DNA from: Gelria sp. Kuro-4
GTDB lineage: Bacteria > Bacillota > DTU030 > DUMP01
Length of the DNA: 64,000 nt
Direction of reading: 5' to 3'
NCBI RefSeq assembly: GCF_019668485.1
Contig: NZ_AP024619.1
Location: 1,921,001-1,985,000, forward strand
Shown here: in pieces, positions 1-64,000 of the stretch
How positions within the stretch are numbered: the stretch's first letter is position 1
Layout of the letters: each line of letters begins with the position of its first letter
Notes under the pieces: generated by a model
What the model saw: the letters and a program-made list of their open reading frames with translations, nothing else
The model's database searches: none
Told to the model about the DNA's origin: nothing
Translations under genes and position numbers: made by a program

Positions 1-193
1 GCTTCAGTCTGACGTGCCTATTGACCGCTATGCCTGGGATGAAAGCTGCCCAAGGGCTCTCAAAGTCGACCCCGTTGAACAGAGCGGGGGTTCTTCCCTC
101 GGCCACTTTGCGTACACGCTTACCGTAGTCGACGTGGTAAGTGGGTACAGCCGCCGGCGAGCTATCCTCGGGGACTTCATACGGACAAAGCAA
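1..193 (-). CDS. Partial ORF of unknown function running off the window edge
   Basis: An open frame follows the TGA stop of the D-aminoacylase gene directly and in the same frame, and stays open to the window edge. It would encode about 64 residues including the stretch FNGVDFESPWAAFIPGIAVN. A TTG follows the stop immediately, with AGGTGA overlapping it, so a coupled TTG start is possible; a GTG start further in is an alternative. I do not recognise the family. The D-aminoacylase paralogues in this window end at the equivalent residue, so this is probably a separate downstream gene rather than a C-terminal extension. The gene may belong to the same operon. Confidence 0.4.
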   Translation of the reverse strand, partial: MLCPYEVPEDSSPAAVPTYHVDYGKRVRKVAEGRTPALFNGVDFESPWAAFIPGIAVNRHVRLK

Positions 194-1783
194 TCACCTG
201 CGTAAAAGCACCTTTCCGGCCTTAGTGCCGGTAAGCTTACCTTGGGATACAGCTACGGTCCCACCTACAATCACGTATTCTATGCCTTTAACGCCTGTTC
301 GCGGGTTTTGGTATGTTGCATCAGCGGCAACCGTTACGGGGTTGAAGATAGTAATGTCAGCATCAAAACCCTCGCGCAGCAAACCCTTGGAGCTAAACCC
401 GCATCTTTGGGCCGGCAGAGAGGTCATCTTCCGGACTGCTTCTTCTACGGTCATCAGTCGTCTTTCCCTGACGTATGTTCCGAGCACCCGGGGAAAAGTA
501 GCATATTCACGAGGATGGGGTAGGCCGGCCCCCGTATCGCTGGTTCCGTCGGTCCCAATGCAAACATAGGGGTGGCTGATGATTCTTTCCACATCCTGCT
601 CATCCATCATGAAGATGACCATGAAGGCTTGATAGCCTTCTTCTGCCACGATATCGAAGAGAGTCTCAAATGGGTCTTTGCCTAATTCTTCTGCTACCTC
701 AAGTAGGGTTTTCCCCTCAAGCTCTTTGTTCTTAGCAGTGTGGGTTATGAGGACGCTATCCCATCCCTTCACCTGCTTCATGAAGTTTTGCCAGTCGGTC
801 CTCTCTTCAATGAATTGCCTGATCTCTACGCGTTGTTCTTTGCTCTTCAGCCTTTCAATAAGCTTCTCTTCGCCGCCATCATGAACCCAAGGCGGAAGTA
901 AGGCGGCCAAGAACGAGCTTCCAGCAGTGTACGGGTAAGCATCAGCGGTTACATCGAGCCCGTCTTCCCGAGCCTGTTCGATTTTTCTCAGGGTTTCCGC
1001 CGACCTACCCCAATTCCTTATCCCTGCCACTTTGTGGTGGGAGATGTGGACAGGAATGCCCGCTTCTTTACCCACACGAAATGCTTCGTCCATGGCCTCG
1101 AGGATTCTATCGCCCTCATCCCGCATATGGGTTACATAGATTCCACTGTATTCCGCCACGACCTTGCCTAACTCGATGATTTCTCGTGTGGTGGCGAAAA
1201 CACCTGGGGGATAAATCAGACCTGTTGAGAACCCGTAGGCACCTTCGGCCAAGCATTGAGCCAGCAGGTCTTTCATTTTTTCTAATTCAGCTGGCGCCGG
1301 CTCCCTATTCTCCATACCCATTACGGCAATTCTGATGCTACCGTGTCCCACCAAATAGGCGAAATTGATTCCCAACGCAATTGAAGAAAGCCTTTGTATA
1401 AACTGACCGAATGTGTTCCAGTCGAATTCAACCTTATTAACTAGTGTCGAAAGATATCTTTTCAGTATGTTGGTGGTGGCAAAATTTACCGGAAAGGGAC
1501 TTGTACCGCAATTACCCGAGACCACCGTCGTGACGCCCTGAAGGAGTTTCGGCTTGTTGAATGGATCGTAAAAAGGCACGCAGTCATCATGACCGTGCAT
1601 GTCTATGAAACCCGGAGACACCATTAGTCCTGACGCATCAATGACGTTGGCGGCACAGCCAGCGTCAATGTTTTGGCCCACCTGAACAATCTTACCATCT
1701 GCGATACCTACATCTGCCTCGAACCAAGGGTTTCCAGAACCATCAACGACCTTGCCGTTCTTAATGACTAGGTTCAATGACAC
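194..1783 (-). CDS. N-acyl-D-amino-acid deacylase (D-aminoacylase family)
   Basis: This is a metal-dependent amidohydrolase of the D-aminoacylase/D-glutamate deacylase family, expected to free D-amino acids from N-acyl derivatives in the cytoplasm. The N-terminus has the usual KNGKVVDGSGNPWF motif. The metal motif is PGFIDMHGHDD, followed by GVTTVVSGNCG with the cysteine conserved in this family. IGTDGTSD and the typical C-terminal FNPVTVAADATYQNPRTG segment are present. I chose GTG at 1783 because GGGGAGG lies about 7 nt upstream; this gives 529 aa, equal in length to its paralogues downstream. It is the last recognised gene of the minus-strand cluster and is separated from the ATC-hydrolase gene by insertion-sequence debris. 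Substrate specificity cannot be read from the sequence. Confidence 0.9.
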   Translation of the reverse strand: MSLNLVIKNGKVVDGSGNPWFEADVGIADGKIVQVGQNIDAGCAANVIDASGLMVSPGFIDMHGHDDCVPFYDPFNKPKLLQGVTTVVSGNCGTSPFPVNFATTNILKRYLSTLVNKVEFDWNTFGQFIQRLSSIALGINFAYLVGHGSIRIAVMGMENREPAPAELEKMKDLLAQCLAEGAYGFSTGLIYPPGVFATTREIIELGKVVAEYSGIYVTHMRDEGDRILEAMDEAFRVGKEAGIPVHISHHKVAGIRNWGRSAETLRKIEQAREDGLDVTADAYPYTAGSSFLAALLPPWVHDGGEEKLIERLKSKEQRVEIRQFIEERTDWQNFMKQVKGWDSVLITHTAKNKELEGKTLLEVAEELGKDPFETLFDIVAEEGYQAFMVIFMMDEQDVERIISHPYVCIGTDGTSDTGAGLPHPREYATFPRVLGTYVRERRLMTVEEAVRKMTSLPAQRCGFSSKGLLREGFDADITIFNPVTVAADATYQNPRTGVKGIEYVIVGGTVAVSQGKLTGTKAGKVLLRR

Positions 1784-1884
1784 ACAAAATCCTCCCCTCA
1801 AATAATAAAGTCAGGCCCCCGGTGAGGATTCCTCGATAACCGTATTCGCTGGCCGGCAGGGAAATCCTGCTGGAGGGCTCAAAC

Positions 1885-2010
1885 ATGTTGGTACTCCTTC
1901 CTATCAAGGACTGGCACGCCCAACGGCCGATCCAACTGTTACCGACGCCATCCTGGATCGTCTCGTTCACAACACCTACAAGACCTTTCTAAAGAGGGAG
2001 TCCATGCAAA
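1885..2010 (+). pseudogene. C-terminal remnant of an IstB-type IS21 helper ATPase
   Basis: The plus strand encodes LPIKDWHA and then, after one frameshift, ADPTVTDAILDRLVHNTYK and ESMQ. This is the characteristic C-terminus of IS21-family IstB (DPTxADAILDRLVHNxxxxxLKGESMR). Nothing recognisable precedes it. It faces the istA remnant on the other strand, whereas istB normally follows istA in the same direction, so the two pieces come from different insertions or from a rearrangement. Confidence 0.7.
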
Positions 2011-3151
2011 GGTACCGGCCCCTGGGCCAGGCGCGCGCGTACAGCTTGAATGCGGGCGGCCACGGTTTCCCGTACGGGCTTGGCCTGGCCGGCCGCCCGC
2101 GGTTTGCGCTCCAGCACGGCGATGTAGTGGCTCAAGTTGTAGAGAGTCCGCCCCGCTTCAAAGGAGCGCCGGTGCTGGGCCACCTTTCCCCCGCGCCCAG
2201 ACCTCCACGCGGAAGGGATAGGCCTTCACCGTCACCCACTGGCCAACCCAGCGGCTCGGAACACTGTAGTGGTTGTTGTCCAGCCGGACCAGAGCTTCCG
2301 GCCGTACGCGGCAGGTCTGCACCCGGCAGGTTTCCGAGGGCTTGGCAGGCAGGGGCAGAAGGCAGGGACGCTCTTGTTCGTAGGCGGCTGCGACTGTTTG
2401 TCTGCGCCCTCCTGGGGTGTGCTGACGATAATCCTGGCACCGCTGCCAGAGCAGGTCGTTCAGCTGTTCCCAGTCGTCCGCGTGCGGGACGGGGGTCAGG
2501 ATATTGCGCCGCACCCAGCCTACAAGCCCTTCGACCAGGCCTTTCTCGTGGCCCTGGCCTGGATTGCAGAACTCACTAGTGAAGGCGTAGTGTGCTTCGA
2601 GGAGCTGGAACCCGCAGCGGGATGCAGGGGCCACAAACGGCAGACCGCTATGGCAAAGCCGGGCGCAGAAGAAGTGAACTTTGACCGGTTTCCCGGCCAA
2701 GAAGACGAGACGACGGCTTGTCCCCAATCGGCCCGCATGGCATCCCCGGGATCCCAGGCCAGCGGGATGAAGACCTCCTTCCCTTCGGGCCGGAGCTCTC
2801 GTACCAAGCGCGCCACTGCTTCATAGCTGCCGGAGAAGGCGTGCTCTGCACGCAGGCATTCGTAGATGCGCCATGCGGTGTGCCGCTGTTTGGTGGCTCC
2901 GCGGACTGGCTCGTTTGCTCATCCTCCTCCAGGTAGCCTTGAATCCACTCCTTGACTTCATCGGTGATCACCGGCCTGGTGCGCCTGCGCGGCTTGGGGA
3001 CCGGAAGTTGAGCCCCAGCGCAGTACTTGCGCACTGTGTTGCGGGAGATCCCCAGCTCCCGAGCTATGGCCCGCTGCGACAGGCCTTGAACTGCAAACAG
3101 GTATCTGATACGCTGGCGTTGACAACGCAACTGCGGTCCTTTTTGGTTCAC
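1989..3151 (-). pseudogene. istA: Decayed IS21-family transposase istA
   Basis: Three minus-strand frames together spell an IstA transposase. The first has an N-terminal helix-turn-helix (LSQRAIARELGISRNTVRKY). The second has the start of the DDE domain (IPLAWDPGDAMRADWGQA). The third has SEFCNPGQGHEKGLVEGLVG and the C-terminal beta-barrel region (VRLDNNHYSVPSRWVGQWV). At least three frameshifts separate them. Between the first DDE aspartate region and EAHYAFTSEF about 60-70 codons of the usual protein are missing, which removes the second catalytic aspartate. The element is therefore inactive. It separates the ATC-hydrolase gene from the D-aminoacylase gene. Confidence 0.85.
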
Positions 3152-3165
3152 TTTTATCGTGTACA

Positions 3166-3290
3166 GAACTCATACGCTTCGTTCTTGCTCAGGAACGCCC
3201 GCGTTATGACATATGTACCTGCCACCAGGGGCACTCCGAGCTTGACCCAGGGGAAGTGCGCCGCGGTGGCGATTTAGGCAGGCGGTTAGG
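3166..3290 (-). pseudogene. Remnant 1 of a small membrane protein gene (DUF5658-like)
   Basis: The minus strand encodes IATAAHFPWVKLGVPLVAG and then TYVITRAFLSKNEAY. This is nearly the same as the middle of the frameshifted gene at 9550-9856. An in-frame stop precedes it, and homology ends at the border of the istA remnant. The IS21-type element may have inserted into or beside this gene copy. Confidence 0.65.
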
Positions 3291-3379
3291 AATGCAACTA
3301 TCAGGAAACGGACGATTGTGCTGGTGATTGCTCACTAACCCCGCAACAGACAAACATTCCTCAATTACTGTTCTCTATG

Positions 3380-4276
3380 TTAATGAGCTACCAATTCGTC
3401 CAGCACCTTAACGAACTGGCTGATGAACACTGTTTCTGGTTCCCGGTCAGCGAAATCCTCCCATACTCCCGCTAGCTGACCACTTTCCAGAGAATCTATG
3501 GGGCAGTTGTCGCGCACGAACTGTGCGTCCAGCGTCTGTCCTAAACTGGAAGCCTTCTCTCTCAGGAATGCGAACACATCGTCGGCGAATTCCTTAGTCG
3601 CCCTTTTCAACATCTCGACGCCAGGCTGACCAAACCGCCCTCGGGTAGCATTGAAGACAGAGTAGTACAGTCTAGCGCACAGCGCCCCAAAACCACTTCG
3701 GTGGTCGGGCACAAGGTAATCGTGACGGTGTGATGACAAGTTCGCGTCATCACCTTCTGCAAACGAAGCCCTCCTTTCTTCCTCGTCCATGTTAGCTGGC
3801 CTCAAATAAACCGAGAACCTACAGTGGTCATCCCCATCTTGTGTCAAGGTCTGTGACAGGTTCACCTGCGCTCTGGGAGCATATGCTTGAAACATGGCAT
3901 GGTGGAATTCCTCGCAGTAGATCCGCCCCAGGCTCTTTCCTCCATCCATCTGACTCCAGAGGTCGGCTATCGGACACACAAGTGTCTCCGAAAGTCTCTG
4001 CTGCGGAGTTAGACTTATCTTGTTCCTTCTGAACCTGGGGTCGTTAGGTAGGTCGTAGTAGGTGAACAAGTTATATAGATTGAGCTTTAACCCAGCTCTA
4101 CAATGCTTCTCCCTTAAGGCTTTTCCTCTAATAATCCCATAATCCCTGATAGCTTTACGTAGTACTATCTCTCCATCCAGGGCGTATTCTCCTACCAACC
4201 CTCTGGCCAGGTGATAGTATAGCTTTGACCAGATGTCTTGATAGTTCATCGTGCGTAGAGCCTCACAGTAATCCAC
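3380..4276 (-). CDS. L-2-amino-thiazoline-4-carboxylic acid hydrolase family protein
   Basis: The 298-aa product resembles the ATC_hydrolase family (Pfam PF14196), whose founding activity is opening L-2-amino-thiazoline-4-carboxylate on the way to L-cysteine. Most family members have unknown substrates. Family-like stretches are YYHLARGLVGEYALDGE, VLRKAIRDYGIIRG and DDHCRFSVYLRP, all in the first half. The second half (from about residue 200) has a weaker copy of the same pattern, starting ARLYYSVFNATRGRF. The GTG start at 4276 has AAGGAG upstream. The gene follows a sodium symporter and an M20 amidohydrolase, which fits uptake and hydrolysis of a modified amino acid. The exact substrate is inference. 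Confidence 0.72.
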   Translation of the reverse strand: MDYCEALRTMNYQDIWSKLYYHLARGLVGEYALDGEIVLRKAIRDYGIIRGKALREKHCRAGLKLNLYNLFTYYDLPNDPRFRRNKISLTPQQRLSETLVCPIADLWSQMDGGKSLGRIYCEEFHHAMFQAYAPRAQVNLSQTLTQDGDDHCRFSVYLRPANMDEEERRASFAEGDDANLSSHRHDYLVPDHRSGFGALCARLYYSVFNATRGRFGQPGVEMLKRATKEFADDVFAFLREKASSLGQTLDAQFVRDNCPIDSLESGQLAGVWEDFADREPETVFISQFVKVLDELVAH

Positions 4277-4357
4277 GCCTCACACACTCCTTGTTGGTCT
4301 GAATTATCGGGCTTGTGTACGCTGGCTTGTCCCCAAACTACCGTAGGTCCTAACCGG

Positions 4358-4465
4358 TTACTTCTTGGCGTAATTCTGACGCCATTCCTTCGTTGCAAAC
4401 ACCCACCCCATCCAAATCGAAAATGCGACTAGAGCTGCAGCGTGGACATAGATTACGGCATCCAT
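4358..4465 (-). CDS. Symporter small accessory protein (35 aa)
   Basis: A 35-codon ORF begins with ATG 12 nt after the symporter stop codon and has a perfect AAGGAGG ribosome binding site. The product has one hydrophobic helix (VHAAALVAFSIWMGWVFA) and a basic tail ending YAKK. Very small single-helix proteins encoded next to SSS-family symporters are known as symporter accessory proteins. Position, ribosome binding site and hydrophobicity support it being real. Its exact role, perhaps stability or activity of the partner, is inferred. Confidence 0.75.
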   Translation of the reverse strand: MDAVIYVHAAALVAFSIWMGWVFATKEWRQNYAKK

Positions 4466-4477
4466 CGTCTTCCCTCC

Positions 4478-5869
4478 TTAAGAAGTGGCTCGGATCGGTT
4501 GTGTCTTGCGCATTACAGCCTGAACCATCACAAATACGATCAAGCTTAACAACACCCCTATCACTATGGGAGATTGACCGAGGATGGTCCTGTTGGCTAG
4601 TTTCAAGTACACACCGCTTCCTCCACCCACTATCATTGAGGCAAGGGAGGCTGTTTCAGACTTAGGACCACGTGTGAAAAGTGCAGCCATCATAGGCACG
4701 AAACACCCTCCAACATATGCCGTTGACGCCAGCGTCCACACGCCCATTATCGACTGCACTGTTAGAGCCAGTGTAAGGCCCAGCAGTCCCTGGACAAGGA
4801 CACTCCACTTAGTTACTCGCACCATGTCATTGTCAGCTGCCTTTGGGTTAATGAACTTCTTATACACATCTTCGCTGAAGTTGGTCGCCCCGACGAGCAT
4901 GTAGGAATCTGCAGTGGACATTATTGCCGCTGCCAAAGCAGCAAATATGAGACCACGAACGCCTGTGGGCAGAGTGCTGAGTATAAGCGCCGGAAAGATC
5001 TCATCGCCTGTTGCGCCAGTGACTAGCACTCGAGCAGTAAATCCGCAAATGAAAATCATGGTGAACATGAGGTGCCATGGTATAATAGCCAGGAGATAAC
5101 CAGTCCGGGCAACGTTCTTGTCTTTAGCAGCGTAGAACCGCTGATACCTGTTGCCGTCGATCAGTCCAGGTAAAGACAAAGCAAACGCTAGCTCAACAAT
5201 GGCCTTACCACTCGTCTTTACGCTGAAGTAATCGGCAGGTACGGAGTTGACAATACCAGACCATCCACCGACTTTGTCTAGTGCCAGAACTGTGCATACG
5301 GCCAACCCAATTCCTAAGATGATAAATTGCATAAAGTCAGTCATAGCAACGCCCCACATACCACTTGCATACGTATAGGCAATAATGATGCCCATTGCAA
5401 GTATGGCACCATAAGCAATAGGCCAGCCGGTTATCATACGAATCAATGTTCCCAAAGCAAGAGCCTGTAGGGCAGGACCTGTGCCAAGCATGTAAATCAT
5501 GCTCTCGATTCCACCGATCAGCTGGGCCCATCTTCCATACGTCCTTCCAAGAACATCCGGTGCCGTATAGCCGGCGAACTCCCTGAGACGTTCTGCGAGG
5601 CTTAGAGCTATGATTACCTGGAGCACGTAGAAAAGCAGGATCGACGGGACGAGTAGCAAGCCACCCTTGTATATTGTCCCGACGTATCCCATGGTGGTAC
5701 CACCCCCGACTGACGTGGCTACCATTGTAGCAATATACACCGACAGTCCCAAGGATCTGTCCGCTACCATGAACTCGTCTGCGCTTGTGGCTCGTTTCGA
5801 AAAATACCATCCGATTAGCAGGTTGCTCATTAGATAAACATAGAAGATGGCAGAATCAACGATAGTCAT
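4478..5869 (-). CDS. Sodium:solute symporter (SSS family)
   Basis: The 463-aa integral membrane protein has the SSS family plan with about 13 hydrophobic segments. It starts VDSAIFYVYLMSNLLIGWYF and has the family-like stretch ATMVATSVGGGTTMGYVG near residue 50. ALAAAIMSTADSYMLVGATN lies around residue 315 and matches the sodium-site region of the family. It should import a small organic solute with sodium. The start overlaps the end of the M20 peptidase gene by 14 nt, so the two are translationally coupled. The small ORF at 4358-4465 is its likely partner. Neighbouring hydrolases suggest an amino-acid derivative as substrate. Confidence 0.9.
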   Translation of the reverse strand: MTIVDSAIFYVYLMSNLLIGWYFSKRATSADEFMVADRSLGLSVYIATMVATSVGGGTTMGYVGTIYKGGLLLVPSILLFYVLQVIIALSLAERLREFAGYTAPDVLGRTYGRWAQLIGGIESMIYMLGTGPALQALALGTLIRMITGWPIAYGAILAMGIIIAYTYASGMWGVAMTDFMQFIILGIGLAVCTVLALDKVGGWSGIVNSVPADYFSVKTSGKAIVELAFALSLPGLIDGNRYQRFYAAKDKNVARTGYLLAIIPWHLMFTMIFICGFTARVLVTGATGDEIFPALILSTLPTGVRGLIFAALAAAIMSTADSYMLVGATNFSEDVYKKFINPKAADNDMVRVTKWSVLVQGLLGLTLALTVQSIMGVWTLASTAYVGGCFVPMMAALFTRGPKSETASLASMIVGGGSGVYLKLANRTILGQSPIVIGVLLSLIVFVMVQAVMRKTQPIRATS

Positions 5870-6965
5870 CTCGGTGGCTAACCTCCTTCCAAATGAACTG
5901 GTCTAAGATGCGTCTGTAGATTGCGAGAGAATCAAGCTGGACGTATTCATCGTCTCCGTGGTGGTTTGCCCCAACGGGGCCAAATTCGACAGCAGGGATA
6001 CCCCTGGCAGTGAAGAAGCGGGTGTCAGCGGAGCCATGCTGCGAAACGAATGTGGGATTCGATCCACAAATGTCATACACGCATTGCGCCAGTGTTGTCA
6101 CATGAGGATTATCCTTTGACACGGACACAGGTATCCCCACATTGATTACACGAACCACGGCACCTTGGGCAGCTGAGTTGATCTGCCTCACGATTTCATC
6201 ACAGGACTGGCAGGGTAGATACCGGATGTCTACAGTCAGCATGCACCTATCCGGTACCCTGTTAATGGCGTCTCCGCCCTCGATTCTTGCTAGATTGAGA
6301 GATGGACCTGGATAGCTCTGCGTGCGCTCTTTCATGAACGGCGATTGACGAATACGTTCGTAGGTTTCGAAGGCAGCCTCAATAGCGTTTTCCCCTTCCC
6401 ATGGCTTGCTGCCATGGGCCGACTTGCCCCTAAGCACTATCTCTACCTGCAACACACCTTTTGCCTCCACGGCAATACCGAGATCAGTCGGTTCTCCACA
6501 GATAGCAAATTCCGCCCCGTAACCTTTGTCAAGCAAGTACTGTGTACCGATCTCACCAGCAGTCTCTTCGCTTGGTACAAGCATCAGTCCTACTCCTCGT
6601 CCCCGGCCACTTCCTGCCCAATCGGCCAAGCATCGCATCATGGTAGCAGCCGCCCCAAGCATGTCATATGACCCTCGGGCAAATAATCTGCCGTCTTTCT
6701 CCAATGGTTCGAATTGCTCCGGTTTGGCTGGTACCACGTCAAGGTGGCCGTTGAGCATCACAACAGGTTCTTTCGAGCTCCCCTGGTTTCCGGCGAAACC
6801 CACAAGCATAGGCAGGCCGCAATTCGTTTCCCGGTAGACTCTCACCCCCTTGGCTCTCAGCCAGGATTCCGCAAGGCCGATAGCGTTAATTACTCCTTCT
6901 TCATTATCTGTTCTTGCACGTATGAACGCCTTTGTGAGCTCTAATGTATCCTCCACTGCTATCAC
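5856..6965 (-). CDS. M20-family zinc amidohydrolase/peptidase (ArgE/DapE type)
   Basis: The 369-aa protein carries the di-zinc M20 motifs: LNGHLDVVPA near residue 72, RGSYDML with the bridging aspartate, VPSEETAG with the catalytic glutamate, ICGEPTD, and FGPVGANHHGDDE at the C-terminal metal site. The lid domain contains KGKSAHGS-like residues (RGKSAHGSKPWEGENA). The family removes N-acyl or N-carbamoyl groups, or cleaves dipeptides. It is the first gene of the cluster behind a sigma-54 promoter. The GTG start at 6965 has no strong ribosome binding site, so the GTG four codons on is an alternative. ArgE, DapE or carbamoylase specificity cannot be decided here. Confidence 0.88.
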   Translation of the reverse strand: MIAVEDTLELTKAFIRARTDNEEGVINAIGLAESWLRAKGVRVYRETNCGLPMLVGFAGNQGSSKEPVVMLNGHLDVVPAKPEQFEPLEKDGRLFARGSYDMLGAAATMMRCLADWAGSGRGRGVGLMLVPSEETAGEIGTQYLLDKGYGAEFAICGEPTDLGIAVEAKGVLQVEIVLRGKSAHGSKPWEGENAIEAAFETYERIRQSPFMKERTQSYPGPSLNLARIEGGDAINRVPDRCMLTVDIRYLPCQSCDEIVRQINSAAQGAVVRVINVGIPVSVSKDNPHVTTLAQCVYDICGSNPTFVSQHGSADTRFFTARGIPAVEFGPVGANHHGDDEYVQLDSLAIYRRILDQFIWKEVSHRDDYR

Positions 6966-6996
6966 CGCGCAATAGTGAGGTTGTCATAGCTCCCAT

Positions 6997-7011
6997 GCAA
7001 CTTCTATACCA
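6997..7011 (-). promoter_or_regulatory. Sigma-54 (-24/-12) promoter
   Basis: Reading the minus strand, TGGTATAGAAGTTGC matches the TGGCAC-N5-TTGC sigma-54 consensus, with the invariant GG and GC separated by exactly 10 nt. Transcription would start near 6985, about 20 nt before the M20 start codon. A sigma-54 activator gene lies directly upstream, which strongly supports the call. Confidence 0.8.
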
Positions 7012-7047
7012 GGATACGCGTTTAGCCACACAACGAGTTCTCGCAGG

Positions 7048-7064
7048 CCCAGTGACTCATTGGG
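7048..7064. promoter_or_regulatory. Candidate activator-binding palindrome (UAS)
   Basis: CCCAATGAGTCACTGGG (minus-strand reading) is a 17-nt palindrome with a single mismatched pair. It lies about 37 nt upstream of the -24 element, between the promoter and the 3' end of the sigma-54 activator gene. Enhancer sites for sigma-54 activators are often dyads of this kind. Only one copy was noticed. Confidence 0.5.
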
Positions 7065-7089
7065 TTATAACGGGACGACAATATGGGTG

Positions 7090-9159
7090 TTACTGGTGAT
7101 AATGGGGCAAATGGGGACAGACGGATTCGACAAGATGGACCCCCTTCGCGGTAATCCGTATGCCAGCACGCCCCTTCTGCACCTGCACGTAGTCTGCAAG
7201 GCTCAATTCTTTTATGCAGGTACGAACCCGAGCTTCAGTAATAGGAATGCCATCTGCTTGCATTGCTGCTGCTATTGACCGCCTACCAACGCTTTTTCCC
7301 TGCTGGGCCATCTGGTATGCTTTAGTAAGAACGGAAAGAACATCAGGCTCAATGCTCGCGTTTTGACCAGATTGGTCATTGGAGCAGGAATCCGACATGC
7401 CGGATTTAGCTATGTAGTCGGGTACGTCTTCAACGGTCAAATCAGCATCGGTCATCGACATCATATACTCAATGCAGTTCTCCAGTTCCCTGATGTTACC
7501 TGGCCACCTGTACCGTTTGAACAGGTCTAGCACCATCGGAGACACCTGACGCTCGTCTCCCTTGCGCTTCATAATGTGGGAAACAAGCGCGGGGATGTCA
7601 TCGATACGCTGTGCCAGGGTGGGGAGAGTCAACGGCAGCACGTTGATTCGATAGTAAAGGTCTTTGCGGAACAGCCCTTGCTGCACCATCTCCAGGAGAT
7701 TCTTGTTGGTCGCACATATGATCCTGACATCCACCGGAACCAAGCCTATTCCGCCGACCCTCATCGCTTCCTTTTCTTGTAAAACACGCAGCAACTTGGC
7801 TTGTAGACAAGGTGAGATGTCACCTATCTCGTCAAGAAACACCGTCCCGCAATGCGCCTGCTCGAATAGGCCAGGCTTGCCCCCCTTCTTTGCACCGGTG
7901 AAAGCGCCCTCATCATAGCCAAACAACTCGCTTTCGAGCAAACTGTCAGGCAGTGCGGCACAGTTTATCGCAACGAACGGATAGCGTGCCCTCGCGGACG
8001 CATTGTGAATCGCTTGCGCGAACAATTCTTTGCCCGTACCGCTCTCCCCGCATATCAGCACCGCTCCGTCCGCACGGGCAATGCTCTTGGCCATCGTTAC
8101 GCATTTTCGGATGGCGTCGCTGTTACCAACTATGTCCTCAAAAGAATATTTCGCAATATATCCCGTCCTGCGGAGCGCACGGCGTACCTTGGCATCGAGT
8201 TCCTGTATTTCTTCAGTTTTCCTTAATGTGATAACGCCGGTGGTTTTCTTACCGTCCTGCTCGACCCATGCTTTGTTGACGACGAATGCGTTCCGCCCCA
8301 GGCTGTACACCTCGTCCAGCACATGGTCCCTGGTTCTCAGTGGGAATATAGGTACCACTTCCCAAAGCGTTTTGCCAACTGATTGCCACGCCTCTTTCTT
8401 CAGCAGTTTCTCAGAAGCTTTATTAAAAAGCTTGATCCTCTCATTCTCATCAAATGTGATGATACCTTCTTGCACCAAGTCAAGGACTAGTTCTAACTCC
8501 TTTCTCGTCGCGACAAGGCGGTCAAGTATCGCTAGCAACCCTGGGTTCCTGGGTACAGTTTCCTGGTAGTGTTTAGCTATAGTACGGCTAAGATCGAGGT
8601 CAAGGATTTGGAGCCGAGTAGCAATGTCTAGAAGGGTACTCGCGTCAATAACTCTGTCCCCGATGTTTACTACTTTGGAGACAATGCTCGGTACGCATTG
8701 CATTTCATTAGGGGTGATAGCAATGCCAAGGTTAGGAACCGGGCTGCCTGGATACACTGCAGTCAGCTGGATGTGGCGTGCCCCGAGTTCATAAAGCAAA
8801 GCCACAGTCTCAACGGCAGCTTCCTGCTCGTTGTTTACCAGCATCGCCCTAGTCCTTGATGGCAGATTGATCACCTGTTCCCACCCCTGACGCTGCAGAG
8901 TGCGGCGAATTGCAAGGATGGGAGTCCCCCGGTCTGCTACTCTAGCAACTTCCCCAACCCACCTTTCACCAGGCACGAGAATGAGATCCCCCTTAATAGG
9001 GCAGCAGACGTCTGATACCAGTGGGTGCACTTCGAATTCTACGCGATTCCCCAGGAAAGCTTCAAGCTGAGTTCTCAGTACCTCACCTACCCTCAGTGTG
9101 TACGTGGCAATACATATCTTTGGACGATCGGCAATCTCCACTGTTTTTCCCTTTTTCAT
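7090..9159 (-). CDS. Sigma-54-dependent transcriptional activator with PrpR_N and PAS domains
   Basis: The 689-aa regulator has three recognisable parts. Residues 1-215 resemble the PrpR N-terminal sensory domain. A PAS domain follows (about 225-330, [20 protein letters not shown]). The AAA+ domain spans about 345-575, with Walker A GESGTGKE near 370, the sigma-54 contact loop GAFTGA at 418-423 and WPGNIREL near the end. The C-terminus is not a plain Fis helix-turn-helix. It looks like a winged-helix segment ([18 protein letters not shown] ... GIRITAKGV). It lies upstream of, and in the same direction as, the cluster driven by the sigma-54 promoter at 6997-7011, and is its likely activator. 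The ligand is unknown. Confidence 0.92.
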
Positions 9160-9366
9160 TCCAGACCCCCCAAGTTTCTCACCAGTTCTCTACGGCACAG
9201 CGCTAGGCCCAAAACCGCTCCGCCACAACTACCCGCGAAAACAATGGGAAGAGCAGTGATCTAAGAGTCTGGCCACACGCAAAAGTAGCTTGTTAACAAC
9301 ATAACAAAAGGAACTGGGAACGTTCAGACAAAGGCCAGCTAGAAAGGAACCTGGTTGGATCGTTTG

Positions 9367-9483
9367 CTAATGATCCCAGCCAGCCGCAATGCTGACCACG
9401 AAAAAGGAAGCAATCATCGCTAATCCCACAAGCGCCCCCATTCTTTTATCGGTGAAAGTCGCTTTTGTTTCCTTCACACTCAC
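9367..9483 (-). CDS. Possible 38-aa single-helix membrane protein
   Basis: A short frame with GTG start encodes a charged N-terminus (about 14 residues, SVKETKATFTDKR), a hydrophobic helix (GALVGLAMIASFFVVSIAAG) and a WDH end. The amino-acid pattern looks like a real small membrane protein. The ribosome binding site is weak, and an upstream in-frame GTG is an alternative start. It precedes the sigma-54 activator gene on the same strand. It could be a symporter accessory protein or a remnant of a larger gene. No family is recognised. Confidence 0.4.
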   Translation of the reverse strand: MSVKETKATFTDKRMGALVGLAMIASFFVVSIAAGWDH

Positions 9484-9517
9484 CAGCGCCAGGCTGCCTT
9501 CAAGCACACATTAAGGA

Positions 9518-9537
9518 AATAAACGGGATGTAACCCG
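9518..9537 (-). terminator. Weak hairpin terminator after the DUF5658-like pseudogene
   Basis: On the minus strand ACGGGTTACATCCCGT forms a short hairpin followed by TTATTT. It lies about 15 nt beyond the stop of the reading frame ending at 9550. Confidence 0.4.
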
Positions 9538-9549
9538 TCCCTTTCTCGC

Positions 9550-9850
9550 CTAGGGATTGATTAAAAAGACTTGTGCGACATTGTTAATACATGATAGGGT
9601 GAACACCATCCAGTCGTTGTACCCTTTGTTCTTGCTCAGGAACGCCCGCGCTATGGCATATGTACCTGCGACCTCGGGGCACTCCGAGCTTGATCCAGTG
9701 GGAATACGCCGCAGTGGCGATGTGGGTAACCAGCGGATTGCCCTTGACCAGTCTATGCCGTAATCCGAACACGGTGGAGTAGTAATCCGCCACATTAGCA
9801 AGCAGCATTATCTTCACCGCCTGCGTCAGCTGCTTTTGTCTTGTGCTCAT
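9550..9850 (-). pseudogene. Frameshifted small membrane protein gene (DUF5658-like), copy 2
   Basis: Two overlapping minus-strand frames join to a protein of about 100 aa. The first (from ATG at 9850) reads MSTRQKQLTQAVKIMLLANV, then ADYYSTVFGLRH and EGNPL-like KGNPLV, ending SHWIKLGV. The second continues AGTYAIARAFLSKNKGYNDW and ends INNVAQVFLINP. The D...T...G..E.NPL pattern with about three membrane segments resembles DUF5658-type small membrane proteins. One frameshift near 9690 separates the halves. Two further partial copies lie at 3166-3290 and 10395-10500. The family assignment is tentative, but the repeat relationship is visible directly. Confidence 0.6.
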
Positions 9851-9858
9851 ACCCAACC

Positions 9859-10002
9859 CTATGCTGTTCTGGCTTCCATGCGGCTAAAGAGTTCACGCCG
9901 GAATCGCCTTTCTCCTTCTTCGGAAGCAACAAAAAGCCGGATGCGTTCTACACCCGGCCCAATGTACCCAAAGGATTTGCACTCACATTTCAGCCCACCC
10001 AT
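9859..10002 (-). CDS. Hypothetical 47-aa protein
   Basis: An ATG start with AAGGGA 9 nt upstream opens a 47-codon frame. The product begins MGGLKCECKSFGYIGPGVER and has a charged helical C-terminal half rich in E and R. It ends 8 nt before the start of the frameshifted membrane protein gene, so the two may once have formed an operon. No family is recognised. It sits among remnants, so it could itself be decayed. Confidence 0.35.
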   Translation of the reverse strand: MGGLKCECKSFGYIGPGVERIRLFVASEEGERRFRRELFSRMEARTA

Positions 10003-10019
10003 ATGGCAAATCCCTTGAA

Positions 10020-10240
10020 AAAACGAACGCCTTACTCACACCACTGGTACAGGTAATCATCCATACATCCAAGTGCTTTCGCAAAGGCTTTTGCCTGTAT
10101 ATCTCCCACTCTCTCAGGTTTTTCAGATTCACGCCGAGGATTTGGGCAAATTCCACCTTCATCAGTCCCCTGCACAAGCGCGCCTTTCTTATCCGCTGGC
10201 CCAAGGTCTCCTCTGCCGATTCTCCAAAGCAGCCAAGATA
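10020..10240 (-). pseudogene. Remnant of an Xre-type helix-turn-helix regulator
   Basis: The minus strand encodes ESAEETLGQRIRKARLCRGL followed by FAQILGVNLKNLREWEIYRQKP. This is the shape of an Xre/Cro DNA-binding domain (LGQRIRKARLERGLTQxELAxLLGV...W...). The expected glutamine-rich turn is altered. The frame extends upstream into sequence that does not look coding, so the N-terminus is not credible. Position among other remnants suggests a decayed gene. Confidence 0.5.
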
Positions 10241-10394
10241 AGCTATAGATACCAGAAGGCCCTGCAGTACCACGTCCTGGACCAGGCGATTGAAACCAAG
10301 GGGGAGCGGCAGGGGAAAGCCTCCGTTAAGGCACATTGTGCCCGAGAGCAACACACCGGCCATCTTCTCCCACCGACGATCATCATGGCCCCCA

Positions 10395-10500
10395 CCTTCC
10401 CTTCACTTTTGTCTACTGCCGAATTAATACCCTCGTAGGGTGACCAACATCCAACCGTTGTAGCATTGCTCCTGGAAAAAGCCGCTCTAGGCCCTATGTA
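10395..10500 (-). pseudogene. Remnant 3 of the DUF5658-like small membrane protein gene
   Basis: Minus-strand sequence reads RAAFSRSN, then in another frame AYNGWMLVTL, then INSAV. This parallels RAFLSKNKGYNDWMVFTLSC and INNVAQ of the copy at 9550-9850. The nucleotides around 9599-9628 and 10439-10468 are also visibly alike. Only the C-terminal part remains. Confidence 0.5.
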
Positions 10501-10550
10501 CACGCTGTATACCTTCTGTCTGCCGTTATTTCGCATAACATAGGGCATTT

Positions 10551-10595
10551 CAGGCGCCGTGCAGGCCTTCAGCCCGCACGGCGCCTGGTTTTTTG
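10551..10595 (+). terminator. Strong rho-independent terminator without an obvious gene
   Basis: CAGGCGCCGTGC and its exact complement GCACGGCGCCTG are separated by 13 nt and followed by GTTTTTTG. This is a strong plus-strand terminator. No intact plus-strand gene precedes it, so it may belong to a lost gene or an unannotated small RNA. Confidence 0.75.
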
Positions 10596-10677
10596 TCTTG
10601 AGACCAGAGGAAATAGCCTGTCCTTCATCCGGGAGTGACTCCCCTAGCAACGTCTAGACTTCGGAATTGAGATTCTG

Positions 10678-11067
10678 ATGCACCTTCGTTCTCTCAAGCG
10701 CTCGCGGGCAGAAGTATCCCTCTATGACCCCATTGGCGTGGATAAGGAAGGGAATGAAGTCGTGCTTTTGGACGTGCTCGGTACCAGCGCGGACGTGGTG
10801 GCCGACCTCATTGAGAGCCGGTTTGAAAAAGAAAAGCTCTACGAGAAGATCCGCCGCCTGGGTCGGCGGGAACGCAAGGTCCTGGAGCTCCGTTACGGCC
10901 TTCCTTGCGGCGGCAAGAAAACGCAGCGGGAAATCGCCCGCCTTCTAGGGATCTCCCGCTCCTACGTCTCTCGCATTGAAAAGCGCGCTCTGGCCAAGCT
11001 CTGCGGCGAACTTTTGCGCGAGGAAACGTACCCCTCTCCTTCCAGGAATGCAGTCAAGGGGCGCTGA
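10678..11067 (+). CDS. Sigma-K C-terminal half (regions 3-4 only)
   Basis: The 129-aa product matches the C-terminal half of the late mother-cell sigma factor. It reads MHLRSLKRSRAEVSLYDPIG, then VDKEGNEVVLLDVLG, RRERKVLELRYGLP, and the region 4 helix-turn-helix TQREIARLLGISRSYVSRIE. The -10-recognising region 2 is absent. Homology extends a few codons upstream of the ATG (GIEILMHLR, compare ENEILMHLR in sigma-K) and then stops. That is about where skin-type elements split sigK in Bacillus. The ORF resembles SpoIIIC in content and length. It may be one half of an interrupted sigK, or a truncated duplicate. On its own it is unlikely to be a functional sigma factor. Confidence 0.8.
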   Translation: MHLRSLKRSRAEVSLYDPIGVDKEGNEVVLLDVLGTSADVVADLIESRFEKEKLYEKIRRLGRRERKVLELRYGLPCGGKKTQREIARLLGISRSYVSRIEKRALAKLCGELLREETYPSPSRNAVKGR

Positions 11068-11094
11068 TCCCTGGCGAGCCGTGGAAATCAAATG

Positions 11095-11190
11095 CATCTT
11101 CCTCCACCAGTCGCTCAGGCTCCTACCGGAATGTCGGCCCCTGCAAGTCCCCATGCAGCCTTTGCCTTTCCAGCGTTCATGGTGACAAGA
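11095..11190 (-). pseudogene. Remnant of an HD-GYP domain gene
   Basis: Minus-strand sequence reads AAWGLAGADIPVGA and closely parallels KGYFGLAGADIPVGA of the intact HD-GYP gene at 34286-34894; the nucleotides are also alike. It follows the sigma-K fragment in convergent orientation, as the intact gene does at 34.2 kb. Only about 30 codons are left. Confidence 0.65.
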
Positions 11191-11276
11191 AGCAAAGCGA
11201 GGCTGATTATAGTAGAGCCCAAGGTAGTAGGACCAAGAAACACACGTCTTCCTGGAGGCAGAGGCATCGCCGGCAA

Positions 11277-11285
11277 CATAATATA
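11277..11285 (+). promoter_or_regulatory. Possible sporulation-type -10 element
   Basis: CATAATATA fits the CATANNNTA -10 pattern of mother-cell sigma factors (sigma-E/sigma-K). It lies about 50 nt upstream of the large surface-protein gene. No clear matching -35 element was found, so this is weak. Confidence 0.25.
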
Positions 11286-11336
11286 CTGTGAGGAATCGAC
11301 TACGGCGCCGGAACACTCCATTGAGGAGGCTGCAAT

Positions 11337-14300
11337 ATGGACGACAGCTCTGTGTCGCTTGCCACATCTAGCCCCACGGCCTACGGGAACCTCGCTCTCG
11401 ACGTCCGGGACGTGCTGACGGGAGTCCAGGTACCGGAGTTCCGTTATCTCGTGAACGAGGACAACGTGGGCGATCCCCAAGTTGAACTGCCCGAAGACGA
11501 GCGCGACCCCAGCCTGTTTCCCTCCTTGAAACCGGGTGCGAGTTACAGCCCTGTTGTGCTGGCAGGGGAAGCCCGGGGGATGTCTACGGCGATATTTGCC
11601 CTGCCTGCCGGCAAGTACTTGGTTACCGTCCTGGCCCCGGGCTTTAAACTGGGTGGGACATGGGTGACGGTACCGCCCGGTGCGGACGTGACGGCCGAGG
11701 TCAAGCTCCATCCTCATCCCCTACCCCTGTCGCGCATACGGGTGCACGTTTTTCACGACAACCACCCGGTGAACGGCGAAGACGATTTTCCGTTGGAGAT
11801 GGGGCTGGAAGGCTTTCGCATTACCGTTACTGATGCCGTCGGAGAAGTCACCGTCGACTATTTCGGCAACCCGCTCGGCACCGCGTACGAGCGTACCCCG
11901 GAGGGAAATATCGTCTTGGATGAGTTCGGCCGGCCGGTCCCTATTCCGGGCACGGGCGGGGTGGTTCTCACCGATGCCGCCGGGAACGCGCTCATCGATA
12001 ATCTGGCTCCCGGTAAGTACGGGGTCCAGGCCATTCCGCCGGATGGGACGGACTGGATCCAAACCACTACAATTGAGGGAACCCATGTCATCGATGCTTG
12101 GATTGAAGAAGGCAACGACGGCTACAGCCCGCGGGAAGGCTTTCAGGCCCCCTTGGTCTGGATAGGATTCGTGCGGCCGCTGGATTTCCCGTCGCCCGGG
12201 TCAGAGAACACCGGTACGATAAAAGGGCGAGTGCGCACGATCATCGAGTTTATACCCCCCTTTAAACCGTTAACCTTGGGAGAGCCGGTAGACCGCCCTT
12301 GGCTGGCCCTCAGCGACATCGGCGCCGACGACCAGCAGGTCTACACCGGGCGGGGCGACAGCGACGGCACCTTTCTCATTCCCAACGTACCGCCGGGCGT
12401 GTACCAGCTCGCCATCTGGGATGAGCCGCTGGATCACATCATTTCCTTCCGCACAGTGGAGGTGGGGCCGAACCAAACCGTGGATCTCGGTGAAATCGGC
12501 ATTCCGCGCTGGTTTGGGTATATTCAGGGCACGGTATTTATCGACCCCGACGGCGACGGCGTGCGGGAAGAGGGCGAACCGGGCATCCCCAACGTCGCCG
12601 TCAAGACGCGCTTCAAAGACGGCAGCGTGCAGTACACCACAGTGACCGACCCGCGGGGAGACTATCGGCTGGACGAAGTGTTCGAGCTGGAGCGTTTCGC
12701 CGTGGCGGAAGTCGGCTTCACCCGCCTGGCCCGCACCGGAGCCACCGGCACGCCGGACTTCGGCATTCCCCTGGTTGACCCCGCCAACCCGGGCGGGCTG
12801 TGCCGCGATGAGGCCGGGCATTACGTGCGCTGCCCGGAAACCTATCCGAAAGCGCTTACCCTGGCCGAGCTCACCTGGGCGGCGAAGACGAACCGGATCG
12901 ACTGGGGTAAGAGGCCCTACATGGCGGCAGAAAACGGCGGCATCTCCGGCATGGTGTACTACGCCACCATGCGCAATGAAACCGACCCCCGGTATGCGAT
13001 AGCCGAAGACTACGAACCCGGCATACCCGCCGTAACGCTCAATCTTTACCGAGCCGACGTTGACCCGGAAACCGGTCAGGTGGTCCAAGGAAAGCTCATC
13101 AACACGACGATCACCGATGCGTGGGAACACCCCACCGGCTGCATAGACCACGACGGCAATTCCGTGAACTGCACAGAGGTTCCGAATATCTCCAACCAGA
13201 TCCGCCCGGGCGTTTTTGACGGAAGCTATGCCTTTGAGACTTATTGGGACCCCTTTTACGGTGCGCCCGGTGCCGTGGAAAAACCGCTTCCGCCTGGCTC
13301 TTACATCGTCGAGGTCGTTCCCCCGCCCGGCTATAAAACCCTGGGCGAAGGCGGGTCCACCAACAAGGAGCAGGGTGACGTCTTTGTCCCCTCTCCCAGG
13401 GCAGACCGGTTGCCGGGTCGGCCTGAAGGCAGCCAACTGCGCATCGCCCCGCCCCCGTTTTATTCACCACCGCCTCCGTTCTTTGAGTTCACCAAAAGGG
13501 TAGTGCGGGTGGCAAACGGGCTTAATGCCACCGCCGACTTCTTCTTGTACACCGACGTCCCCGTCCCGGGCCGGATAGTCGGTTTCCTGCTGGACGACGT
13601 AAACCTGGAGACAGATCCGGCTTTCATTTACTACGGCGAAAAGCGCGGCATTCCGAATACGCCGGTGGGCATCAGAGACTTCACCGGCCGCCTGCTGACC
13701 ACGGTGCATTCGGATATCAACGGGATATTCGAAGTACTGTTGCCGTCCACCTATACCTGTAACCTTCCCACTCCCTCCGGCATCGCTCCCGGCATGTACC
13801 AGGTCGTCGGGAACGATCCGGGGGACCCGGACAGCCCCAACCCGAACTACAACCCCAACTACCAGTCGCTGAAAATGGTCTTCGACGTTTGGCCGGGTAA
13901 GACCACTTACGCCGACGTAGCTCTCTTCCCGATAACCGCCTTTGTCGCCGCCCCGGGGGTGCAGTTTGCCCAACCGCCTCAGTGCCGGGTGAGTCCGGAC
14001 ACACCGCAGATCTTCCGGGTAAGCCAAGTGTACGTCGACCTGCTCTCCCTCGATGACGGGCCCAGGACTTTCGACATCCTCGGCACGGGTTTTGGGGACG
14101 CGCCCGGCAGGGTCACCTTAAACGGCCAGGCCATCCCGGTGCTGGAGTGGACGCCCTTCCACGTAAGAGCTCTGGTTCCATATGGTTTTCAGCCGGCCGG
14201 CCCGGCGCAACTTTCCCTGACCAACGCCGCGGGCAAAGGGAGCTGCACCGGTATCACCATGCACCTCTTAATGGAAGGCGTCTACCGGCCCAACTTGGCC

Positions 14301-15941
14301 GTCGTCGCCCAGGACGGGACCGGCCGCTACGGCAGCATTCAGGCGGCCATCGACAACGAACCAGACGGCACGGTGGTGGTGGTTAAGCCGGGTATCTACT
14401 ATGAAAGCCCGATCCTCTACAAGAACATCAAGCTCCAGGGCATGGGCAGCGGAGGGATCAGGGCGGACGGTTCCGGCGTGCAGGGCTCGGTTATTGACGG
14501 CAGGTTTTTCCTCTCTTACCAGCAAGAGTGGCTGGCAAAGCTGGAAAGCATCGATTTTGACGGGCCGGAACAGGTGCCGCCCGGCCAGGTTAAAGATATA
14601 AGCAGCGGCCAAGCGATCACAGTAGTAGCTAAGTCCGGAGCCTTCCGCGCCGATTTCGCGCCGCAGATAGACGGCTTTACCATTACCGGCACCCGGGGCG
14701 AAGACGCCGGCGGGATCTACATCCATGCCCACGCTGATTACCTGGTCGTCAGCAACAACATCATCCAGAGCAACGGGGGAGGCTTCGGCGGCGGCATCAC
14801 CATCGGCCGGGCTTACGCGGGCGACAACTACAATGCTAACATCCATATCCATCACAACCGCGTGTTGAACAACGGCGGTATCAGCCTGGCGGGAGGAATA
14901 GGCATCTTTAACGGGGCACGGAACTACCATATCGAGTACAACGATATCTGCGGCAATTACTCGGCGGAATACGGCGGCGGCATCTCCCACTACGGTTACA
15001 GCCCTGGCGGGAAAATCCACCACAACCGCGTGCTCTTTAACGCCTCCTTCGACGAAGGAGGGGGCATCTTCATCGGCGGCGAACAACCGGTACCGCCCGC
15101 GACGCTGACCAGGGGGTCCGGGGAAGTTGAGATTTTCAACAACCTGATCCAGGGCAACATCGCCAACGACGACGGCGGCGGCATCCGCCTCCTGCAGCCT
15201 TTGGACTTCCGGATCAACATTTATAACAACATCATCGCCAACAACGTCTCCACCGACCTGGGCGGCGGTCTGGCCCTCGACGATGCGTCCAATGTCGCCA
15301 TCTTTAACAACACCATCGCCAAGAATATCAGCACCGCCACCGCCGAGGACAGCGACGGCCGGCCCCACGGTGCCGGCTTGGTAAGCGAAGCGAACAGCGC
15401 CGCCTTCCAGGCTTACCTTCCGCCGGGCTCGCCGGCTTTCAGCAACCCGGTTCTTTTCAACAACATCTTCTGGGATAACCGGGCGGGCACTTACAACCAG
15501 TCCCTTAACGGCGGCCGGGGCGGTATAGCCGGGATCGGCGCTCCCGGGGACCCGGAACCGGTTAGGGTGCTGGACCTGGAGGTCTTCGGCGCTCCCGGAA
15601 AGCTCAATCCCGAATACTGCAGCCTGTCCCAACCATATGAGGGCGGCAGCAACAATCTTACCGGCAACCCCGCGTTTGTAGCGGAATACGACACCCGCCT
15701 TACGGCCGTGGCCTTCAATATGGAACCCGACTTCCGCTCGGTCAAAATAGTGACGGCCGTCCCCGAACTCGAAGGAGATTACCACTTGAAGAGCACCTCG
15801 CCGGTCATCGACCGGGGCGCCGCACAGGTCGTAAGGGATAAAGAAGTGTTTTCCGCCCCCGCCGACGATTTTGACGGCCACCGGAGGCCCCAGGGGGCGG
15901 GGTACGACATCGGCGCCGACGAAGTGGTAGCTGCGGGTTAG
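11337..15941 (+). CDS. Large multidomain beta-helix/SdrD-B-like surface-type protein
   Basis: The 1534-aa protein has a string of immunoglobulin-like/carboxypeptidase-regulatory and SdrD-B-like modules in its N-terminal 870 residues (for example GTVFIDPDGDGVREEGEPGI near 400). An IPT/TIG-like domain follows at about 884-965 (FDILGTGFGDAPGRVTLNG). A right-handed parallel beta-helix covers about 985-1520, beginning GRYGSIQAAIDNEPDGTVVV. Its repeats are rich in NNIIxxN and GGGI turns. There is no signal peptide, membrane segment or LPXTG motif. The ATG at 11337 has GAGGAGG 7 nt upstream. It heads a plus-strand operon with three multicopper-oxidase paralogues, the first 28 nt downstream. A self-assembling surface, perhaps spore-surface, protein is my inference. 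Confidence 0.8.
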   Translation: MDDSSVSLATSSPTAYGNLALDVRDVLTGVQVPEFRYLVNEDNVGDPQVELPEDERDPSLFPSLKPGASYSPVVLAGEARGMSTAIFALPAGKYLVTVLAPGFKLGGTWVTVPPGADVTAEVKLHPHPLPLSRIRVHVFHDNHPVNGEDDFPLEMGLEGFRITVTDAVGEVTVDYFGNPLGTAYERTPEGNIVLDEFGRPVPIPGTGGVVLTDAAGNALIDNLAPGKYGVQAIPPDGTDWIQTTTIEGTHVIDAWIEEGNDGYSPREGFQAPLVWIGFVRPLDFPSPGSENTGTIKGRVRTIIEFIPPFKPLTLGEPVDRPWLALSDIGADDQQVYTGRGDSDGTFLIPNVPPGVYQLAIWDEPLDHIISFRTVEVGPNQTVDLGEIGIPRWFGYIQGTVFIDPDGDGVREEGEPGIPNVAVKTRFKDGSVQYTTVTDPRGDYRLDEVFELERFAVAEVGFTRLARTGATGTPDFGIPLVDPANPGGLCRDEAGHYVRCPETYPKALTLAELTWAAKTNRIDWGKRPYMAAENGGISGMVYYATMRNETDPRYAIAEDYEPGIPAVTLNLYRADVDPETGQVVQGKLINTTITDAWEHPTGCIDHDGNSVNCTEVPNISNQIRPGVFDGSYAFETYWDPFYGAPGAVEKPLPPGSYIVEVVPPPGYKTLGEGGSTNKEQGDVFVPSPRADRLPGRPEGSQLRIAPPPFYSPPPPFFEFTKRVVRVANGLNATADFFLYTDVPVPGRIVGFLLDDVNLETDPAFIYYGEKRGIPNTPVGIRDFTGRLLTTVHSDINGIFEVLLPSTYTCNLPTPSGIAPGMYQVVGNDPGDPDSPNPNYNPNYQSLKMVFDVWPGKTTYADVALFPITAFVAAPGVQFAQPPQCRVSPDTPQIFRVSQVYVDLLSLDDGPRTFDILGTGFGDAPGRVTLNGQAIPVLEWTPFHVRALVPYGFQPAGPAQLSLTNAAGKGSCTGITMHLLMEGVYRPNLAVVAQDGTGRYGSIQAAIDNEPDGTVVVVKPGIYYESPILYKNIKLQGMGSGGIRADGSGVQGSVIDGRFFLSYQQEWLAKLESIDFDGPEQVPPGQVKDISSGQAITVVAKSGAFRADFAPQIDGFTITGTRGEDAGGIYIHAHADYLVVSNNIIQSNGGGFGGGITIGRAYAGDNYNANIHIHHNRVLNNGGISLAGGIGIFNGARNYHIEYNDICGNYSAEYGGGISHYGYSPGGKIHHNRVLFNASFDEGGGIFIGGEQPVPPATLTRGSGEVEIFNNLIQGNIANDDGGGIRLLQPLDFRINIYNNIIANNVSTDLGGGLALDDASNVAIFNNTIAKNISTATAEDSDGRPHGAGLVSEANSAAFQAYLPPGSPAFSNPVLFNNIFWDNRAGTYNQSLNGGRGGIAGIGAPGDPEPVRVLDLEVFGAPGKLNPEYCSLSQPYEGGSNNLTGNPAFVAEYDTRLTAVAFNMEPDFRSVKIVTAVPELEGDYHLKSTSPVIDRGAAQVVRDKEVFSAPADDFDGHRRPQGAGYDIGADEVVAAG

Positions 15942-15969
15942 CACGTGGACGAGAAAGGAGCTTACGGCC

Positions 15970-16971
15970 ATGGCCAGAATCGATAAGCGCTTCGGGGCCA
16001 CCGACGGCTGGATTAAGATGCCCGACGGCACCGAGCATTATATCTTCGGCTTCGTCGACCTCACCGGCGTTCCCGAAGAACGGCCGGCGCTCTACCGCGG
16101 CCGAGCCACCCTGCCGGGGCCTTTACTCGAGGTCGACGAAGGGGATGAGGTCTACCTTACCCTGACCAACCTGGGTTTTCCGGGAAGGCCGGAACTCGAC
16201 GACACGCACACCATCCACTGGCACGGCTTCCCCAACCAGATACCGCTGTGGGACGGGGTGCCGGAGACCTCCATCTCCGTGCCCGTCGGCCGAAGTTTCA
16301 CCTATTACTTTAAGCCGGCCGACCCCGGCACTTACATGTATCATTGCCATTTCGAGCCGGTCGAACACATTCAGATGGGAATGCTGGGGCCTTTGATCGT
16401 CCGGCCGGCCCTGGAAAAAAACCCCGCCTTCGCCGGCCGGCTTTTTGCCTACAACGACACGGCTACGGAGTACCAGCGTGAGGTCATCCTTCTGCTCACG
16501 GAGCTGGACGCCGTCGCCCACAGCCGGGTGGCCGCAGCCCAACCCTACGACTGGACGGAGTACCGGCCGCACTATTGGCTGATCAGCGGGCGGAGTTACC
16601 CGGACACCGTAAAGCCCGCCGACGACCCCTCCTTACCCGGCCAGCCCTTCTCTGCGCTCATCGCCGCGCAGCCGGGGGAAAAAGTGCTCCTGCGCTTCAT
16701 CAACCTCGGTTATGAGCTGCACACCTTACAGCTCTTGGGCCTACCCCTCAGGATAATCGGGCAGGACGCCAAGCTCCTGCGCGGATACCACGGGGAAGAC
16801 CTGAGCCATTCGGCAACAGGCCTCACCCTTGCCGCCGGGCAGACCGTCGACGCTCTGGTTACCGCTTCCCGCCCGGGGATTTATCCTCTTTATAACCGCA
16901 GCTACCATAAAAACACCAATGCCGGGCTGACGTTCGGCGGCATGGTCACCGAGTTCAGAGTGGTGCCGTAA
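15970..16971 (+). CDS. Multicopper oxidase paralogue 1, carrying the N-terminal copper motifs
   Basis: The 333-aa protein is built of cupredoxin domains. Domain 1 has HWHG (His83, His85) and HCHFEPVEHIQMGM (His125-Cys126-His127, His133, Met138). The C-terminal domain lacks the usual HPxHxHG and HCH motifs; the corresponding position reads GYELHTLQLLG. A complete three-domain oxidase is usually longer, so this product alone cannot form the standard four-copper set unless it assembles with partners. No signal peptide is visible. AGAAAGGAG upstream is a good ribosome binding site. The next two genes are paralogues, and the second has the missing C-terminal motifs. Confidence 0.85.
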   Translation: MARIDKRFGATDGWIKMPDGTEHYIFGFVDLTGVPEERPALYRGRATLPGPLLEVDEGDEVYLTLTNLGFPGRPELDDTHTIHWHGFPNQIPLWDGVPETSISVPVGRSFTYYFKPADPGTYMYHCHFEPVEHIQMGMLGPLIVRPALEKNPAFAGRLFAYNDTATEYQREVILLLTELDAVAHSRVAAAQPYDWTEYRPHYWLISGRSYPDTVKPADDPSLPGQPFSALIAAQPGEKVLLRFINLGYELHTLQLLGLPLRIIGQDAKLLRGYHGEDLSHSATGLTLAAGQTVDALVTASRPGIYPLYNRSYHKNTNAGLTFGGMVTEFRVVP

Positions 16972-17026
16972 CTGTGGCCGCCCGGCTTCCCGCCGGGTAG
17001 AATTTAATCGTCTTGGGGGAAAGAAA

Positions 17027-18217
17027 ATGCCGACTGTAGAGCTTTGGGCCAAAGACGGTTACGTAAGTACTCCCGACGGCAACAGCATCTATTTTTGGGG
17101 TTTTGCGCGCAGCCGTGAAGGCAAGGCCCAGTTGCCGGGGCCCGCGATAATCGCCAGGCAGGGAGAACCCCTCACCGTCAGGCTGGTCAACCTTCTGCCG
17201 GAACCGGTTTCGCTTTCCTTCCCAGGGCAAATCGGGGTGACGGTGGACGGAAGCCCGGTTAGACCTCAGTACGAAGGCGGAAAGTTGGTCTCCTTCACCA
17301 ACCACGCCCTCCCCGGAGAAAGCGTGTCCTACACTCTTGCGCCAACCAGCCCGGGCACGTTCCTTTACGAAAGCGGGTCGAATCCGCCCAAGCAGGTACC
17401 CTTGGGCCTGTACGGGGCTCTGGTGGTGAGGCCCGCCGACTATAATCCGGAAATCAAGGAGTACAAGACGGCCTACGGTTACGGGACCGATACGGCCTTC
17501 GACCGTGAGTACCTCTTAATCACGGGCGAAATCGACCCTGAGTTCCACCAGGCCGCAGCCGAAGGCCGCCCTTACGAGCTAAGCCGCTACAAACCCCGCT
17601 ACTGGACGCTCAACGGCCGCTCGGCGCCGGACACCATGCTCCCGGACAGCGCCGCCCACCTTCCGCATCAACCCTACGGCGCCATGATCATGGCCGAACC
17701 CGGAGAAAAGGTGCTGCTGCGGTACATCGGCGCGGGAACCGCGCACCACCCGCTGCACCCGCACGGCAACCACACGCGGGTCCTGGCCCTGGACGGGAGG
17801 CTGCTCCGGAACGGCGCCTTCGACCGCTCCTACGAGCGGTTTACGGTTCTCGTCGGCGCCGGTCAGACCTGTGACCAGATTTACCAGTGGTTCGGCTTGG
17901 GCTATTCGCCGGAAAACCCGATCCCCACAGTTCTACCCAACCTGCGCAACCTGGGCATCGGCGACGCCGGTTGGACCATGTGGAGCGGGAGTCCCTATCT
18001 CGGCCTCAAAGGAGACATCCCCCAGGGCGTAGTCTCCTTCAACGAGGAAGGTGAGTACTATTTCATGTTGCATTCCCACCAAGAGTTTCAGATAACCAAC
18101 TGGGGGGAATTTCCCGGCGGCCTGATGACCATGATCGCCGTTCATCCGCATTTAAGTCCCGATAGGGGCGTGTTGAAAGAGAGCGAAAGGGGTACGGGCT
18201 ATGGGAATAGTGTTTAG
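17027..18217 (+). CDS. Multicopper oxidase paralogue 2, carrying the C-terminal copper motifs
   Basis: The 396-aa product aligns along its length with its two neighbours. In the N-terminal domain HWHG is replaced by FPGQIG, and HCH...H...GM is replaced by YESGSNPPKQVPLGL, so those copper sites are gone. The C-terminal half keeps HHPLHPHGNH (His240, 241, 244, 246) and FMLHSHQEFQITNWGEFPGG (His349, His351), which are trinuclear-type ligands. The motif set is thus complementary to that of the upstream gene. It starts ATG after a 55-nt gap with GGGGGAAAG and overlaps the third paralogue by 17 nt. No signal peptide is seen. A hetero-oligomeric oxidase is inferred. Confidence 0.85.
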   Translation: MPTVELWAKDGYVSTPDGNSIYFWGFARSREGKAQLPGPAIIARQGEPLTVRLVNLLPEPVSLSFPGQIGVTVDGSPVRPQYEGGKLVSFTNHALPGESVSYTLAPTSPGTFLYESGSNPPKQVPLGLYGALVVRPADYNPEIKEYKTAYGYGTDTAFDREYLLITGEIDPEFHQAAAEGRPYELSRYKPRYWTLNGRSAPDTMLPDSAAHLPHQPYGAMIMAEPGEKVLLRYIGAGTAHHPLHPHGNHTRVLALDGRLLRNGAFDRSYERFTVLVGAGQTCDQIYQWFGLGYSPENPIPTVLPNLRNLGIGDAGWTMWSGSPYLGLKGDIPQGVVSFNEEGEYYFMLHSHQEFQITNWGEFPGGLMTMIAVHPHLSPDRGVLKESERGTGYGNSV

Positions 18218-19208
18218 CAGCCTGCAAGTCGTACCCGGATTGATAACCCTGGCCGGAAAGAGCATCCCTTTTTGGGGTTTTTCGTACGCTTACCATCCGC
18301 GGCCGCGGCCGCAGCTGCCCGGCCCTATTATCCAGGCGACGGCCGGCGACTATATAAGAATGGCGTTGGTCGTCCGGCCCAACGCTCCCTTCGGGGAAGA
18401 TCTGTCCATCATTTTCCCGGGGCAGGAAGGCGTTGAGGTGCGCAGTATTCCCCGCTTTCCGTTTCGGCCCGTACAGCCGCAATATGCCGATGGAAAAATG
18501 GTTTCTTTGACCGACTACCTGGCCGCGGGTGAGATCGGGGCGATCGAGTACAGATTCCGAGCCGTTCGCTCCGGCATTTATCTCTACGAGAGCGGTACGA
18601 ATTCGGCCGAACAAGTGCAAATGGGCCTCTACGGAGTAATAGTAGTGCGGCCGGTAGGTTACGGCCAACCGTGGCATCCAGATTTCCGCACGGCGTACGG
18701 CCGGGATACTGCGTCCAGGCACGATATCGAGAAAATCCTGGTCTTGGGCGAAATCGACAGCGCCATGCACAACAGCGTCGTTTCAAGGGCCGACTACAAC
18801 CTGCTCGACTTCCGCCCCGACTGCTGGGTGATCAACGGCCGCTCCTTTCCACACAGCATCGCCCCGGACGACGATTCCAGCCAGCCTTACGGCTCGGCGA
18901 TAACGTGCCGCGTGGGGCAGCGGGTGCTTCTGCGAATCCTGAATGCCGGCTTTCAAGCCCACACCCTTGCCCTCGGGGCCCTGACCGGCAGGGTAATAGC
19001 CGAAGATGGTTATCCGCTCAAGATCGGCAGTAGCGACGCCACCTACGAGAAAACGGCGGTGACCGTCGGGCCCGGCCGAAGCGTCGATCTCCTTGTTACC
19101 CCTCCTCATCCGGGCGAATTCTATGTCTACGACCGGGAATACCGACACCTGGTAAGTGACGACCGATTTCCCGGCGGAATGATGACAAAAATCACAGTTA
19201 CTCCTTGA
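18201..19208 (+). CDS. Multicopper oxidase paralogue 3, copper motifs lost
   Basis: The 335-aa protein keeps the cupredoxin framework shared with its neighbours (for example QLPGPIIQATAGD, LLRILNAGFQAHTLALGAL, DRFPGGMMTKITV). The copper motifs are all replaced: IIFPGQEG for HWHG, YESGTNSAEQVQMGL for the HCH...H...GM segment, and neither HPxHPHG nor HSH is present in the C-terminal part. It is therefore very unlikely to be an oxidase itself. A structural or assembly role with the other two is the simplest reading. ATG start with GAAAGGGG upstream, inside the end of the preceding gene. Confidence 0.8.
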   Translation: MGIVFSSLQVVPGLITLAGKSIPFWGFSYAYHPRPRPQLPGPIIQATAGDYIRMALVVRPNAPFGEDLSIIFPGQEGVEVRSIPRFPFRPVQPQYADGKMVSLTDYLAAGEIGAIEYRFRAVRSGIYLYESGTNSAEQVQMGLYGVIVVRPVGYGQPWHPDFRTAYGRDTASRHDIEKILVLGEIDSAMHNSVVSRADYNLLDFRPDCWVINGRSFPHSIAPDDDSSQPYGSAITCRVGQRVLLRILNAGFQAHTLALGALTGRVIAEDGYPLKIGSSDATYEKTAVTVGPGRSVDLLVTPPHPGEFYVYDREYRHLVSDDRFPGGMMTKITVTP

Positions 19209-19301
19209 TCCTAAGCTTTACGCGCTCCGACCAGGTCTTGAGCGCTTGCCGCCCGGCTGGCGGCCTCCCGCATCGCCGGCGCAGCGGCAGAAAATCTGCT
19301 G

Positions 19302-19330
19302 TTGACAAGATTAGGTATACGTAATAAAAT
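19302..19330 (+). promoter_or_regulatory. Sigma-A promoter of the pyr operon
   Basis: TTGACA at 19302-19307 and TAAAAT at 19325-19330 are separated by 17 nt. Transcription would begin near 19337, giving a leader of about 240 nt before pyrB. Confidence 0.85.
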
Positions 19331-19336
19331 GACAAC

Positions 19337-19519
19337 AAAGGTGATCCTTTAAGCCATTCCGGGAGAGTGGCAAGGAGACATACGGTTTGTATCGTGTTGC
19401 CTCTTGGCCTGCCCGGCAAAGAGGCACTTTTACTACCCCTTTAAAGCGGTCCTGTGAGGCCGGAAAGGGTGCGGAGCAGGCCTACGCTCCCTGGCTGGCT
19501 CACGGCCGGGGAGTTTTTT
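19337..19519 (+). promoter_or_regulatory. PyrR-type pyr attenuator leader
   Basis: The leader contains GGTCCTGTGAGGCC (19448-19461), which fits the PyrR-binding loop consensus (ARUCCNGNGAGGYU). CCCTTT and AAAGGG flank it and form the binding hairpin. A terminator follows (CTCCC...GGGGAG then TTTTTT, 19487-19519). An upstream hairpin (TGCCTCTT/AAGAGGCA near 19400-19427) may be part of the alternative fold. When UMP rises, PyrR should stabilise the binding loop and allow termination. No pyrR gene is adjacent. Confidence 0.8.
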
Positions 19520-19578
19520 CTTGACCGCACGGGGGTTGGAAGAAGACACACGAGGAAGATTCGAAAGGGGGAAAAGCA

Positions 19579-20508
19579 ATGAGGTGCAAGGACGTCCTTT
19601 CCCTAGACTTCTGGTCGCGTGAGGAAATAGAAGAGGTCTTAAACCACGCCTGTGAACTGAAACGCCGCCTGGCGCAAGGCGAACGTTTTTCTTTGCTCGC
19701 AGGCAAGAACGTGACACTGGCCTTCTACGAGCCGAGCACCCGCACGCGCGTATCCTTCGAGGAGGCGGCTCAGCTGGGAGGCGCGCGTACGCATACCGTG
19801 CTCGCCGCCACGAGCAGCGCAGCTAAAGGCGAAAGCTTGGTAGACACCGCGCGCACGCTGGTCGCCGCAGGTGCCGACGCCCTCGTCCTGCGCCACCCTG
19901 CGGCAGGGGCGCCGGCGCTCGTGGCCCGGCACGTACCGGTGCCCGTAATCAATGCCGGCGATGGCGCTCACTCCCACCCCACCCAGTCCCTCCTCGACGC
20001 CTTCACCCTTTGGGAAAGGCTGGGTACGCTCGACGGCCTCACAGTAACCATCATCGGGGACATCCGGTTCAGCCGGGTGGCCCGCTCGAACATCACGGCC
20101 TTCACCCGCTTAGGGGCACGGGTGCGTGTGGCGGGCCCACCCACGCTCCTTCCGCCCGGCCTTGCGGTTCTCGGCGCGGAGGTTAAGAGCAGCGCGGAGG
20201 AAGCCCTGCGCGATGCAGACGTGGTCTACCTCCTCAGAGTACAAAAGGAACGCAGCTCCGCCGCCCACCTGCCCTCTTTAGCGGAGTATTCTCGTTTCTG
20301 GGGGGTCAACGAAGAACGGCTCGCTCCGGCCGGCCCGGAAGTCCTAGTCCTTCACCCCGGCCCGGCCAACATAGGCGTGGAGGTAAGCGCCGGTGTAGCG
20401 CGGTCGCCGCAGGCGCTTTTTACTACCCAGGTAACCAACGGGGTAGTAGTGCGGCTGGCACTCCTCAATCTCCTTCTAGGGGGGGACACGTATGCCTCTC
20501 GCTCTTAA
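19579..20508 (+). CDS. pyrB: Aspartate carbamoyltransferase catalytic subunit
   Basis: The 309-aa protein condenses carbamoyl phosphate with aspartate in pyrimidine synthesis. It has the carbamoyl-phosphate motif EPSTRTRVSFE near residue 50, HPTQSLLDAFTL near 133, and HPGPANIGVEV near the C-terminus, where HPGPxNRGVE is usual. The length is normal. AAAGGGGGAAAAGC precedes the ATG. The gene is first behind the PyrR-type leader and overlaps the dihydroorotase homologue by 17 nt. No regulatory pyrI gene is present, as expected for Firmicutes. Confidence 0.95.
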   Translation: MRCKDVLSLDFWSREEIEEVLNHACELKRRLAQGERFSLLAGKNVTLAFYEPSTRTRVSFEEAAQLGGARTHTVLAATSSAAKGESLVDTARTLVAAGADALVLRHPAAGAPALVARHVPVPVINAGDGAHSHPTQSLLDAFTLWERLGTLDGLTVTIIGDIRFSRVARSNITAFTRLGARVRVAGPPTLLPPGLAVLGAEVKSSAEEALRDADVVYLLRVQKERSSAAHLPSLAEYSRFWGVNEERLAPAGPEVLVLHPGPANIGVEVSAGVARSPQALFTTQVTNGVVVRLALLNLLLGGDTYASRS

Positions 20509-21778
20509 AGGCGGTCGCGTCATCGACCCGGCCGCCGGCGTCGACGAGGTGCGCACCCTGCTCGTGGAAAACGGAACGATCGTGGCCGCCGGAAGGCTGG
20601 AGCCTCCCAGCGAAGCCTGCGTCATTGATGTTTCCGGAAAGCTGGTTCTACCGGGTTTTTGCGATCTCGGCGTGCACCCGCGGCGGCTGAGCCCCGCTCG
20701 TTTGGCCCGGATCGCCGCCGCGGCGGCTCGGGGCGGGTTTGCGGCCGTCACCGTCCTGCCGGACACCGATCCTCCTCTCGATAGCCCTCTTGCCGTCTAC
20801 AGCCTGCGTGGCCTGGCCCGAACGGTCACCCCGCTCAAAGTGCGGCCGGTGGGAGCCATCACCCGGGGCCTGGCCGGCGCAGAGCTGGCGGACATTGGCA
20901 GCTTGGCCGAAGCCGGGGCGGTTGCCGCTTCGGACGGCGACCGGCAGCTCTCCAGCGCGCGGCTTCTGTATCTCGCCCTCCAGTATGCAGCTTACTTCGG
21001 GTTACCCCTCTTTCTTTACCCGCAAGACGCGTCCCTGGCGCAAGGCGGCGTGGTGCGCGAAGGCCCGGAATCTACCCGCTTAGGCCTCCACGGCATTCCG
21101 GCGGCCGCCGAGGAAATCGCCGTGGCTCGGGACCTTCTCCTCGCTGAGCACTCCGGCGGGCGCGTACACTTCCTCGGCCTCTCCTCGGCAGGGAGCGTCA
21201 AACTACTCAGGCAGGCACGAGAAGAAGGTGTGGCCGCATCCGCGGCCGTCACCCCCCATCATCTCCTCCTTACGGTGGCCGACATTCCGGATTACGACAC
21301 CAACTTCAAGGTGCGGCCGCCTCTGGGCACGGCGGAAGATAGGGAAGCGCTTTTGGCCGCCCTCGCCGACGGCACAATAGGGGCGGTGACAAGTGATCAT
21401 ACGCCGGCGAGCCCTGAGGAAAAAGAGGTGGAGTTCGAACAGGCAGCGTGGGGAGCGAGCTCCCTCGCCACCCTGTTCCCCCTTCTCTACACCTACCTGG
21501 TCCTCCCGGGCAAGATCACACTCAATACTCTCGTGGCCCGTCTCACCGGCGGACCGACCCGCATCCTGGGCCAGAAAGAGCCCACCCTCGCCCCCGGCTC
21601 GGCGGCCGACCTCACCGTGATCGATCCGGAAAAGGAGGAAGTAATCTCCGCGGCCGCCCTACCACCGGAAGAACGAAACACCCCCTTCGCCGGCCGGTGC
21701 ATCCGGGGCCTACCGGTACTCACCATGGTGAACGGCCGAGTGGTGTTTGAGCGGAAAGGAGTTGAGGAGAATGCCTAA
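20492..21778 (+). CDS. pyrC: Dihydroorotase homologue with lost metal ligands (pseudo-DHOase)
   Basis: The 428-aa protein aligns end to end with class I dihydroorotase. The HxH motif is GVH (Gly60, His62). The AHCED motif is LYPQD (Tyr176 replaces histidine). HVCHIST is HFLGLSS (Gly229 replaces histidine). TDHAPH is SDHTPA (Asp302 kept, Ala306 replaces histidine). Three zinc-ligand histidines are therefore missing, and catalysis by the normal mechanism is unlikely. The known parallel is the inactive PyrC' of Pseudomonas, which acts as a structural partner of PyrB. The tight overlap with pyrB fits such a role. A genuine dihydroorotase should exist elsewhere in the genome. Confidence 0.9.
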   Translation: MPLALKGGRVIDPAAGVDEVRTLLVENGTIVAAGRLEPPSEACVIDVSGKLVLPGFCDLGVHPRRLSPARLARIAAAAARGGFAAVTVLPDTDPPLDSPLAVYSLRGLARTVTPLKVRPVGAITRGLAGAELADIGSLAEAGAVAASDGDRQLSSARLLYLALQYAAYFGLPLFLYPQDASLAQGGVVREGPESTRLGLHGIPAAAEEIAVARDLLLAEHSGGRVHFLGLSSAGSVKLLRQAREEGVAASAAVTPHHLLLTVADIPDYDTNFKVRPPLGTAEDREALLAALADGTIGAVTSDHTPASPEEKEVEFEQAAWGASSLATLFPLLYTYLVLPGKITLNTLVARLTGGPTRILGQKEPTLAPGSAADLTVIDPEKEEVISAAALPPEERNTPFAGRCIRGLPVLTMVNGRVVFERKGVEENA

Positions 21779-22862
21779 GCCTGGATACCTGGTTCTGGAA
21801 AATGGCCGCGTTTTCCCCGGGGTCCTCGTTGGACCACACCGCGGAGTTATCGGCGAGGTGGTCTTCAACACCAGCATGACCGGCTACCAAGAGATCTTGA
21901 CCGATCCGTCTTACGCCGGTCAGCTTGTGGCCCTGACCTATCCCCTCATAGGCAATTACGGTACCAACCGTGAAGACATGGAATCCGACGCCGTAGGAGC
22001 TGCGGCCCTGATTACGAGCGAGCTCTGCCTGCACCCTTCTAATTGGCGCGCCGAAAAAAGCCTGGCCGCCTTTCTTGCCGAACACGGAGTTCCCGCCTTG
22101 GCCGGTGTCGACACGCGCGCCCTGACGCTGTGTCTGCGTGAGGCCGGTACCATGCGCGGCGGCATCACTTCTAAGGACCCAGAAGGCTTTCTGGAACGGG
22201 TCAGGAGCCACCCTCTGCCGTCTTCCGAGGAACTCGTCGGGCGCGTAACAGCCCGCCGACATTATACCTTGGGCACCGGGCAGATCCATGCCGTGGTCGT
22301 CGACTTTGGGGCCAAGAGAGGGATTTTGCGCGCGCTCGTCTCCCGCGGCCTACGGCTTACGGTCGTCCCGGCAGCGACTTCTGCCGAAGAAATCTTAGAG
22401 CTCAAACCGGATGGTATTGTGCTTTCCAACGGTCCCGGCGACCCGGCCGAACTCGTTACCGCAAGCAAGACAGTGCGCTCGCTAATCGGCCGGGCCCCCA
22501 TCCTCGGCATCTGCCTGGGTCACCAGCTGCTGGCGCTCGCTCTGGGGGCGAGAACGTACAAGCTTAAGTTCGGGCACCGCGGTGCCAATCATCCCGTCCG
22601 CGAGCTGGCTACGGGGCGTGTTCACATAACTTCGCAAAACCATGGCTACGCCGTATCGGCAGCCGGCCTTCCTTCCCAACTGGCGATCAGCCATGTCAGC
22701 CTCCACGACGGCACGGTGGAAGGCCTGCGTTCCCAGTCGTTCCCAGCTCTCTCAGTACAGTTTCACCCGGAGGCCGGTCCCGGTCCAAAGGATACGGGCG
22801 GCATCTTCGATGAGTTTCTGGAACTTATCGCCGGCCGGAAAGGTGGTACTCTCTGTGCCTAA
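21771..22862 (+). CDS. carA: Carbamoyl-phosphate synthase small (glutaminase) subunit
   Basis: The product (363 aa from this start) supplies ammonia from glutamine to CarB. It has the N-terminal small-subunit domain (GEVVFNTSMTGYQEILTDPSY) and a class I amidotransferase domain with the nucleophile in GICLGHQLLALALGA and the catalytic pair in FHPEAGPGPKD. I chose ATG at 21771, which overlaps the preceding stop by 8 nt and has AAAGGAGTTGAGGAG upstream. An in-frame TTG at 21747 is a less likely start. The arginine and pyrimidine pathways share this enzyme, but its position here ties it to pyrimidine control. Confidence 0.93.
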   Translation: MPKPGYLVLENGRVFPGVLVGPHRGVIGEVVFNTSMTGYQEILTDPSYAGQLVALTYPLIGNYGTNREDMESDAVGAAALITSELCLHPSNWRAEKSLAAFLAEHGVPALAGVDTRALTLCLREAGTMRGGITSKDPEGFLERVRSHPLPSSEELVGRVTARRHYTLGTGQIHAVVVDFGAKRGILRALVSRGLRLTVVPAATSAEEILELKPDGIVLSNGPGDPAELVTASKTVRSLIGRAPILGICLGHQLLALALGARTYKLKFGHRGANHPVRELATGRVHITSQNHGYAVSAAGLPSQLAISHVSLHDGTVEGLRSQSFPALSVQFHPEAGPGPKDTGGIFDEFLELIAGRKGGTLCA

Positions 22863-25800
22863 ACAGCCGGAAATCCGCAAAGTACTGGTCCTCGGTTCCG
22901 GCCCCGTCGTCATCGGCCAGGCGGCAGAGTTCGACTACTCCGGCTCGCAGGCCTGCCGCGCTTTGCGCGAAGAGGGAATTGAGGTTGTACTCGTGAACCC
23001 CAACCCGGCCACCATCATGACCGACCCCGAAGTGGGCGGCCGGGTGTACCTGGAACCACTGCAGCCTGAGTTCGTCGCCGCCGTCATAGCCCAGGAACGG
23101 CCGGACGGCCTTCTCCCCACCCTGGGCGGACAAACCGGCCTCAACCTGGCGGTCTCGCTGGCCGAGCAGGGAGTGCTCGCGCGTTACGGCGTCCGCCTTC
23201 TGGGGACGCCGCTTGAAACCATCCGCCGGGCCGAAGACCGGGAACTCTTTAAGCGCACCATGCTGGCTCTGGGCGAGCCGGTGCCGGAGAGCCTCGCCGT
23301 ATCGGACCTCGAGGCGGCCCGGGCCTTCGCCCTCCGCGTCGGTCTTCCGCTGGTGGTGCGCCCTGCCTTTACCCTCGGCGGTACAGGAGGCGGCATAGCA
23401 GCCACCCTGGAGCAACTGGAAGAAGTGGTGGGGCGAGGTCTGACCGCCTCGCCTGTGCACCAGGTGCTTCTGGAAAAGAGTCTCGGCGGCTGGAAGGAAA
23501 TCGAGTTTGAAGTCTTGCGCGACGGTGCGGACAACGCGGTCGCCGTGTGTGCCATGGAAAACCTTGATCCCATGGGCGTGCATACGGGCGACAGCGTTGT
23601 CGTGGCCCCCACGCAGACTCTCCGTGACGAAGAGTACCAGCTGCTCCGCAAGGCGGCTCTTCGCATCATCCGTGCCCTGGGCATCGAGGGCGGGTGCAAC
23701 GTACAGTTCGCCCTTGACCCTGCGAGTTCATCTTATTACGTAATAGAGGTCAACCCGCGGGTAAGCCGTTCCAGCGCCCTCGCTTCCAAAGCCACCGGCT
23801 ACCCTATTGCCAAGGTGGCCGCCAAGATCGCCCTCGGCTGCACCTTACCTGAGCTTGCCAACTCAGTCACAGGCGTCACTTCTGCCGCCTTCGAACCTGC
23901 ACTGGACTATGTGGTGGTGAAGTTCCCGAGCTGGCCTTTCGACAAGTTCCCCCTGGCCGACCGTTACCTGGGAACGCAGATGAAGGCCACCGGGGAAGCC
24001 ATGGCCCTCGCGCGCACCTTCCCTGCCGCACTCCTTAAAGCCGTGCGTTCCACAGGGTTAAAGACGGCCGGGCTTGTCCTGCCCGCCCTGGCAGCTTGGA
24101 GCGAGGCCCAACTTAGGGAAGCGATCAGCCGCGCCACCGATTTCCGGCTCTTCGCCCTGGACGAAGCCCTTCGGCGCGGGCTGTCGCCGGACACACTTAG
24201 AGAATGGTCTGGCATCGACCCATGGTTTCTGGCCGAACTTTCGCGGATTGCGGAAGTGGAAAACAAGCTGAGTGCAGCCGGCCCCAAGCTCACAGCAGAT
24301 CTCCTCTTTAAGGCCAAACGCCTCGGTTTCAGCGACGCCGACATCGCGCACCTAAGCCGGTGCAGAGAAGAGCAGGTTGCTGAGCTAAGGCTTCAGACCG
24401 GACTTAGGCCTGTCTATAGGACTGTAGACACCTGCGCCGCCGAGTTTCCTGCGCGGACCCCATATTACTACTCTGACTGCGCCGGAAGCGAAGATGAGGC
24501 ACCCCCTCTCCCTGAGCCCGCAGCCGTCGTGCTGGGCGCCGGTCCGATACGCATCGGCCAGGGAATCGAGTTCGACTACTCGAGCGTAAAGGCAGTAGAA
24601 GCTCTGCGCGAGGAAGGTTACACCAGCATCATCATCAACAACAACCCTGAAACCGTCTCCACCGACTGCGACGTCTCCGACCGCTTGTACTTTGAACCGC
24701 TTACTCCAGAAGACGTTAAAAATGTATTGGCAAAAGAAAACCCGGCCGCCGTCTTCACCCAGTTCGGCGGCCAGGTCAGCATCAAGCTGGGAGCGGCGCT
24801 GGCTCAGGCGGGCTACCCCTTGTGCGGAAGCGGTCAGGAGACCATCGATCTGGCTGAAGACCGCCGGCGCTTCCGCGCCCTTCTCGCCGAGCTCGGCATC
24901 CCCCAGCCGGCCGGGGGCACAGCCCGTACACCGGACGAGGCACGCGCCGTGGCCGCCGCCTTAGGCTACCCCCTTCTCCTCAGGCCCTCGTACGTACTGG
25001 GGGGACAGGCCATGCAGATAGTGGAGGGCGAAGAAGAACTGGAAACGTATGCCCGCTGGGCTTTTGCCGCCTCACCTGGAGAACCGGTGCTCATTGACCG
25101 TTATCTCCCGGGTATTGAACTCGAAGTGGATGCAGTGACCGACGGCACGAATGTCCTCATCCCGGGCATCCTCCGGCATATCGAACGGGCCGGCATCCAC
25201 TCGGGTGACAGCATCGCCGTTTACCCCGCCCCCGACCTTTCCGCCGCCCAGGCCGCGACCATACTCAGGTACACCGAGCTGCTCAGCCGGGGCCTTCGCG
25301 CGCGGGGCCTAATCAATGTGCAGTTTGTGCTTCACGAAGAGTGTGTCTACGTGATTGAGGCCAACCCCCGCGCCAGCCGTACCGTGCCGTTCTTGAGCAA
25401 GGTAACGGGTATTCCGTTGGTTAAGTCGGCAGTACAGGTATCCCTGGGGCGGCGTCTGGCGGAGCTCGGCTACGGCACCGGAATTGCACCGGCAAGACAG
25501 CATGTGGCCGTGAAGCTGCCCATTTTCTCCACGCACAAGCTGCCTGGAGTCGAAGCGGCATTGGGACCCGAGATGCGCTCGACCGGGGAAGTGCTCGGCC
25601 TGGGGCTCGACCTCCCCACCGCCCTCTGGCGGGGCTTCCTGGCTGCCGGTTTGAAGCTGCCCCGCGCAGGCACCGTGCTGGCGAGCATCGCCGACCGGGA
25701 CAAAGAGGAAGCTCTGCCTTATCTCGCCGACCTGGCCCAACGAGGCTTTCGCCTGTCGGCGACCCAAGGCACGGCCGATTTCCTGGCGCGGCACGGAGTA

Positions 25801-26085
25801 ACCTCCCGTAAGGTGCTCAAAATTCGGGAAGGCACACCCAACCTCCTCACCCATCTTCGTGCCGGCGAGGTCGACCTCGTCGTGAACACCACTACCCAGG
25901 GCCAAGACGCCAGACGAGACGGCTTTCTCATCCGCCGAGCAGCCATCGAAAGCGGGATCCCCTGCTTCACCTCTTTGGACACCCTGCGCGCTTATATCTT
26001 AGCCCTCGAGGCTGCGCCCGCTTCCCGGCCGGACGTCCGCGCTCTGAACGATTACCTTGCCGCCGCCGGGACCAGAGGGGCGTGA
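22855..26085 (+). CDS. carB: Carbamoyl-phosphate synthase large subunit
   Basis: The product (about 1076 aa) has the duplicated ATP-grasp architecture: VLVLGSGPVVIGQAAEFDYS at the start of half one, VVLGAGPIRIGQGIEFDYSS near residue 555 in half two, and a C-terminal MGS-like allosteric domain (RGFRLSATQGTADFLARHGV). The GTG at 22855 overlaps the carA stop by 8 nt and has GGAAAGGTGG upstream; it gives the usual length. The open frame extends further upstream only inside carA. It is the last gene of the operon; pyrK, pyrD, pyrF and pyrE do not follow. Confidence 0.95.
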   Translation: MPKQPEIRKVLVLGSGPVVIGQAAEFDYSGSQACRALREEGIEVVLVNPNPATIMTDPEVGGRVYLEPLQPEFVAAVIAQERPDGLLPTLGGQTGLNLAVSLAEQGVLARYGVRLLGTPLETIRRAEDRELFKRTMLALGEPVPESLAVSDLEAARAFALRVGLPLVVRPAFTLGGTGGGIAATLEQLEEVVGRGLTASPVHQVLLEKSLGGWKEIEFEVLRDGADNAVAVCAMENLDPMGVHTGDSVVVAPTQTLRDEEYQLLRKAALRIIRALGIEGGCNVQFALDPASSSYYVIEVNPRVSRSSALASKATGYPIAKVAAKIALGCTLPELANSVTGVTSAAFEPALDYVVVKFPSWPFDKFPLADRYLGTQMKATGEAMALARTFPAALLKAVRSTGLKTAGLVLPALAAWSEAQLREAISRATDFRLFALDEALRRGLSPDTLREWSGIDPWFLAELSRIAEVENKLSAAGPKLTADLLFKAKRLGFSDADIAHLSRCREEQVAELRLQTGLRPVYRTVDTCAAEFPARTPYYYSDCAGSEDEAPPLPEPAAVVLGAGPIRIGQGIEFDYSSVKAVEALREEGYTSIIINNNPETVSTDCDVSDRLYFEPLTPEDVKNVLAKENPAAVFTQFGGQVSIKLGAALAQAGYPLCGSGQETIDLAEDRRRFRALLAELGIPQPAGGTARTPDEARAVAAALGYPLLLRPSYVLGGQAMQIVEGEEELETYARWAFAASPGEPVLIDRYLPGIELEVDAVTDGTNVLIPGILRHIERAGIHSGDSIAVYPAPDLSAAQAATILRYTELLSRGLRARGLINVQFVLHEECVYVIEANPRASRTVPFLSKVTGIPLVKSAVQVSLGRRLAELGYGTGIAPARQHVAVKLPIFSTHKLPGVEAALGPEMRSTGEVLGLGLDLPTALWRGFLAAGLKLPRAGTVLASIADRDKEEALPYLADLAQRGFRLSATQGTADFLARHGVTSRKVLKIREGTPNLLTHLRAGEVDLVVNTTTQGQDARRDGFLIRRAAIESGIPCFTSLDTLRAYILALEAAPASRPDVRALNDYLAAAGTRGA

Positions 26086-26208
26086 ACACGGAAGATTGCA
26101 AAAACTGGCCGAGGAGTCCAGGACGGTTGATGAAGCTGCTGGTAGAAGAAACACGAGCGCCGGATTTCTTCTCACTCCTCCCCGTGGAAAAAAGGTGGTG
26201 ACTAGACC

Positions 26209-27789
26209 ATGGCGATAACGGTCAGGGAAGCGCTTACCATCGGCCCGCTGGTGCACAGCGCGGTGCTCGCCGGCTCGTCCGGGCTCGACCGTGTGATAAA
26301 GACCGTCACCGTGCTGGAAGCTCCGGACAGTTATGAATGGATAAAAGGAAATGAGTTGGCGCTGACCATCGGCTACATGTACAAAGACAAGCCTGAGCTG
26401 CTTGCCCCGCTAGTTGAAGAGCTGGCGCGAAGGGGTGCGGCCGCCCTGGGGATCAAGTTCAAGCGCTACCTATCGGACGTGCCGCAGGCCGTCCGGGAAA
26501 AGGCGGACCGGTTGGGTTTCCCGGTGCTCACCATCCCTTATGACTGCGGTTGGATTGACATCCTGAAACCGCTTTACCATTACCTGCTTGACGAGGAAAC
26601 TAAGAGGCGTTATCACGCGCAGCAGGTCAACGCCCACTTCATCGAAATTCTCTTGAAAAACAAGGGCCTGACCCCCCTGCTTCAGAGCCTGAGCGAGATG
26701 ATAATGTCTCCGGTAGCCGTCTTCGATGCCTACCACGAGGAGCTGGCCCGCGCCTTCCCACCCGGCCGGACGCCACGAGGTGCGCCGCCCGAAGGCCCCG
26801 GGTTAACCTATCCCATTTTCCTCCCCAAGGCCAAGGCGGGGTATTTAATCGTTTACGCGGCGGGTCCCATAACTCCGCTCGACACCGTCACCATCAACCA
26901 AGCGCTCACAGCCATCGCTCTAGAGTTCCTCAAGGAACAGGCGATCAGGGAAGTTGAAAGAAGGTACGAAAATCAATTTCTCACCGACCTTTTAAACGGC
27001 AACTTTGATTCGAAAGAAGTAGTGCTGAGACGGGCGCAGGTCTTCGGCTGGAACTTCGCCTGGGGGCACATAGCGGTTCTGGTGGAAATCGATCAGTTCA
27101 ACGAATACTTGCTGGAGCACGGCAACGCCGACGTTTACCGCATGAGAAGGGACCAGCTCCTCGAGCTGGCCAAGAAAGAGTTTTCCCGCCGCCTGCCGCA
27201 GGCCGTCGTCTCCGATCACGGCAACCGGGTCCTCATTATTACCCTGGGGCCGACAGAAACTGCATCCTCCAAGCTCAAGGCCCAGGTTGCGGAAGCCGTC
27301 ACCGGGCTCGTAGCCGAAGTGGCCCGCGTTTTGACCCCTTTTACCGCCTCCGCCGGGCTGAGCGCCTATTACCGGGAAATCACCGATCTTCGTTGCAGCT
27401 ACACCGAGGCCAAAGAGGCGCTCGCCTTTGGGCGCGCTTTCAAGGGTCCGGGGTCGGTGACCTGTTTTGACGACCTGGGTGTCTACCGCCTGCTCTGCAA
27501 CCAGTCGCGGGAACGGCTGGCCGCTTTCGCCCGGCAATACTTGGGACCCCTCCTGGAGTGCCAGGCGAAGCAAAAAGCGAACCTCCTTGAGACGCTGCGC
27601 ACCTACCTCCGGCACGGGGGAAACATCAGCGCGGCCGCTGAAGCCATGTACCTGCACCGGCGGACGCTGCAGTACCGGCTGCGCAAGATACAAGGCATCT
27701 TACAGGTCGATCTGGCCGATCCCGTAAACAGGCTGAACCTATCCGTCGCTTTTATGGCTCTGGCCCTTCTCGACGGCAAGGAAGCTTAG
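26209..27789 (+). CDS. PucR-family transcriptional regulator
   Basis: The 526-aa protein has the PucR N-terminal domain (residues 1-125: VREALTIGPLVHSAVLAG and NELALTIGYMYKD), a GGDEF-like middle region, and the C-terminal PucR helix-turn-helix (LLETLRTYLRHGGNISAAAE ... YLHRRTLQYRLRKIQ). Family members control purine or amino-acid-derivative catabolism. ATG start with AAAGGTGG upstream. It follows the pyr operon by 123 nt. It directly precedes the D-aminoacylase/symporter cluster, whose regulation is its likely job. A terminator separates it from that cluster. Confidence 0.88.
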   Translation: MAITVREALTIGPLVHSAVLAGSSGLDRVIKTVTVLEAPDSYEWIKGNELALTIGYMYKDKPELLAPLVEELARRGAAALGIKFKRYLSDVPQAVREKADRLGFPVLTIPYDCGWIDILKPLYHYLLDEETKRRYHAQQVNAHFIEILLKNKGLTPLLQSLSEMIMSPVAVFDAYHEELARAFPPGRTPRGAPPEGPGLTYPIFLPKAKAGYLIVYAAGPITPLDTVTINQALTAIALEFLKEQAIREVERRYENQFLTDLLNGNFDSKEVVLRRAQVFGWNFAWGHIAVLVEIDQFNEYLLEHGNADVYRMRRDQLLELAKKEFSRRLPQAVVSDHGNRVLIITLGPTETASSKLKAQVAEAVTGLVAEVARVLTPFTASAGLSAYYREITDLRCSYTEAKEALAFGRAFKGPGSVTCFDDLGVYRLLCNQSRERLAAFARQYLGPLLECQAKQKANLLETLRTYLRHGGNISAAAEAMYLHRRTLQYRLRKIQGILQVDLADPVNRLNLSVAFMALALLDGKEA

Positions 27790-27858
27790 GTAAAAACGAA
27801 AAGGTTCTACGGCTTTCAATAGGGCTGCCGGCGGACCGCGACAGCCTGCGAAGTTCAT

Positions 27859-27890
27859 CCGGAGGTGGTCGAGAACCTCCGGCCTTTTTT
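27859..27890 (+). terminator. Rho-independent terminator after the PucR gene
   Basis: CCGGAGGT and ACCTCCGG form an 8-bp stem with an 8-nt loop, followed by CCTTTTTT. Confidence 0.85.
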
Positions 27891-27986
27891 ATCGCAGAGG
27901 GAAATTGTTGGCTAAGTTTTTGGTCAGGGTGGTCAAAGGTAAATGCACTAAAAGATAGAACGATTACAAGCAAAGGAGGGAAACAA

Positions 27987-29597
27987 ATGGCCCGCTTTGA
28001 CTTGCTCGTCATAAATGCCCGCATTGTCGATGGCACAGGTGCCCCCTGGTACCGCGGTGAAGTGGCCGTAAAAGACGGCAAGATCGCTTATATCGGCGCA
28101 CCGGGGGAAACAGCGCCGGCGGACGCTTCTAAAGTGGTCGACGCCGGCGACAAGGTGGTAAGCCCCGGGTTCATCGACATCCACGCCCATTCGGACTTCC
28201 TGCTGCTGCGTGACCCTGCCGACCTGGGTAAGCTGCGCCAGGGCGTCACAACGGAGATTGTGGGCCAGTGCGGCCTCACCCCTGCTCCGGTAAGCGAAGA
28301 GTACAAAGACCTGCTCAAGCAGTACACCAGCTTTCTGCACGCCGGGGCCGAGCTCGACTGGAGCTGGCGCAGCCTCGGGGATTACCTGAAACGGGTCGAA
28401 GACGCCCGCCTCGGAATCAACGTCGGTTTTTGCGTCGGGCACGGCAGCATCCGCCTGGCCGTCATGGGTTTCAGCAGTGCCAAAGCCGGGCCGGAAGAAC
28501 TGGCGAAAATGCAGGAGCTCACGCGGGAAGCCATGGAAGACGGCGCCTTCGGCGTCTCTTCCGGACTCATCTACCCGCCCGGCATGTACTCCGACACAGA
28601 AGAGCTGATAGAGGTGTGCCGCGCAGCCGCCCCTTACGGCGCCGTCTACCTCACCCACATGCGCAATGAGTCCGATCATCTGCTCGAGGCCGTAAAAGAA
28701 GCCATCCGCATCGGCGAAGAAGCCGGCATCCCGGTGCAGATCGTACACCACAAGGCCTGCGGCCGGCAGAACTGGGGCCTTGTTCGGGAAAGCCTGCGCC
28801 TCATCGAAGAAGCCCGCGCCCGCGGCCTGGACATCACGGTAGACCAGTATCCTTACACCGCCACCAGCACTACCCTCAGCGCAATTTTGCCCCCCTGGGC
28901 GCAGGTAGGCGGCGTAGAGGCGCTTTGCGCCCGGCTGGACGACGCCGATGAGCGCGCCCGCATGCGCGAGGACATTGAACACGGCGGCGGGTGGGAAAAC
29001 CAGATCGTCTCCTGCGGCGGCCTGGACGGCATCCTCATAATCTACGCGCCGGCCACCCCGGAGGTGCAGGGCAAGACCGTCGCGGCGGCGGCCGAGGAGC
29101 GAGGGGGCGACCCGCTGGAGTTCGCCTTCGATGTGATCAAAGCCAACCGCGGCGCCGCCACCGCCTGCTACTTTGCCCTCTGCGAGGATGATGTAAAGTA
29201 CGTGATGCGCCATCCCTTGGTGATGGTGGGTTCTGACGGCATCCCTACGCCGCCCTCGGCTCAGCCGCACCCGCGCATGAACGGCACCTTCCCCCGCGTC
29301 CTCGGGCACTACTCGCGCGACGAAAAGGTGATGCCCCTCGAAGAGGCCGTGCGCAAAATGACCGGCTTCCCGGCCGCCCGTTTGAAACTCACAAACAAAG
29401 GCCAGATTGCGGTCGGCAAGGATGCCGACCTCGTGATATTCGACCCGGCAACCATCATCGACCGGGCCACCTACACCGACTCCCAGCTCCCGCCCGCCGG
29501 CATCGACTATGTTTTTGTGAACGGCGTCAAGGTGATAGACCACGGCGAGTACACCGGGGAACGGCCCGGGCGCCTGCTCAGACGCCGGACGAGGTAG
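27987..29597 (+). CDS. N-acyl-D-amino-acid deacylase (paralogue 2)
   Basis: The 536-aa amidohydrolase has DGTGAPWYRGE at the N-terminus, PGFIDIHAHSD as metal motif, TTEIVGQCGL with the family cysteine, VYLTHMRNESD, VHHKACGRQNWG and VGSDGIPTPP. AAAGGAGGG precedes the ATG. It is the first gene of a cluster with a sodium symporter and its small subunit, and with two further paralogues. This suggests import and hydrolysis of several N-acyl-D-amino acids, possibly from peptidoglycan or aged proteins. Specificity differences between the paralogues cannot be read here. Confidence 0.92.
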   Translation: MARFDLLVINARIVDGTGAPWYRGEVAVKDGKIAYIGAPGETAPADASKVVDAGDKVVSPGFIDIHAHSDFLLLRDPADLGKLRQGVTTEIVGQCGLTPAPVSEEYKDLLKQYTSFLHAGAELDWSWRSLGDYLKRVEDARLGINVGFCVGHGSIRLAVMGFSSAKAGPEELAKMQELTREAMEDGAFGVSSGLIYPPGMYSDTEELIEVCRAAAPYGAVYLTHMRNESDHLLEAVKEAIRIGEEAGIPVQIVHHKACGRQNWGLVRESLRLIEEARARGLDITVDQYPYTATSTTLSAILPPWAQVGGVEALCARLDDADERARMREDIEHGGGWENQIVSCGGLDGILIIYAPATPEVQGKTVAAAAEERGGDPLEFAFDVIKANRGAATACYFALCEDDVKYVMRHPLVMVGSDGIPTPPSAQPHPRMNGTFPRVLGHYSRDEKVMPLEEAVRKMTGFPAARLKLTNKGQIAVGKDADLVIFDPATIIDRATYTDSQLPPAGIDYVFVNGVKVIDHGEYTGERPGRLLRRRTR

Positions 29598-29673
29598 CCG
29601 GGTCGAGATTGACCACGGAACCAAAGCAGCAGGAAGAAGCAACAGCCTAGTGCAGGGGAGGTACACAAACCGG

Positions 29674-30000
29674 ATGAAAGACCTGGACAGCCGCAATTAT
29701 GACATCCGTGATATCGAAATCGACCCCCGTTTTAAGATTGCCTACAAAGAGATGCTTCTAACATTGGGGGTCTGGTTCCTTTTCATGGTTGTTAGCCTGG
29801 TGGTGGCGTATACCTTGGGTAAAGGCCCCGTAGACCAGTACACGTACGTACTCGGGATGCCTGCGTGGTGGTTCGGTGCCGTTGTCGTATCCGCAATCTT
29901 CGCCGTGATCGTAATTTACATTTCGCAGTTTGTCTTTACCGATGTCGAACTAACAGATGAGCCGACCCAGACCCTAACAACTCGTAACCGGAACAACTAA
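29674..30000 (+). CDS. Symporter small subunit (YhdT/DUF997-like)
   Basis: The product of about 108 aa has two membrane segments (MLLTLGVWFLFMVVSLVVAY and WWFGAVVVSAIFAVIVIYIS) and the charged N-terminus typical of YhdT/DUF997 proteins (IDPRFKIAYKE). YhdT-type genes sit next to PanF-like SSS symporters; this one is 27 nt upstream of one. The ATG at 29674 has GGGGAGG 13 nt upstream; GTG at 29650 is the longer alternative. Its role as accessory subunit is inferred from family context. Confidence 0.8.
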   Translation: MKDLDSRNYDIRDIEIDPRFKIAYKEMLLTLGVWFLFMVVSLVVAYTLGKGPVDQYTYVLGMPAWWFGAVVVSAIFAVIVIYISQFVFTDVELTDEPTQTLTTRNRNN

Positions 30001-30027
30001 ACGGCGCACAAGGAGGTCATGAGCTAG

Positions 30028-31521
30028 ATGGAAGTCCCCGCGCAGCTAAGGATGATCATCTTCGGCACTTTTCTTCTCTATACAGCCGTCCTCTTGGGCA
30101 TAGGGGTCTACTCCCAGCGCAGCATGCAAAAGGTGGCCCTCGCCGACTACGTCGATGAGTTCTACACGGCCGGCCGAGGCATGGGCGCTTTGGTGGTAGC
30201 CATCATGATCGCCGCCGGTTTGTGCAGTGCCGGAACGTTTCTGGGCGGTCCCGGGCTCGGCTACGCCGTCGGCCTGGCCTGGGCGCTGGCTGCTTTCTCC
30301 CAGAATTTCATGAACTTCTGCGTCCTGGGGGAAGTAGGAAAAAAGATCGGTATAGTGGCCCGGCGCATCAAGGCCCAGTCTTACCTGGACATCCTCGTTT
30401 ACCGCTACGAGCGTAACCCGGTTGTCGCGCTCCTAGGAGTGCTCTCGATGGTCGTTTTCATGGGAGCGTACGTCACTTCCCAGTTCGTCGGCGGTGCCCG
30501 CCTGTTCGAAAGCATGACCGGCTTCCCCTACTGGCTCGGCCTCGTCCTCTTTTCGGTAGTCGTGCTCATCTATGCTGCCTTCGGCGGCATGAAGGGCGTT
30601 TCGCTCGCGGTGATCGTCCAAGGCCTGGTCATGACCATCGCCGTACTCGTCCTTTTCTTCGCCGCCATGGGAAGGCTTATGCCGCTCGAACCTGCCATTC
30701 GCAGGATCGGGCAGCTCGATCCTAAGCTGATTTCGCCCTGGACCTGGAAACCTGAGTATGAGTTCTCCATGTGGGTTGTGTTCGGACTCGTTACCCTCGG
30801 TCTTCCGCACGGCGTGCTGCCCGCCTTAACCTACAAGAATACCAAGGCCATGCGCAGCGCCATCGTCCTCGGGACCGTCTTTGTGGTTCTCTGGACGCTG
30901 ATGCTCATTTGGATGGGCAACCTCACCCGTGCCCTCATCCCCAACCTCAAAGTACCGGACCACGCCATTCCCAGCCTGGCCATGACGGTGCTGCCGCCCT
31001 GGCTTACCGGCGTCGTCCTCGCCGGAGTGGCGGGAGCCATTCAATCGACGGTCGGCGCCATGATCCTCGTAATAAGCGCCGCGATCGTGCGCGACGCCTA
31101 CCTCGCCTTCATCAACCCCAAGGCGACCGCCCGGCAGCTGAAGTCCGTGACCCAAATCACCACGGTCGCCATCTGCGCTGTAGTCTTCCTGGCGGCCCTC
31201 AACCCGCCCAAGGCCCTCGAGTGGGTCATCGTCTTCGCCATCGGCGGCCTGGCCTCCAGCTACTTCTTCCCCATGCTGCTCGGCCTCTACTGGTGGCGGG
31301 CCAATGAGTACGGCGCCGTCGCCGGGATGGTGGGCGGTCTTGTTACTTATATGTTGATTAAAGGTAAGATCTTGCCCGCTCTGGCCTTCGGGATGGACCC
31401 CATCGTGACCTCCCTCGCCGTGTCTGGTCTTCTCGTTGTGGTCGTCAGCCTGCTCACGCCGCAACCGAGCAAACGCGTCGTCCTGACCTACTTCGGCAAA
31501 GGCGTACCGGAAGAAAGGTAA
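30028..31521 (+). CDS. Sodium:solute symporter (SSS family)
   Basis: The 497-aa protein has about 13 membrane segments and SSS landmarks: FYTAGRGMGALVVAIMIAAG in the first third and GVAGAIQSTVGAMILVISAA around residue 340. AAGGAGG precedes the ATG. It should co-transport a small organic acid or amino-acid derivative with sodium. It lies between the small-subunit gene and two D-aminoacylase genes, so an N-acyl-amino acid is a plausible substrate. It differs clearly from the symporter at 4478-5869. Confidence 0.9.
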   Translation: MEVPAQLRMIIFGTFLLYTAVLLGIGVYSQRSMQKVALADYVDEFYTAGRGMGALVVAIMIAAGLCSAGTFLGGPGLGYAVGLAWALAAFSQNFMNFCVLGEVGKKIGIVARRIKAQSYLDILVYRYERNPVVALLGVLSMVVFMGAYVTSQFVGGARLFESMTGFPYWLGLVLFSVVVLIYAAFGGMKGVSLAVIVQGLVMTIAVLVLFFAAMGRLMPLEPAIRRIGQLDPKLISPWTWKPEYEFSMWVVFGLVTLGLPHGVLPALTYKNTKAMRSAIVLGTVFVVLWTLMLIWMGNLTRALIPNLKVPDHAIPSLAMTVLPPWLTGVVLAGVAGAIQSTVGAMILVISAAIVRDAYLAFINPKATARQLKSVTQITTVAICAVVFLAALNPPKALEWVIVFAIGGLASSYFFPMLLGLYWWRANEYGAVAGMVGGLVTYMLIKGKILPALAFGMDPIVTSLAVSGLLVVVVSLLTPQPSKRVVLTYFGKGVPEER

Positions 31522-31580
31522 AAAGTTGCCGAGGGGCCTGCGGAAAGAGGTCCATCGGTTCAGGCAAAGGAGGACTAAAC

Positions 31581-33170
31581 ATGCTGGATCTGCTCCTTAA
31601 GAACGCGCGCATTGTGGACGGTACGGGCGGACCCTGGTTTCACGGGAACATCGGCATCCAGGAAGGCAAAATCGTGTACGTGGGCCCTGAGTCCCCGCCT
31701 GCGCGCCGAAGCATCGACGTGCAGGAAAAGGTGGTGGCGCCGGGGTTCATCGACATCCACAGCCATTCCGACTTCGTTTACTTCAGTGACCCGGCAAACA
31801 CGCCGAAGCTCTTGCAGGGCGTCACCACGGAAGTGAACGGCAACTGCGGCTTATCGGCAGCTCCGGTCTCGGAAAAATACCTGGACGAACTGCGCCGCTA
31901 CACCGGGTTCGTCCAGGCCGGACAGAGCTGCAGCTGGCACTGGCGCAGCTTCGGGGACTACCTTAGCGAGCTCGAAAAACTGCCCCTCGCGCTCAACGTG
32001 GCCGCCTGCGTCGGCCAGGGCAGCGTAAGGATTGCGGTCATGGGCTTCGCCGACCGCACCCCGACGCCGGAAGAGCTGGCCCGAATGCAGGAGCTGGTCG
32101 CCGAAAGTATGGACTGCGGCGCCTTCGGCGTGAGTACGGGCCTCATCTACCCGCCGGGCGTTTACTGCTCCACCGAAGAGCTCATCGAGGTGTGTAGGCC
32201 GGCGGCGGCCCGGGGCGGGATATACTTCACCCACATGCGCAACGAGTCCAACCGGCAGCTCGCTGCCCTGCAAGAAGCGCTGCGCATCGGGCGGGAAGCG
32301 GGCATGCCTGTTCAGATAGCCCACCACAAGGTAGGCGGCAAACCCAACTGGGGGCAGTCGCGGGAAACGCTGGCCCTCATTGAGAAGGCGCGGGCTGAGG
32401 GACAAGACGTAACCTTGGACCAGTACCCGTACACCGCCGGCAGCACCACGTTGAGCGCGGTTCTGCCGCCCTGGGCTCAGGCGGGCGGAGTGCAGGCGCT
32501 GCTCGAGCGGCTGCGCGACGAAGGCACCCGGCTCAAGATCAAAGACGCCATCGCCCACGAGAGCAACTGGGAGAACCTGGTCCTCTTCAGCGGCGGCTGG
32601 GACGGCGTTCTCATTACCTCGGCACCCAAAACGCCGGAGTACGAAGGCAAGACCGTGCTTGAAGCCGCCGAGCTCGCAGGGAAGGCGCCGGACGACCTGG
32701 CCTTGGATATCGTCCTCGCCAACGAGGGCAGCGCCGCCTGCTGCGTTTTCATGATGCACGAGGACGATGTCAAAAACATCATGCGCCACCCGGCGGTGAT
32801 GGTCGGCTCCGATGGAATTCCGGCGCCTCCGGGAGCCAAGGCTCACCCGCGCATGGCCGGTACCTTCCCGCGTATTTTGGGCCACTACGTGCGCGAAGAA
32901 AAAGTCCTGACCCTTGAAGAGGCCGTGCGCAAAATGACCGCCCTGCCCGCCAGGCGGCTCGGCCTTTTCCAAAAGGGCCTCATCCAACCGGGCGGCGACG
33001 CCGACCTGGTCGTCTTCGATCCGGAGACCGTAGGCGACTGCGCCACCTACCAGGAGCCTACGGCGGCACCTACCGGTATCGAATATGTCTTCGTCGGCGG
33101 TACCTTGGTGCTGGACCACGGCCGGCCGACCGGCGCCCATCCGGGTAGAGTCCTGCGCCATCGGAGGTAG
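31581..33170 (+). CDS. N-acyl-D-amino-acid deacylase (paralogue 3)
   Basis: The 529-aa protein shares the full set of family motifs: DGTGGPWFHGNIG, PGFIDIHSHSDF, TTEVNGNCGL, FTHMRNESNRQ, AHHKVGGKPNWG, VGSDGIPAPPG and the C-terminal FDPETVGDCATYQEP. GCAAAGGAGGAC precedes the ATG. It follows the symporter by 59 nt and is followed after 5 nt by a truncated fourth paralogue. Both flanking copies are similar enough to suggest tandem duplication. Confidence 0.92.
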   Translation: MLDLLLKNARIVDGTGGPWFHGNIGIQEGKIVYVGPESPPARRSIDVQEKVVAPGFIDIHSHSDFVYFSDPANTPKLLQGVTTEVNGNCGLSAAPVSEKYLDELRRYTGFVQAGQSCSWHWRSFGDYLSELEKLPLALNVAACVGQGSVRIAVMGFADRTPTPEELARMQELVAESMDCGAFGVSTGLIYPPGVYCSTEELIEVCRPAAARGGIYFTHMRNESNRQLAALQEALRIGREAGMPVQIAHHKVGGKPNWGQSRETLALIEKARAEGQDVTLDQYPYTAGSTTLSAVLPPWAQAGGVQALLERLRDEGTRLKIKDAIAHESNWENLVLFSGGWDGVLITSAPKTPEYEGKTVLEAAELAGKAPDDLALDIVLANEGSAACCVFMMHEDDVKNIMRHPAVMVGSDGIPAPPGAKAHPRMAGTFPRILGHYVREEKVLTLEEAVRKMTALPARRLGLFQKGLIQPGGDADLVVFDPETVGDCATYQEPTAAPTGIEYVFVGGTLVLDHGRPTGAHPGRVLRHRR

Positions 33171-33175
33171 CGGCT

Positions 33176-34000
33176 ATGTTCGACATTGTGATCCGGCACG
33201 GCAAGATCGTCGACGGCAGCGGGAACCCCTGGTTCTACGGCGACGTGGCCGTAGAGAACGGGCGCATCGTCCAGGTGGGCCGGGCAGACGGCCCGGCCCG
33301 CGCGGTGTTCGAGGCCGACGGGCTCGTGGTCGCCCCGGGCTTTATCGACAGCCACTCGCACGCGGACTTCGTCTGCGCCGCCGTCCCCGCTGCCGAAAGT
33401 AAAATCATGCAAGGGGTCACCACGGAGGTGGTGGGGCAGTGCGGCCTCGCCCAGGCTCCGGTAAACCCGAAGACTCTGGCCGATCTCCAAGCCTACCTCG
33501 CCCCGTTCATCCCCAAGGGAGTGGAACCGGACTGGTCGTGGCAGAGCCTGGATGATTATTTGAGCCGCATCGAAAGGCAGGGCAACAGCACCAACCTCGC
33601 CTTCCTGGTCGGCCACGGGACCCTGCGCCTGGCGGTGATGGGGTTCGAAGACCGGGAGCCGACGGCGGCCGAGCTGGAGAAGATGAAGGCCCTCTTGGCC
33701 GAAAGCATGGCCGCGGGCGCTTTTGGCCTCTCCACCGGCCTGATCTACCCGCCCGGCTGCTTCGCCGAGACGGAAGAACTCGTCGAACTTGCCCGCGCGG
33801 CCGCAGCCGCCGGCGGGGTGTACACCAGCCACATCCGCAACGAAGGCGATCGGCTCGTGCCGGCGGTAGAAGAAGCCATCCGCATCGGCGAGGCGGCGAA
33901 CATCCCCGTCTGCATTTCACACCACAAGGCAGCCGGCCGCGCCAACTGGGGTAAAACAAAAAAGACCCTGGCGAATACGACACGAACCGAGCAGCAGTAG
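33176..34000 (+). pseudogene. Truncated N-acyl-D-amino-acid deacylase (paralogue 4)
   Basis: Residues 1-266 match the D-aminoacylase family well: DGSGNPWFYGDVAVENGRIV, PGFIDSHSHADF, TTEVVGQCGL, YTSHIRNEGDR and SHHKAAGRANWG. At KKTLA homology stops, and nine unrelated residues precede the stop codon. About half of the protein is missing, including the second metal-binding aspartate region, so the product should be inactive. The break coincides with sequence that looks like the 3' end of a group II intron on the other strand. Confidence 0.85.
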
Positions 34001-34060
34001 CGGCTGGCCGCGCCTCTCTCTCACCATACGTACCGTTCGTTATACGGGCGGTTCACCGAG
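33975..34060 (-). mobile_element. Probable 3' end of a group II intron (domains V-VI)
   Basis: Read on the minus strand, the segment begins GTGAACCGCCCGTATAACGA, continues with ACGGTACGTATGGTGAGAGA, and then a GC-rich hairpin (GCGCGGCCAGCCGC). This closely follows the ending of many bacterial group II introns (AACCGCCGTAT...CGTACGGTGGTGTGAGAG). No reverse transcriptase or intron body is present. It abuts the point where the fourth D-aminoacylase gene is cut. The call rests on recall of the consensus, not on a covariance search. Confidence 0.5.
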
Positions 34061-34099
34061 CCTCACGAATGTTTCGCTGGTGCTCGGTTAAACTCATAA

Positions 34100-34140
34100 G
34101 GCCCTGGGCTTCCCAATGGAGGTTGCCCAGGGCCTATTTA
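34100..34140 (+). terminator. Hairpin terminator
   Basis: GGCCCTGGGC (34100-34109) and GCCCAGGGCC (34125-34134) form a perfect 10-bp stem followed by TATTTAT. It could end transcription of the D-aminoacylase cluster. Confidence 0.6.
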
Positions 34141-34191
34141 TCGGCAGGTGAGCCGTTCGCCGGCGGCCCCTGCGGGCTTGGGGAAGTTTCG

Positions 34192-34317
34192 ATGCATCTT
34201 CGTTCCCTCAGGCGCCTGCGGGCAGAAGCATCACCCTATGAAGCCATCGGCGCGGATAAGGAAGGAATGAAGTCGACCGCCGGCTTTAAAGGCAAGAAGC
34301 GGCGGTGCGGAACCTAG
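34192..34317 (+). pseudogene. Short sigma-K fragment (second copy)
   Basis: The frame reads MHLRSLRRLRAEASPYEAIG then ADKEGMKS and loses homology. It matches the first 30 residues of the sigma-K half at 10678-11067, and begins at the same MHLRSL breakpoint. It overlaps the 3' end of the HD-GYP gene in convergent orientation. Confidence 0.7.
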
Positions 34318-34894
34318 TTTCAACAATGTTATGTAAATACCGGGCCGCCCCGGCAGCCAAATCCGGGTCAAACTGCGTCCCGGCGTTTCTTTCGATTTCT
34401 GCGAGCGCCTCTTCCCAACTCAGGCGCGGCCTGTAAGGGCGATTTGATATCATGGCATCCAATGCATCCGCCACCGCCAGCACTCGAGCTCCTACAGGAA
34501 TGTCAGCTCCTGCAAGTCCAAAATAGCCTTTGCCGTCCCAGCGCTCATGGTGATAAAGGATCGAACCGATGATTCCCGCAGGGGTTTCGGGGTCCATCTG
34601 CCGGACGATGGCAACGCCCAGGGGAGGGTGCCGCCTGATTGCCAGCCACTCGTCAGGCGTTAAAGGGCCGGATTTTGACAGAAGACCCTGTTCAAGTTTT
34701 ATTTTGCCGATGTCGTGAAGAAGAGCAGCCGTGTACAGCTCCTCCCGTCGCACATCCAAGACGCCTGGTGGGAGCAACTCCACCAACATTAAGGTCAAGT
34801 TCGCTGTGTTCAGGGAATGGCGCCATAAGCCCGCTCCGCTGTTTTTCAGCTTGGTCGCCAAGGCCAAGAGAGCTTCCCGCTTCATCGGCGCCAC
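34286..34894 (-). CDS. HD-GYP domain phosphodiesterase-type protein
   Basis: The 202-aa protein consists essentially of one HD domain of HD-GYP type. Motifs are WRHSLNTANL, AALLHDIGKI near residue 60, HPPLGVAIVRQM, and HHERWDGKGYFG, where the canonical ending is DGxGYP. Such proteins hydrolyse cyclic di-GMP or related nucleotides; the variant GYF may alter this. It has no receiver or sensor domain. The start lies 10 nt after the fapA stop, so the two are probably cotranscribed. A decayed copy lies at 11095-11190. Confidence 0.85.
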   Translation of the reverse strand: MAPMKREALLALATKLKNSGAGLWRHSLNTANLTLMLVELLPPGVLDVRREELYTAALLHDIGKIKLEQGLLSKSGPLTPDEWLAIRRHPPLGVAIVRQMDPETPAGIIGSILYHHERWDGKGYFGLAGADIPVGARVLAVADALDAMISNRPYRPRLSWEEALAEIERNAGTQFDPDLAAGAARYLHNIVETRFRTAASCL

Positions 34895-34904
34895 TCCCTG
34901 AAGA

Positions 34905-36827
34905 TTATTTACGCACTATCTCATGGGTGGTTTCATTAATGTAAAACAAGCTGGATGAAACTTGTTCCTGGAGGCGCAGGCTCCTGTTTCCGAAGCGTAT
35001 CTGTATGCCTGGATAGGCTTTGGCGACATAGATAGAACCTTCCGCCGTCGTTTCAAGGACTACCTCTTCTTCAGAGAACGGTGAGCCGACTTCACCCAGG
35101 ATGCGGATGTCACCGCGCGCATGGATCCAGCTGCGCCTTACTGTACCCTTAATTGTAACCTCTCTGCCTGCGTTGATCCGGCAGTCAAAACATCCTTTGT
35201 CATCGGTCACAGTAATGGAGGAGGCTGCTTTAAGGTTGCTTCCCCACGCCCACCGGAGGGCCAGATCGGCCTCGTCGCGGCGTGTCGCGAGGAGTTTTTC
35301 TTCCACCTTCTTTAAGTTGTGGCCTATCGAACGTAAATCTTCTTGCGGGAAAATGCGATGTCGTTTAAAGAAGGTGATTGCCGTTACAGACTGGGCGGTA
35401 ATCACGGCTATTTCGTCGAAGTAACGCTCGTCTAGTTCCTGGTAAGTCCGGGCAAGATCGAAGATGTAAAGCTGCCAAAGTTTGAGCTGGCCTTCGTCAA
35501 GGGAATTCCGTTCCGTGGCCTGTTGCCAGATGGAGCTTAGCGGCCTTATCAGCGCCAAAGCTTCTGTCGCGAACCAACTCAGACGCCCGGCACAGGCCTG
35601 TGAACTTATTAAACACCCGTCTACGTCGATCCCGGCGTTTCCCAACAGAAAGGCATTGGAGGCATTGCCTTTCACTACCAACTTACCGCCCGCTTCTACC
35701 TTGGCGCGCTGCTCGATGTTCCCCAGGACCAAGACGTCCCCGGTGAAGGTCAGATTGCCGGTGTGCAAGTCAACATCTCCAGCATGAACGTAGATGTCCA
35801 TTATTCCAATCTCAATGCCGCCGTGCGTCACGCGCCTCACCGGGCGCCCGTACTTCTGCGCTACTATGCTCTTGCCGTCTGGACCCAAGATCACTTCGTT
35901 TTCACGCAAAACGTATGCGGCTTCCTTAACCGGCTCACTGGGGAGAACCACTCCTTTGACCGTTATCCCGCTTTTGCCGACAACCGCCGGTTCCACACAC
36001 GCGATTACCTCACCCGGCTGGACTGTCGGCAGCTGGCACTTCTCCCAGTAATTAACCTTTGCTGCTTCGCCGTGTTCGATACGGGTCAGCGTCAGGGGCT
36101 TCACAAAGCGAACCCGGCCATTCTTCCCGGGCTGCGGTCGGACGCCGCGGGCCACGAGCGTAGGTTCACCATCGGCGGCGAGGACCGCCCGTTGAATGGC
36201 CACTTCGTCTATGCCACAGGTTATCCGCTTTTCCTGAAGCGCTTTCATAACTTCAGTAAAAGTCACCGTGTTTCTCTTTTCGACCCGCCGCTCACATCTG
36301 GCTATTAAATAGTAGGTGGGAGCCTGGTCCAGCAGGTGATAAGTAACTACTTCCTCTGGAAACACCTTGAGCGTTACGCTCATATCATCCGGCGACACAT
36401 CCAGTGCGAATCCGCCTTCCCTTTTCCTGGGGGAAGGAACCTGGAGCTCGATTGAGTTGCCGGCCCTTACGGGCGTCGGCCCCCACACCTCTACCCCATT
36501 GACTTTCACCGTAACCCCTTCGCCCGGGACTATTACGGCAGGCTTACCTCCTGCGATCGGATCAACAACGGAGACCTCCCCCTTTTGTATGCCCGCCAGT
36601 CCGTCTCTCGGCGCCCCGACCCCCTGTTCGTCCTCCGGCCGGCGCCGGGGATTCCAAGATATGCGGTACAGGCCCGGGAGCACAGGGATGCCAAACCAAG
36701 AATTGGGCGGCCTCACCATCGTCAGCCGGAGGGCAGCCCTGTCTTTTTTCAAGCGCCGTTCAACGGCGCGCAAGGCCTCTTCCTTCGAATACGCCCGGAC
36801 AAGCATGCTGTTCTCCGATGAAGGCAT
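34905..36827 (-). CDS. FapA/DUF342 family protein with Jag-N-like domain
   Basis: The protein of about 640 aa has an N-terminal segment like the Jag/KhpB N-domain (VRAYSKEEALRAVERRLKKD). The FapA (flagellar assembly protein A, DUF342) region follows, with turns such as GDVDLHTGNLTFTGDVLVLG and VEAGGKLVVKGNASNAFLLG, which form a beta-solenoid. A coiled-coil-rich stretch comes after about residue 480. Despite the name, the family's function is poorly known. I chose ATG at 36827, which has GGGGGTGGG upstream. The 5' end overlaps the preceding Xre gene by 68 nt, and an ATG at 36806 is possible. It lies in an Xre-fapA-HD-GYP arrangement. Confidence 0.82.
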   Translation of the reverse strand: MPSSENSMLVRAYSKEEALRAVERRLKKDRAALRLTMVRPPNSWFGIPVLPGLYRISWNPRRRPEDEQGVGAPRDGLAGIQKGEVSVVDPIAGGKPAVIVPGEGVTVKVNGVEVWGPTPVRAGNSIELQVPSPRKREGGFALDVSPDDMSVTLKVFPEEVVTYHLLDQAPTYYLIARCERRVEKRNTVTFTEVMKALQEKRITCGIDEVAIQRAVLAADGEPTLVARGVRPQPGKNGRVRFVKPLTLTRIEHGEAAKVNYWEKCQLPTVQPGEVIACVEPAVVGKSGITVKGVVLPSEPVKEAAYVLRENEVILGPDGKSIVAQKYGRPVRRVTHGGIEIGIMDIYVHAGDVDLHTGNLTFTGDVLVLGNIEQRAKVEAGGKLVVKGNASNAFLLGNAGIDVDGCLISSQACAGRLSWFATEALALIRPLSSIWQQATERNSLDEGQLKLWQLYIFDLARTYQELDERYFDEIAVITAQSVTAITFFKRHRIFPQEDLRSIGHNLKKVEEKLLATRRDEADLALRWAWGSNLKAASSITVTDDKGCFDCRINAGREVTIKGTVRRSWIHARGDIRILGEVGSPFSEEEVVLETTAEGSIYVAKAYPGIQIRFGNRSLRLQEQVSSSLFYINETTHEIVRK

Positions 36828-37044
36828 TTGGATCCCACCCCCGGCGGCTTTCCGAAGTTGGCACCTCGAGTTGCAGCACACGTTCCACGAGCGACCGGTA
36901 TTTGTATCCCGGCCTGATGCCGCGCAGCATCTCGCAAAACCTGTTTTCCGGGATTCCGTAGCGCGTGCAGAACTCGCGTTGGGACCAACCTCTTTCGAGC
37001 AACGCTTTTTTTACAGCCAAGCCGAAGTAAGTTATTTTGCCCAT
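36760..37044 (-). CDS. Small Xre-like DNA-binding protein
   Basis: From ATG at 37044 the product of 94 aa begins MGKITYFGLAVKKALLERGW and continues SQREFCTRYGIPENRFCEML. This is a helix-turn-helix of the Xre/phage-repressor type, followed by a charged C-terminus. An ATG five codons upstream is also possible. The 3' end runs into the 5' end of the fapA homologue in another frame. It is divergent from a second Xre gene, and repeats lie between the two. Confidence 0.65.
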   Translation of the reverse strand: MGKITYFGLAVKKALLERGWSQREFCTRYGIPENRFCEMLRGIRPGYKYRSLVERVLQLEVPTSESRRGWDPNAFIGEQHACPGVFEGRGLARR

Positions 37045-37107
37045 GGCATAAATCTCCATTGGTAGTACAATAGGAATGATGGATTACCAGGTTGGGTCCA
37101 TTGTACT

Positions 37108-37154
37108 GCGTGACTTTGGTACCAGTCAAGCTTGATATGGCGTGATCTTGGTAC
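37108..37154. repeat. Direct repeats between two divergent Xre genes
   Basis: GCGTGACTTTGGTAC (37108-37122) and GCGTGATCTTGGTAC (37140-37154) match at 13 of 15 positions, with start points 32 nt apart, about three helical turns. They lie in the shared promoter region of two regulator genes. An operator pair is the natural reading. Confidence 0.55.
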
Positions 37155-37239
37155 ATCCCTCCTGGTTTTCCTTCTCTTTCCTAACCTTTAGCCTAGAAAT
37201 CTGGTTAATTCAACACGATTTTGCGTTGGAGGTCGAAAT

Positions 37240-37584
37240 ATGGAGACTATTGGGCAGCGATTGCGGGCGCTTCGTCTTAGGCTGGGCCTCTCGCAGTATC
37301 AGGTCGCCACCGCCACCGGTATTACCAGAGGAAACATCTGCAACTACGAACTCGACAAGTTTGCACCTACGGCCGAGACGCTCATTCGGTTGGCGGCCTT
37401 CTTCGGTGTTTCCATTGACTGGTTGCTCACAGGGAACGTCAGTTGCTCGCTTGCCACTCAGGAAAAGGAGCAGTTCCTTCTTGAGCAATTTCGTTCCCTT
37501 CCACCCGATCTGCAGAATGAGGTCCTTGACTTTGTCGCGTTCCTGCAGAGTAGAAGGGCGGCCCAAGACGAGAATGACCTTTAA
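37240..37584 (+). CDS. Xre-family transcriptional regulator
   Basis: The 114-aa protein has a classical helix-turn-helix in residues 1-65 (IGQRLRALRLRLGLSQYQVA, NYELDKFAPTAETLIRLAAF, SIDWLLTG). A C-terminal helical segment (LLEQFRSLPPDLQNEVLDFV) like that of SinR/ImmR-type regulators follows. GGAGGTCG precedes the ATG. It diverges from the Xre/fapA/HD-GYP unit, with direct repeats in between. A palindrome follows the stop codon. Confidence 0.85.
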   Translation: METIGQRLRALRLRLGLSQYQVATATGITRGNICNYELDKFAPTAETLIRLAAFFGVSIDWLLTGNVSCSLATQEKEQFLLEQFRSLPPDLQNEVLDFVAFLQSRRAAQDENDL

Positions 37585-37602
37585 TGTGGAATTTATTCCA
37601 CA
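37585..37602. repeat. Perfect palindrome after an Xre gene
   Basis: TGTGGAATTTATTCCACA is TGTGGAAT, TT, ATTCCACA, placed directly after the stop codon at 37582-37584. No T-run follows, so it may be a binding site or an RNA stability hairpin rather than a terminator. Confidence 0.4.
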
Positions 37603-37660
37603 GCATTCCATCGCCGAATTTACCATCAAGCCGAGGGTGGATAGGATAGAGAGGCAAAAA

Positions 37661-37760
37661 AGTAGCGGGAAACATCGCCTGCCTTGCAGGGATCTCCCGC
37701 TTCTTTGACTTTGGTATTGAAAAATACGCCCTGGCCGAACTCTGCAGCGGAAAGGTCTAG
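37661..37760 (+). pseudogene. Sigma-K region 4 fragment (third copy)
   Basis: The plus strand encodes, with small frame changes, ACLAGISRFFDFGIEKYALA and ELCSGKV. This parallels ARLLGISRSYVSRIEKRALA and KLCGEL of the sigma-K half at 10678. Nucleotide similarity is evident around GGGATCTCCCGCT. Only the end of region 4 is left. Confidence 0.6.
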
Positions 37761-37796
37761 GGCGACAACAGCGTAGGTGGTTGAGGGGCCGGGGGC

Positions 37797-38423
37797 CTAA
37801 TCAGTAAGAAGGCTGAGCAGCTCCCGCTCCAGTTTCTTGTTCAATACCGCCAAGTCTTCGTGACGGATTACAGCTGCTTTAGCGAGCATCAGGGGACGGC
37901 CGACTTTCACGCAGATTCGACGGCGTCGCAGAATGAAAGTACCTGGGGCTAAAACATCTCTGCTTCCTGTTATACCTATCGGCAGCACCGGCGCCCCCGA
38001 CTTCAAAGCCAGATAAGCCCAACCGGGCATGGGATGACGCAGCCGGCCGTCAGAACTTACCCCTCCTTCGGGGAAAAGACCGATAGTCCCCCCGCGTTCA
38101 AGTACGGCGAGTGACTTCCTTATGCTGCCGAGGTCACTCTTTTTCTGATGTACCGGCATCGAACCAGCTGACCTTATGACCTGCCCAACAACCGGAATTT
38201 GAAAAAGGTACGACGCGGCGAGGAACGTTATGCGGCGCGGTATGCATGCCATAAGCACCAGCGGATCTAAAAGGCTTTGGTGATTGGAAACCAAAATAAG
38301 CGCACCCTGCACCTCAAGGTTCGTCATGCCCTCGACCTTTACCCCGCCGGTGGCCGCCAAGAGCAGTTTGCACAGGGCTCTCAGCAGACTGTACATAATC
38401 CTTGTGGTTGCAGAAGGACGCAC
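37797..38423 (-). CDS. 1-acyl-sn-glycerol-3-phosphate acyltransferase (PlsC-type)
   Basis: The 208-aa protein has the glycerolipid acyltransferase motifs VSNHQSLLDPL (NHxxxxD) near residue 48 and GLFPEGGVSSDGRL near 115. An N-terminal hydrophobic stretch likely anchors it to the membrane. It should acylate lysophosphatidate in phospholipid synthesis. Its start lies 57 nt after the stop of ilvD on the same strand. The length is typical. Confidence 0.88.
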   Translation of the reverse strand: MRPSATTRIMYSLLRALCKLLLAATGGVKVEGMTNLEVQGALILVSNHQSLLDPLVLMACIPRRITFLAASYLFQIPVVGQVIRSAGSMPVHQKKSDLGSIRKSLAVLERGGTIGLFPEGGVSSDGRLRHPMPGWAYLALKSGAPVLPIGITGSRDVLAPGTFILRRRRICVKVGRPLMLAKAAVIRHEDLAVLNKKLERELLSLLTD

Positions 38424-38480
38424 GGCTGAGCCCCCCCGAGATCACCGGCCGGCAGGTCAAGGCAGTTCGTAAGGCCTTGT

Positions 38481-40199
38481 TCATTCAGCGCTTGGACTGC
38501 TCCAGAGGCAGGCCCCTTCTTGGACGGAGCGAACCAGGGCCGGATACCGGCACATAAAGCCCCGCTTTATCTTGGCTGGCGGCGGTGACCAGGTCTGAAG
38601 CCGGTTCTGTATCTCCGCGTCGGTCAGCTCAATTTCAAGGCGGCGGTTCGGGATGTCAATGACAATCGTGTCGCCGTCCTCCACCACCGCCAGGGGGCCC
38701 CCTTCCATGGCCTCGGGCGTGACGTAGCCGATGCAGGGGCCGCGGGTCGCGCCGGAGTAACGGCCGTCGGTGATCATAGCCACCGAATCACCCAGTCCCA
38801 TGCCCACCAAGAGCGCCGCCGGGATGCTCAGCTCCCGCATTCCAGGGCCGCCTTTCGGCCCCTCATACTTGATCACCAGGACATCGCCCGGCTTTACCCG
38901 GCCGCCGAGAAGGAGCGCCTTAACCTCCTCTTCCGAATTGACCACCCGCGCCGGGCCGCGATGGACAAGCATCTTAGGCGAAACCCCGCTTTGCTTGACG
39001 ACGGCGCCACCAGGCGCCAGGTTACCATACAGGACTGCCAAACCGCCCTCGCCGGCCAGCGGCTGCTGCAAAGGGTGAATAACATCAGGGCGCTTGAGCT
39101 GGGCCTGGGCCACCTGGTCGCGTAGACTCGCACCGCCGACGGTGGGTAAATCTAAATCAAGCAGGGGGCTCAACTCCTTCATCAGGGCCATCACCCCGCC
39201 CGCCGCATCGAAATCCTCCAGCGTAAACGAGGAAGCGGGTTTAAACTTGGCCAGCAGCGGAGTGGTACGGCTCAGTTCATCAAAGACGGAAAGAGGCATT
39301 TCCCACCCTGCCTGCCGGGCAATGGCCGGCAGGTGCAGCACGGTGTTGGAAGAGCCGCCCATAGCCATGGTGACCCGGACGGCATTGCTAAGTCCGCGGC
39401 GGTTGAGCATTTGCCGCGCCGTCACTCCCTGGCGGACCAGCTCCACCGCGCGCCGGCCGCTCCTGCGGGCCAGGTGCAAACGACGTGCCTCCACCGCCGG
39501 GATGGTGCCGCCGCCGGGCAGGGAGAGGCCCAACGCTTCCACCAGACAGCTCATGGTGTTGGCGGTGCCCATCATCCCGCAGGCGCCGCAGGTTCGATTA
39601 GTGTTGGCTTCTATATCATAGAACTCCGCGGCCGTAATCTCTCCGCCCTGGTAGCGACCCATCGCTTCCTTTATATCCGACATGACCATTTTACCGCCCG
39701 CGTACTCGCGCGCCAGCATGGGGCCGCCGGGAACAAAGACTGTCGGGAGGTCAAGGCTGGCGGCCGCCATAAGCATCCCTGGGACAACCTTATCGCAGGA
39801 AGCGAGCATGACCATCCCGTCAAACATGTGGGCCTGGACCATAAGTTCAATGGAGGCGGCGATGATGTCCCGGCTGGGCAGGATGTAATGCATCCCGGCC
39901 CCCTGAGCCACGCCGTCACACGGAGCGATGACGTTAAACTCCACCGGCATACCACCTGCCGCCCACACGCCTTCTTTGACACAGCGGGCCAGTTCCCGCA
40001 GGTGGGAGTGCCCGGGGGTGGCTTCACTCCAAGAATTGACGATGGCAATCTGGGGTTTCGCTAAGTCTTCATCCGTAAAGCCGATGCTGCGGTAAACAGC
40101 CCGGGGGTAAGCCCCGGTAATTCCATCCATGAGCACCCGGCTGCGCAACTTTTCTTGCAACTCCTCCTCGCCTCCTGCCTGCTTTCCTAGGGAGGTCAC
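38481..40199 (-). CDS. ilvD: Dihydroxy-acid dehydratase
   Basis: The product (572 aa from this start) dehydrates dihydroxy acids in valine, isoleucine and leucine synthesis using an iron-sulfur cluster. Cluster cysteines lie in NVIAPCDGVAQG, LASCDKVVPGMLMA and NRTCGACGMMGTANTM. The C-terminal IRYEGPKG-type motif (VIKYEGPKGGPGM) and TDGRYSGATRGPCIGYVTPE are present. I chose GTG at 40199, with AAGGTGGG upstream; the frame is open a further 36 codons, but those residues do not look like family sequence. Other ilv or leu genes are not adjacent. Confidence 0.93.
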   Translation of the reverse strand: MTSLGKQAGGEEELQEKLRSRVLMDGITGAYPRAVYRSIGFTDEDLAKPQIAIVNSWSEATPGHSHLRELARCVKEGVWAAGGMPVEFNVIAPCDGVAQGAGMHYILPSRDIIAASIELMVQAHMFDGMVMLASCDKVVPGMLMAAASLDLPTVFVPGGPMLAREYAGGKMVMSDIKEAMGRYQGGEITAAEFYDIEANTNRTCGACGMMGTANTMSCLVEALGLSLPGGGTIPAVEARRLHLARRSGRRAVELVRQGVTARQMLNRRGLSNAVRVTMAMGGSSNTVLHLPAIARQAGWEMPLSVFDELSRTTPLLAKFKPASSFTLEDFDAAGGVMALMKELSPLLDLDLPTVGGASLRDQVAQAQLKRPDVIHPLQQPLAGEGGLAVLYGNLAPGGAVVKQSGVSPKMLVHRGPARVVNSEEEVKALLLGGRVKPGDVLVIKYEGPKGGPGMRELSIPAALLVGMGLGDSVAMITDGRYSGATRGPCIGYVTPEAMEGGPLAVVEDGDTIVIDIPNRRLEIELTDAEIQNRLQTWSPPPAKIKRGFMCRYPALVRSVQEGACLWSSPSAE

Positions 40200-40280
40200 C
40201 CCACCTTTATCCCCAAGAACAAGATTCGCCGGTGGCAATGGATTTCCTGCCTGGTACCGGGTACTGCGGCCCTGTACAGA

Positions 40281-40320
40281 AGGGAAAACGAAGAAAGAGG
40301 GCGCCATAGCGGCGACCCTC
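40281..40320 (-). terminator. Terminator of the GltS-type symporter gene
   Basis: On the minus strand GAGGGTCGCC and GGCGCCCTC form a hairpin followed by TTTCTTCGTTTT. It lies 16 nt past the symporter stop codon. Confidence 0.7.
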
Positions 40321-40335
40321 CTTGGACAGAGAACC

Positions 40336-41718
40336 CTACCTGCCGGAGGCAGAAACCAGCTCCTGCCGGTACGGTTTAACCTTGAGCTCTGGATGCCACC
40401 AGCCCAAGGCCTTGGCGATGATCAAGAGGAGAACCGTGGCAGCGATGATGACCCAGGTGGTGATATGGGGCCAGGCTCCTCCCCAACTTAAGACCACGGG
40501 CGGTATCACCTGCAATGCAATTATGATGGGGCGGTTGAAGATGTCTGCAATGCCTGAATCCTCTACCCCACGGGCCTTGAATTCCGGGTCCACAACCCTA
40601 AGAAGCAGAATTCCCGTAGCGACAACGCCCGTTGCGTGTCCCCAGACCATCATGTTGCGCTCGAACCAGTCTTTGGGCGACGAATGCATCCCCACGTAGA
40701 GGAACCACACCCAGTTAAGAAGGAATCCGAAGCCGAAAAGCAGCGCCAGCGGCGCAGCGTACTCTACCAGAAGGGACAGCTTGATGGATGCTGTTCCCGC
40801 GATGATTAAGAAGTCAGTGCAGGTGCCGCTTAAGCGGGAAACAGTAGCTCTGTCCACATAGCGATCGGCGCCGGACTTGGCCAGGAAGAACTGGAGAACG
40901 AAGGCCACGATAAGGCTCAAACAAAAGGCCGGAATGGTCAGATTGGGCATAAAGGCTTCAGTGAGTTGTGAGAGGTAGTACCCGATAAGCGAAGGGATGA
41001 GGATTAAAGCGGCATGAAAAGCCAAGGGGTCGATTGCAATGCTCGAGACAGTAACCTTCCCGCCGGGCTTTTGCTTCTCGGGGGGCACAAGCCCGGTCCT
41101 CAGTTCCTGGGGCAGGTCTTCCGGGGATGTCACATAGTGGGTATACCCTCTGCGCGTTCCCCAGTTTATTATCGCCATGCCGCCGATGATCCCGCCGACG
41201 ATACCCACGGTCGCAGAAGTCATACCCAGTCCGAGGGCGTCATTCCAGCCCAAGTTCTTGTACATGGAACCCACAGCGGCCGCGGTGCCGTGGCCGCCGT
41301 AAAAACCAGTGGCCAGCATCAGGCCAAAGCCAGGATGGAGCTTCCAGATCAGGTTGAGCACGTACAGCGAAAAGGCCAAGCCAAAGCCGTACTGTGCTAG
41401 AGCGATTCCGGTTACGTTGGTAAACATCCCGCCCACGGCAGCCGAACTCAGTTGCTGCTTGGTCGGCTTGTCTCCTATGGGCATAGCGGCAAAAATGAGG
41501 ACAATGAGGATACTGGCGTAGGTGCCCAGGGAAGAAGACAAAGGAAGCACTTTGAGCCCGTTCGGACCCAGGGCCAAACCGATGAAGCCGCCCATAAGCG
41601 CAGCCGGCAACAGCAGCCTTTGAAAAAGTTTGACTTTGGAACGCAATACCTGACCGACTATAAGCAGGGCAGCCATGATGGAAAAATCGACGAACACGGT
41701 CCAAGCGTTGAACTTCAT
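40336..41718 (-). CDS. Sodium/glutamate symporter-like protein (GltS/ESS family)
   Basis: The 460-aa membrane protein has two pseudo-symmetric halves with glycine-rich re-entrant motifs, as in GltS: TGFYGGHGTAAAVGSMYKNL followed by GMTSATVGIVGGIIGGMAI in the first half, and the WGHATGVVATGILLLRVVDP segment in the second. About 12 hydrophobic segments are present. It should take up glutamate or a related anion with sodium. It is monocistronic with its own terminator. Confidence 0.82.
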   Translation of the reverse strand: MKFNAWTVFVDFSIMAALLIVGQVLRSKVKLFQRLLLPAALMGGFIGLALGPNGLKVLPLSSSLGTYASILIVLIFAAMPIGDKPTKQQLSSAAVGGMFTNVTGIALAQYGFGLAFSLYVLNLIWKLHPGFGLMLATGFYGGHGTAAAVGSMYKNLGWNDALGLGMTSATVGIVGGIIGGMAIINWGTRRGYTHYVTSPEDLPQELRTGLVPPEKQKPGGKVTVSSIAIDPLAFHAALILIPSLIGYYLSQLTEAFMPNLTIPAFCLSLIVAFVLQFFLAKSGADRYVDRATVSRLSGTCTDFLIIAGTASIKLSLLVEYAAPLALLFGFGFLLNWVWFLYVGMHSSPKDWFERNMMVWGHATGVVATGILLLRVVDPEFKARGVEDSGIADIFNRPIIIALQVIPPVVLSWGGAWPHITTWVIIAATVLLLIIAKALGWWHPELKVKPYRQELVSASGR

Positions 41719-41902
41719 CTGCTGAATACTCCCCTTCTGCAGCTCTTCCCCGCCCGAGTTGGGACGACGGAAAGTACTGGTGCCGGATCGCGATCGGCTT
41801 CGGCAGTAAAGTTCGCGCTTGTATCCCGGTATTCCTGTGGTAAGGCCAAAAGTTAAACTAGGAAGTTTATTGCCGGCATTGCCCGCAGTTACAGCAACTC
41901 GG

Positions 41903-42940
41903 TCATTTCTGGTAGCGCTGCTGGTTGTTCAGGTGCTCCCGGTAGGTAAGGCTGAAAGCATGGGTGCCGTCCGGCTTGGCTACAAAGTAGAGATAAGCGC
42001 CCTCTCCCGGGCTCAGCGCGGCACGCAGCGAAGAGCGCCCCGGCGAGGCGATGGGGCCCGGGGGAAGCCCCGGGTGAAGATAAGTATTGTAGGGCGAAGG
42101 GAGGCGCGTATCGGCATCAAGGAGGCGGGGTTTGGGGGCCGGCAACAGGTATTGTACGGTAGCACACGACTGTAGGTTCATGTTGGCCTTAAGCCGGTTA
42201 TAGAACACGCGCGCCACCAGAGGGCGTTCCGACTCTGCCTTGGCCTCTTTTTCAACCAGCGAGGCCAGCGTCACAACCTCGCGCGGCCGGAACCCAAGAG
42301 GCAGTTCCGGTGTGCCGCGTGTCTCTTCCACCCATACCTGGTCCATGCGGGCGAGCATGCGCTGCGCCACCTCGGCGGCCGGAGTGTGCGGGTGGAAAAA
42401 ATAGGTGTCGGGGAAAAAGAAGCCTTCCCAGCGAAACTCCACCTCGGGGCTCGGAGGATCAGCAAAAAAGCGGGAACTCAGTTCCCCCGCGCGGGCCACA
42501 GAGAGGAACTCGGCTTCGTCCGTCACTCCCTGAGTGCCGAGAAGCACGGCGATCTGCCTGACTGAATAACCCTCCGGTATCGTCACCCTGATCTGGTCTT
42601 CCAGCATCTTACCTTGAGCCAGCACGGCGAGGATTTCGCCCGGTGAACGTCCCGGAGAGAGCAGGTAACGGCCGGCCCGGAGCTTGGCTTCTTGCCCGGT
42701 CAATTTGGCCAGCAGGCGAAAGGCAAGCGCGCTGCGGATTATCCCTTTTTCCTGCAGCAGAGCGGCTATTTCGCCGGCCGTTGCCTCCGGGGCGATTTGT
42801 ACTACTGTTGCTTCCGCCTGCCCGGGATGCACCGGCTCCAAAGCTCCCAGAGCGGTAACAAATACGAAAAAGGCCCCCACCAGTCCGAGCAGTACAACCT
42901 GTTTACGCGCTCTTCTCGTCTGAACAGGAGAGTCTTGCAT
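41903..42940 (-). CDS. mltG: Endolytic murein transglycosylase
   Basis: The 345-aa protein has a short cytoplasmic N-terminus, one membrane helix (VLLGLVGAFFVFVTALGAL), a LysM-like region and the YceG/MltG domain. The catalytic glutamate lies in LASLVEKEAKAESERP, followed by VARVFYNRLKANMNLQSCAT and NTYLHPGLPPGPIASPG. It cleaves nascent glycan strands and so limits their length. It belongs to the common Firmicute block alaS-ireB-ruvX-DUF1292-mltG. A terminator lies between it and DUF1292. Confidence 0.93.
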   Translation of the reverse strand: MQDSPVQTRRARKQVVLLGLVGAFFVFVTALGALEPVHPGQAEATVVQIAPEATAGEIAALLQEKGIIRSALAFRLLAKLTGQEAKLRAGRYLLSPGRSPGEILAVLAQGKMLEDQIRVTIPEGYSVRQIAVLLGTQGVTDEAEFLSVARAGELSSRFFADPPSPEVEFRWEGFFFPDTYFFHPHTPAAEVAQRMLARMDQVWVEETRGTPELPLGFRPREVVTLASLVEKEAKAESERPLVARVFYNRLKANMNLQSCATVQYLLPAPKPRLLDADTRLPSPYNTYLHPGLPPGPIASPGRSSLRAALSPGEGAYLYFVAKPDGTHAFSLTYREHLNNQQRYQK

Positions 42941-43001
42941 TTTAAGGTAACCTCCAACTCATCCTCCTCCCTATTATAGTGCGGCCGGTCAGGCTTGGCA
43001 A

Positions 43002-43034
43002 TAAAAAGAACGAGGTGGCTCACCACCTCGTTCT
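43002..43034 (-). terminator. Terminator after the DUF1292 gene
   Basis: AGAACGAGGTGG and CCACCTCGTTCT form a perfect 12-bp stem with a 4-nt loop; on the minus strand TTTTTAT follows. Confidence 0.85.
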
Positions 43035-43126
43035 AACATTGCTCCCCCACAAGCAGCTTTCCTCACTAACAGGATGCCCCAGGAACAAGGTTTTATACTG
43101 GAAAAGGCAGCTTTTTCAGAGGAAAT

Positions 43127-43420
43127 TTATTCCTCTTCATCCTCTTCATCCTCTTCCTCGCCTTCCATGGCTTCCCAGGCAGAGGCCACCTTTTCCCATT
43201 CGTCATCGTCTTCGATTTCGACCAGCACCTGATTACCGTCTTCATCTTCCTCAACGCGGAAAATGAGGGCCTCTTCCTCCTCTTCCTCGTCTTCACCCTC
43301 CAGGGGAAGCAAGATGGCATACTCCTTGCTGTCGACTTCGAAGTAATCCACGACTTCAAACTCGTGTTCGTTTCCGTCCTCGTCCGTCAGGATCACGATG
43401 TCGTCCCTTTCCTCTGTCAT
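43127..43420 (-). CDS. DUF1292 family acidic protein
   Basis: The 97-aa product begins MTEERDDIVILTDEDGNEHE, the signature of DUF1292 (YrzB-type) proteins. It has a very acidic C-terminal half (repeated E/D runs, ending EEDEEDEEE). Function is unknown. Conserved position with ruvX and ireB in Firmicutes supports the call. The G+C-rich, E/D-coding 3' end is low in complexity. Confidence 0.88.
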   Translation of the reverse strand: MTEERDDIVILTDEDGNEHEFEVVDYFEVDSKEYAILLPLEGEDEEEEEEALIFRVEEDEDGNQVLVEIEDDDEWEKVASAWEAMEGEEEDEEDEEE

Positions 43421-43479
43421 CCCTGCTCACCTCAATTCCCTCAAAGTAAGCCCATTGTACTCCGGGGAGGAAAACGCTG

Positions 43480-43899
43480 TCAACCTTTTTGTCGCCGGCG
43501 CTGGAGAAAACTTTGTAAAATCAAGACCGCCGCCACTTGATCCACCACCTGGCGCCGGCGCCGCCGGCTTAAATCGGCCTCCAGGAGAGCACGTTCTGCT
43601 GCCACGGTGGTCAGACGTTCGTCCTCTTCATAAAGGGGCAGTCCGAGTCTTTTCTTGATTTCCTGCGCGAACCGCCTTACCTCTTCTGCTGCCGGTCCGT
43701 AGGTGCCGTTCATATTCCGGGGAATGCCTACCACCACCGACTCTACCTGGTAAGCCCGGGCCAGCTCCCCCAGCCGCTCCAGGTCCGTCTTCAGGCCGGT
43801 GCGCCTTATCACCTCTACCCCCTGCGCGGTGTAGCCCAGCTCGTCGCTTACGGCGACACCGATGGTAGCCGTTCCCACGTCCAGCCCCATTACTCTCAT
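43480..43899 (-). CDS. ruvX: Putative Holliday junction resolvase / pre-16S rRNA nuclease YqgF
   Basis: The 139-aa RNase H-like protein has MGLDVGTATIGVAVSDELG with the catalytic aspartate, VVVGIPRNMNGTYGPAAEEV, and LYEEDERLTTVAAERALLEA. The family processes pre-16S rRNA and was also proposed to resolve Holliday junctions. It sits 12 nt downstream of the aldo/keto reductase gene. Length and motifs are typical. Confidence 0.92.
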   Translation of the reverse strand: MRVMGLDVGTATIGVAVSDELGYTAQGVEVIRRTGLKTDLERLGELARAYQVESVVVGIPRNMNGTYGPAAEEVRRFAQEIKKRLGLPLYEEDERLTTVAAERALLEADLSRRRRRQVVDQVAAVLILQSFLQRRRQKG

Positions 43900-43911
43900 A
43901 ACGTAGCCCCT

Positions 43912-44859
43912 TTACACGACTTTTATACAAAACTCCGGGCAGACGGCGGCACAGTAGCCGCAGAGCAGGCACCGCGTATTGTCCACGTGCATTTTTCCGC
44001 CTTTCAGGTAGAGTGCTCCCTGCCGGCACTGCGTCTGGCAGCGGCCGCAACCCTGGCACCAGTCGGCGATGGAGAGCTCCTTTTTTTCGGCGCGGATCGC
44101 CGCCGCAACCTCTGCTGGCACAGGCTCCCCCGCTGCTATCTTAACGTTAGCCTTAACCTCGGCCGGCGTTTTCATGCCCACCGCGATGGCGTCCAGGGCG
44201 TCCAGGCTTAAAACAAAATCCCAGGCGGCCTGGAAGTTCTTAAGGAGGTTACCCCCACCCAGCGGCTTCATGGCATATACTCCTTTGCCGGCAGCCTTGG
44301 CCTCTTGAATGGCCGCCAGCATGTCCGCCAGCGTACCACCCTTTATCCCCAAGCCGGCATAATTGACGATGGGCTGGATCACATCCACCAGCGGGTGCTG
44401 AGCACAGGCGGTGACCACCTCCACCACATGCGTAGATACCCCGACGGCCCGCACCAGTCCTTTTTCTTTGGCCTCTGCCAGGTACTCGAGCGCCGGCCCG
44501 TGCCCCCGAAGCGTCAACCGGCTTTCCTGCTCGTGCAGCATGAAAATATCAATGTAATCCCGCTTAAGTTCGCGCAGGGCCTTGGCGACCCGCGCGCGCA
44601 TCCCAGCGTACGTGTAGTCGTATGAACGGCTGGCGATAACCACTTCACCCGGCCAGCCCGCCAAACCCCGGCGAATGTAGTCGTAAGTATCATAGAGCTC
44701 TGCCGTCTCAAGGAAGGTGATACCCTCCTCGAGGGCGGTGCGGATTACCTTAGCCCCTTCGGTTAAGGAAAGATGGGCCTGCAGGGGCCCGATGGTCAAC
44801 GTGCCCAGACACAGGCGCGAAACCCGGAGCCCGGAACGCCCCAAGAGACGGTACTCCAA
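43912..44859 (-). CDS. Aldo/keto reductase with C-terminal ferredoxin domain
   Basis: The 315-aa protein has an aldo/keto reductase barrel (GRSGLRVSRLCLGTLTIGPL, LETAELYDTYDYIRRGL, DYIDIFMLHE). Two [4Fe-4S] motifs follow in the last 50 residues (CQGCGRCQTQC and CLLCGYCAAVCPEFC). Such fusions are common in anaerobic Firmicutes and probably couple NAD(P)H or ferredoxin to an unknown substrate. It lies between ireB and ruvX, an insertion into that conserved block. Confidence 0.88.
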   Translation of the reverse strand: MEYRLLGRSGLRVSRLCLGTLTIGPLQAHLSLTEGAKVIRTALEEGITFLETAELYDTYDYIRRGLAGWPGEVVIASRSYDYTYAGMRARVAKALRELKRDYIDIFMLHEQESRLTLRGHGPALEYLAEAKEKGLVRAVGVSTHVVEVVTACAQHPLVDVIQPIVNYAGLGIKGGTLADMLAAIQEAKAAGKGVYAMKPLGGGNLLKNFQAAWDFVLSLDALDAIAVGMKTPAEVKANVKIAAGEPVPAEVAAAIRAEKKELSIADWCQGCGRCQTQCRQGALYLKGGKMHVDNTRCLLCGYCAAVCPEFCIKVV

Positions 44860-44888
44860 CTGCGACGCTCCTCTCGTCCAAAACCGGG

Positions 44889-45149
44889 TCAGCGCTGCCT
44901 TTCCAGATACGCGCGTACCAATTCCTCAAGAATCTCGTCCCGTTCCAGCCTGCGGATGAGGTTGCGGGCGTTATTGTGGTTCGTGATGTACGCCGGGTCG
45001 CCGGACAAGAGGTAGCCCACCAGCTGGTTGATAGGATTATAACCTTTTTCTTTCAGGGCCTGGTAGACGGCGGTCAAGATGGCCTGTGCCGCCGTTCCGT
45101 CTTCCTTGATGGAAAACTGCCGCGTCTGGTCCCTGCCGTTTTCCCGCAC
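44889..45149 (-). CDS. ireB: IreB family regulatory phosphoprotein (UPF0297)
   Basis: The 86-aa product has the family core [40 protein letters not shown] and [20 protein letters not shown]. In Enterococcus, IreB is a small phosphoprotein target of the Ser/Thr kinase IreK. I chose GTG at 45149 with GGAGTGAG upstream; the frame is open further upstream through the terminator, which is not coding. It follows alaS, as in most Firmicutes. Confidence 0.92.
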
Positions 45150-45221
45150 ACGCCTCACTCCTTTGGCAAGGTTCCCTGTTACAAGGAGTATATTCGGTCC
45201 GGCGTCCAGGTTTTCCTGCCG

Positions 45222-45252
45222 AAAAAGGCAGGGGCGGCGCCCTGCCTTTTTT
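45222..45252. terminator. Bidirectional terminator between alaS and ireB
   Basis: AAAAAGGCAGGG and CCCTGCCTTTTTT flank a short GC loop. It starts directly after the alaS stop codon and implies that ireB has its own promoter or depends on readthrough. Confidence 0.75.
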
Positions 45253-47880
45253 CTAGCCGACTTTTTTGCGGACAACTTCCACGGCCTGTTCCAGCGCCGC
45301 CGGCAGCTTTTCCGGCTCCTTGCCCCCGGCCTGGGCCATTTCCGGCCGGCCGCCGCCGCCGCCACCGGCCACCGTTGCGGCGGCGCGCACGATTTCACCG
45401 GCGTTAAGTCCCTTCGCCAGCAGGTCCTTGGAAACATAGGTAAGAAGGCTTACGCGCCCGGCGCTGCGTGCGCCCAGGATGATCACACCGGAAGGCAGCT
45501 GCGGCCTCAGGGCATCCACGGTCAGACGCAGGTCTTCCATGCTGCCCGCCGGCACCTCGGCCGCCAGAACCGGAATGCCGCCGATTTCTTGGGCCCGGTC
45601 GAGGAGCTCCCTGGCCCTGAGTTCCAGTAAGGTGCGGTTCAAGCGGTCAAGTTCTTTCTCTTTCTCCTTTAGTTGGCTCTCGAGGCTCCCCAGGCGCTCC
45701 ACCAGCTCGTCCGGTGTAGTACCCACCCGGGCTGCAGCCTCATGGAGAATGCTCTCCTGCTCCTGCCAGGCCGTGAGGGCGCTCAAACCAGCCACAGCTT
45801 CGATGCGCCGCAGGCCGGCTCCCACGCTGGTCTCCTGCAGGATCCGGCAGACCCCAATCTGGCCAGTCCGCTCCACATGGGTACCGCCGCAGAGCTCCAG
45901 GCTGAAATCGCCGATTTTAACTACGCGGACCCTTTCCCCATACTTTTCCCCGAAGAGCGCCATGGCGCCCATGGCCTCTGCTTCCGTACGGTCGGCTACA
46001 AATATTTCCAGGGAAATATCTGCCAAAATCTTTTCATTTACGATGCGCTCTACTTCCCGGAGCTGGGCGCGGCTGACCGGCGCAAAGTGCGAGAAGTCAA
46101 AACGCAGCCGCTCCGGAGTAACCAGGGACCCGGCCTGGTGCACGTGCTCCCCCAGTACCTGGCGCAGGGCCCGGTGCAGGAGGTGAGTGGCCGTGTGATG
46201 CCGGGCCGCTGCCAGGCGGCGCGCAACATCCACCTTGGCCGTAACGGTGTCGCCGACCTTGATGGACCCAGTTTCCACCCGGCCGCTATGGATGATGGCG
46301 CCCGAAGCCGCCTTCTGGGCGGCGTTGACCTTAACGCGCCCCTCGCCGTTCACCAGCACGCCCTGGTCGCCGACCTGCCCGCCCGCTTCGGCGTAAAACG
46401 GTGTCCGATCCAGCACCACCTCCACGGCGGCACCTTCCTCGGCGCTGTCGACCCAATTACCGTCCACATGCAGGGCCACGACCCGCCCCGTATCCTCAAA
46501 CGAGCCGTAGCCGGTGAATTCAGTGCTCAGGCCGGCCAGCCGGCCGCCGGGCCCTGCCAAAACGCCCATACCGTCCGCCTCCTGGCGGGCGGCACGGGCC
46601 CGTTCGCGCTGGGCCTCCATTTCGGCCTGGAACCCGGCTTCATCCACCTGGATTCCTTCCTCGTGCAGGATTTCGCGCGTCAGGTCCAGGGGAAAGCCGT
46701 AGGTGTCGTAAAGGCGAAAGGCTTCCTTCCCGGTGAGGGCAGTGCTGCCCTGCTCCCGCAGCTGCTTAACCCAGTTCGTCAAGATGGAAAGCCCCGTATC
46801 CAGGGTGCTGAGGAAGCGCTCCTCTTCCCTGGCGATGACCTCTTTAATGTAGCCCTCTTTTTCTACCAGGTCCGGGTAGCCGATCCGGCCTACCCCCACC
46901 ACCGCTTCGGCAATCCGGGTTAAGAACGGTTCTGCAATGCCCAGGAGGCGGCCAAAGCGCACGGCCCGCCTGAGCAGCCGGCGGAGCACGTAGCCGCGGC
47001 CCTCGTTGGAGGGCAGGACTCCGTCACCGATAAGGTAGACAATGGCGCGCCCGTGGTCGGCGATCACCTTTAAGGCGACGTCGGTTTTAGTCTGCCGGCC
47101 GTACTCCACCTGGGCGATGTTTTCGGCCGCCGCAATAACGGGGCGTAAGAGGTCGGTATCGAAGTTGCTCGGCACCCCCTGCAGGACAGAGGCAATGCGC
47201 TCCAGGCCCATGCCCGTATCGATGTTTTTCTTCGGCAGCGGGGTGTAGTTGCCCTCGGCATCACGGTCAAACTGGGTAAACACCAGGTTCCAGATCTCCA
47301 GGTAGCGGTCGCAATCACAGCCGACCCCGCAGGTGGCAGAACCGCAGCCCCGCTCAGGCCCGAGATCGATGTAAATCTCCGAGCAGGGTCCGCAGGGACC
47401 GGGCCCGATTTCCCAAAAATTGGTGTCTTTGCCCAGCCTGACAATGTGCTCCGCCGGCACTCCGATTTCTTTGCTCCAGATTTCATAGGCCTCGTCGTCG
47501 TCGGTATAGACAGAGACCCACAGCTTCTCTCTGGGCAGGCCGAGCTCTTCAGTCAGGAACTCCCAGGCCCAAGGGATGGCCTCCGACTTGAAGTAGTCGC
47601 CAAAGGAAAAGTTGCCCAGCATTTCGAAGAAGGTATGATGGCGGGCCGTACGCCCCACGTTTTCCAGGTCGCCGGTGCGCACACACTTCTGCGATGTAGC
47701 GATGCGGTGCCGGGGCGGTTTCGCCTGGCCGGTGAAGTAGCGTTTAAAGGGTGCCATGCCGGCACCGATGAGGAGCAGGCTGGGGTCATCCTGCGGCACC
47801 AGCGAGGCGCTGGGGAGGATCAAGTGTCCCTTTCCCTCCATGAATTTGAGGAAGCGGCTGCGGATTTCGTCACCTTTCAT
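45253..47880 (-). CDS. alaS: Alanyl-tRNA synthetase
   Basis: The protein of 875 aa from ATG at 47880 has the class II core ([20 protein letters not shown]), the editing-domain zinc motif HHTATHLLH and the CGGTHV motif. A DHHA1 domain ends the protein with [24 protein letters not shown] precedes the start. It is preceded by a T-box leader and a consensus sigma-A promoter, so it is induced when tRNA-Ala is uncharged. Confidence 0.96.
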
Positions 47881-47904
47881 CCCGACCATCCTTTCAGAAG
47901 CAAA

Positions 47905-48157
47905 GTAGAAAACAAAAAGCTCCCCGTCGCAGGGACGAGGAGCCACTCTCGTGGTACCACCCTGGTTCACTCCGCCTTACGGCCTGAGCCTCACCTGGTG
48001 CTGAGCACCACGCGTTAACGGCGCGCACCGGGAACGCTTGTCTCGCGTCCAGCTCCGGAATGGCTTTCCCCGGCGCTTCCCAGAAGCCTCGCACCGGCGG
48101 CTTCCTCTCTTAGGGGTGAGCGCAAGGTACTCTTTCCTTCTTCACACTCCAGTATTG
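47905..48157 (-). promoter_or_regulatory. T-box leader of alaS
   Basis: The minus strand has the T-box AGGGTGGTACCACG (rc at 47950-47963), followed by a terminator (GCTCC...GGGAGC then TTTTTG, 47914-47943). About 190 nt of structured stem I-III sequence lie upstream. Uncharged tRNA-Ala should stabilise the antiterminator. I did not assign the specifier codon. Confidence 0.9.
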
Positions 48158-48163
48158 TCAAAT

Positions 48164-48192
48164 ATTATAAGCCAAAGGTCACTCCCTGTCAA
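48164..48192 (-). promoter_or_regulatory. Consensus sigma-A promoter of the alaS T-box
   Basis: TTGACA and TATAAT are both perfect, with a 17-nt spacer. The -35 lies inside the last codons of the AI-2E transporter gene. Confidence 0.9.
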
Positions 48193-49234
48193 CTTGTACC
48201 GGGTGGTCGCCCCGGCGTTTTTCCCGGAAGTAAACGATGAGGGCCTTGGCGCTGGCGGTGAGCGGCACGGCAAGAAGAAGGCCGACGATGCCGGCCGCAT
48301 CTCCCCCCACCAGGAGGGCAAAGATCACCACCAGCGGGTGCAGCCCCACTCGTTCCCCCACCACCTTCGGCGAAATAACGGCGCTTTCCACCTGGTGGAT
48401 GATAAGAAAGAGGAGCACCACGTAAAGAGCCCGCAGCGGCGATTGCAGGAGGGCGATCAGCACCGCCGGCAGCGCGCCGATCACCGGGCCGAAGTAAGGG
48501 ATGATGTCAAAGAGGCCGGCCACCAGGCCGATCACCAGGGCGAAATCGATGTGCAGCAGGGCCAAGCCGACAAAGGACAACAGGCCGACGATCAGCGAGA
48601 CCAAAAGGTGGCCGCGGATAAAGCCGCTTAGGACGACATCGATTTCGTGCAAAAGCGAGAACACCTCGCTACGCACGCCGGCAGGCAAAAAACCGGCCAG
48701 GGTCCTTTTGATGACTTTCAGGTCCCGCAGCATGTAAAAGGCCAGAATGGGCGCAATGATGAGGCCCAGGGCGTGGGAGAAAAGCGCCAGGGCCATGCCG
48801 GCCGCCGCGCGGATGTACCCTAAGAGGGCCTGCTCGCCGCGGGAGATGGTCTCGTCCAACACCTGACGCAGGCTGGCCGGCAGCTCCGCCCGGGTGTAGT
48901 TGCGGTGAAACCAGTGGACCAGGCCTTCCAGTTGGGTGGTATAAAAGGGCAGCCGGTCGGCAAAAGCGTTGAGTTCCCCCACGATAATGGGAACGATCTC
49001 GGTGACAATCAGGGCCGCCACCCCTCCGGCGGCCGCATAGAGCAGCAGGATCGCGGCCACGCGCGGCAGCCCCCGCTTTTCCAATTGCTCAACCGACGGG
49101 GCCAGTAGGTAGGTGATGATGCCGGCATAGAGAAAGGGGGGAAGTGTGGCGCGCACCAGGAAAAGAAAAAGGCCCACCAGGAGCAGGCCGAGGAGGAAAA
49201 GCAAACGCGTTCCCCAAACCTTGCCTATTCTCAT
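48179..49234 (-). CDS. AI-2E family transporter (PF01594)
   Basis: The membrane protein of about 351 aa has eight or so hydrophobic segments and family stretches such as LPPFLYAGIITYLLAPSVEQ near the N-terminus. FDIIPYFGPVIGALPAVLIA and HPLVVIFALLVGGDAAGIVG lie in the C-terminal half. Members include sporulation protein YtvI, sodium/proton antiporters and putative AI-2 exporters, so the substrate is open. ATG at 49234 follows the preceding small gene's stop after 1 nt. Confidence 0.87.
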   Translation of the reverse strand: MRIGKVWGTRLLFLLGLLLVGLFLFLVRATLPPFLYAGIITYLLAPSVEQLEKRGLPRVAAILLLYAAAGGVAALIVTEIVPIIVGELNAFADRLPFYTTQLEGLVHWFHRNYTRAELPASLRQVLDETISRGEQALLGYIRAAAGMALALFSHALGLIIAPILAFYMLRDLKVIKRTLAGFLPAGVRSEVFSLLHEIDVVLSGFIRGHLLVSLIVGLLSFVGLALLHIDFALVIGLVAGLFDIIPYFGPVIGALPAVLIALLQSPLRALYVVLLFLIIHQVESAVISPKVVGERVGLHPLVVIFALLVGGDAAGIVGLLLAVPLTASAKALIVYFREKRRGDHPVQVDRE

Positions 49235-49235
49235 C

Positions 49236-49415
49236 TCAGTCCCGTTCCCGCCGGCGCCACATCTCCAGCAGTCCTTCTTTGGCACGGCCGAGCTTTTCAT
49301 GGGCCTGAACAATGCGCCCCTTGGTCTCCGGCTTGAGGTTGGGATAGCTCATAAGGCCCAGCAGGCCTCCGAGGATTCCCCCTGCCAGGAAACCGTGCCA
49401 GAACTTTTTGCGCAT
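49236..49415 (-). CDS. Small YtxH-like membrane protein (59 aa)
   Basis: ATG at 49415 with GGGGGGAAGG upstream opens a 59-codon frame. The product begins MRKKFWHGFLAGGILGGLLG, a glycine-rich membrane helix. A charged helix (KPETKGRIVQAHEKLGRAKE) follows. This is the layout of YtxH-type proteins. It lies 16 nt after a zinc-ribbon gene and 1 nt before the AI-2E transporter gene, so the three form an operon. Confidence 0.75.
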   Translation of the reverse strand: MRKKFWHGFLAGGILGGLLGLMSYPNLKPETKGRIVQAHEKLGRAKEGLLEMWRRRERD

Positions 49416-49431
49416 CAGCCTTCCCCCCCTT

Positions 49432-49611
49432 TTAGCCCTGAATGGTGTCTTCCCAAGCTAAAAGCGAACCGTCATCTTGTACCTCATAGACTTGGTAGCC
49501 TTCCGGGGTCGGGGCAAACTCCAACGAACAGTCCCGGCAGAAGTATTGATTTTGACCTACCCGTCCAACGGCGCGGCCGCCGCACACCGGACAACTCCAG
49601 GCGGTTTGCAC
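49432..49611 (-). CDS. Small zinc-ribbon protein (59 aa)
   Basis: GTG at 49611 with GGGAGGCGAGAGG upstream starts a 59-codon frame. The sequence has two zinc knuckles, CPVCGG (Cys7, Cys10) and CRDCSL (Cys25, Cys28), and a short acidic C-terminal domain. No specific family is recognised. Tight spacing to the YtxH-like gene supports a real gene. Confidence 0.72.
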   Translation of the reverse strand: MQTAWSCPVCGGRAVGRVGQNQYFCRDCSLEFAPTPEGYQVYEVQDDGSLLAWEDTIQG

Positions 49612-49700
49612 CCTCTCGCCTCCCTATCCGGGTTCTGCCTCTAGTATGCCCGTCTGCTTCTTGGGCCAAACCAAAAAAAGAACACCCCGGGGCAGAGTGT

Positions 49701-50816
49701 TCAACGAGCAGGGGCCCGGCCGACGGAGGCGATGATCCCGCCGCCCAAAACCTCGTCACCGGCGTAGAAGACGGCGGCCTGACCGGGAGCAATGGCGCGC
49801 ACCGGCTGCGCAAAACGCACCACCACCTTGTCGGGGCCGTGCGCTGCGACTTCAGCCGGCGCAGCCGGACCGTTGTAGCGCACCTTTACCTGCGCCGCGG
49901 TCGGCCCCGCCGGCGGGGCAATACTTACCCAGTTCACCGCCTCGGCCACGAGCTCTGTACGCCAGAGCTCTTCCTGCGGACCGAGGATAACGGCGTTCTG
50001 CTCCGGCTGCAGGCCGGTAACGTAAAGCCGCCTCTTTCCCGGGATGCCTAAACCGCGCCGCTGGCCGATGGTATAAAACGGAAGACCCTGATGCGTGCCC
50101 AGCACGTGGCCTTCCCCGTCGAGAAACGGGCCGGGGTGGATCTTGCCTGGTATGCGCCGCTTCAGGAAACCGCGGTAATCGTTGTCGAGGACAAAGCAGA
50201 TTTCCTGGCTGTCGCGCTTGGCGGCCACAGGCAGGTTAAGGCGGGCGGCCAGGCGGCGCGTTTCTTCCTTGGTTAATCCACCGAGGGGAAAGAGGGTATG
50301 TGCCAGTTGATACTGGCTGAGGCCGTAGAGGGCATAGCTCTGGTCCTTGTGGGCGTCGACGCCCCTAAGAAGAAGATACCGCCCGCGCCCTGCATCGTAC
50401 CGCACCCGCGCGTAGTGCCCGGTGGCCACGTACTCGGCGTCCAGGGCCAGCGCCTTCTCCAGCAAGGCGGCAAACTTGAGGCGGTGGTTGCAGACGATGC
50501 AGGGGTTGGGTGTCCGGCCGCGGGCGTACTCGGCGCAAAAGTAGTCGATGACCTCCCGTTCAAATGTCTCCCGGAGATTGACCACGTAATAAGGTATGCC
50601 CAGGATGTGCGCCACGGCCCTGGCATCCTCCACCGCACTCAAAGAGCAACAGCCGCCCGGATTCTCGTGCGTGGGGTCCTCCTCGGAGCGGGGCCAAATC
50701 TGCATCGTCATGCCGATGACCTCATAGCCCTGCTCCTTAAGGAGGGCAGCGGTGACGGACGAGTCCACGCCGCCGCTCATGGCCGCCACTACGCGCTTTT
50801 TCGGCACTGGAACCAC
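49701..50816 (-). CDS. mnmA: tRNA-specific 2-thiouridylase
   Basis: The 371-aa enzyme thiolates U34 of Lys, Glu and Gln tRNAs. It has the PP-loop AAMSGGVDSSVTAALLKEQG, the first catalytic cysteine in RTPNPCIVCNHRLKF, and the second in KRDSQEICFVLDNDY. Its GTG start abuts the nifU stop. The operon iscR-nifS-nifU-mnmA links sulfur mobilisation by the cysteine desulfurase to tRNA thiolation. Confidence 0.95.
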   Translation of the reverse strand: MVPVPKKRVVAAMSGGVDSSVTAALLKEQGYEVIGMTMQIWPRSEEDPTHENPGGCCSLSAVEDARAVAHILGIPYYVVNLRETFEREVIDYFCAEYARGRTPNPCIVCNHRLKFAALLEKALALDAEYVATGHYARVRYDAGRGRYLLLRGVDAHKDQSYALYGLSQYQLAHTLFPLGGLTKEETRRLAARLNLPVAAKRDSQEICFVLDNDYRGFLKRRIPGKIHPGPFLDGEGHVLGTHQGLPFYTIGQRRGLGIPGKRRLYVTGLQPEQNAVILGPQEELWRTELVAEAVNWVSIAPPAGPTAAQVKVRYNGPAAPAEVAAHGPDKVVVRFAQPVRAIAPGQAAVFYAGDEVLGGGIIASVGRAPAR

Positions 50817-51188
50817 CTACTTACCTTGCCTGGCCTTGTAGTCTTCGATGGCAGCATGGAGGGCATCGGCCGCCAGGTTCGAACAGTGCAGCTTCTGGGG
50901 CGGCAGTCCGCCCAGGGCTTCAGCCACCGCCTTGTTGCTGACGGCCAGCGCCTCATCCAACGTTTTGCCCTTCACCATCTCGGTCACCATGCTGGAGGTC
51001 GCGATGGCAGCGCCGCAGCCAAACGTTTTGAACTTAATATCCTCGATGCGGCCGTCTTTAATGCGCAGAAAGATTTTCATGATGTCACCGCAGACCGGGT
51101 TGCCAACCTGGCCGGTGCCGTCGGGGTTTTCAATCTCACCCACGTTGCGCGGGTGCATGAAGTGCTCCATGACCTTCTCGTTATACAT
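50817..51188 (-). CDS. nifU: Iron-sulfur cluster scaffold protein NifU/IscU
   Basis: The 123-aa scaffold has the three cluster cysteines in VGNPVCGDIM, FGCGAAIATSS and LHCSNLAADA, and begins MYNEKVMEHFMHPRNVGEIE. It receives sulfur from NifS. It overlaps the nifS stop by 8 nt. Confidence 0.95.
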   Translation of the reverse strand: MYNEKVMEHFMHPRNVGEIENPDGTGQVGNPVCGDIMKIFLRIKDGRIEDIKFKTFGCGAAIATSSMVTEMVKGKTLDEALAVSNKAVAEALGGLPPQKLHCSNLAADALHAAIEDYKARQGK

Positions 51189-52359
51189 TCTTCCCTTCTC
51201 CTTCAGGTGCCAGCGGCGACATGCTCCGCAGCTTGGCGACGATATCGGGTAGAACGGACAGTACGCGCTCCACGTCTTCGCGGGTGTTCTCCCGGCCCAG
51301 CGTAAGCCGCAACGAACCGTGGGCCACCTCGGGCGGAATCCCCAGCGCCATCAGCACGTGGGAAGGCTCAAGCGATCCGGAGGTGCAGGCCGAACCGCTG
51401 GAAGCGGCGATCCCGGCCAGGTCCAGGTTAAGGAGCAGCGATTCCCCTTCCACATATTCGAAGCAGAAATTGCAATTACCAGGGAGGCGCCGGGTACGGT
51501 GGCCGTTCAGGCGCACGTGATCGATCTTAGCGAGGACCCCGTCGATAAGAAGGTCCCTGAGCTCCCTCAGGTGAGCGCTCCGTTCGGGCAGCTCCTTTTC
51601 CGCCAGCTCCGCGGCTTTGCCCAAACCGACGATGCCGGGGACGTTCTCCGTGCCGGAGCGCCATCTGCGCTCCTGAGCGCCGCCCAGGAGCAAGGGCTTG
51701 ATCCTGGTGCCGCGCCGGATGTACAGCGCCCCGATACCCTTCGGCCCATAAATCTTATGGCCCGAAAGGGACAACAGGTCCACCCCCAGCTCCTTAACGT
51801 TAATCGGCACATTGCCCACGGCCTGCACGGCGTCCGTGTGGAAGATGACCCCTTTTTCCTTCACGATGCGGGCCAGCTCGGCTATGGGCTCGATGGTCCC
51901 CACTTCGTTGTTGGCGAACATGATGCTCACCAGGATAGTATCAGGCGTAAGCGCGCGCTCCAGATCCTCACGCCGCACCAGCCCGTCTTGATCCACCGGA
52001 AGGTAAGTAACCCGGAAACCTTCCTTCTCGAGCTGTTCGGCGGTATGCAGGATGGCATGGTGCTCAATTTTGGTGGTGATGATGTGGTTGCCCTTGTCGC
52101 GGTTGGCCGCAGCCACACCCCGCAGGGCAAAGTTGTCCGACTCTGTTCCTCCGCTTGTAAAGACGATCTCCGCCGGCTCGGCACCCAAAAGGTGCGCCAG
52201 GCGCTCGCGGGCCTTTTCGATAGCTGCTTTTGCCTCGCGTCCCCAGCTGTAGATGGCGGAGGGGTTGCCGAACTCACCCTTCAGGTAGGGCAGCATCTCC
52301 TCCAGAACCTCCGGATGGACGGCCGTGGTGGCCGCATGATCCATGTAAACGCGTCGCAT
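51181..52359 (-). CDS. nifS: Cysteine desulfurase (NifS/IscS)
   Basis: The 392-aa PLP enzyme has MDHAATTAVHPEVLEEMLPY at the N-terminus, the PLP lysine in SLSGHKIYGPKGIGALY, and the active-site loop SSGSACTSGSLEPSHVL. It transfers cysteine sulfur to NifU and MnmA. It lies downstream of the Rrf2-type regulator gene in the same operon. Confidence 0.95.
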   Translation of the reverse strand: MRRVYMDHAATTAVHPEVLEEMLPYLKGEFGNPSAIYSWGREAKAAIEKARERLAHLLGAEPAEIVFTSGGTESDNFALRGVAAANRDKGNHIITTKIEHHAILHTAEQLEKEGFRVTYLPVDQDGLVRREDLERALTPDTILVSIMFANNEVGTIEPIAELARIVKEKGVIFHTDAVQAVGNVPINVKELGVDLLSLSGHKIYGPKGIGALYIRRGTRIKPLLLGGAQERRWRSGTENVPGIVGLGKAAELAEKELPERSAHLRELRDLLIDGVLAKIDHVRLNGHRTRRLPGNCNFCFEYVEGESLLLNLDLAGIAASSGSACTSGSLEPSHVLMALGIPPEVAHGSLRLTLGRENTREDVERVLSVLPDIVAKLRSMSPLAPEGEGKNV

Positions 52360-52417
52360 GCCTTAGCCTCCTTACCCTTTCTCTTGACACCGCGTGCTGC
52401 GGACCGCAGGCGGGTCC

Positions 52418-52882
52418 TCAGCTCGGCTGACAGCCTCGTTCCCGGCCCTCGCCCAGCGGGGCAAGCTTCTTTTCTTCCAGCAACAGGTCCGCCAGGGTTA
52501 TGCCATCAAGCACCTGAGCAATACTGTCGCGCAGGCGCTCCCAGAGGATGCGCTCCACACAGGTCTCTGCGCAGTCGCACACCTCGCCGCCGGGAAACTC
52601 CACCACGCACTGGACCGGACCGATGGGCCCCTCCAGGACGCGAATGATGTCGCCGGCGGTAATGGCGGCCGGTTCCCGGCCGAGCAGGTACCCGCCCTGC
52701 GCGCCGCGCACGCTTTTTACCAACCCGGCCTTGCGCAGCTCGCTCATGAGCTGTTCCAGGTAGGGTTCGGACAACCCTTCTTGTTCTGCCACTGACTTGA
52801 GCGGCACCGGTCCTTCACCATACCAGCGAGCCAAGGCCAGCATCGCCCGCATGCCATACCGCCCCTTGGTGGAAAGCCGCAC
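52418..52882 (-). CDS. iscR: Rrf2-family regulator (IscR-type)
   Basis: The 154-aa winged-helix protein begins VRLSTKGRYGMRAMLALARW and carries three cysteines (CVVEFPGGEVCDCAETC region) that can bind an iron-sulfur cluster. It probably controls this operon in response to cluster supply. GTG at 52882 has GGGAGGTGG upstream and is preferred to the longer frame. Confidence 0.9.
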   Translation of the reverse strand: MRLSTKGRYGMRAMLALARWYGEGPVPLKSVAEQEGLSEPYLEQLMSELRKAGLVKSVRGAQGGYLLGREPAAITAGDIIRVLEGPIGPVQCVVEFPGGEVCDCAETCVERILWERLRDSIAQVLDGITLADLLLEEKKLAPLGEGRERGCQPS

Positions 52883-52984
52883 CGCACCACCTCCCAATCC
52901 CAAGTAAACCTCTCTGCTTTCTCGATTTTAGGATAGCATGCCGGCCGGGCCTTGTCAAGTCAGGCCGGTACACGGCACACCCTC

Positions 52985-54295
52985 TTACCTTCGCCACCAT
53001 TTTTCCAGGCGCTCTCTAATCGCCCGTTCATAGCCGTTGTTGCTGGGCCGGTAGTAGACGCGGCCGGCCGCCTGCGCCGGGCGGTACTCTTGGACCACAA
53101 AGTGACCGGGGAAGTCGTGCGGGTACTTGTATTCCGTGCCGAAGCCGAGCTTTTCCGCCCCACGGAAAGCCGGGTTACGCAGGTGCAGCGGCACCGGCTC
53201 CGCCGGCAGCTCCTTGACGTCCTTCAGGGCCGCCTCCAGAGCCAGGTAGCTGGCGTTGCTCTTGGGTGCCGTCGCCACGTACACCGTGGCCTGTGCCAGC
53301 GGGATACGTCCCTCCGGCATGCCGACCAGCTGCACAGCCTGTGCCGCCGCTACGGCCACCGGGAGCGCCTGCGGGTCGGCGTTCCCTACATCTTCGGCGG
53401 CCGCAATCACCAGGCGCCGGGCAATGAAAAGCGGGTCTTCACCCGCGCTCAAAAGCCGCGCCAGCCAGTAGAGGGCCGCATCGGGATCAGAGCCGCGCAG
53501 GCTCTTGATGTAGGCCGAAATGGTGTCATAGTGCTGGTCCCCCGCCCGGTCGTAGGGCAGGTTTTTCTGCGCCACGCGCAAAACCAGCTCCCGGCCGACG
53601 GTGCGCTCCGGCCCTTCCTGCCGCAGCACCGCTGCCGCCTGTTCTAAAATGTTGAGGGCCACGCGCGCGTCTCCCGCGGCCAGGTTGACAATGGCCGCCT
53701 GCGCTTCCGGGGCCAAGGTGAGCTCTTCGCCGCCGAGACCTCGCTCGCTGTCCTTGAGCGCCCGCTCTAAGATGGTCGCGATGTCCGCCGGGGTGAGCGG
53801 TTCCAGGCGTATCACCTGGCAGCGCGACAAAAGGGGTGCCGTGAGGGCAAAGTGCGGGTTTTCCGTGGTGGCCCCGATGAGGGTGAGAAGCCCTTCCTCC
53901 ACATGGGGAAGAAGGGCGTCCTGCTGCGCACGGTTGAAGCGATGGATCTCATCGAGGAACAGGATCGTCTCCTGGCCAAAAGCACGCCGGCGCTCGCGGG
54001 CCTCTTCCACCGCCCGGCGCACCTCGGCCACCCCCGCGCTTACCGCGCTGAGGGGCTGAAAATGCGCGCGCGTGTGCTGAGCAAGGATGCGGGCCAGCGT
54101 GGTCTTACCGCAGCCCGGCGGCCCCCAGAGAATGAGCGAAGGCACCCGGTCTTTTTCCAGCGCCAGGCGCAAAGGTTGCCCGGGGCCGAGCACGTTTTGG
54201 TGGCCGGCAAACTCCGCCAGCGTCCGCGGCCGCATCCGTACCGCTAGAGGTGCCCGGGGAGCCGCTTGAGCTTGAAAGAGATCCATCCTACTCAC
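52985..54295 (-). CDS. rarA: Replication-associated recombination protein A (AAA+ ATPase)
   Basis: The 436-aa protein (MgsA/RarA, homologous to WRNIP1) has [20 protein letters not shown], Walker [18 protein letters not shown], Walker [21 protein letters not shown] and the C-terminal clamp-loader-like domain. It acts at stalled replication forks. It overlaps the ltaE stop by 8 nt. Confidence 0.93.
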
Positions 54296-55325
54296 CCTTA
54301 ATCAGTTTTGCCACTACGGCCAGTGTGTACTCAATTCCTTTCCGGTCAACGTCCTTGTGGGTGACAAAGCGCACCTTGGTCGGAGCGGTGTCGCCTGCCA
54401 GCACGCCGTGCTCCGCCAGGCGAGCCGTAAAGGCCGAGGCACTCAAACCTGTCCCCGCCACATCCACCAGCACCATGTTCGTTTGCGGCGGCACCACTTC
54501 CAAGCCAGGCAGATTCGCCAAACCTTCCGCCAGCCGACGGGCATTGGCGTGATCCTCCGCCAGGCGCTCGACCATTTGATCCAGGGCAACCAGGCCGGCC
54601 GCCGCCAGCACCCCGGCCTGGCGCATGCCGCCGCCAAGCCGCTTGCGCCACTTCCGCGCCCGCTCAATCCAGTCCCGCGGCCCGACGATCACCGATCCCA
54701 CGGGAGCGCCTAGACCCTTGGAGAGGCAGAACATAACGGAGGTGAAAGGAGCGGCCAGCTCCGCGGCGCTAAGGCCCAGAGCCACCGCCGCGTTGAAAAT
54801 CCGGGCGCCGTCCAGGTGGAGGGGCAGCTGGTGGCGGGCTGCCACCTGTGCGATGGCCTGAACATTTTCCGGGGGTAAGACGGCCCCGCCGGCGCGGTTA
54901 TGCGTATTTTCCAAGGCGATGAGACCGGTGGGCGGGTAGTGGATGTTCTCCGGGCGGACGGCCGCCTCCACTTCCGCCGGGTCTAAAGCGCCCGCCTTCC
55001 CCTTCAAGGGCCGCATTTGCACACCGCCGATGAGGGCGCTGCCTGCCACCTCATAGTAAAAGATGTGGCTTTCGCTCTCTAAAATAACCTCCTGGCCGGG
55101 CGCAGTGTGGGTGAGCACCGAGATCAGATTCCCCTGCGTACCGCTGGTAACAAAGAGGCCGGCTTCCTTGCCCAGGCGGGCGGCCGCTTCCTCCTCCAGG
55201 CGGTTCACCGTGGGGTCTTCCCGGTAGACATCGTCACCTACCTCGGCCTCGTACATCGCCCGGCGCATCGCAGGCGTCGGCTTGGTAACCGTATCGCTTC
55301 TTAAGTCAACGGGCTCTTTTAGCAC
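54288..55325 (-). CDS. ltaE: Low-specificity L-threonine aldolase
   Basis: The 345-aa PLP enzyme cleaves L-threonine or L-allo-threonine to glycine and acetaldehyde. It starts VDLRSDTVTKPTPAMRRAMY and has HLDGARIFNAAVALGLSA. The PLP lysine lies in SVMFCLSKGLGAPVGSVIVG. It lies between rarA and the 5-formyl-THF cyclo-ligase gene. A link to one-carbon metabolism through glycine is possible. Confidence 0.92.
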   Translation of the reverse strand: MLKEPVDLRSDTVTKPTPAMRRAMYEAEVGDDVYREDPTVNRLEEEAAARLGKEAGLFVTSGTQGNLISVLTHTAPGQEVILESESHIFYYEVAGSALIGGVQMRPLKGKAGALDPAEVEAAVRPENIHYPPTGLIALENTHNRAGGAVLPPENVQAIAQVAARHQLPLHLDGARIFNAAVALGLSAAELAAPFTSVMFCLSKGLGAPVGSVIVGPRDWIERARKWRKRLGGGMRQAGVLAAAGLVALDQMVERLAEDHANARRLAEGLANLPGLEVVPPQTNMVLVDVAGTGLSASAFTARLAEHGVLAGDTAPTKVRFVTHKDVDRKGIEYTLAVVAKLIKGE

Positions 55326-55353
55326 TGTCTCTCTTCTCCCTTTCCGTGCTGCT

Positions 55354-55953
55354 TTATCTTATGGCTTCGACGTGCGCCGGCCAATCCCTGCCGGGGACCA
55401 GCCGCGCTTCGGTGGCAACGAAGGCCACCGGCCGGTCATGCTCCCCGTGCGGCACCCGGTCTAAAACCTGCACCTCAAAAGCCAGGCCCACACTGGGTAC
55501 CCGGCCCAGACGCGCCAGCAGCCGGTCGTAATAGCCGCCGCCGTAGCCGATGCGGTAGCCTGAAAGGTCAAAGGCAACCCCCGGCACCACCACCAGGTCG
55601 GGCGGCGTCTCCGGCGGCTCAGCCGGCGCCGGCGGCTCGAGGAGCCCGCAAAAACCAGGTTCAAGCTCTTCCCAGGCGGCAATGGGTACAAGGACGAGTT
55701 CGTGTGTCGCCGGCAGGCAGCGCGGCATCAGAACCGCTTTGCCCAGCGCCAAGGAAGACCTGGTCAGCTCCTCCGTGGCCACCTCCGAACGTACCCCGGC
55801 GTAAAGCAGCACCACCCGGGCGTTTTGGAATAGCGGCCAGGCCAGGAGCCGTTCTGTGATGGCGCGGCTCAACCTTCGGCGTTCGGACGGCGCCAGAGCG
55901 TCGCGCCGCGCCAGCACCCTACGCCGCAGTTCGGCCTTTGCTTCCTGCGTCAC
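55354..55953 (-). CDS. 5-formyltetrahydrofolate cyclo-ligase
   Basis: The product of 199 aa has the family N-terminus (KAELRRRVLARRDALAPSER) and the substrate/ATP motif PDLVVVPGVAFDLSGYRIGYGG split over residues 135-156. It recycles 5-formyl-THF to 5,10-methenyl-THF. GTG at 55953 overlaps the tcdA stop as GTGA, typical of coupling; the longer upstream frame lies in tcdA. Confidence 0.9.
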   Translation of the reverse strand: MTQEAKAELRRRVLARRDALAPSERRRLSRAITERLLAWPLFQNARVVLLYAGVRSEVATEELTRSSLALGKAVLMPRCLPATHELVLVPIAAWEELEPGFCGLLEPPAPAEPPETPPDLVVVPGVAFDLSGYRIGYGGGYYDRLLARLGRVPSVGLAFEVQVLDRVPHGEHDRPVAFVATEARLVPGRDWPAHVEAIR

Positions 55954-56699
55954 AGTGTATCCCCCTTTTCCCCGGGTAGAGACGCCGCGCGCAGCAGGGT
56001 GCGCACGCACTCCCCGGCCATGAGGAGCCCGGCCACCGGCGGAACGAAGGAGATGCTCCCCGGAATGCTCCGCCGTCCCGGCGCCGGTTCTTCCGCTGCC
56101 GGCCGGGGCTTCAGCGGTGGATCGGGCGAAAAGACCACCTTTACGCCGCGGGTTATCCCGCGCGCCTTGAGCGCCCGGCGCACCGACCGCGCCAGCGGGC
56201 ACCCATATGTTTCGCTGATGTCGGCGACGCGAAAGCCGCCCGCTTCCAGGCGGTTGCCTGCGCCCATGCTGGAGATCAGGGGTACGCCCAGCGCCAAAGC
56301 GCGGCTGATCAGGTCGACCTTGGCGCTCAGCGTGTCCATGGCATCAAGGATGTAATCGTAATCCGGGCGCACAAGCTGTGCGGCCGTTTCCGCACGGTAA
56401 AAGGCGGCCAGAGCCTCAACATCGGCCTCCGGGTTGATGCTGTGCAGGCGCTCCGCCATGGCCTTTACCTTGAGCTGGCCGATGGTGGCCCAGGTGGCCT
56501 CCAGCTGCCGGTTAAGGTTGCTTACGGCTACCCGGTCGTGGTCCACCAGCACCAGGCGGCCCACGCCGGCCCGGGCCAGGGCTTCGACGGCCCAGGACCC
56601 GACCCCGCCGATGCCGAAAACGGCGACGCGGGCCCTGGCCAGGCGCGCTAGGCCCGCTTCACCAATAAGAAGGGCGCTGCGACTAAACTCTGCACGCAA
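55950..56699 (-). CDS. tcdA: tRNA threonylcarbamoyladenosine dehydratase (TcdA/YrvM)
   Basis: The E1-like protein of about 249 aa has VAVFGIGGVGSWAVEALARA, VDHDRVAVSNLNRQ and DAMDTLSAKVDLISRAL, which bind ATP and the tRNA adduct. It cyclises t6A37 to ct6A. I chose TTG at 56699: AGGGGGAAG lies 8-9 nt upstream and the frame above it runs into the 6S RNA terminator. The position after aspS and 6S RNA matches yrvM in Bacillus subtilis. Confidence 0.9.
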   Translation of the reverse strand: MRAEFSRSALLIGEAGLARLARARVAVFGIGGVGSWAVEALARAGVGRLVLVDHDRVAVSNLNRQLEATWATIGQLKVKAMAERLHSINPEADVEALAAFYRAETAAQLVRPDYDYILDAMDTLSAKVDLISRALALGVPLISSMGAGNRLEAGGFRVADISETYGCPLARSVRRALKARGITRGVKVVFSPDPPLKPRPAAEEPAPGRRSIPGSISFVPPVAGLLMAGECVRTLLRAASLPGEKGDTL

Positions 56700-56716
56700 A
56701 AGGTGCTTCCCCCTAC

Positions 56717-56907
56717 AAAAAAACCCCACCATGCCGTGGGTCGACCGTTTTTGAAGCTGCTCTCTCAAGCACGTGGGTGCCAGCCTGACAGCCTTATACT
56801 TCCCCACCGGGGCATGTACGCCGCTATCAGAGACTGTGCTCCCGCTTCAAAGGTGTTGGCTCAAAACATGCCGACTGCCACGCACACAGCAGGGATCTTT
56901 TGTTTCT
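56717..56907 (-). ncRNA. ssrS: 6S RNA (bsrB-like)
   Basis: A region of about 190 nt between aspS and tcdA has its own promoter and ends with the hairpin CCCACGGCATGGTGGG followed by TTTTTTT. Length, promoter, terminator and position match 6S-2 RNA (bsrB), which lies between aspS and yrvM in Bacillus subtilis. 6S RNA binds sigma-A RNA polymerase. I did not fold it in full. Confidence 0.72.
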
Positions 56908-56913
56908 GGGCCT

Positions 56914-56942
56914 ATCTTAGCACATTACGCGTCTCTTTTCAA
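56914..56942 (-). promoter_or_regulatory. Sigma-A promoter of the 6S RNA
   Basis: TTGAAA and TAAGAT with a 17-nt spacer lie on the minus strand, just after the aspS stop codon. Confidence 0.75.
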
Positions 56943-56972
56943 GGGGAGGGAGGTGGAAACGCCTCGGCTTCC

Positions 56973-58760
56973 TTAGGACCGCGTGGTCTTGATGTGTAGT
57001 TCGGCCAGCTGGCGCGGCTCGACCGAGGCCGGGGCACCCGTGAGGAGGCAGGTGCCGGAGGCGGTTTTCGGGAAGGCGATCACGTCGCGGATACTCTCCT
57101 CGCCGGCCAGGAGCATCACCAAGCGGTCAAAGCCGAAGGCGATGCCGCCGTGGGGCGGCGTGCCATACTCGAAGGCCTCAAGGAGAAAGCCGAATTTCGC
57201 CTGCGCCTCCTCCGGGGTTATCCCCAGGGCGCGGAACATCTTTTCCTGCACCGCCCGGGTATGGATGCGGACGCTGCCGCCCCCTACCTCCACACCGTTG
57301 AGGACCAGGTCGTAGGCCTTGGCGCGCACCTTACCGGGTTCGCTTTCGAGGAAGGGCAGGTCATCTTCCCGGGGAGAGGTGAAGGGATGGTGCATGGCCA
57401 CATAGCGCCCCTCTTCTTCGCTCCACTCGAAGAGCGGGAAATCGGTCACCCAGGTGAAGGCCAGGGCCTGCGGGTCGATCAGGCCGAGCTTTTGTCCCAG
57501 GAAAAGCCGCAGCTGCCCTAAAGCCAACGCAACTGTGTGCGCGTCAGCGGCAACGAGGAGGAGCAGATCGCCCGGCTCCGCGGCAAAGAGGCGCTTAAGC
57601 TCCGCCGCCTCGGTCGCGCGCAGTACCTTGGCCAGAGGTGAACGCAGGTGCCCATCGCCTTCCAGGGCGATCCAGGCCAGGCCCTTGGCTCCCAGCTGCG
57701 TCACCACCGCCGTCAGCTCGTCAATTTCCCGGCGCGTAAAGCCGGCGCAGCCTTTGGCATTGATTCCCTTGATGCGGCCGCCTTGGGCCAGAACCGTCTG
57801 GAAGACCTTAATCTCCGTTCCGGCAAAAGCCGGCGCTGCATCCACCAGGGGCAGCCCAAAGCGCAGGTCCGGCTTGTCGCTGCCGTAGCGCTCCATCGCT
57901 TCATGGTAGCTGATGCGCGGGAAGGGCAACGCAAGCTCACGCCCGATGGTCTCTTTAAAGACTGCTGCCATCATCTCTTCCATCAGCTGCTGGATGTCGT
58001 GCGGGGTGATAAAGGACATCTCGATATCGATCTGGGTGAACTCCGGCTGACGGTCCGCCCTCAGGTCTTCGTCCCGGAAACAGCGTACAATCTGGAAGTA
58101 CTTTTCCATGCCCGCCGCCATAAGCAGCTGCTTAAAAAGCTGGGGCGACTGGGGCAAAGCGTAGAATTCACCCGGGTTCAGCCGGCTGGGCACGAGGAAG
58201 TCGCGGGCGCCCTCCGGTGTGCTGCGCGTCAGCATCGGGGTTTCAATCTCGAGGAACCCGTGGGCGTCAAGGAAATCGCGCACCACCTTGGCCGCCCGGT
58301 GCCGGAGCATCAGGTTGCGCTTCAGCTCCGGCCGCCTGAGGTCCAGGTAGCGGTAGCGCAGGCGAACGGATTCATCCACGTCCACCTTCTCTTCAATGTA
58401 AAAGGGTGGTGTCTTGGCCGCGTTCAGCACCCAGACGGCATCCGCCAGCACCTCAACCTCACCGGTAGAAAGTTTTGGATTGGCGGTTCCCTCCGGGCGC
58501 CGCCGCACGCTGCCCCGCACCGCCAGGACATACTCGTTGCGCACTTGTTCGGCGCTATGAAAGGCGTCCTTGCTCCGCTCCGGGCTGAAGACCACCTGCA
58601 CGATGCCGGAACGATCTCTTAAGTCAATGAAGATCAGCCCGCCGTGGTCCCGGCGCCGCTGCACCCAGCCGTCAAGCACCACAACCTCCCCGACAGTGTC
58701 CAGGCCGAGTTCCCCGCAGGTGCGGGTACGCTGCCAGGGCTCTTTTTGTGCCATCGTCAC
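56973..58760 (-). CDS. aspS: Aspartyl-tRNA synthetase
   Basis: The 595-aa protein has the OB-fold anticodon domain ([20 protein letters not shown]), the class II motif [20 protein letters not shown], the bacterial GAD insertion and [20 protein letters not shown]. The bacterial-length enzyme may or may not also charge tRNA-Asn; I cannot tell. The start follows the hisS stop by 30 nt, so both share the T-box leader. Confidence 0.95.
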
Positions 58761-58790
58761 GCTCTTTCACTCCCATCCAAGCCTTGCAGT

Positions 58791-60056
58791 CTATTTACCC
58801 AGCCGCCCCTTCAGGACGGCCACCAACTCCCGCACCGGGACCTCTTCTTGGGTGCCGGTTACCATGTTGCGCAATGAGACGTTGCCGCGGGCGGCCTCCT
58901 CGCCACCGACGATCACGGTCTCTCTTGCCCCCTGGCGGTTCGCCTGCTTAAGCTGCGCCCGGAGGCTGCGCTGCAGGTAGTCCTTTTCGGCCGCCAGACC
59001 GGCCCGGCGCAGCTTTGTCACCAGGTTGAAGGCAGCCGGGTTCTCCTCCGGGGTGACGGCGGCCACAAACACCTCGGGGGCTTCTTTGCCCGGCAGCTCT
59101 ATCCCGGCCTGCTCCAGCGCCAGCAGCAGCCGTTCCAGTCCCATGGCAAAACCCACCCCTGGGGTAGGCGGGCCGCCACACTCCTCCACCAGGCCGTCAT
59201 AGCGCCCACCACCGCAGAGAGCCGTCTGCGCACCGAGCCCGGCCCAGGTAATCTCAAACACCGTCTTCGTGTAATAGTCAAGCCCGCGCACCAAGGCCGG
59301 GTTGAGCACATACCTGGCGCCCACGGACTTTAAGCACTCCTGCACCAGACGAAAATGCTCCCGGCAGTCCGGGCACAGGTATTCGGCCAGTCCGGGCGCA
59401 CCCTGGGTCACCGTCCGGCAGCCTTCTTCCTTGCAGTCAAGCACGCGCAGGGGATTGCGTTCCAGACGGTCCAGGCAGCTGGTGCAAAGCTCCTTTTCAT
59501 GGGCACGGAGGTAGCCGACCAAAGCCTGGCGATACTCGGTGCGGCAGACCGGGCAACCGATGCTGTTCAGCTCCACCGTCAAGTCCTTAAGACCCAGCTT
59601 GGCATAGAAATCCAGGGCCAGAAGGATAACCTCGGCATCCAGGGTGGGGTCGGCTGAGCCGATGGCCTCAACGCCGAACTGGGAAAACTGACGGTAGCGG
59701 CCGGCCTGGGGGCGGTCGTAGCGAAACATCGGCCCCAGGTAGTAGAACTTGGCCGGCTGGGGCCCGGCCGGCAAGTTGTGCTCCAGGTAGGCGCGCACCG
59801 TCGACGCGGTGGCCTCGGGGCGCAAGGTAAGGCTCCGGCCCCCGCGGTCGGTAAAGGTGTACATCTCCTTCTCCACAATGTCGGTGGTTTCCCCTACCCC
59901 GCGCTGAAAGAGCTCGGTATGTTCAAAGAGGGGCAGGCGGATCTCGCCGTAACCGAACAGGCGGCAGTGGGCCCGGATAACGTCTTCGAGATAATGCCAC
60001 CTGGCCACCTCATCCGGGAGAATGTCGCGCGTTCCGCGCGGTGCTGTCGTAAGCAT
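58791..60056 (-). CDS. hisS: Histidyl-tRNA synthetase
   Basis: The product of 421 aa begins MLTTAPRGTRDILPDEVARW. It has class II motif 2 (GPMFRYDRPQAGRYRQFSQF), the histidine motif LVRGLDYYTKTVFEITW and motif 3 (GVGFAMGLERLLLAL). ATG at 60056 has AAGGAGG upstream. The longer frame lies in the T-box terminator. It is transcribed with aspS. Confidence 0.95.
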   Translation of the reverse strand: MLTTAPRGTRDILPDEVARWHYLEDVIRAHCRLFGYGEIRLPLFEHTELFQRGVGETTDIVEKEMYTFTDRGGRSLTLRPEATASTVRAYLEHNLPAGPQPAKFYYLGPMFRYDRPQAGRYRQFSQFGVEAIGSADPTLDAEVILLALDFYAKLGLKDLTVELNSIGCPVCRTEYRQALVGYLRAHEKELCTSCLDRLERNPLRVLDCKEEGCRTVTQGAPGLAEYLCPDCREHFRLVQECLKSVGARYVLNPALVRGLDYYTKTVFEITWAGLGAQTALCGGGRYDGLVEECGGPPTPGVGFAMGLERLLLALEQAGIELPGKEAPEVFVAAVTPEENPAAFNLVTKLRRAGLAAEKDYLQRSLRAQLKQANRQGARETVIVGGEEAARGNVSLRNMVTGTQEEVPVRELVAVLKGRLGK

Positions 60057-60083
60057 GCGAACCCTCCTTTTTCGCAACATATA

Positions 60084-60325
60084 AAAAACTCCCCTCCCCG
60101 GCCCCAGGTCAGCCAGGGACGGGAGGAGCCCCGCGGTACCACCCTGTTTGGGCAGAACGCCCCACTTCATCGCTAACGGGAAAACCCGTGCCTGCCTACT
60201 CCCCTTCAGCAGGCCGCTCCGGGGTGTTTTTCAGCGCTTCCCCTGCAGCAGCTCGCACTCCAGGCTGCTTTCTCTGGAGCAGGCGGTGGTCGCTTACTCT
60301 CCCCGTCTACGCTTTAACGCTATCG
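60084..60325 (-). promoter_or_regulatory. T-box leader of hisS-aspS
   Basis: The T-box AGGGTGGTACCGCGG (rc at 60131-60145) is followed by a long terminator hairpin and GAGTTTTTTAT. About 180 nt of structured leader lie upstream, starting with GAGAGTAAGCGACC. It should sense uncharged tRNA-His or tRNA-Asp; the specifier was not assigned. Confidence 0.88.
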
Positions 60326-60331
60326 GTTTCC

Positions 60332-60360
60332 ATTTTAGCGCTTGAGCCGCCAGGTGTCAA
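60332..60360 (-). promoter_or_regulatory. Sigma-A promoter of hisS-aspS
   Basis: TTGACA and TAAAAT are separated by 17 nt on the minus strand, directly upstream of the T-box leader. Confidence 0.85.
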
Positions 60361-60560
60361 TCGGGAGCCGGCTTATCCCAGTCCTGGATCAGGTCTTCCA
60401 CCATGGCCAGCTGCATACCCACCTGGCGCCGGTCGAACATGGTGTCGAGATCACTGTAAAAGCTTTCCCAGAAAGGGGCGAGCAGAAACTGCTGCACCTC
60501 GAGATCGTCGTGGGGGATGTCGCTCATCCCACTGAGGTCCGGCGTTCGATCGCTCCGCAC
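60357..60560 (-). CDS. Hypothetical 67-aa protein
   Basis: A GTG start at 60560 with GGGAGGG upstream gives a 67-aa acidic protein with a likely helical core (LEVQQFLLAPFWESFYSDLD). An ATG eleven codons in is an alternative start. No family is recognised. It lies between alr and the hisS promoter, whose -35 it overlaps at its stop codon. Confidence 0.6.
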   Translation of the reverse strand: MRSDRTPDLSGMSDIPHDDLEVQQFLLAPFWESFYSDLDTMFDRRQVGMQLAMVEDLIQDWDKPAPD

Positions 60561-60642
60561 GGGGAACCCTCCCGGTTTTTGCTTCTCTCTTAAGAATTCC
60601 CCGGGTACAAGTTCATATCCATCTTCGACCGATCGAGGGTGT

Positions 60643-61764
60643 CTACTCCCGGTAAACGCGGGGGACGCGCGGCGCGATGCCGCAGAACAGCTCGAGGTCC
60701 AGCGTCCCGAGCAGGTCGGCCAGTTCCTGGGCCGTTATTTCCTCTTCTCCCTGCCGCCCGATGAGGACCACCTCGTCACCCAGGGCGACGCCCGGGACGG
60801 CGGTCACGTCCACCACGCACTGGTCCATACACACCCGCCCCACAATCGGCGCACGCACGCCGCGTACGAGCACGCTGGCCTTGTTCGAAAGGCCGCGGCG
60901 GTAACCGTCGGCATAGCCGACGGGGAGCGTGGCGAGGAGCCGTTCCGCCGGTGCCTTATAGGTTAACCCGTAGCTCACCGGTGTGCCGGCCGAAACGCGT
61001 TTGAGAAAGACGATGCGCGTCTTTAAAGCCAGGGTAGGCTTGAGGCTGATCTTGCGCTGGGTTTTTTCACCAGGCCAGGAGCCGAAGAGGATGCACCCGG
61101 GCCGCACCATGTCAAGGTGCATCTCCGGGTGGTCCAAGATGGCCGCGCTGTTGGCGATGTGCCGGTGGGGAAAGGTGTACCCGGCTTTGGCCAGAGCCGC
61201 CAGGGTATCCTGAAAGCGGCGGAACTGCAGCTCGGTATATGCGTTGTCCGGTTCGTCGGCGGCGGCGAAGTGGCTGAAGATGCCTTCCAACCGCAGGCCC
61301 GGCAGGCGCCCGACGCGTTCCATAAACGGCACCGCTTCGTGCGGGCGCACCCCGATCCGGCTCATGCCGGTATCCACTTTTAGGTGGGCCAACGCCGCCT
61401 TGCCGCGGCGGGCTGCGGCCCTGGAAAGCGCCTCGGCAAGCTCGACCGTGCAGAGGGCCTGCGCGATGCCCCGCTCCACCGCTTCCTCCACCCCGTCACC
61501 CGGGATGGAGGTACCCAGGACGAGGATCGGGAGCTTAAGGCCCGCCTCCCGCAGGGTAACCGCCTCGTCCAGGGTGGCCACGGCCAGCTGTTCCGCCCCG
61601 TTGGCCGCCGCCACCTGGGCCAGGCGCACCGCTCCATGGCCGTAGGCGTCGGCCTTCACCACTGCCATCACTTTAACCCGCGGCCCCACCAGGTCCTTCA
61701 CCGCCCGCAGGTTGGCGGCAAAGGCGGCCAAGTCAACCTCCGCCCACGTCGGCCGAAGTCCCAT
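60643..61764 (-). CDS. alr: Alanine racemase
   Basis: The 373-aa fold III PLP enzyme has the PLP lysine in KVMAVVKADAYGHGAVRLAQ, the C-terminal catalytic tyrosine in VSYGLTYKAPAER, and RVCMDQCVVDVT. It supplies D-alanine for peptidoglycan. It lies downstream of the alanine symporter and alanine dehydrogenase genes on the same strand, though a terminator separates it from the symporter. Confidence 0.95.
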   Translation of the reverse strand: MGLRPTWAEVDLAAFAANLRAVKDLVGPRVKVMAVVKADAYGHGAVRLAQVAAANGAEQLAVATLDEAVTLREAGLKLPILVLGTSIPGDGVEEAVERGIAQALCTVELAEALSRAAARRGKAALAHLKVDTGMSRIGVRPHEAVPFMERVGRLPGLRLEGIFSHFAAADEPDNAYTELQFRRFQDTLAALAKAGYTFPHRHIANSAAILDHPEMHLDMVRPGCILFGSWPGEKTQRKISLKPTLALKTRIVFLKRVSAGTPVSYGLTYKAPAERLLATLPVGYADGYRRGLSNKASVLVRGVRAPIVGRVCMDQCVVDVTAVPGVALGDEVVLIGRQGEEEITAQELADLLGTLDLELFCGIAPRVPRVYRE

Positions 61765-61834
61765 GTTACCTCCCCCAATCTAGCTTCTTTTCCCCTTGAT
61801 TCGCCCTTAGTAAGGCGAATTCCTCTTTCGGCCC

Positions 61835-61862
61835 AAAAGAAACCCCGCCGCAGCGGGGTTTG
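61835..61862 (-). terminator. Terminator of the alanine symporter gene
   Basis: AAACCCCGC and GCGGGGTTT form a 9-bp stem; on the minus strand TCTTTT follows. It lies 6 nt past the symporter stop codon. Confidence 0.8.
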
Positions 61863-61868
61863 AGGCAG

Positions 61869-63212
61869 CTAAGCCTTTTCTGTAAAGTACTCGCGCGTGA
61901 GTCTGAAGATCACCGGCGAGAGGAAGAGCAGGCCGATGAGGTTCGGAATGGCCATCAGGCCGTTAAGGGTGTCGGCCAGGTCCCAGATGAACTCGAGACC
62001 GCCGACCGCGCCGATAGCCAGGAACGGCAGGAAGATGATGCGGTAAGGGAGGCGCACGCCCGACCCGCCCAGATACTCCAGGCACTTTTCACCGTAGTAC
62101 TCCCAGGAAAGGAGCGTGGAGTAGGCGAACAAAACGGCTCCGATGGTGACAATGAAGGTACCTACCCCGGGCAGGCTGGTGTTGAAGGCGGTAATGGTAA
62201 GCTCCGTACTCGATTTGCCGGTTTCCCAGGCGCCGGTCATGACGATGGCAAGGGCGGTGATGGAGCAGATGACGAGAGTATCCATAAAGACCTCAAAGAT
62301 GCCCCATAAACCCTGCTGTACCGGGTGGTCAACCCGCGCCGTGGCGTGGACGATCGGAGCACTGCCCAAGCCGGCTTCGTTGCTGAAGACGCCGCGTGCC
62401 ACACCCTTGGTCATGGCCAGCATCACCGTTGAGCCCGCAAAGCCTCCCACCGCGGCCGTGCCGGTAAATGCCTGGCTGAAGATCATTCCGATGGCGGCCG
62501 GCAGCTTGCCGATGTTGAGAATAATCAGGATCAAACCCCCGAGAACATAGAAAATGGCCATAAAGGGAACCAGCTTCTCGGTCACCCTGACGATGCTCTT
62601 TAACCCGCCCAGGATCACCACGCCGGTTAAGACGGCAATGATGATTCCCGTGACCACCTCGGGCACACCGAATGAAGTTTTAAGCGCCAGCGCCACCGAA
62701 TTGGCTTGGGTCATGTTACCAATGCCGAAGGAAGCCAAGAATCCGAAGACGGCAAACAGCACGGCCAGCCACTTGGCGTGCACGCCCTTCTCGAGGTACT
62801 GGAAGGGACCGCCGATAACCGTGCCGTCGGGCTTGATTTCGCGGTAGTGAACAGCCAGCGTCACCTCAGAGTACTTGGTCACCATGCCGAAGAAGGCCGA
62901 GAGCCACATCCAGAAAACGGCGCCCGGCCCGCCCAGAGCGATGGCCGTCGCCACACCGGCGATGTTGCCGGTACCCACCGTACCGGCCATGGCCGTGGCC
63001 AGCGCCTGAAACGGTGTAACCTCGCCTTTTTTCCCTTCGCCCTTCTCTGTTAATTTCCCGACGGTATGGCGCATGGCATAACCGAACTTCGAGACCTGCA
63101 GCCAGTTCTGGCGAACAGTGAGATAAATGCCGGTACCCACCAGGAGGATCAACATGGGCGGGCCCCAAACGATCGAGTTTATCTGCGAGTTGATCGCCAT
63201 TATCAGTTCCAC
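61869..63212 (-). CDS. Alanine or glycine:cation symporter (AGCS family)
   Basis: The 447-aa membrane protein has AGCS signatures: TPFQALATAMAGTVGTGNIA near residue 70, GPGAVFWMWLSAFFGMVTKY, and RGVFSNEAGLGSAPIVHATA near residue 275. It imports alanine or glycine with sodium. GTG at 63212 has AAAGGAGG 8 nt upstream. Alanine dehydrogenase upstream and alr downstream suggest alanine as substrate. Confidence 0.93.
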   Translation of the reverse strand: MELIMAINSQINSIVWGPPMLILLVGTGIYLTVRQNWLQVSKFGYAMRHTVGKLTEKGEGKKGEVTPFQALATAMAGTVGTGNIAGVATAIALGGPGAVFWMWLSAFFGMVTKYSEVTLAVHYREIKPDGTVIGGPFQYLEKGVHAKWLAVLFAVFGFLASFGIGNMTQANSVALALKTSFGVPEVVTGIIIAVLTGVVILGGLKSIVRVTEKLVPFMAIFYVLGGLILIILNIGKLPAAIGMIFSQAFTGTAAVGGFAGSTVMLAMTKGVARGVFSNEAGLGSAPIVHATARVDHPVQQGLWGIFEVFMDTLVICSITALAIVMTGAWETGKSSTELTITAFNTSLPGVGTFIVTIGAVLFAYSTLLSWEYYGEKCLEYLGGSGVRLPYRIIFLPFLAIGAVGGLEFIWDLADTLNGLMAIPNLIGLLFLSPVIFRLTREYFTEKA

Positions 63213-63362
63213 CTGTCGCGCCTCCTTTGCCTTTTAGTGCTGAAAGAGACTCTCAATGCCGAACATTCTGGCACTTGACGCGAAACACCACCTCCTTCCG
63301 ACCGCCTTCCGACGGGCAGGGGGTAGGCTGCCCGGGCCGCCCGGAGGCGGCCCGTCCCATGC

Positions 63363-64000
63363 TTACCTTAGGACTTCTTCGAGTGGAGTGTAGGGCAACC
63401 CCTGGTAGTCGGCCACCGCCTTAAAGGTGACCCTGCCGTCTACCACGTTCAGCCCCTTGGCCAGGGCCGCGTCATCCTGCATGGCCCTCTTCCAGCCCTT
63501 GCTCGCCAGCTGGAGAGCGTAGGGCAGAGTGGCGTTGGCCAGGGCGAAGGTAGAAGTACGGGCCACCGCGCCGGGGATGTTCGGTACCGAGTAGTGAACG
63601 ACGCCATACTTAATGAAGGTCGGGTTGCTGTGGCTGGTGATACGGTCCATTGTCTCTACTGAGCCGCCCTGGTCGATGGCTACGTCGACGATTACGCTGC
63701 CCGGCTTCATGCTCTTCACCATTTCCTCGGTCACCAGCACGGGGGTCCGGGCGCCGGGAATGAGCACGCACCCGATAACCAGGTCGGCCTCTTGCACCAG
63801 GCGCGCGATGTTGTAGCTATTGGAAATCAGGGTTTTGACCCGGCCCTGGAAAAGGTTATCGAGATAAATGAGCTTATCGAGTTTAATATCCACCACAGTG
63901 ACGTCGGCACCCATCCCCAGGGCGAGGCGGGCCGCGTTCATGCCTACCGTGCCGCCGCCGATGATGGCCACCTTGGCCGGCGGTACCCCCGGAACCCCGG
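63363..64000 (-). CDS. ald: Alanine dehydrogenase, 3' part
   Basis: The frame is open to the window edge; the first residues GVPGVPPAKVAIIGGGTVGM are the start of the NAD-binding Rossmann domain. LIPGARTPVLVTEEMVKSMK, VDVAIDQGGSVETMDRITSH and VPNIPGAVARTSTFALANAT are diagnostic of Ald. The enzyme deaminates L-alanine to pyruvate with NAD. The 5' half lies outside the window. A GC-rich hairpin (63328-63350) follows the stop, but without a T-run. Confidence 0.94.
   Translation of the reverse strand, partial: GVPGVPPAKVAIIGGGTVGMNAARLALGMGADVTVVDIKLDKLIYLDNLFQGRVKTLISNSYNIARLVQEADLVIGCVLIPGARTPVLVTEEMVKSMKPGSVIVDVAIDQGGSVETMDRITSHSNPTFIKYGVVHYSVPNIPGAVARTSTFALANATLPYALQLASKGWKRAMQDDAALAKGLNVVDGRVTFKAVADYQGLPYTPLEEVLR

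Follow-up and report, generated by a model that had tools for sequence, protein, structure and literature searches.

A predicted unfused, split-site multicopper oxidase operon with a beta-helix scaffold in Gelria sp. Kuro-4, a candidate spore-surface oxidase layer

Multicopper oxidases of spores, such as CotA and Mnx, and two-domain multicopper oxidases are both already known. CotA is a single-chain three-domain laccase. It is located in the spore coat, and in two-domain laccases, which are homotrimers, the active site lies between monomers (PMC3192119). Manganese oxidation is carried out by Bacillus spores and not by vegetative cells, and MnxG is one polypeptide found together with MnxE3F3 (PMC5622069). 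It is thought that six-domain blue proteins descended from a triplicated two-domain protein (PMC3600357), a scheme that predicts an ancestor of three two-domain units. Here we analyze a four-gene operon for which a spore-surface oxidase layer is the best-supported reading, the location being read from the genes: the mother cell would make a heteromeric oxidase, mounted on a beta-helix scaffold, and deposit it on the spore (probability roughly 0.7). The literature searched, with subscription journals mostly outside it, contained no description of a four-gene module of this kind (which is not proof of novelty), nor of a matched export-to-sporulation switch in anaerobes.

The window is a 64,000-nt stretch (genome positions 1921001-1985000) of the Gelria sp. 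Kuro-4 genome, a single contig of 2.88 Mb. Four genes lie on the forward strand at window positions 11337-19208: BH (11337-15941, encoding a 1,534 aa scaffold protein), MCO1 (15970-16971, 333 aa), MCO2 (17027-18217, 396 aa), and MCO3 (18201-19208, 335 aa), the last three each with two cupredoxin domains. The genes are separated by 28 bp, 55 bp, and one overlap, and pyrimidine genes begin at 19579, 3' of the operon. A Shine-Dalgarno sequence precedes every ORF (GAGGAGG at 11323-11329 on the forward strand for BH). The nearest in-frame stops lie 4, 13, 32, and 8 codons upstream of the four ORFs; a signal peptide hidden by a wrong start codon was ruled out because nothing hydrophobic is encoded within these 4-32 codons. 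The absence of signal peptides from all four proteins, noted in the initial annotation, is thus confirmed, since the upstream stops and Shine-Dalgarno sequences leave no room for a missed one. The window ORFs include no small genes inside the unit (compare MnxE and MnxF of the Mnx complex), and no Rfam match to a structured RNA was found around the operon.

Domain-model searches of the four-gene unit gave matches to SdrD_B, CarboxypepD_reg, and fn3_3 and identified three Cu-oxidase proteins. The first half of BH consists of SdrD_B and carboxypeptidase-regulatory-like domains. Its second half, in which the alignment displays N-x-I repeats and GGG-type turns, is predicted to be a right-handed parallel beta-helix; Beta_helix (PF13229) was found in 6 of 10 orthologous C-terminal halves, and the C-terminus is a choice-of-anchor Q match scoring above cut-off. 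A sequence search returned no solved-structure relatives of the beta-helix half. IPT, listed earlier with SdrD-B-like, beta-helix, and cupredoxin domains, gave no score in the window BH at E<=0.1, although by eye BH residues about 895-975 resemble such a domain.

The copper ligands were compared in alignments of 12-13 orthologs, plus 25-26 relatives over several phyla. Domain 1 (D1) of MCO1 carries the type-1 copper ligands H80, C126, H133, and M138 and half of the trinuclear ligands (H83/H85 and H125/H127), within the motifs HTIHWHG and YHCHFEPVEHIQMGM that are kept across orthologs; in domain 2 (D2) the ligands are gone. MCO2 has lost the ligands of D1, and its D2 holds the other trinuclear half in HPLHPHG (H244/H246) and LHSH (H349/H351), also kept across orthologs. 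In MCO3 the copper ligands are absent from both domains across orthologs. This division is strict across phyla and the two half-sites are never present on one of the three proteins; single-chain relatives, for example L097 and L094, combine all four HxH motifs on a single polypeptide. HMM alignments placed the ligands of MCO1 D1 and MCO2 D2 on D1 and D2 of 3g5w, respectively, and for AlphaFold models of MCO1 and MCO2 (pLDDT 87.7 and 80.6) the best or nearly best Foldseek matches were 2zwn and 3g5w. We take 3g5w (Nitrosomonas europaea blue copper oxidase) and 2zwn (a metagenome two-domain laccase) to be type C enzymes. MCO1 and MCO2 share with the two-domain multicopper oxidases the two-cupredoxin chain, and the likeness to type C extends to the fold and to the motifs HTIHWHG and YHCH..EH..M in D1 and HxxHxHG and HxH in D2. 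In contrast to the known homotrimers, the half-sites here are on two gene products and the third paralogue is copper-free; the characteristic type-C chain, with a type-1 site in D1 and trinuclear halves in both domains, is absent in each of MCO1-3.

The best explanation is that MCO1-3 arose as copies of one type-C-like two-domain multicopper oxidase subunit and then diverged. In the simplest reading, complementary loss after duplication would have left a hetero-trimer with a single four-copper site that spans the interface of MCO1 and MCO2. For the "oxidase trio" of the initial annotation this is a correction: the ligand alignments point to one split, copper-sharing enzyme with a copper-less subunit, not to three oxidases. 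It is very improbable that the genes encode three independent homo-trimeric two-domain oxidases side by side: each of MCO1-3 does score as a protein of two cupredoxin domains, and the MCO1 and MCO2 folds are those of homo-trimeric oxidases, but no protein carries both half-sites and the ligand losses are complementary and conserved across phyla. In the loci without MCO2 (L045/L070 and L077) the copper ligands of MCO1 have decayed too, as expected of a site common to both proteins. The same loci, which keep MCO1 and MCO3 after the loss of MCO2 and the ligands, together with a partial decay in Desulfocucumis (L074), favor a structural spore layer without catalysis, with cupredoxins as building blocks and a copper site that is incidental or lost. 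We consider this improbable, because most operons keep all copper ligands though identity among many of the proteins is just 55-75%, which argues for selection on the copper site.

Paraburkholderia largidicola (AP028202) and Cupriavidus metallidurans CH34 (NC_007974) encode MCO1, MCO2, and then a fusion protein of ~2,700 aa with MCO3 at the N-terminus and BH after it. This gene fusion is good evidence for contact between MCO3 and BH, and MCO3 is most likely a copper-free subunit that would dock the oxidase onto BH. The annotated Paraburkholderia products of the module are named "hypothetical protein". In the relatives examined, MCO1, MCO2, and MCO3 are separate ORFs and no six-domain single chain was found. 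Like ceruloplasmin and Bacillus MnxG, the operon encodes three two-domain units with one trinuclear site, but it does so in three genes instead of one chain and adds the BH scaffold. It looks like an unfused ceruloplasmin, that is, an unfused triplication. The split site would be a natural case of the step from two to six domains that has been suggested for how ceruloplasmin evolved, one in which complementary losses oblige the subunits to act as a heteromer.

A scan of 84,980 species yielded 53 loci. The module is complete or nearly so in about 30 Bacillota, including Moorella, Desulfallas, Desulfoscipio, Desulfocucumis, Thermincola, Tepidibacillus, and MAGs, and it also occurs in Chloroflexota, Myxococcota, Pseudomonadota, Acidobacteriota, and Actinomycetota, there with signal peptides. 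When N-terminal hydrophobicity was used as a proxy for signal peptides, none of 107 proteins in the Bacillota group had a hydrophobic N-terminal extension. Outside Bacillota a hydrophobic N-terminus was present in 9/9 BH, 16/16 MCO2, and 13/14 MCO3 proteins (the remaining one just under threshold); 8 of 16 MCO1 proteins passed, and most of the others contain twin-arginine motifs, for example SRRDFIKLGGG. The signal-less operons form one clade with 100% SH-aLRT, indicating one change on an unrooted tree, and we infer that the change was a loss because signal-bearing forms span five phyla. Within this clade Tepidibacillus (Bacilli) is nested among Clostridia-type lineages, a placement that together with the differing neighbor genes suggests horizontal spread of the module. 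No conserved neighbor gene is shared widely among the operon carriers; a Coat_F gene, which speaks for the spore-surface reading, lies 122 bp from the operon in Desulfallas and 3.9 kb from it in Moorella.

We next consider the upstream regions. There is strong, but not final, evidence that a sigma-K-type promoter is over-represented upstream of the signal-less operons. CATANNNT is present 45-62 nt before the BH start in 10/27 signal-less operons, compared to 0.79 in shuffles (0/1000 as high) and 3/170 control ORFs, and the sigma-K form AC-N16/17-CATANNNT in 9/27 signal-less upstreams, compared to 0.77 in shuffles (0/1000 as high), 5/170 control ORFs, and 0/11 signal-bearing operons; these patterns were chosen after a first look at the sequences, and the rows are related, some closely. 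The sigma-E-type -35 spacing was not significant, and these upstreams yielded no pattern of the sigma-A type. The full sigma-K pattern is absent in 18/27 signal-less operons, the window copy among them. A sequence element had been reported upstream of BH, and CATAATATA, a sigma-K/E -10-like sequence (CATANNNTA), is indeed present at 11277-11285 on the forward strand, 60 nt before the BH start codon and within the range seen in relatives (-45 to -62), but without a sigma-K -35 "AC" at the right distance.

Among 34 genomes, sigma-E is encoded in 18/18 named ones with signal-less operons vs. 0/16 with signal-bearing operons, and SpoIVA in 14/18 vs. 0/16. Fisher's test on the 34 genomes (4.5e-10) overstates the case, since on the tree the signals were lost just once and the association with sporulation amounts to one evolutionary observation plus retention. 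The SpoIVA-negative L053, L068, L074, and L077 were rejected as non-sporulators, all of them having sigma-E, and so was the "Actinobacteria" locus L079 as a non-spore exception, its genome having SpoIVA and sigma-E. In a separate phylum sample of 299 genomes, all 14 operon carriers have SpoIVA and all 14 have sigma-K matches; the association with SpoIVA is weak (14/14 vs. 234/285, Fisher p 0.068). Confinement of the cluster to non-sporulating lineages, which would have spoken against the initial annotation, was not observed: the signal-less clusters are in genomes that encode sigma-E (18/18) or SpoIVA and sigma-K (14/14).

These figures also bear on the alternative that the four proteins are vegetative, i.e., made in growing cells, where they would be cytoplasmic or released by lysis or a signal-independent route and serve in copper or oxygen defense. 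The absence of a signal peptide proves only that Sec and Tat are not used, and most genomes of the phylum sporulate anyway (SpoIVA in 248/299), which makes co-occurrence weak evidence. Against this stand the enrichment of sigma-K-type promoters with no sigma-A-type pattern in the same upstreams, the export of the forms in other phyla, and the fact that all four genes are jointly signal-less and intact in many families. We regard a vegetative role as unlikely, though less so than a non-catalytic layer. The spore-surface reading shares with the CotA/Mnx class synthesis without an export signal in an endospore former. Mnx and CotA are multicopper oxidases on spores of Bacillus, whereas the module described here is clostridial, and, compared to the single-chain three-domain CotA, MCO1-3 are split two-domain proteins.

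A mechanism for such a layer can be outlined. MCO1, MCO2, and MCO3 would form a hetero-trimer, a pseudo-six-cupredoxin ring in which one of the three subunit interfaces is catalytic: D1 of MCO1 would supply the type-1 copper and four trinuclear histidines and D2 of MCO2 the other four, while MCO3 would bind no copper and dock the oxidase on BH. Electrons from the substrate would enter at the MCO1 type-1 copper, and O2 would be reduced to water at the MCO1/MCO2 interface. Mn(II), Fe(II), and a phenolic compound are candidate substrates; of these, analogy with Mnx, the manganese-oxidizing system of spores, points to Mn(II) first. The ancestral module was presumably exported, by Tat for MCO1 and Sec for the others, and in endospore-forming Bacillota all four export signals would have been lost. 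Expression of the operon would then fall late in sporulation, in the mother cell, under sigma-K, perhaps sigma-E. The four proteins would fold in the mother-cell cytoplasm, copper would be inserted, and MCO1-3 would assemble on BH; from that cytoplasm the complex would go onto the surface of the forespore, as CotA and Mnx do in Bacillus. We give about even odds to the wider proposal that an exported split-site oxidase became a spore-surface structure when its four signals were lost in concert and the mother cell gained control of it, and that it then spread among anaerobic endospore-formers, providing spores with an O2-consuming, perhaps Mn/Fe-oxidizing, layer. If true, the spores of strict anaerobes (Moorella, Desulfallas, Desulfoscipio, and Thermincola), which can persist and disperse in oxic places, would carry an oxygen-using enzyme, and this would matter for how such spores survive and for the oxidation of metals by spores in dormancy. 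The signal-bearing and signal-less modules would also offer a clean comparison for the recruitment of a secreted complex to the spore surface.

The sequence upstream of the operon contains part of a sporulation gene. The sigma-K fragment reported there is real; far from being debris, it is the 3' half of a sigK gene that a skin-like element splits: the half gene lies at 10675-11067 on the forward strand, 270 bp upstream of BH, with a SigK match at window positions 10669-11013 (genome 1931669-1932013; E 1e-45 to 1e-46 against SigK models). The 5' half is at genome 1911484-1911828 on the same strand, adjoined by a gene for a 504-aa large serine recombinase. When 19,873 bp are taken out, the two halves join into a SigK frame of 245 aa, and across the junction this frame agrees with the intact gene of a sister species. 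Skin elements interrupt sigK in B. subtilis and C. difficile (PMC5025042). The element here resembles them in the split sigK, the site-specific serine recombinase inside it by the 5' half, and the intact joined frame, and by this arrangement it is skin-like; excision would place sigK 270 bp upstream of BH. A sigK gene interrupted in this way also favors the spore-surface reading. In relatives the operon has no sigma homologue as a neighbor; the sigma-K fragment was thus ruled out as part of the conserved unit, and its proximity is particular to this genome. The right part of the element occupies window positions 1-10674 (no strand assigned); its left end, the sigK 5' half, and the recombinase lie before the window, the part to the left covering genome positions about 1911802-1921000. 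The parallel with skin elements applies only to the region that precedes the operon, and the element differs from them in its readable cargo (transporters, an amidohydrolase, a peptidase, a sigma-54 regulator, and a beta-lactamase-like protein), which is metabolic and not phage-like.

The sigK gene of Gelria sp. Kuro-4 is split by a skin-like element of 19,873 bp (locus L108; G000:C1:1911802-1931674), the right part of which occupies positions 1-10674 of the window. The readable part of its cargo encodes a sodium symporter, an M20 peptidase, a sigma-54 regulator and an OPT transporter, with an amidohydrolase/D-aminoacylase-like protein and a beta-lactamase-like protein as further cargo, and the character of this readable cargo is metabolic, not phage-like. 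Two small adjacent ORFs inside the element (L108:8612-9389) resemble, on visual inspection, a HEPN/nucleotidyltransferase pair. D-aminoacylase-like amidohydrolases, alike in kind to the one within the element, are also found in tandem at window 27987-34000 (at 27987 and 31581, with a third, shortened one at 33176), with a symporter among them at 30028.

Split sigK genes were observed in two other operon carriers, with a gap of ~3.7 kb in G070 (G070:C1:1687410-1691783) and ~39 kb in G178 (G178:C5:209546-248764). Split SigK/SigE-like halves are present in genomes G305, G313 and G328 as well. In the sister species the gene is uninterrupted (L112; G021:C12:69037-69684); its 3' end departs into a stop (EKRAI*) close to the contig end, possibly as a result of rearrangement or as a contig-edge artefact.

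Among the operons themselves, those of CSMAG_113 (L045/L070) and Ammonifex SURF_55 (L077) have lost MCO2 and retained MCO1 and MCO3, and the copper ligands of their MCO1 are decayed. The retention of MCO1 and MCO3 hints at a structural role outliving catalysis. In the modules of the Cupriavidus metallidurans CH34 megaplasmid (L114) and of Paraburkholderia largidicola (L115), MCO3 and the beta-helix protein form a single fused polypeptide of ~2,700 aa; the Paraburkholderia annotation lists the module proteins simply as hypothetical proteins.

A second signal-less relative is a single-gene oxidase of 468-492 aa, found in Fictibacillus nanhaiensis (L094), Clostridium sp. CX1 (L095) and at locus L096, all in genomes with SpoIVA. 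Its HxH set is complete in Fictibacillus and partially lost in L095 and L096. SpoIVA and sigma-E are present in L079, from a MAG titled Actinobacteria, which groups with Desulforudis-type Bacillota; that title is probably wrong.

Follow-up and report, generated by a model that had tools for sequence, protein, structure and literature searches.

The window, a stretch of 64,000 nucleotides from the genome of Gelria sp. Kuro-4, contains an operon placed directly after the 3' half of sigK. A preliminary description of this DNA had reported three tandem multicopper oxidase genes, here called P1, P2 and P3, at positions 15970-19208, and the three reading frames were found exactly there, all on the forward strand and with the motifs it had given. 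It did not include the giant gene at 11337-15941. The genes are as follows:

11337..15941, forward strand: giant adhesin-like protein of 1534 aa, the proposed fourth component (Pfam and NCBIfam matches, linkage, fusions)
15970..16971, forward strand: P1, two-domain multicopper oxidase subunit of 333 aa (Pfam, PDB matches, ligand conservation)
17027..18217, forward strand: P2, two-domain multicopper oxidase subunit of 396 aa (PDB matches, ligand conservation)
18201..19208, forward strand: P3, two-domain multicopper oxidase fold of 335 aa without copper ligands, predicted to close a ring (AF2 model of the trio)

The start of the P3 reading frame overlaps the end of that of P2 by 17 nt. The three proteins are paralogues, with 35% identity between P1 and P2 (E 4e-47) and 40% between P2 and P3 (E 3e-57), and cupredoxin domains of the Cu-oxidase Pfam families are present in them according to Pfam, PDB matches and Foldseek. 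Cu-oxidase_3 scored above the Pfam cut-off in each, Cu-oxidase_2 and Cu-oxidase in P1 only. By sequence, the solved structures nearest to P1 and P3 were 3g5w and 2zwn, both type C two-domain oxidases, and 3g5w was the second best for P2. No further copies of the trio were found in the genome to which the window belongs.

The copper ligands, including those of the trinuclear cluster (TNC), are distributed over P1 and P2:

16207..16224, forward strand: P1 H80 (type 1) with H83 and H85 (TNC), invariant in 77/77 loci and aligned with HTIHWHG of 3g5w domain 1
16342..16383, forward strand: P1 H125-C126-H127, H133 and M138, comprising two cluster histidines and the type 1 Cys, His and Met (alignment; E129 and E132 are invariant too)
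17756..17764, forward strand: P2 H244 and H246 (cluster), invariant in 80/80 loci
18071..18079, forward strand: P2 H349-S350-H351 (cluster, with Ser at the type 1 Cys position), histidines in 80/80 loci

Domain 1 of P1 carries HTIHWHG and HCHFEPVEHIQMGM, the latter containing H125, C126, H127, H133 and M138. It thus holds a complete set of type 1 ligands together with four TNC histidines (H83, H85, H125, H127), and these sites are lost from domain 2, as expected from the earlier report that P1 has domain-1 motifs only. The equally restricted C-terminal motifs described for P2 were recovered as HPLHPHG (H244, H246) and HSH (H349, H351) in its domain 2, which provides the other four TNC histidines and has Ser instead of the type 1 Cys; its domain 1 reads ESG at the place of HCH. 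In P3 neither motif set is present, again as described. No single chain therefore has the full set of type 1 ligands (two His, Cys and Met) and eight cluster histidines in four HxH pairs, which only P1 and P2 combined provide. The type 1 site is confined to the N-terminal domain of P1, as in type C oxidases, and the corresponding position in domain 2 of P2 is never Cys (Ser 54, Asn 24, Ala 2, Cys 0 among 80 loci). To judge from these sequences, none of the three proteins could function alone.

Among 399 genomes surveyed in the phylum, about 17, belonging to many families, carry this gene trio in the identical order. A wider scan with an alignment of P2 against one genome per species (84,980 genomes) yielded 216 relatives, and 80 loci were retained from these. 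They span at least nine phyla, namely Bacillota, Chloroflexota, Actinomycetota, Pseudomonadota, Myxococcota, Acidobacteriota, Verrucomicrobiota, Planctomycetota and Bdellovibrionota. This search for the trio in other genomes had been proposed in the preliminary description, and the order P1-P2-P3 was observed in 77 of the 80 loci, the other three ending at contig ends; genes occurring singly and independently, which would speak against a joint enzyme, were looked for and none were found among intact copies. All eight P1 ligand columns (H80, H83, H85, H125, C126, H127, H133, M138) are invariant in 77/77 loci and all four of P2 (H244, H246, H349, H351) in 80/80, and this conservation across loci excludes chance. 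The P1 carboxylates E129, E132 and D95 are likewise invariant. On a maximum-likelihood tree each of P1, P2 and P3 is a single clade, and their subclades run in parallel, which means that there was one split and that the genes were co-inherited. P3 is the fastest diverging of them, with a mean column identity of 49% versus 67-71% for the others.

Natural variants are informative about the divided site. One genome (G054) has kept P1 and P3, while P2 and the giant gene are absent from its 16-kb locus. Its P1 reads HTIYWEGF and HCYFETVEHLQMGM (HCYFE), so that H83, H85 and H127 are gone and every type 1 ligand is retained. Such a loss of three of the four P1 cluster histidines is expected if they serve only together with P2. 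Degraded remnants also exist, including a P1/P3 hybrid from which P2 is gone (G002), a giant fragment followed by P3 (G371), and G098. Single-gene relatives from the same phylum (L035-L037, L083-L087), 474-554 aa in length and presumed to represent the unsplit state, contain both half sites in one chain, with the motifs HTIHIHG, HCHQEASEHVQMGM, a second HxHG, and HNH. They share with the trio the signature HCHxExxEHxxMGM and HxH...TNxGxxPGG, but differ in carrying the eight cluster histidines and the type 1 ligands in a single chain, some of these sites being lost in L083. Unlike the trio loci, they have no giant gene within the DNA examined.

The packing of the subunits was predicted with AF2 from two natural stretches of DNA of relatives, not from the window's own proteins; the genes there happen to share one frame, and stop codons were read as glycine. 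The chains are thus tethered by read-through, which can bias packing, and the models place no copper. The P1-P2-P3 model of a Chloroflexota locus (L111, 1122 aa) reached a pTM of 0.88 and a mean pLDDT of 86.6, with pLDDT below 50 only in the artificial linkers, and the P1-P2 model of Desulfoscipio geothermicus (L098, 762 aa; 55% identity to the window in P1 and 67% in P2) a pTM of 0.84. In Foldseek searches the trio matched the fold of 3g5w with an rmsd of 2.7 Å. Ceruloplasmin, factor VIII and Mnx were matched in order and locally, with a global TM of about 0.2 (ceruloplasmin 0.21), and therefore the arrangement of the subunits does not follow the chain order of ceruloplasmin. This fits a shared site, because domain 1 of P1 must meet domain 2 of P2 and not domain 2 of P3.

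A laccase from Thermus aligned to the trio with TMt 0.68-0.71 over about 750 columns, and maize laccase to the P1-P2 pair with TMt 0.57 over 809 columns; most other laccases gave shorter spans and lower scores. Domains 1 and 3 of laccases are the pair that holds the cluster. Judging from the scores, the alignment spans would match these two domains with the first domain of a subunit and the last domain of the subunit that follows it. The matches to the models thus fit, indirectly, domain 1 of P1 packing against domain 2 of P2 as in a laccase. Taken together, the cluster ligands are split between chains by sequence and the packing of both the pair and the trio is predicted confidently, as judged from scores and alignment spans.

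The giant protein contains SdrD_B, carboxypeptidase-regulatory-like and fn3_3 domains, a NosD-like beta-helix and a choice-of-anchor Q C-terminus, as identified with Pfam and NCBIfam. Of 77 loci, 74 have a homologue immediately before P1; the other three are at contig ends with less than 1.7 kb of upstream DNA. The matches are mostly near full-length, at 32-74% identity. In three loci from Acidobacteriota and Verrucomicrobiota (L134, L152, L159) the giant reads in frame into the N-terminus of P1, as a fusion. A single annotated coding sequence of Paraburkholderia (L169) continues from the C-terminus of P3 into the giant, and Cupriavidus metallidurans (L168) has P3 and the giant within one open frame, probably another fusion. 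The Paraburkholderia plasmid record is annotated as hypothetical protein. Fusions to two different subunits argue that the four proteins form one complex, and the giant, a constant partner, probably anchors or scaffolds the oxidase outside the cell.

These data make it very probable that the three genes encode one heteromeric multicopper oxidase, with a cluster shared between P1 and P2, P3 closing the ring, and the giant as partner. Its ancestor would have been a two-domain type C oxidase, a homotrimer with N-terminal type 1 copper and clusters between protomers, from which gene triplication and complementary loss of sites would have produced P1, P2 and P3. Together these would form a ring of six cupredoxin domains with a single active site, completed by the copper-free P3 and anchored by the giant. 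Domain 1 of P1 would accept electrons from the substrate at its type 1 copper and pass them via Cys126 and His125/His127 to the TNC at the P1-P2 interface, where O2 would be reduced to water by a cluster held by H83, H85, H125 and H127 of P1 and H244, H246, H349 and H351 of P2. Copper binding, oxidase activity, a 1:1:1 stoichiometry, the location and the substrate, a metal such as Fe(II) or a phenolic, are elements of the scheme that we infer. Many of the Bacillota hosts are anaerobes, in which an O2-reducing enzyme would need a special niche.

The proposal that complementary loss reflects an obligate hetero-oligomer fits the invariance of the half sites, the G054 variant, the monophyly and co-inheritance of the genes and the confidently predicted packing. 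Where the preliminary description allowed either the TNC or electron transfer to it to cross subunits, the former is retained, with the TNC spanning P1 and P2, but transfer from type 1 copper to the cluster should stay inside P1, through the HCH motif. The suggestion of a new architecture holds for the heteromeric composition and is extended by the fourth, giant partner, but the enzyme derives from the type C two-domain trimer and is not unrelated to it.

Three other readings were weighed against this one. If the trio consisted of decaying duplicates of a two-domain oxidase, motifs would have been lost by drift and there would be no joint enzyme. The loss of motifs is real, P3 diverges fastest, and degraded remnants are found in G002, G371 and G098; yet 12 of 12 ligand positions are invariant across nine phyla, the gene order is constant with a single ancient origin, and the reading frames are open throughout, which leaves decay barely credible. 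The reading of these genes as pseudogenes was rejected because of the ligand invariance. It is also unlikely that P1, P2 and P3 are separate copper proteins acting alone, with P1 as a blue electron-transfer protein or homotrimer and P2 in copper binding or transport. The type 1 site of P1 is complete by itself, and the retention of a type 1-only P1 without P2 in G054 means that such a function can exist. Against this, the cluster histidines of P1 are as invariant as its type 1 ligands, but only with P2 present, the relative placement of P1 and P2 is predicted with confidence (pTM 0.84), and unsplit relatives contain both halves in one chain; half a cluster has no known use by itself.

The complex might, on the other hand, be real without being an O2 reductase, with a type 2-like or degenerate centre at its interface that could, for instance, reduce nitrite. 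Copper nitrite reductases are two-domain trimers too, and they scored in these searches as well. They use three histidines, without the pattern of four HxH pairs, whereas here eight histidines in four such pairs and the HCH link define a TNC, and the Cu_nitrite_red model (TIGR02376) gave 44 bits, far under its cut-off of 296 bits. This alternative is considered very unlikely, and the heteromeric oxidase with a shared TNC is the reading followed below.

Outside Bacillota, hydrophobic signal-like segments were detected in 51/57 P2, 49/57 P3 and 10 of 12 testable giants, and in only 10/55 P1 proteins; the P1 N-termini of three loci (L111, L112, L142) have Tat-like RR motifs. In Bacillota such segments are almost absent from all four proteins (at most 1 of about 20-24 each). 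The Bacillota hosts with named genera in this set are known spore formers. CotA and Mnx are assembled on the spore from the mother-cell cytoplasm. By analogy, the preferred, though unproven, view is that the Bacillota oxidase is located on the spore surface and assembled likewise, because signal segments are nearly all missing there, the hosts form spores and the operon follows the 3' half of sigK. A candidate promoter element was noted:

11277..11285, forward strand: SigK-like -10 element CATAATATA, about 50 nt before the giant start codon, weak and with no -35 element

Sites of this kind number 8 in the window, versus 7.3 expected by chance, and were found at 5 of 21 Bacillota loci.

On a broader scale, the genes may well represent a widespread and ancient four-component family, extracellular or on the spore surface, in which the TNC is obligately formed by two gene products within a one-site heterotrimeric ring on a giant scaffold, possibly oxidising solid or dissolved metals; this is less certain than the shared cluster itself. 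Sequences and models suggest that different gene products can each supply part of an O2-reducing copper cluster and that this division has persisted in many phyla. Such an enzyme is easily overlooked, because each gene alone resembles a broken oxidase or a hypothetical protein.

A counterpart by description is Slit_1816-1818 of Sideroxydans lithotrophicus ES-1, three adjacent cupredoxin proteins of which two have oxidase motifs, and the third is larger, without such motifs, and has adhesin- or polysaccharide-lyase-like domains (PMC12016527). These proteins are more abundant during growth on magnetite, and similar clusters are reported in Paraburkholderia and Ralstonia (PMC12016527); the relatives examined here from Cupriavidus and Paraburkholderia (L168, L169) have the P3-giant arrangement. 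The likeness to the trio is one of description, and the ES-1 locus was not identified among the four genomes searched via relatives of L162. In the available part of their report, Keffer and colleagues (PMC12016527) treat the proteins as uncharacterised cupredoxins and do not mention complementary half sites of one site. By analogy with the magnetite response described there, a metal is favoured as the substrate, and a role in mineral oxidation is directly testable.

The type C two-domain oxidases (Nitrosomonas europaea BCO, 3g5w; metagenomic 2zwn) have the same plan: each chain has two cupredoxin domains, the first of which carries the type 1 copper, and a cluster is built where domain 1 of a protomer meets domain 2 of its neighbour. 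The preliminary statement that ordinary oxidases hold all motifs in one chain is right for the sequence, but in two-domain trimers, of which type C has the N-terminal type 1 copper, each cluster already takes ligands from two protomers (PMC13151041). Known type C members are homomers with both half sites in each chain and three sites per trimer, whereas the trio has three different chains, each without part of the site, a single site and a giant partner. The chemistry and the ring are thus those known from two-domain oxidases; the variant is one cluster divided over two gene products, an inactive third and a giant partner, for which nothing matching was found in the literature searched on heterotrimeric or split multicopper oxidases.

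Ceruloplasmin, hephaestin and bacterial MnxG, the latter a Bacillus spore (exosporium) oxidase, also have six cupredoxin domains and one cluster left after the others were lost, but they are single chains and the trio is encoded by separate genes. In six-domain oxidases the one-chain cluster lies between domains 1 and 6 or 2 and 3. In bacterial members domain 2 carries the type 1 copper, and the cluster lies between this domain and domain 3 (PMC3600357). A simple split of six-domain MnxG is not supported, since type 1 copper and cluster lie in other domains and the predicted subunit order does not superpose globally on the ceruloplasmin or Mnx chain order (TM about 0.2). The Mnx complex, MnxE3F3G, is similarly a multisubunit, spore-associated multicopper oxidase, but MnxG holds all cluster ligands and MnxE and MnxF are small, unrelated subunits (PMC5622069). 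The trio may instead be seen as a separate-chain counterpart to a step long proposed in the evolution of ceruloplasmin, in which a symmetric trimer of two-domain enzymes with three active sites keeps just one of them.

A gene for a CopC/CopD-type copper uptake protein is found 3' of the trio of multicopper oxidase genes (P1, P2 and P3) in many Actinomycetota and Chloroflexota (L136 and about 19 loci), which agrees with the trio being a predicted copper enzyme. In locus L136 it is placed as follows:

L136:10930-13668, CopC/CopD-type copper uptake protein, downstream of the trio

In genome G054 (locus L030), P1 lies beside P3, and both P2 and the gene for the adhesin-like giant protein are absent. 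This P1 retains the type 1 copper ligands and has lost three of the four cluster histidines; it may perhaps be a re-purposed blue copper protein. In the unsplit single-gene relative of genome G237 (L083), the copper ligands are already partly gone (HILG, HCF, YVHG).

In some Bacillota (L079, L077, L080 and L074) P3 ends in a C-terminal fibronectin type III-like domain, recognised by eye, and in other loci its open frame spans 600-1400 aa or more.

Three remnant loci were also observed among the relatives, comprising a P1/P3 hybrid without P2 (L034, genome G002), a fragment of the giant gene followed by P3 (L081, G371) and a P3 fragment (L082, G098). They may reflect deletion between paralogues or assembly collapse.

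In the genome of the window sigK is in two pieces, both on the same strand. L176 denotes the stretch G000:C1:1910800-1922500, and the relevant features are:

window 10678-11064, + strand, sigK 3' half, just upstream of the oxidase operon
G000:C1:1911484-1911828, same strand as the 3' half and 19.8 kb from it, sigK 5' half
L176:1013-2524, - strand, large serine-recombinase gene adjoining the 5' half
L176:4812-5729, - strand, class A beta-lactamase-like protein (likeness by eye only), within the intervening DNA

The DNA separating the sigK halves is a skin-like intervening element, which takes in the first ~10.6 kb of the window.
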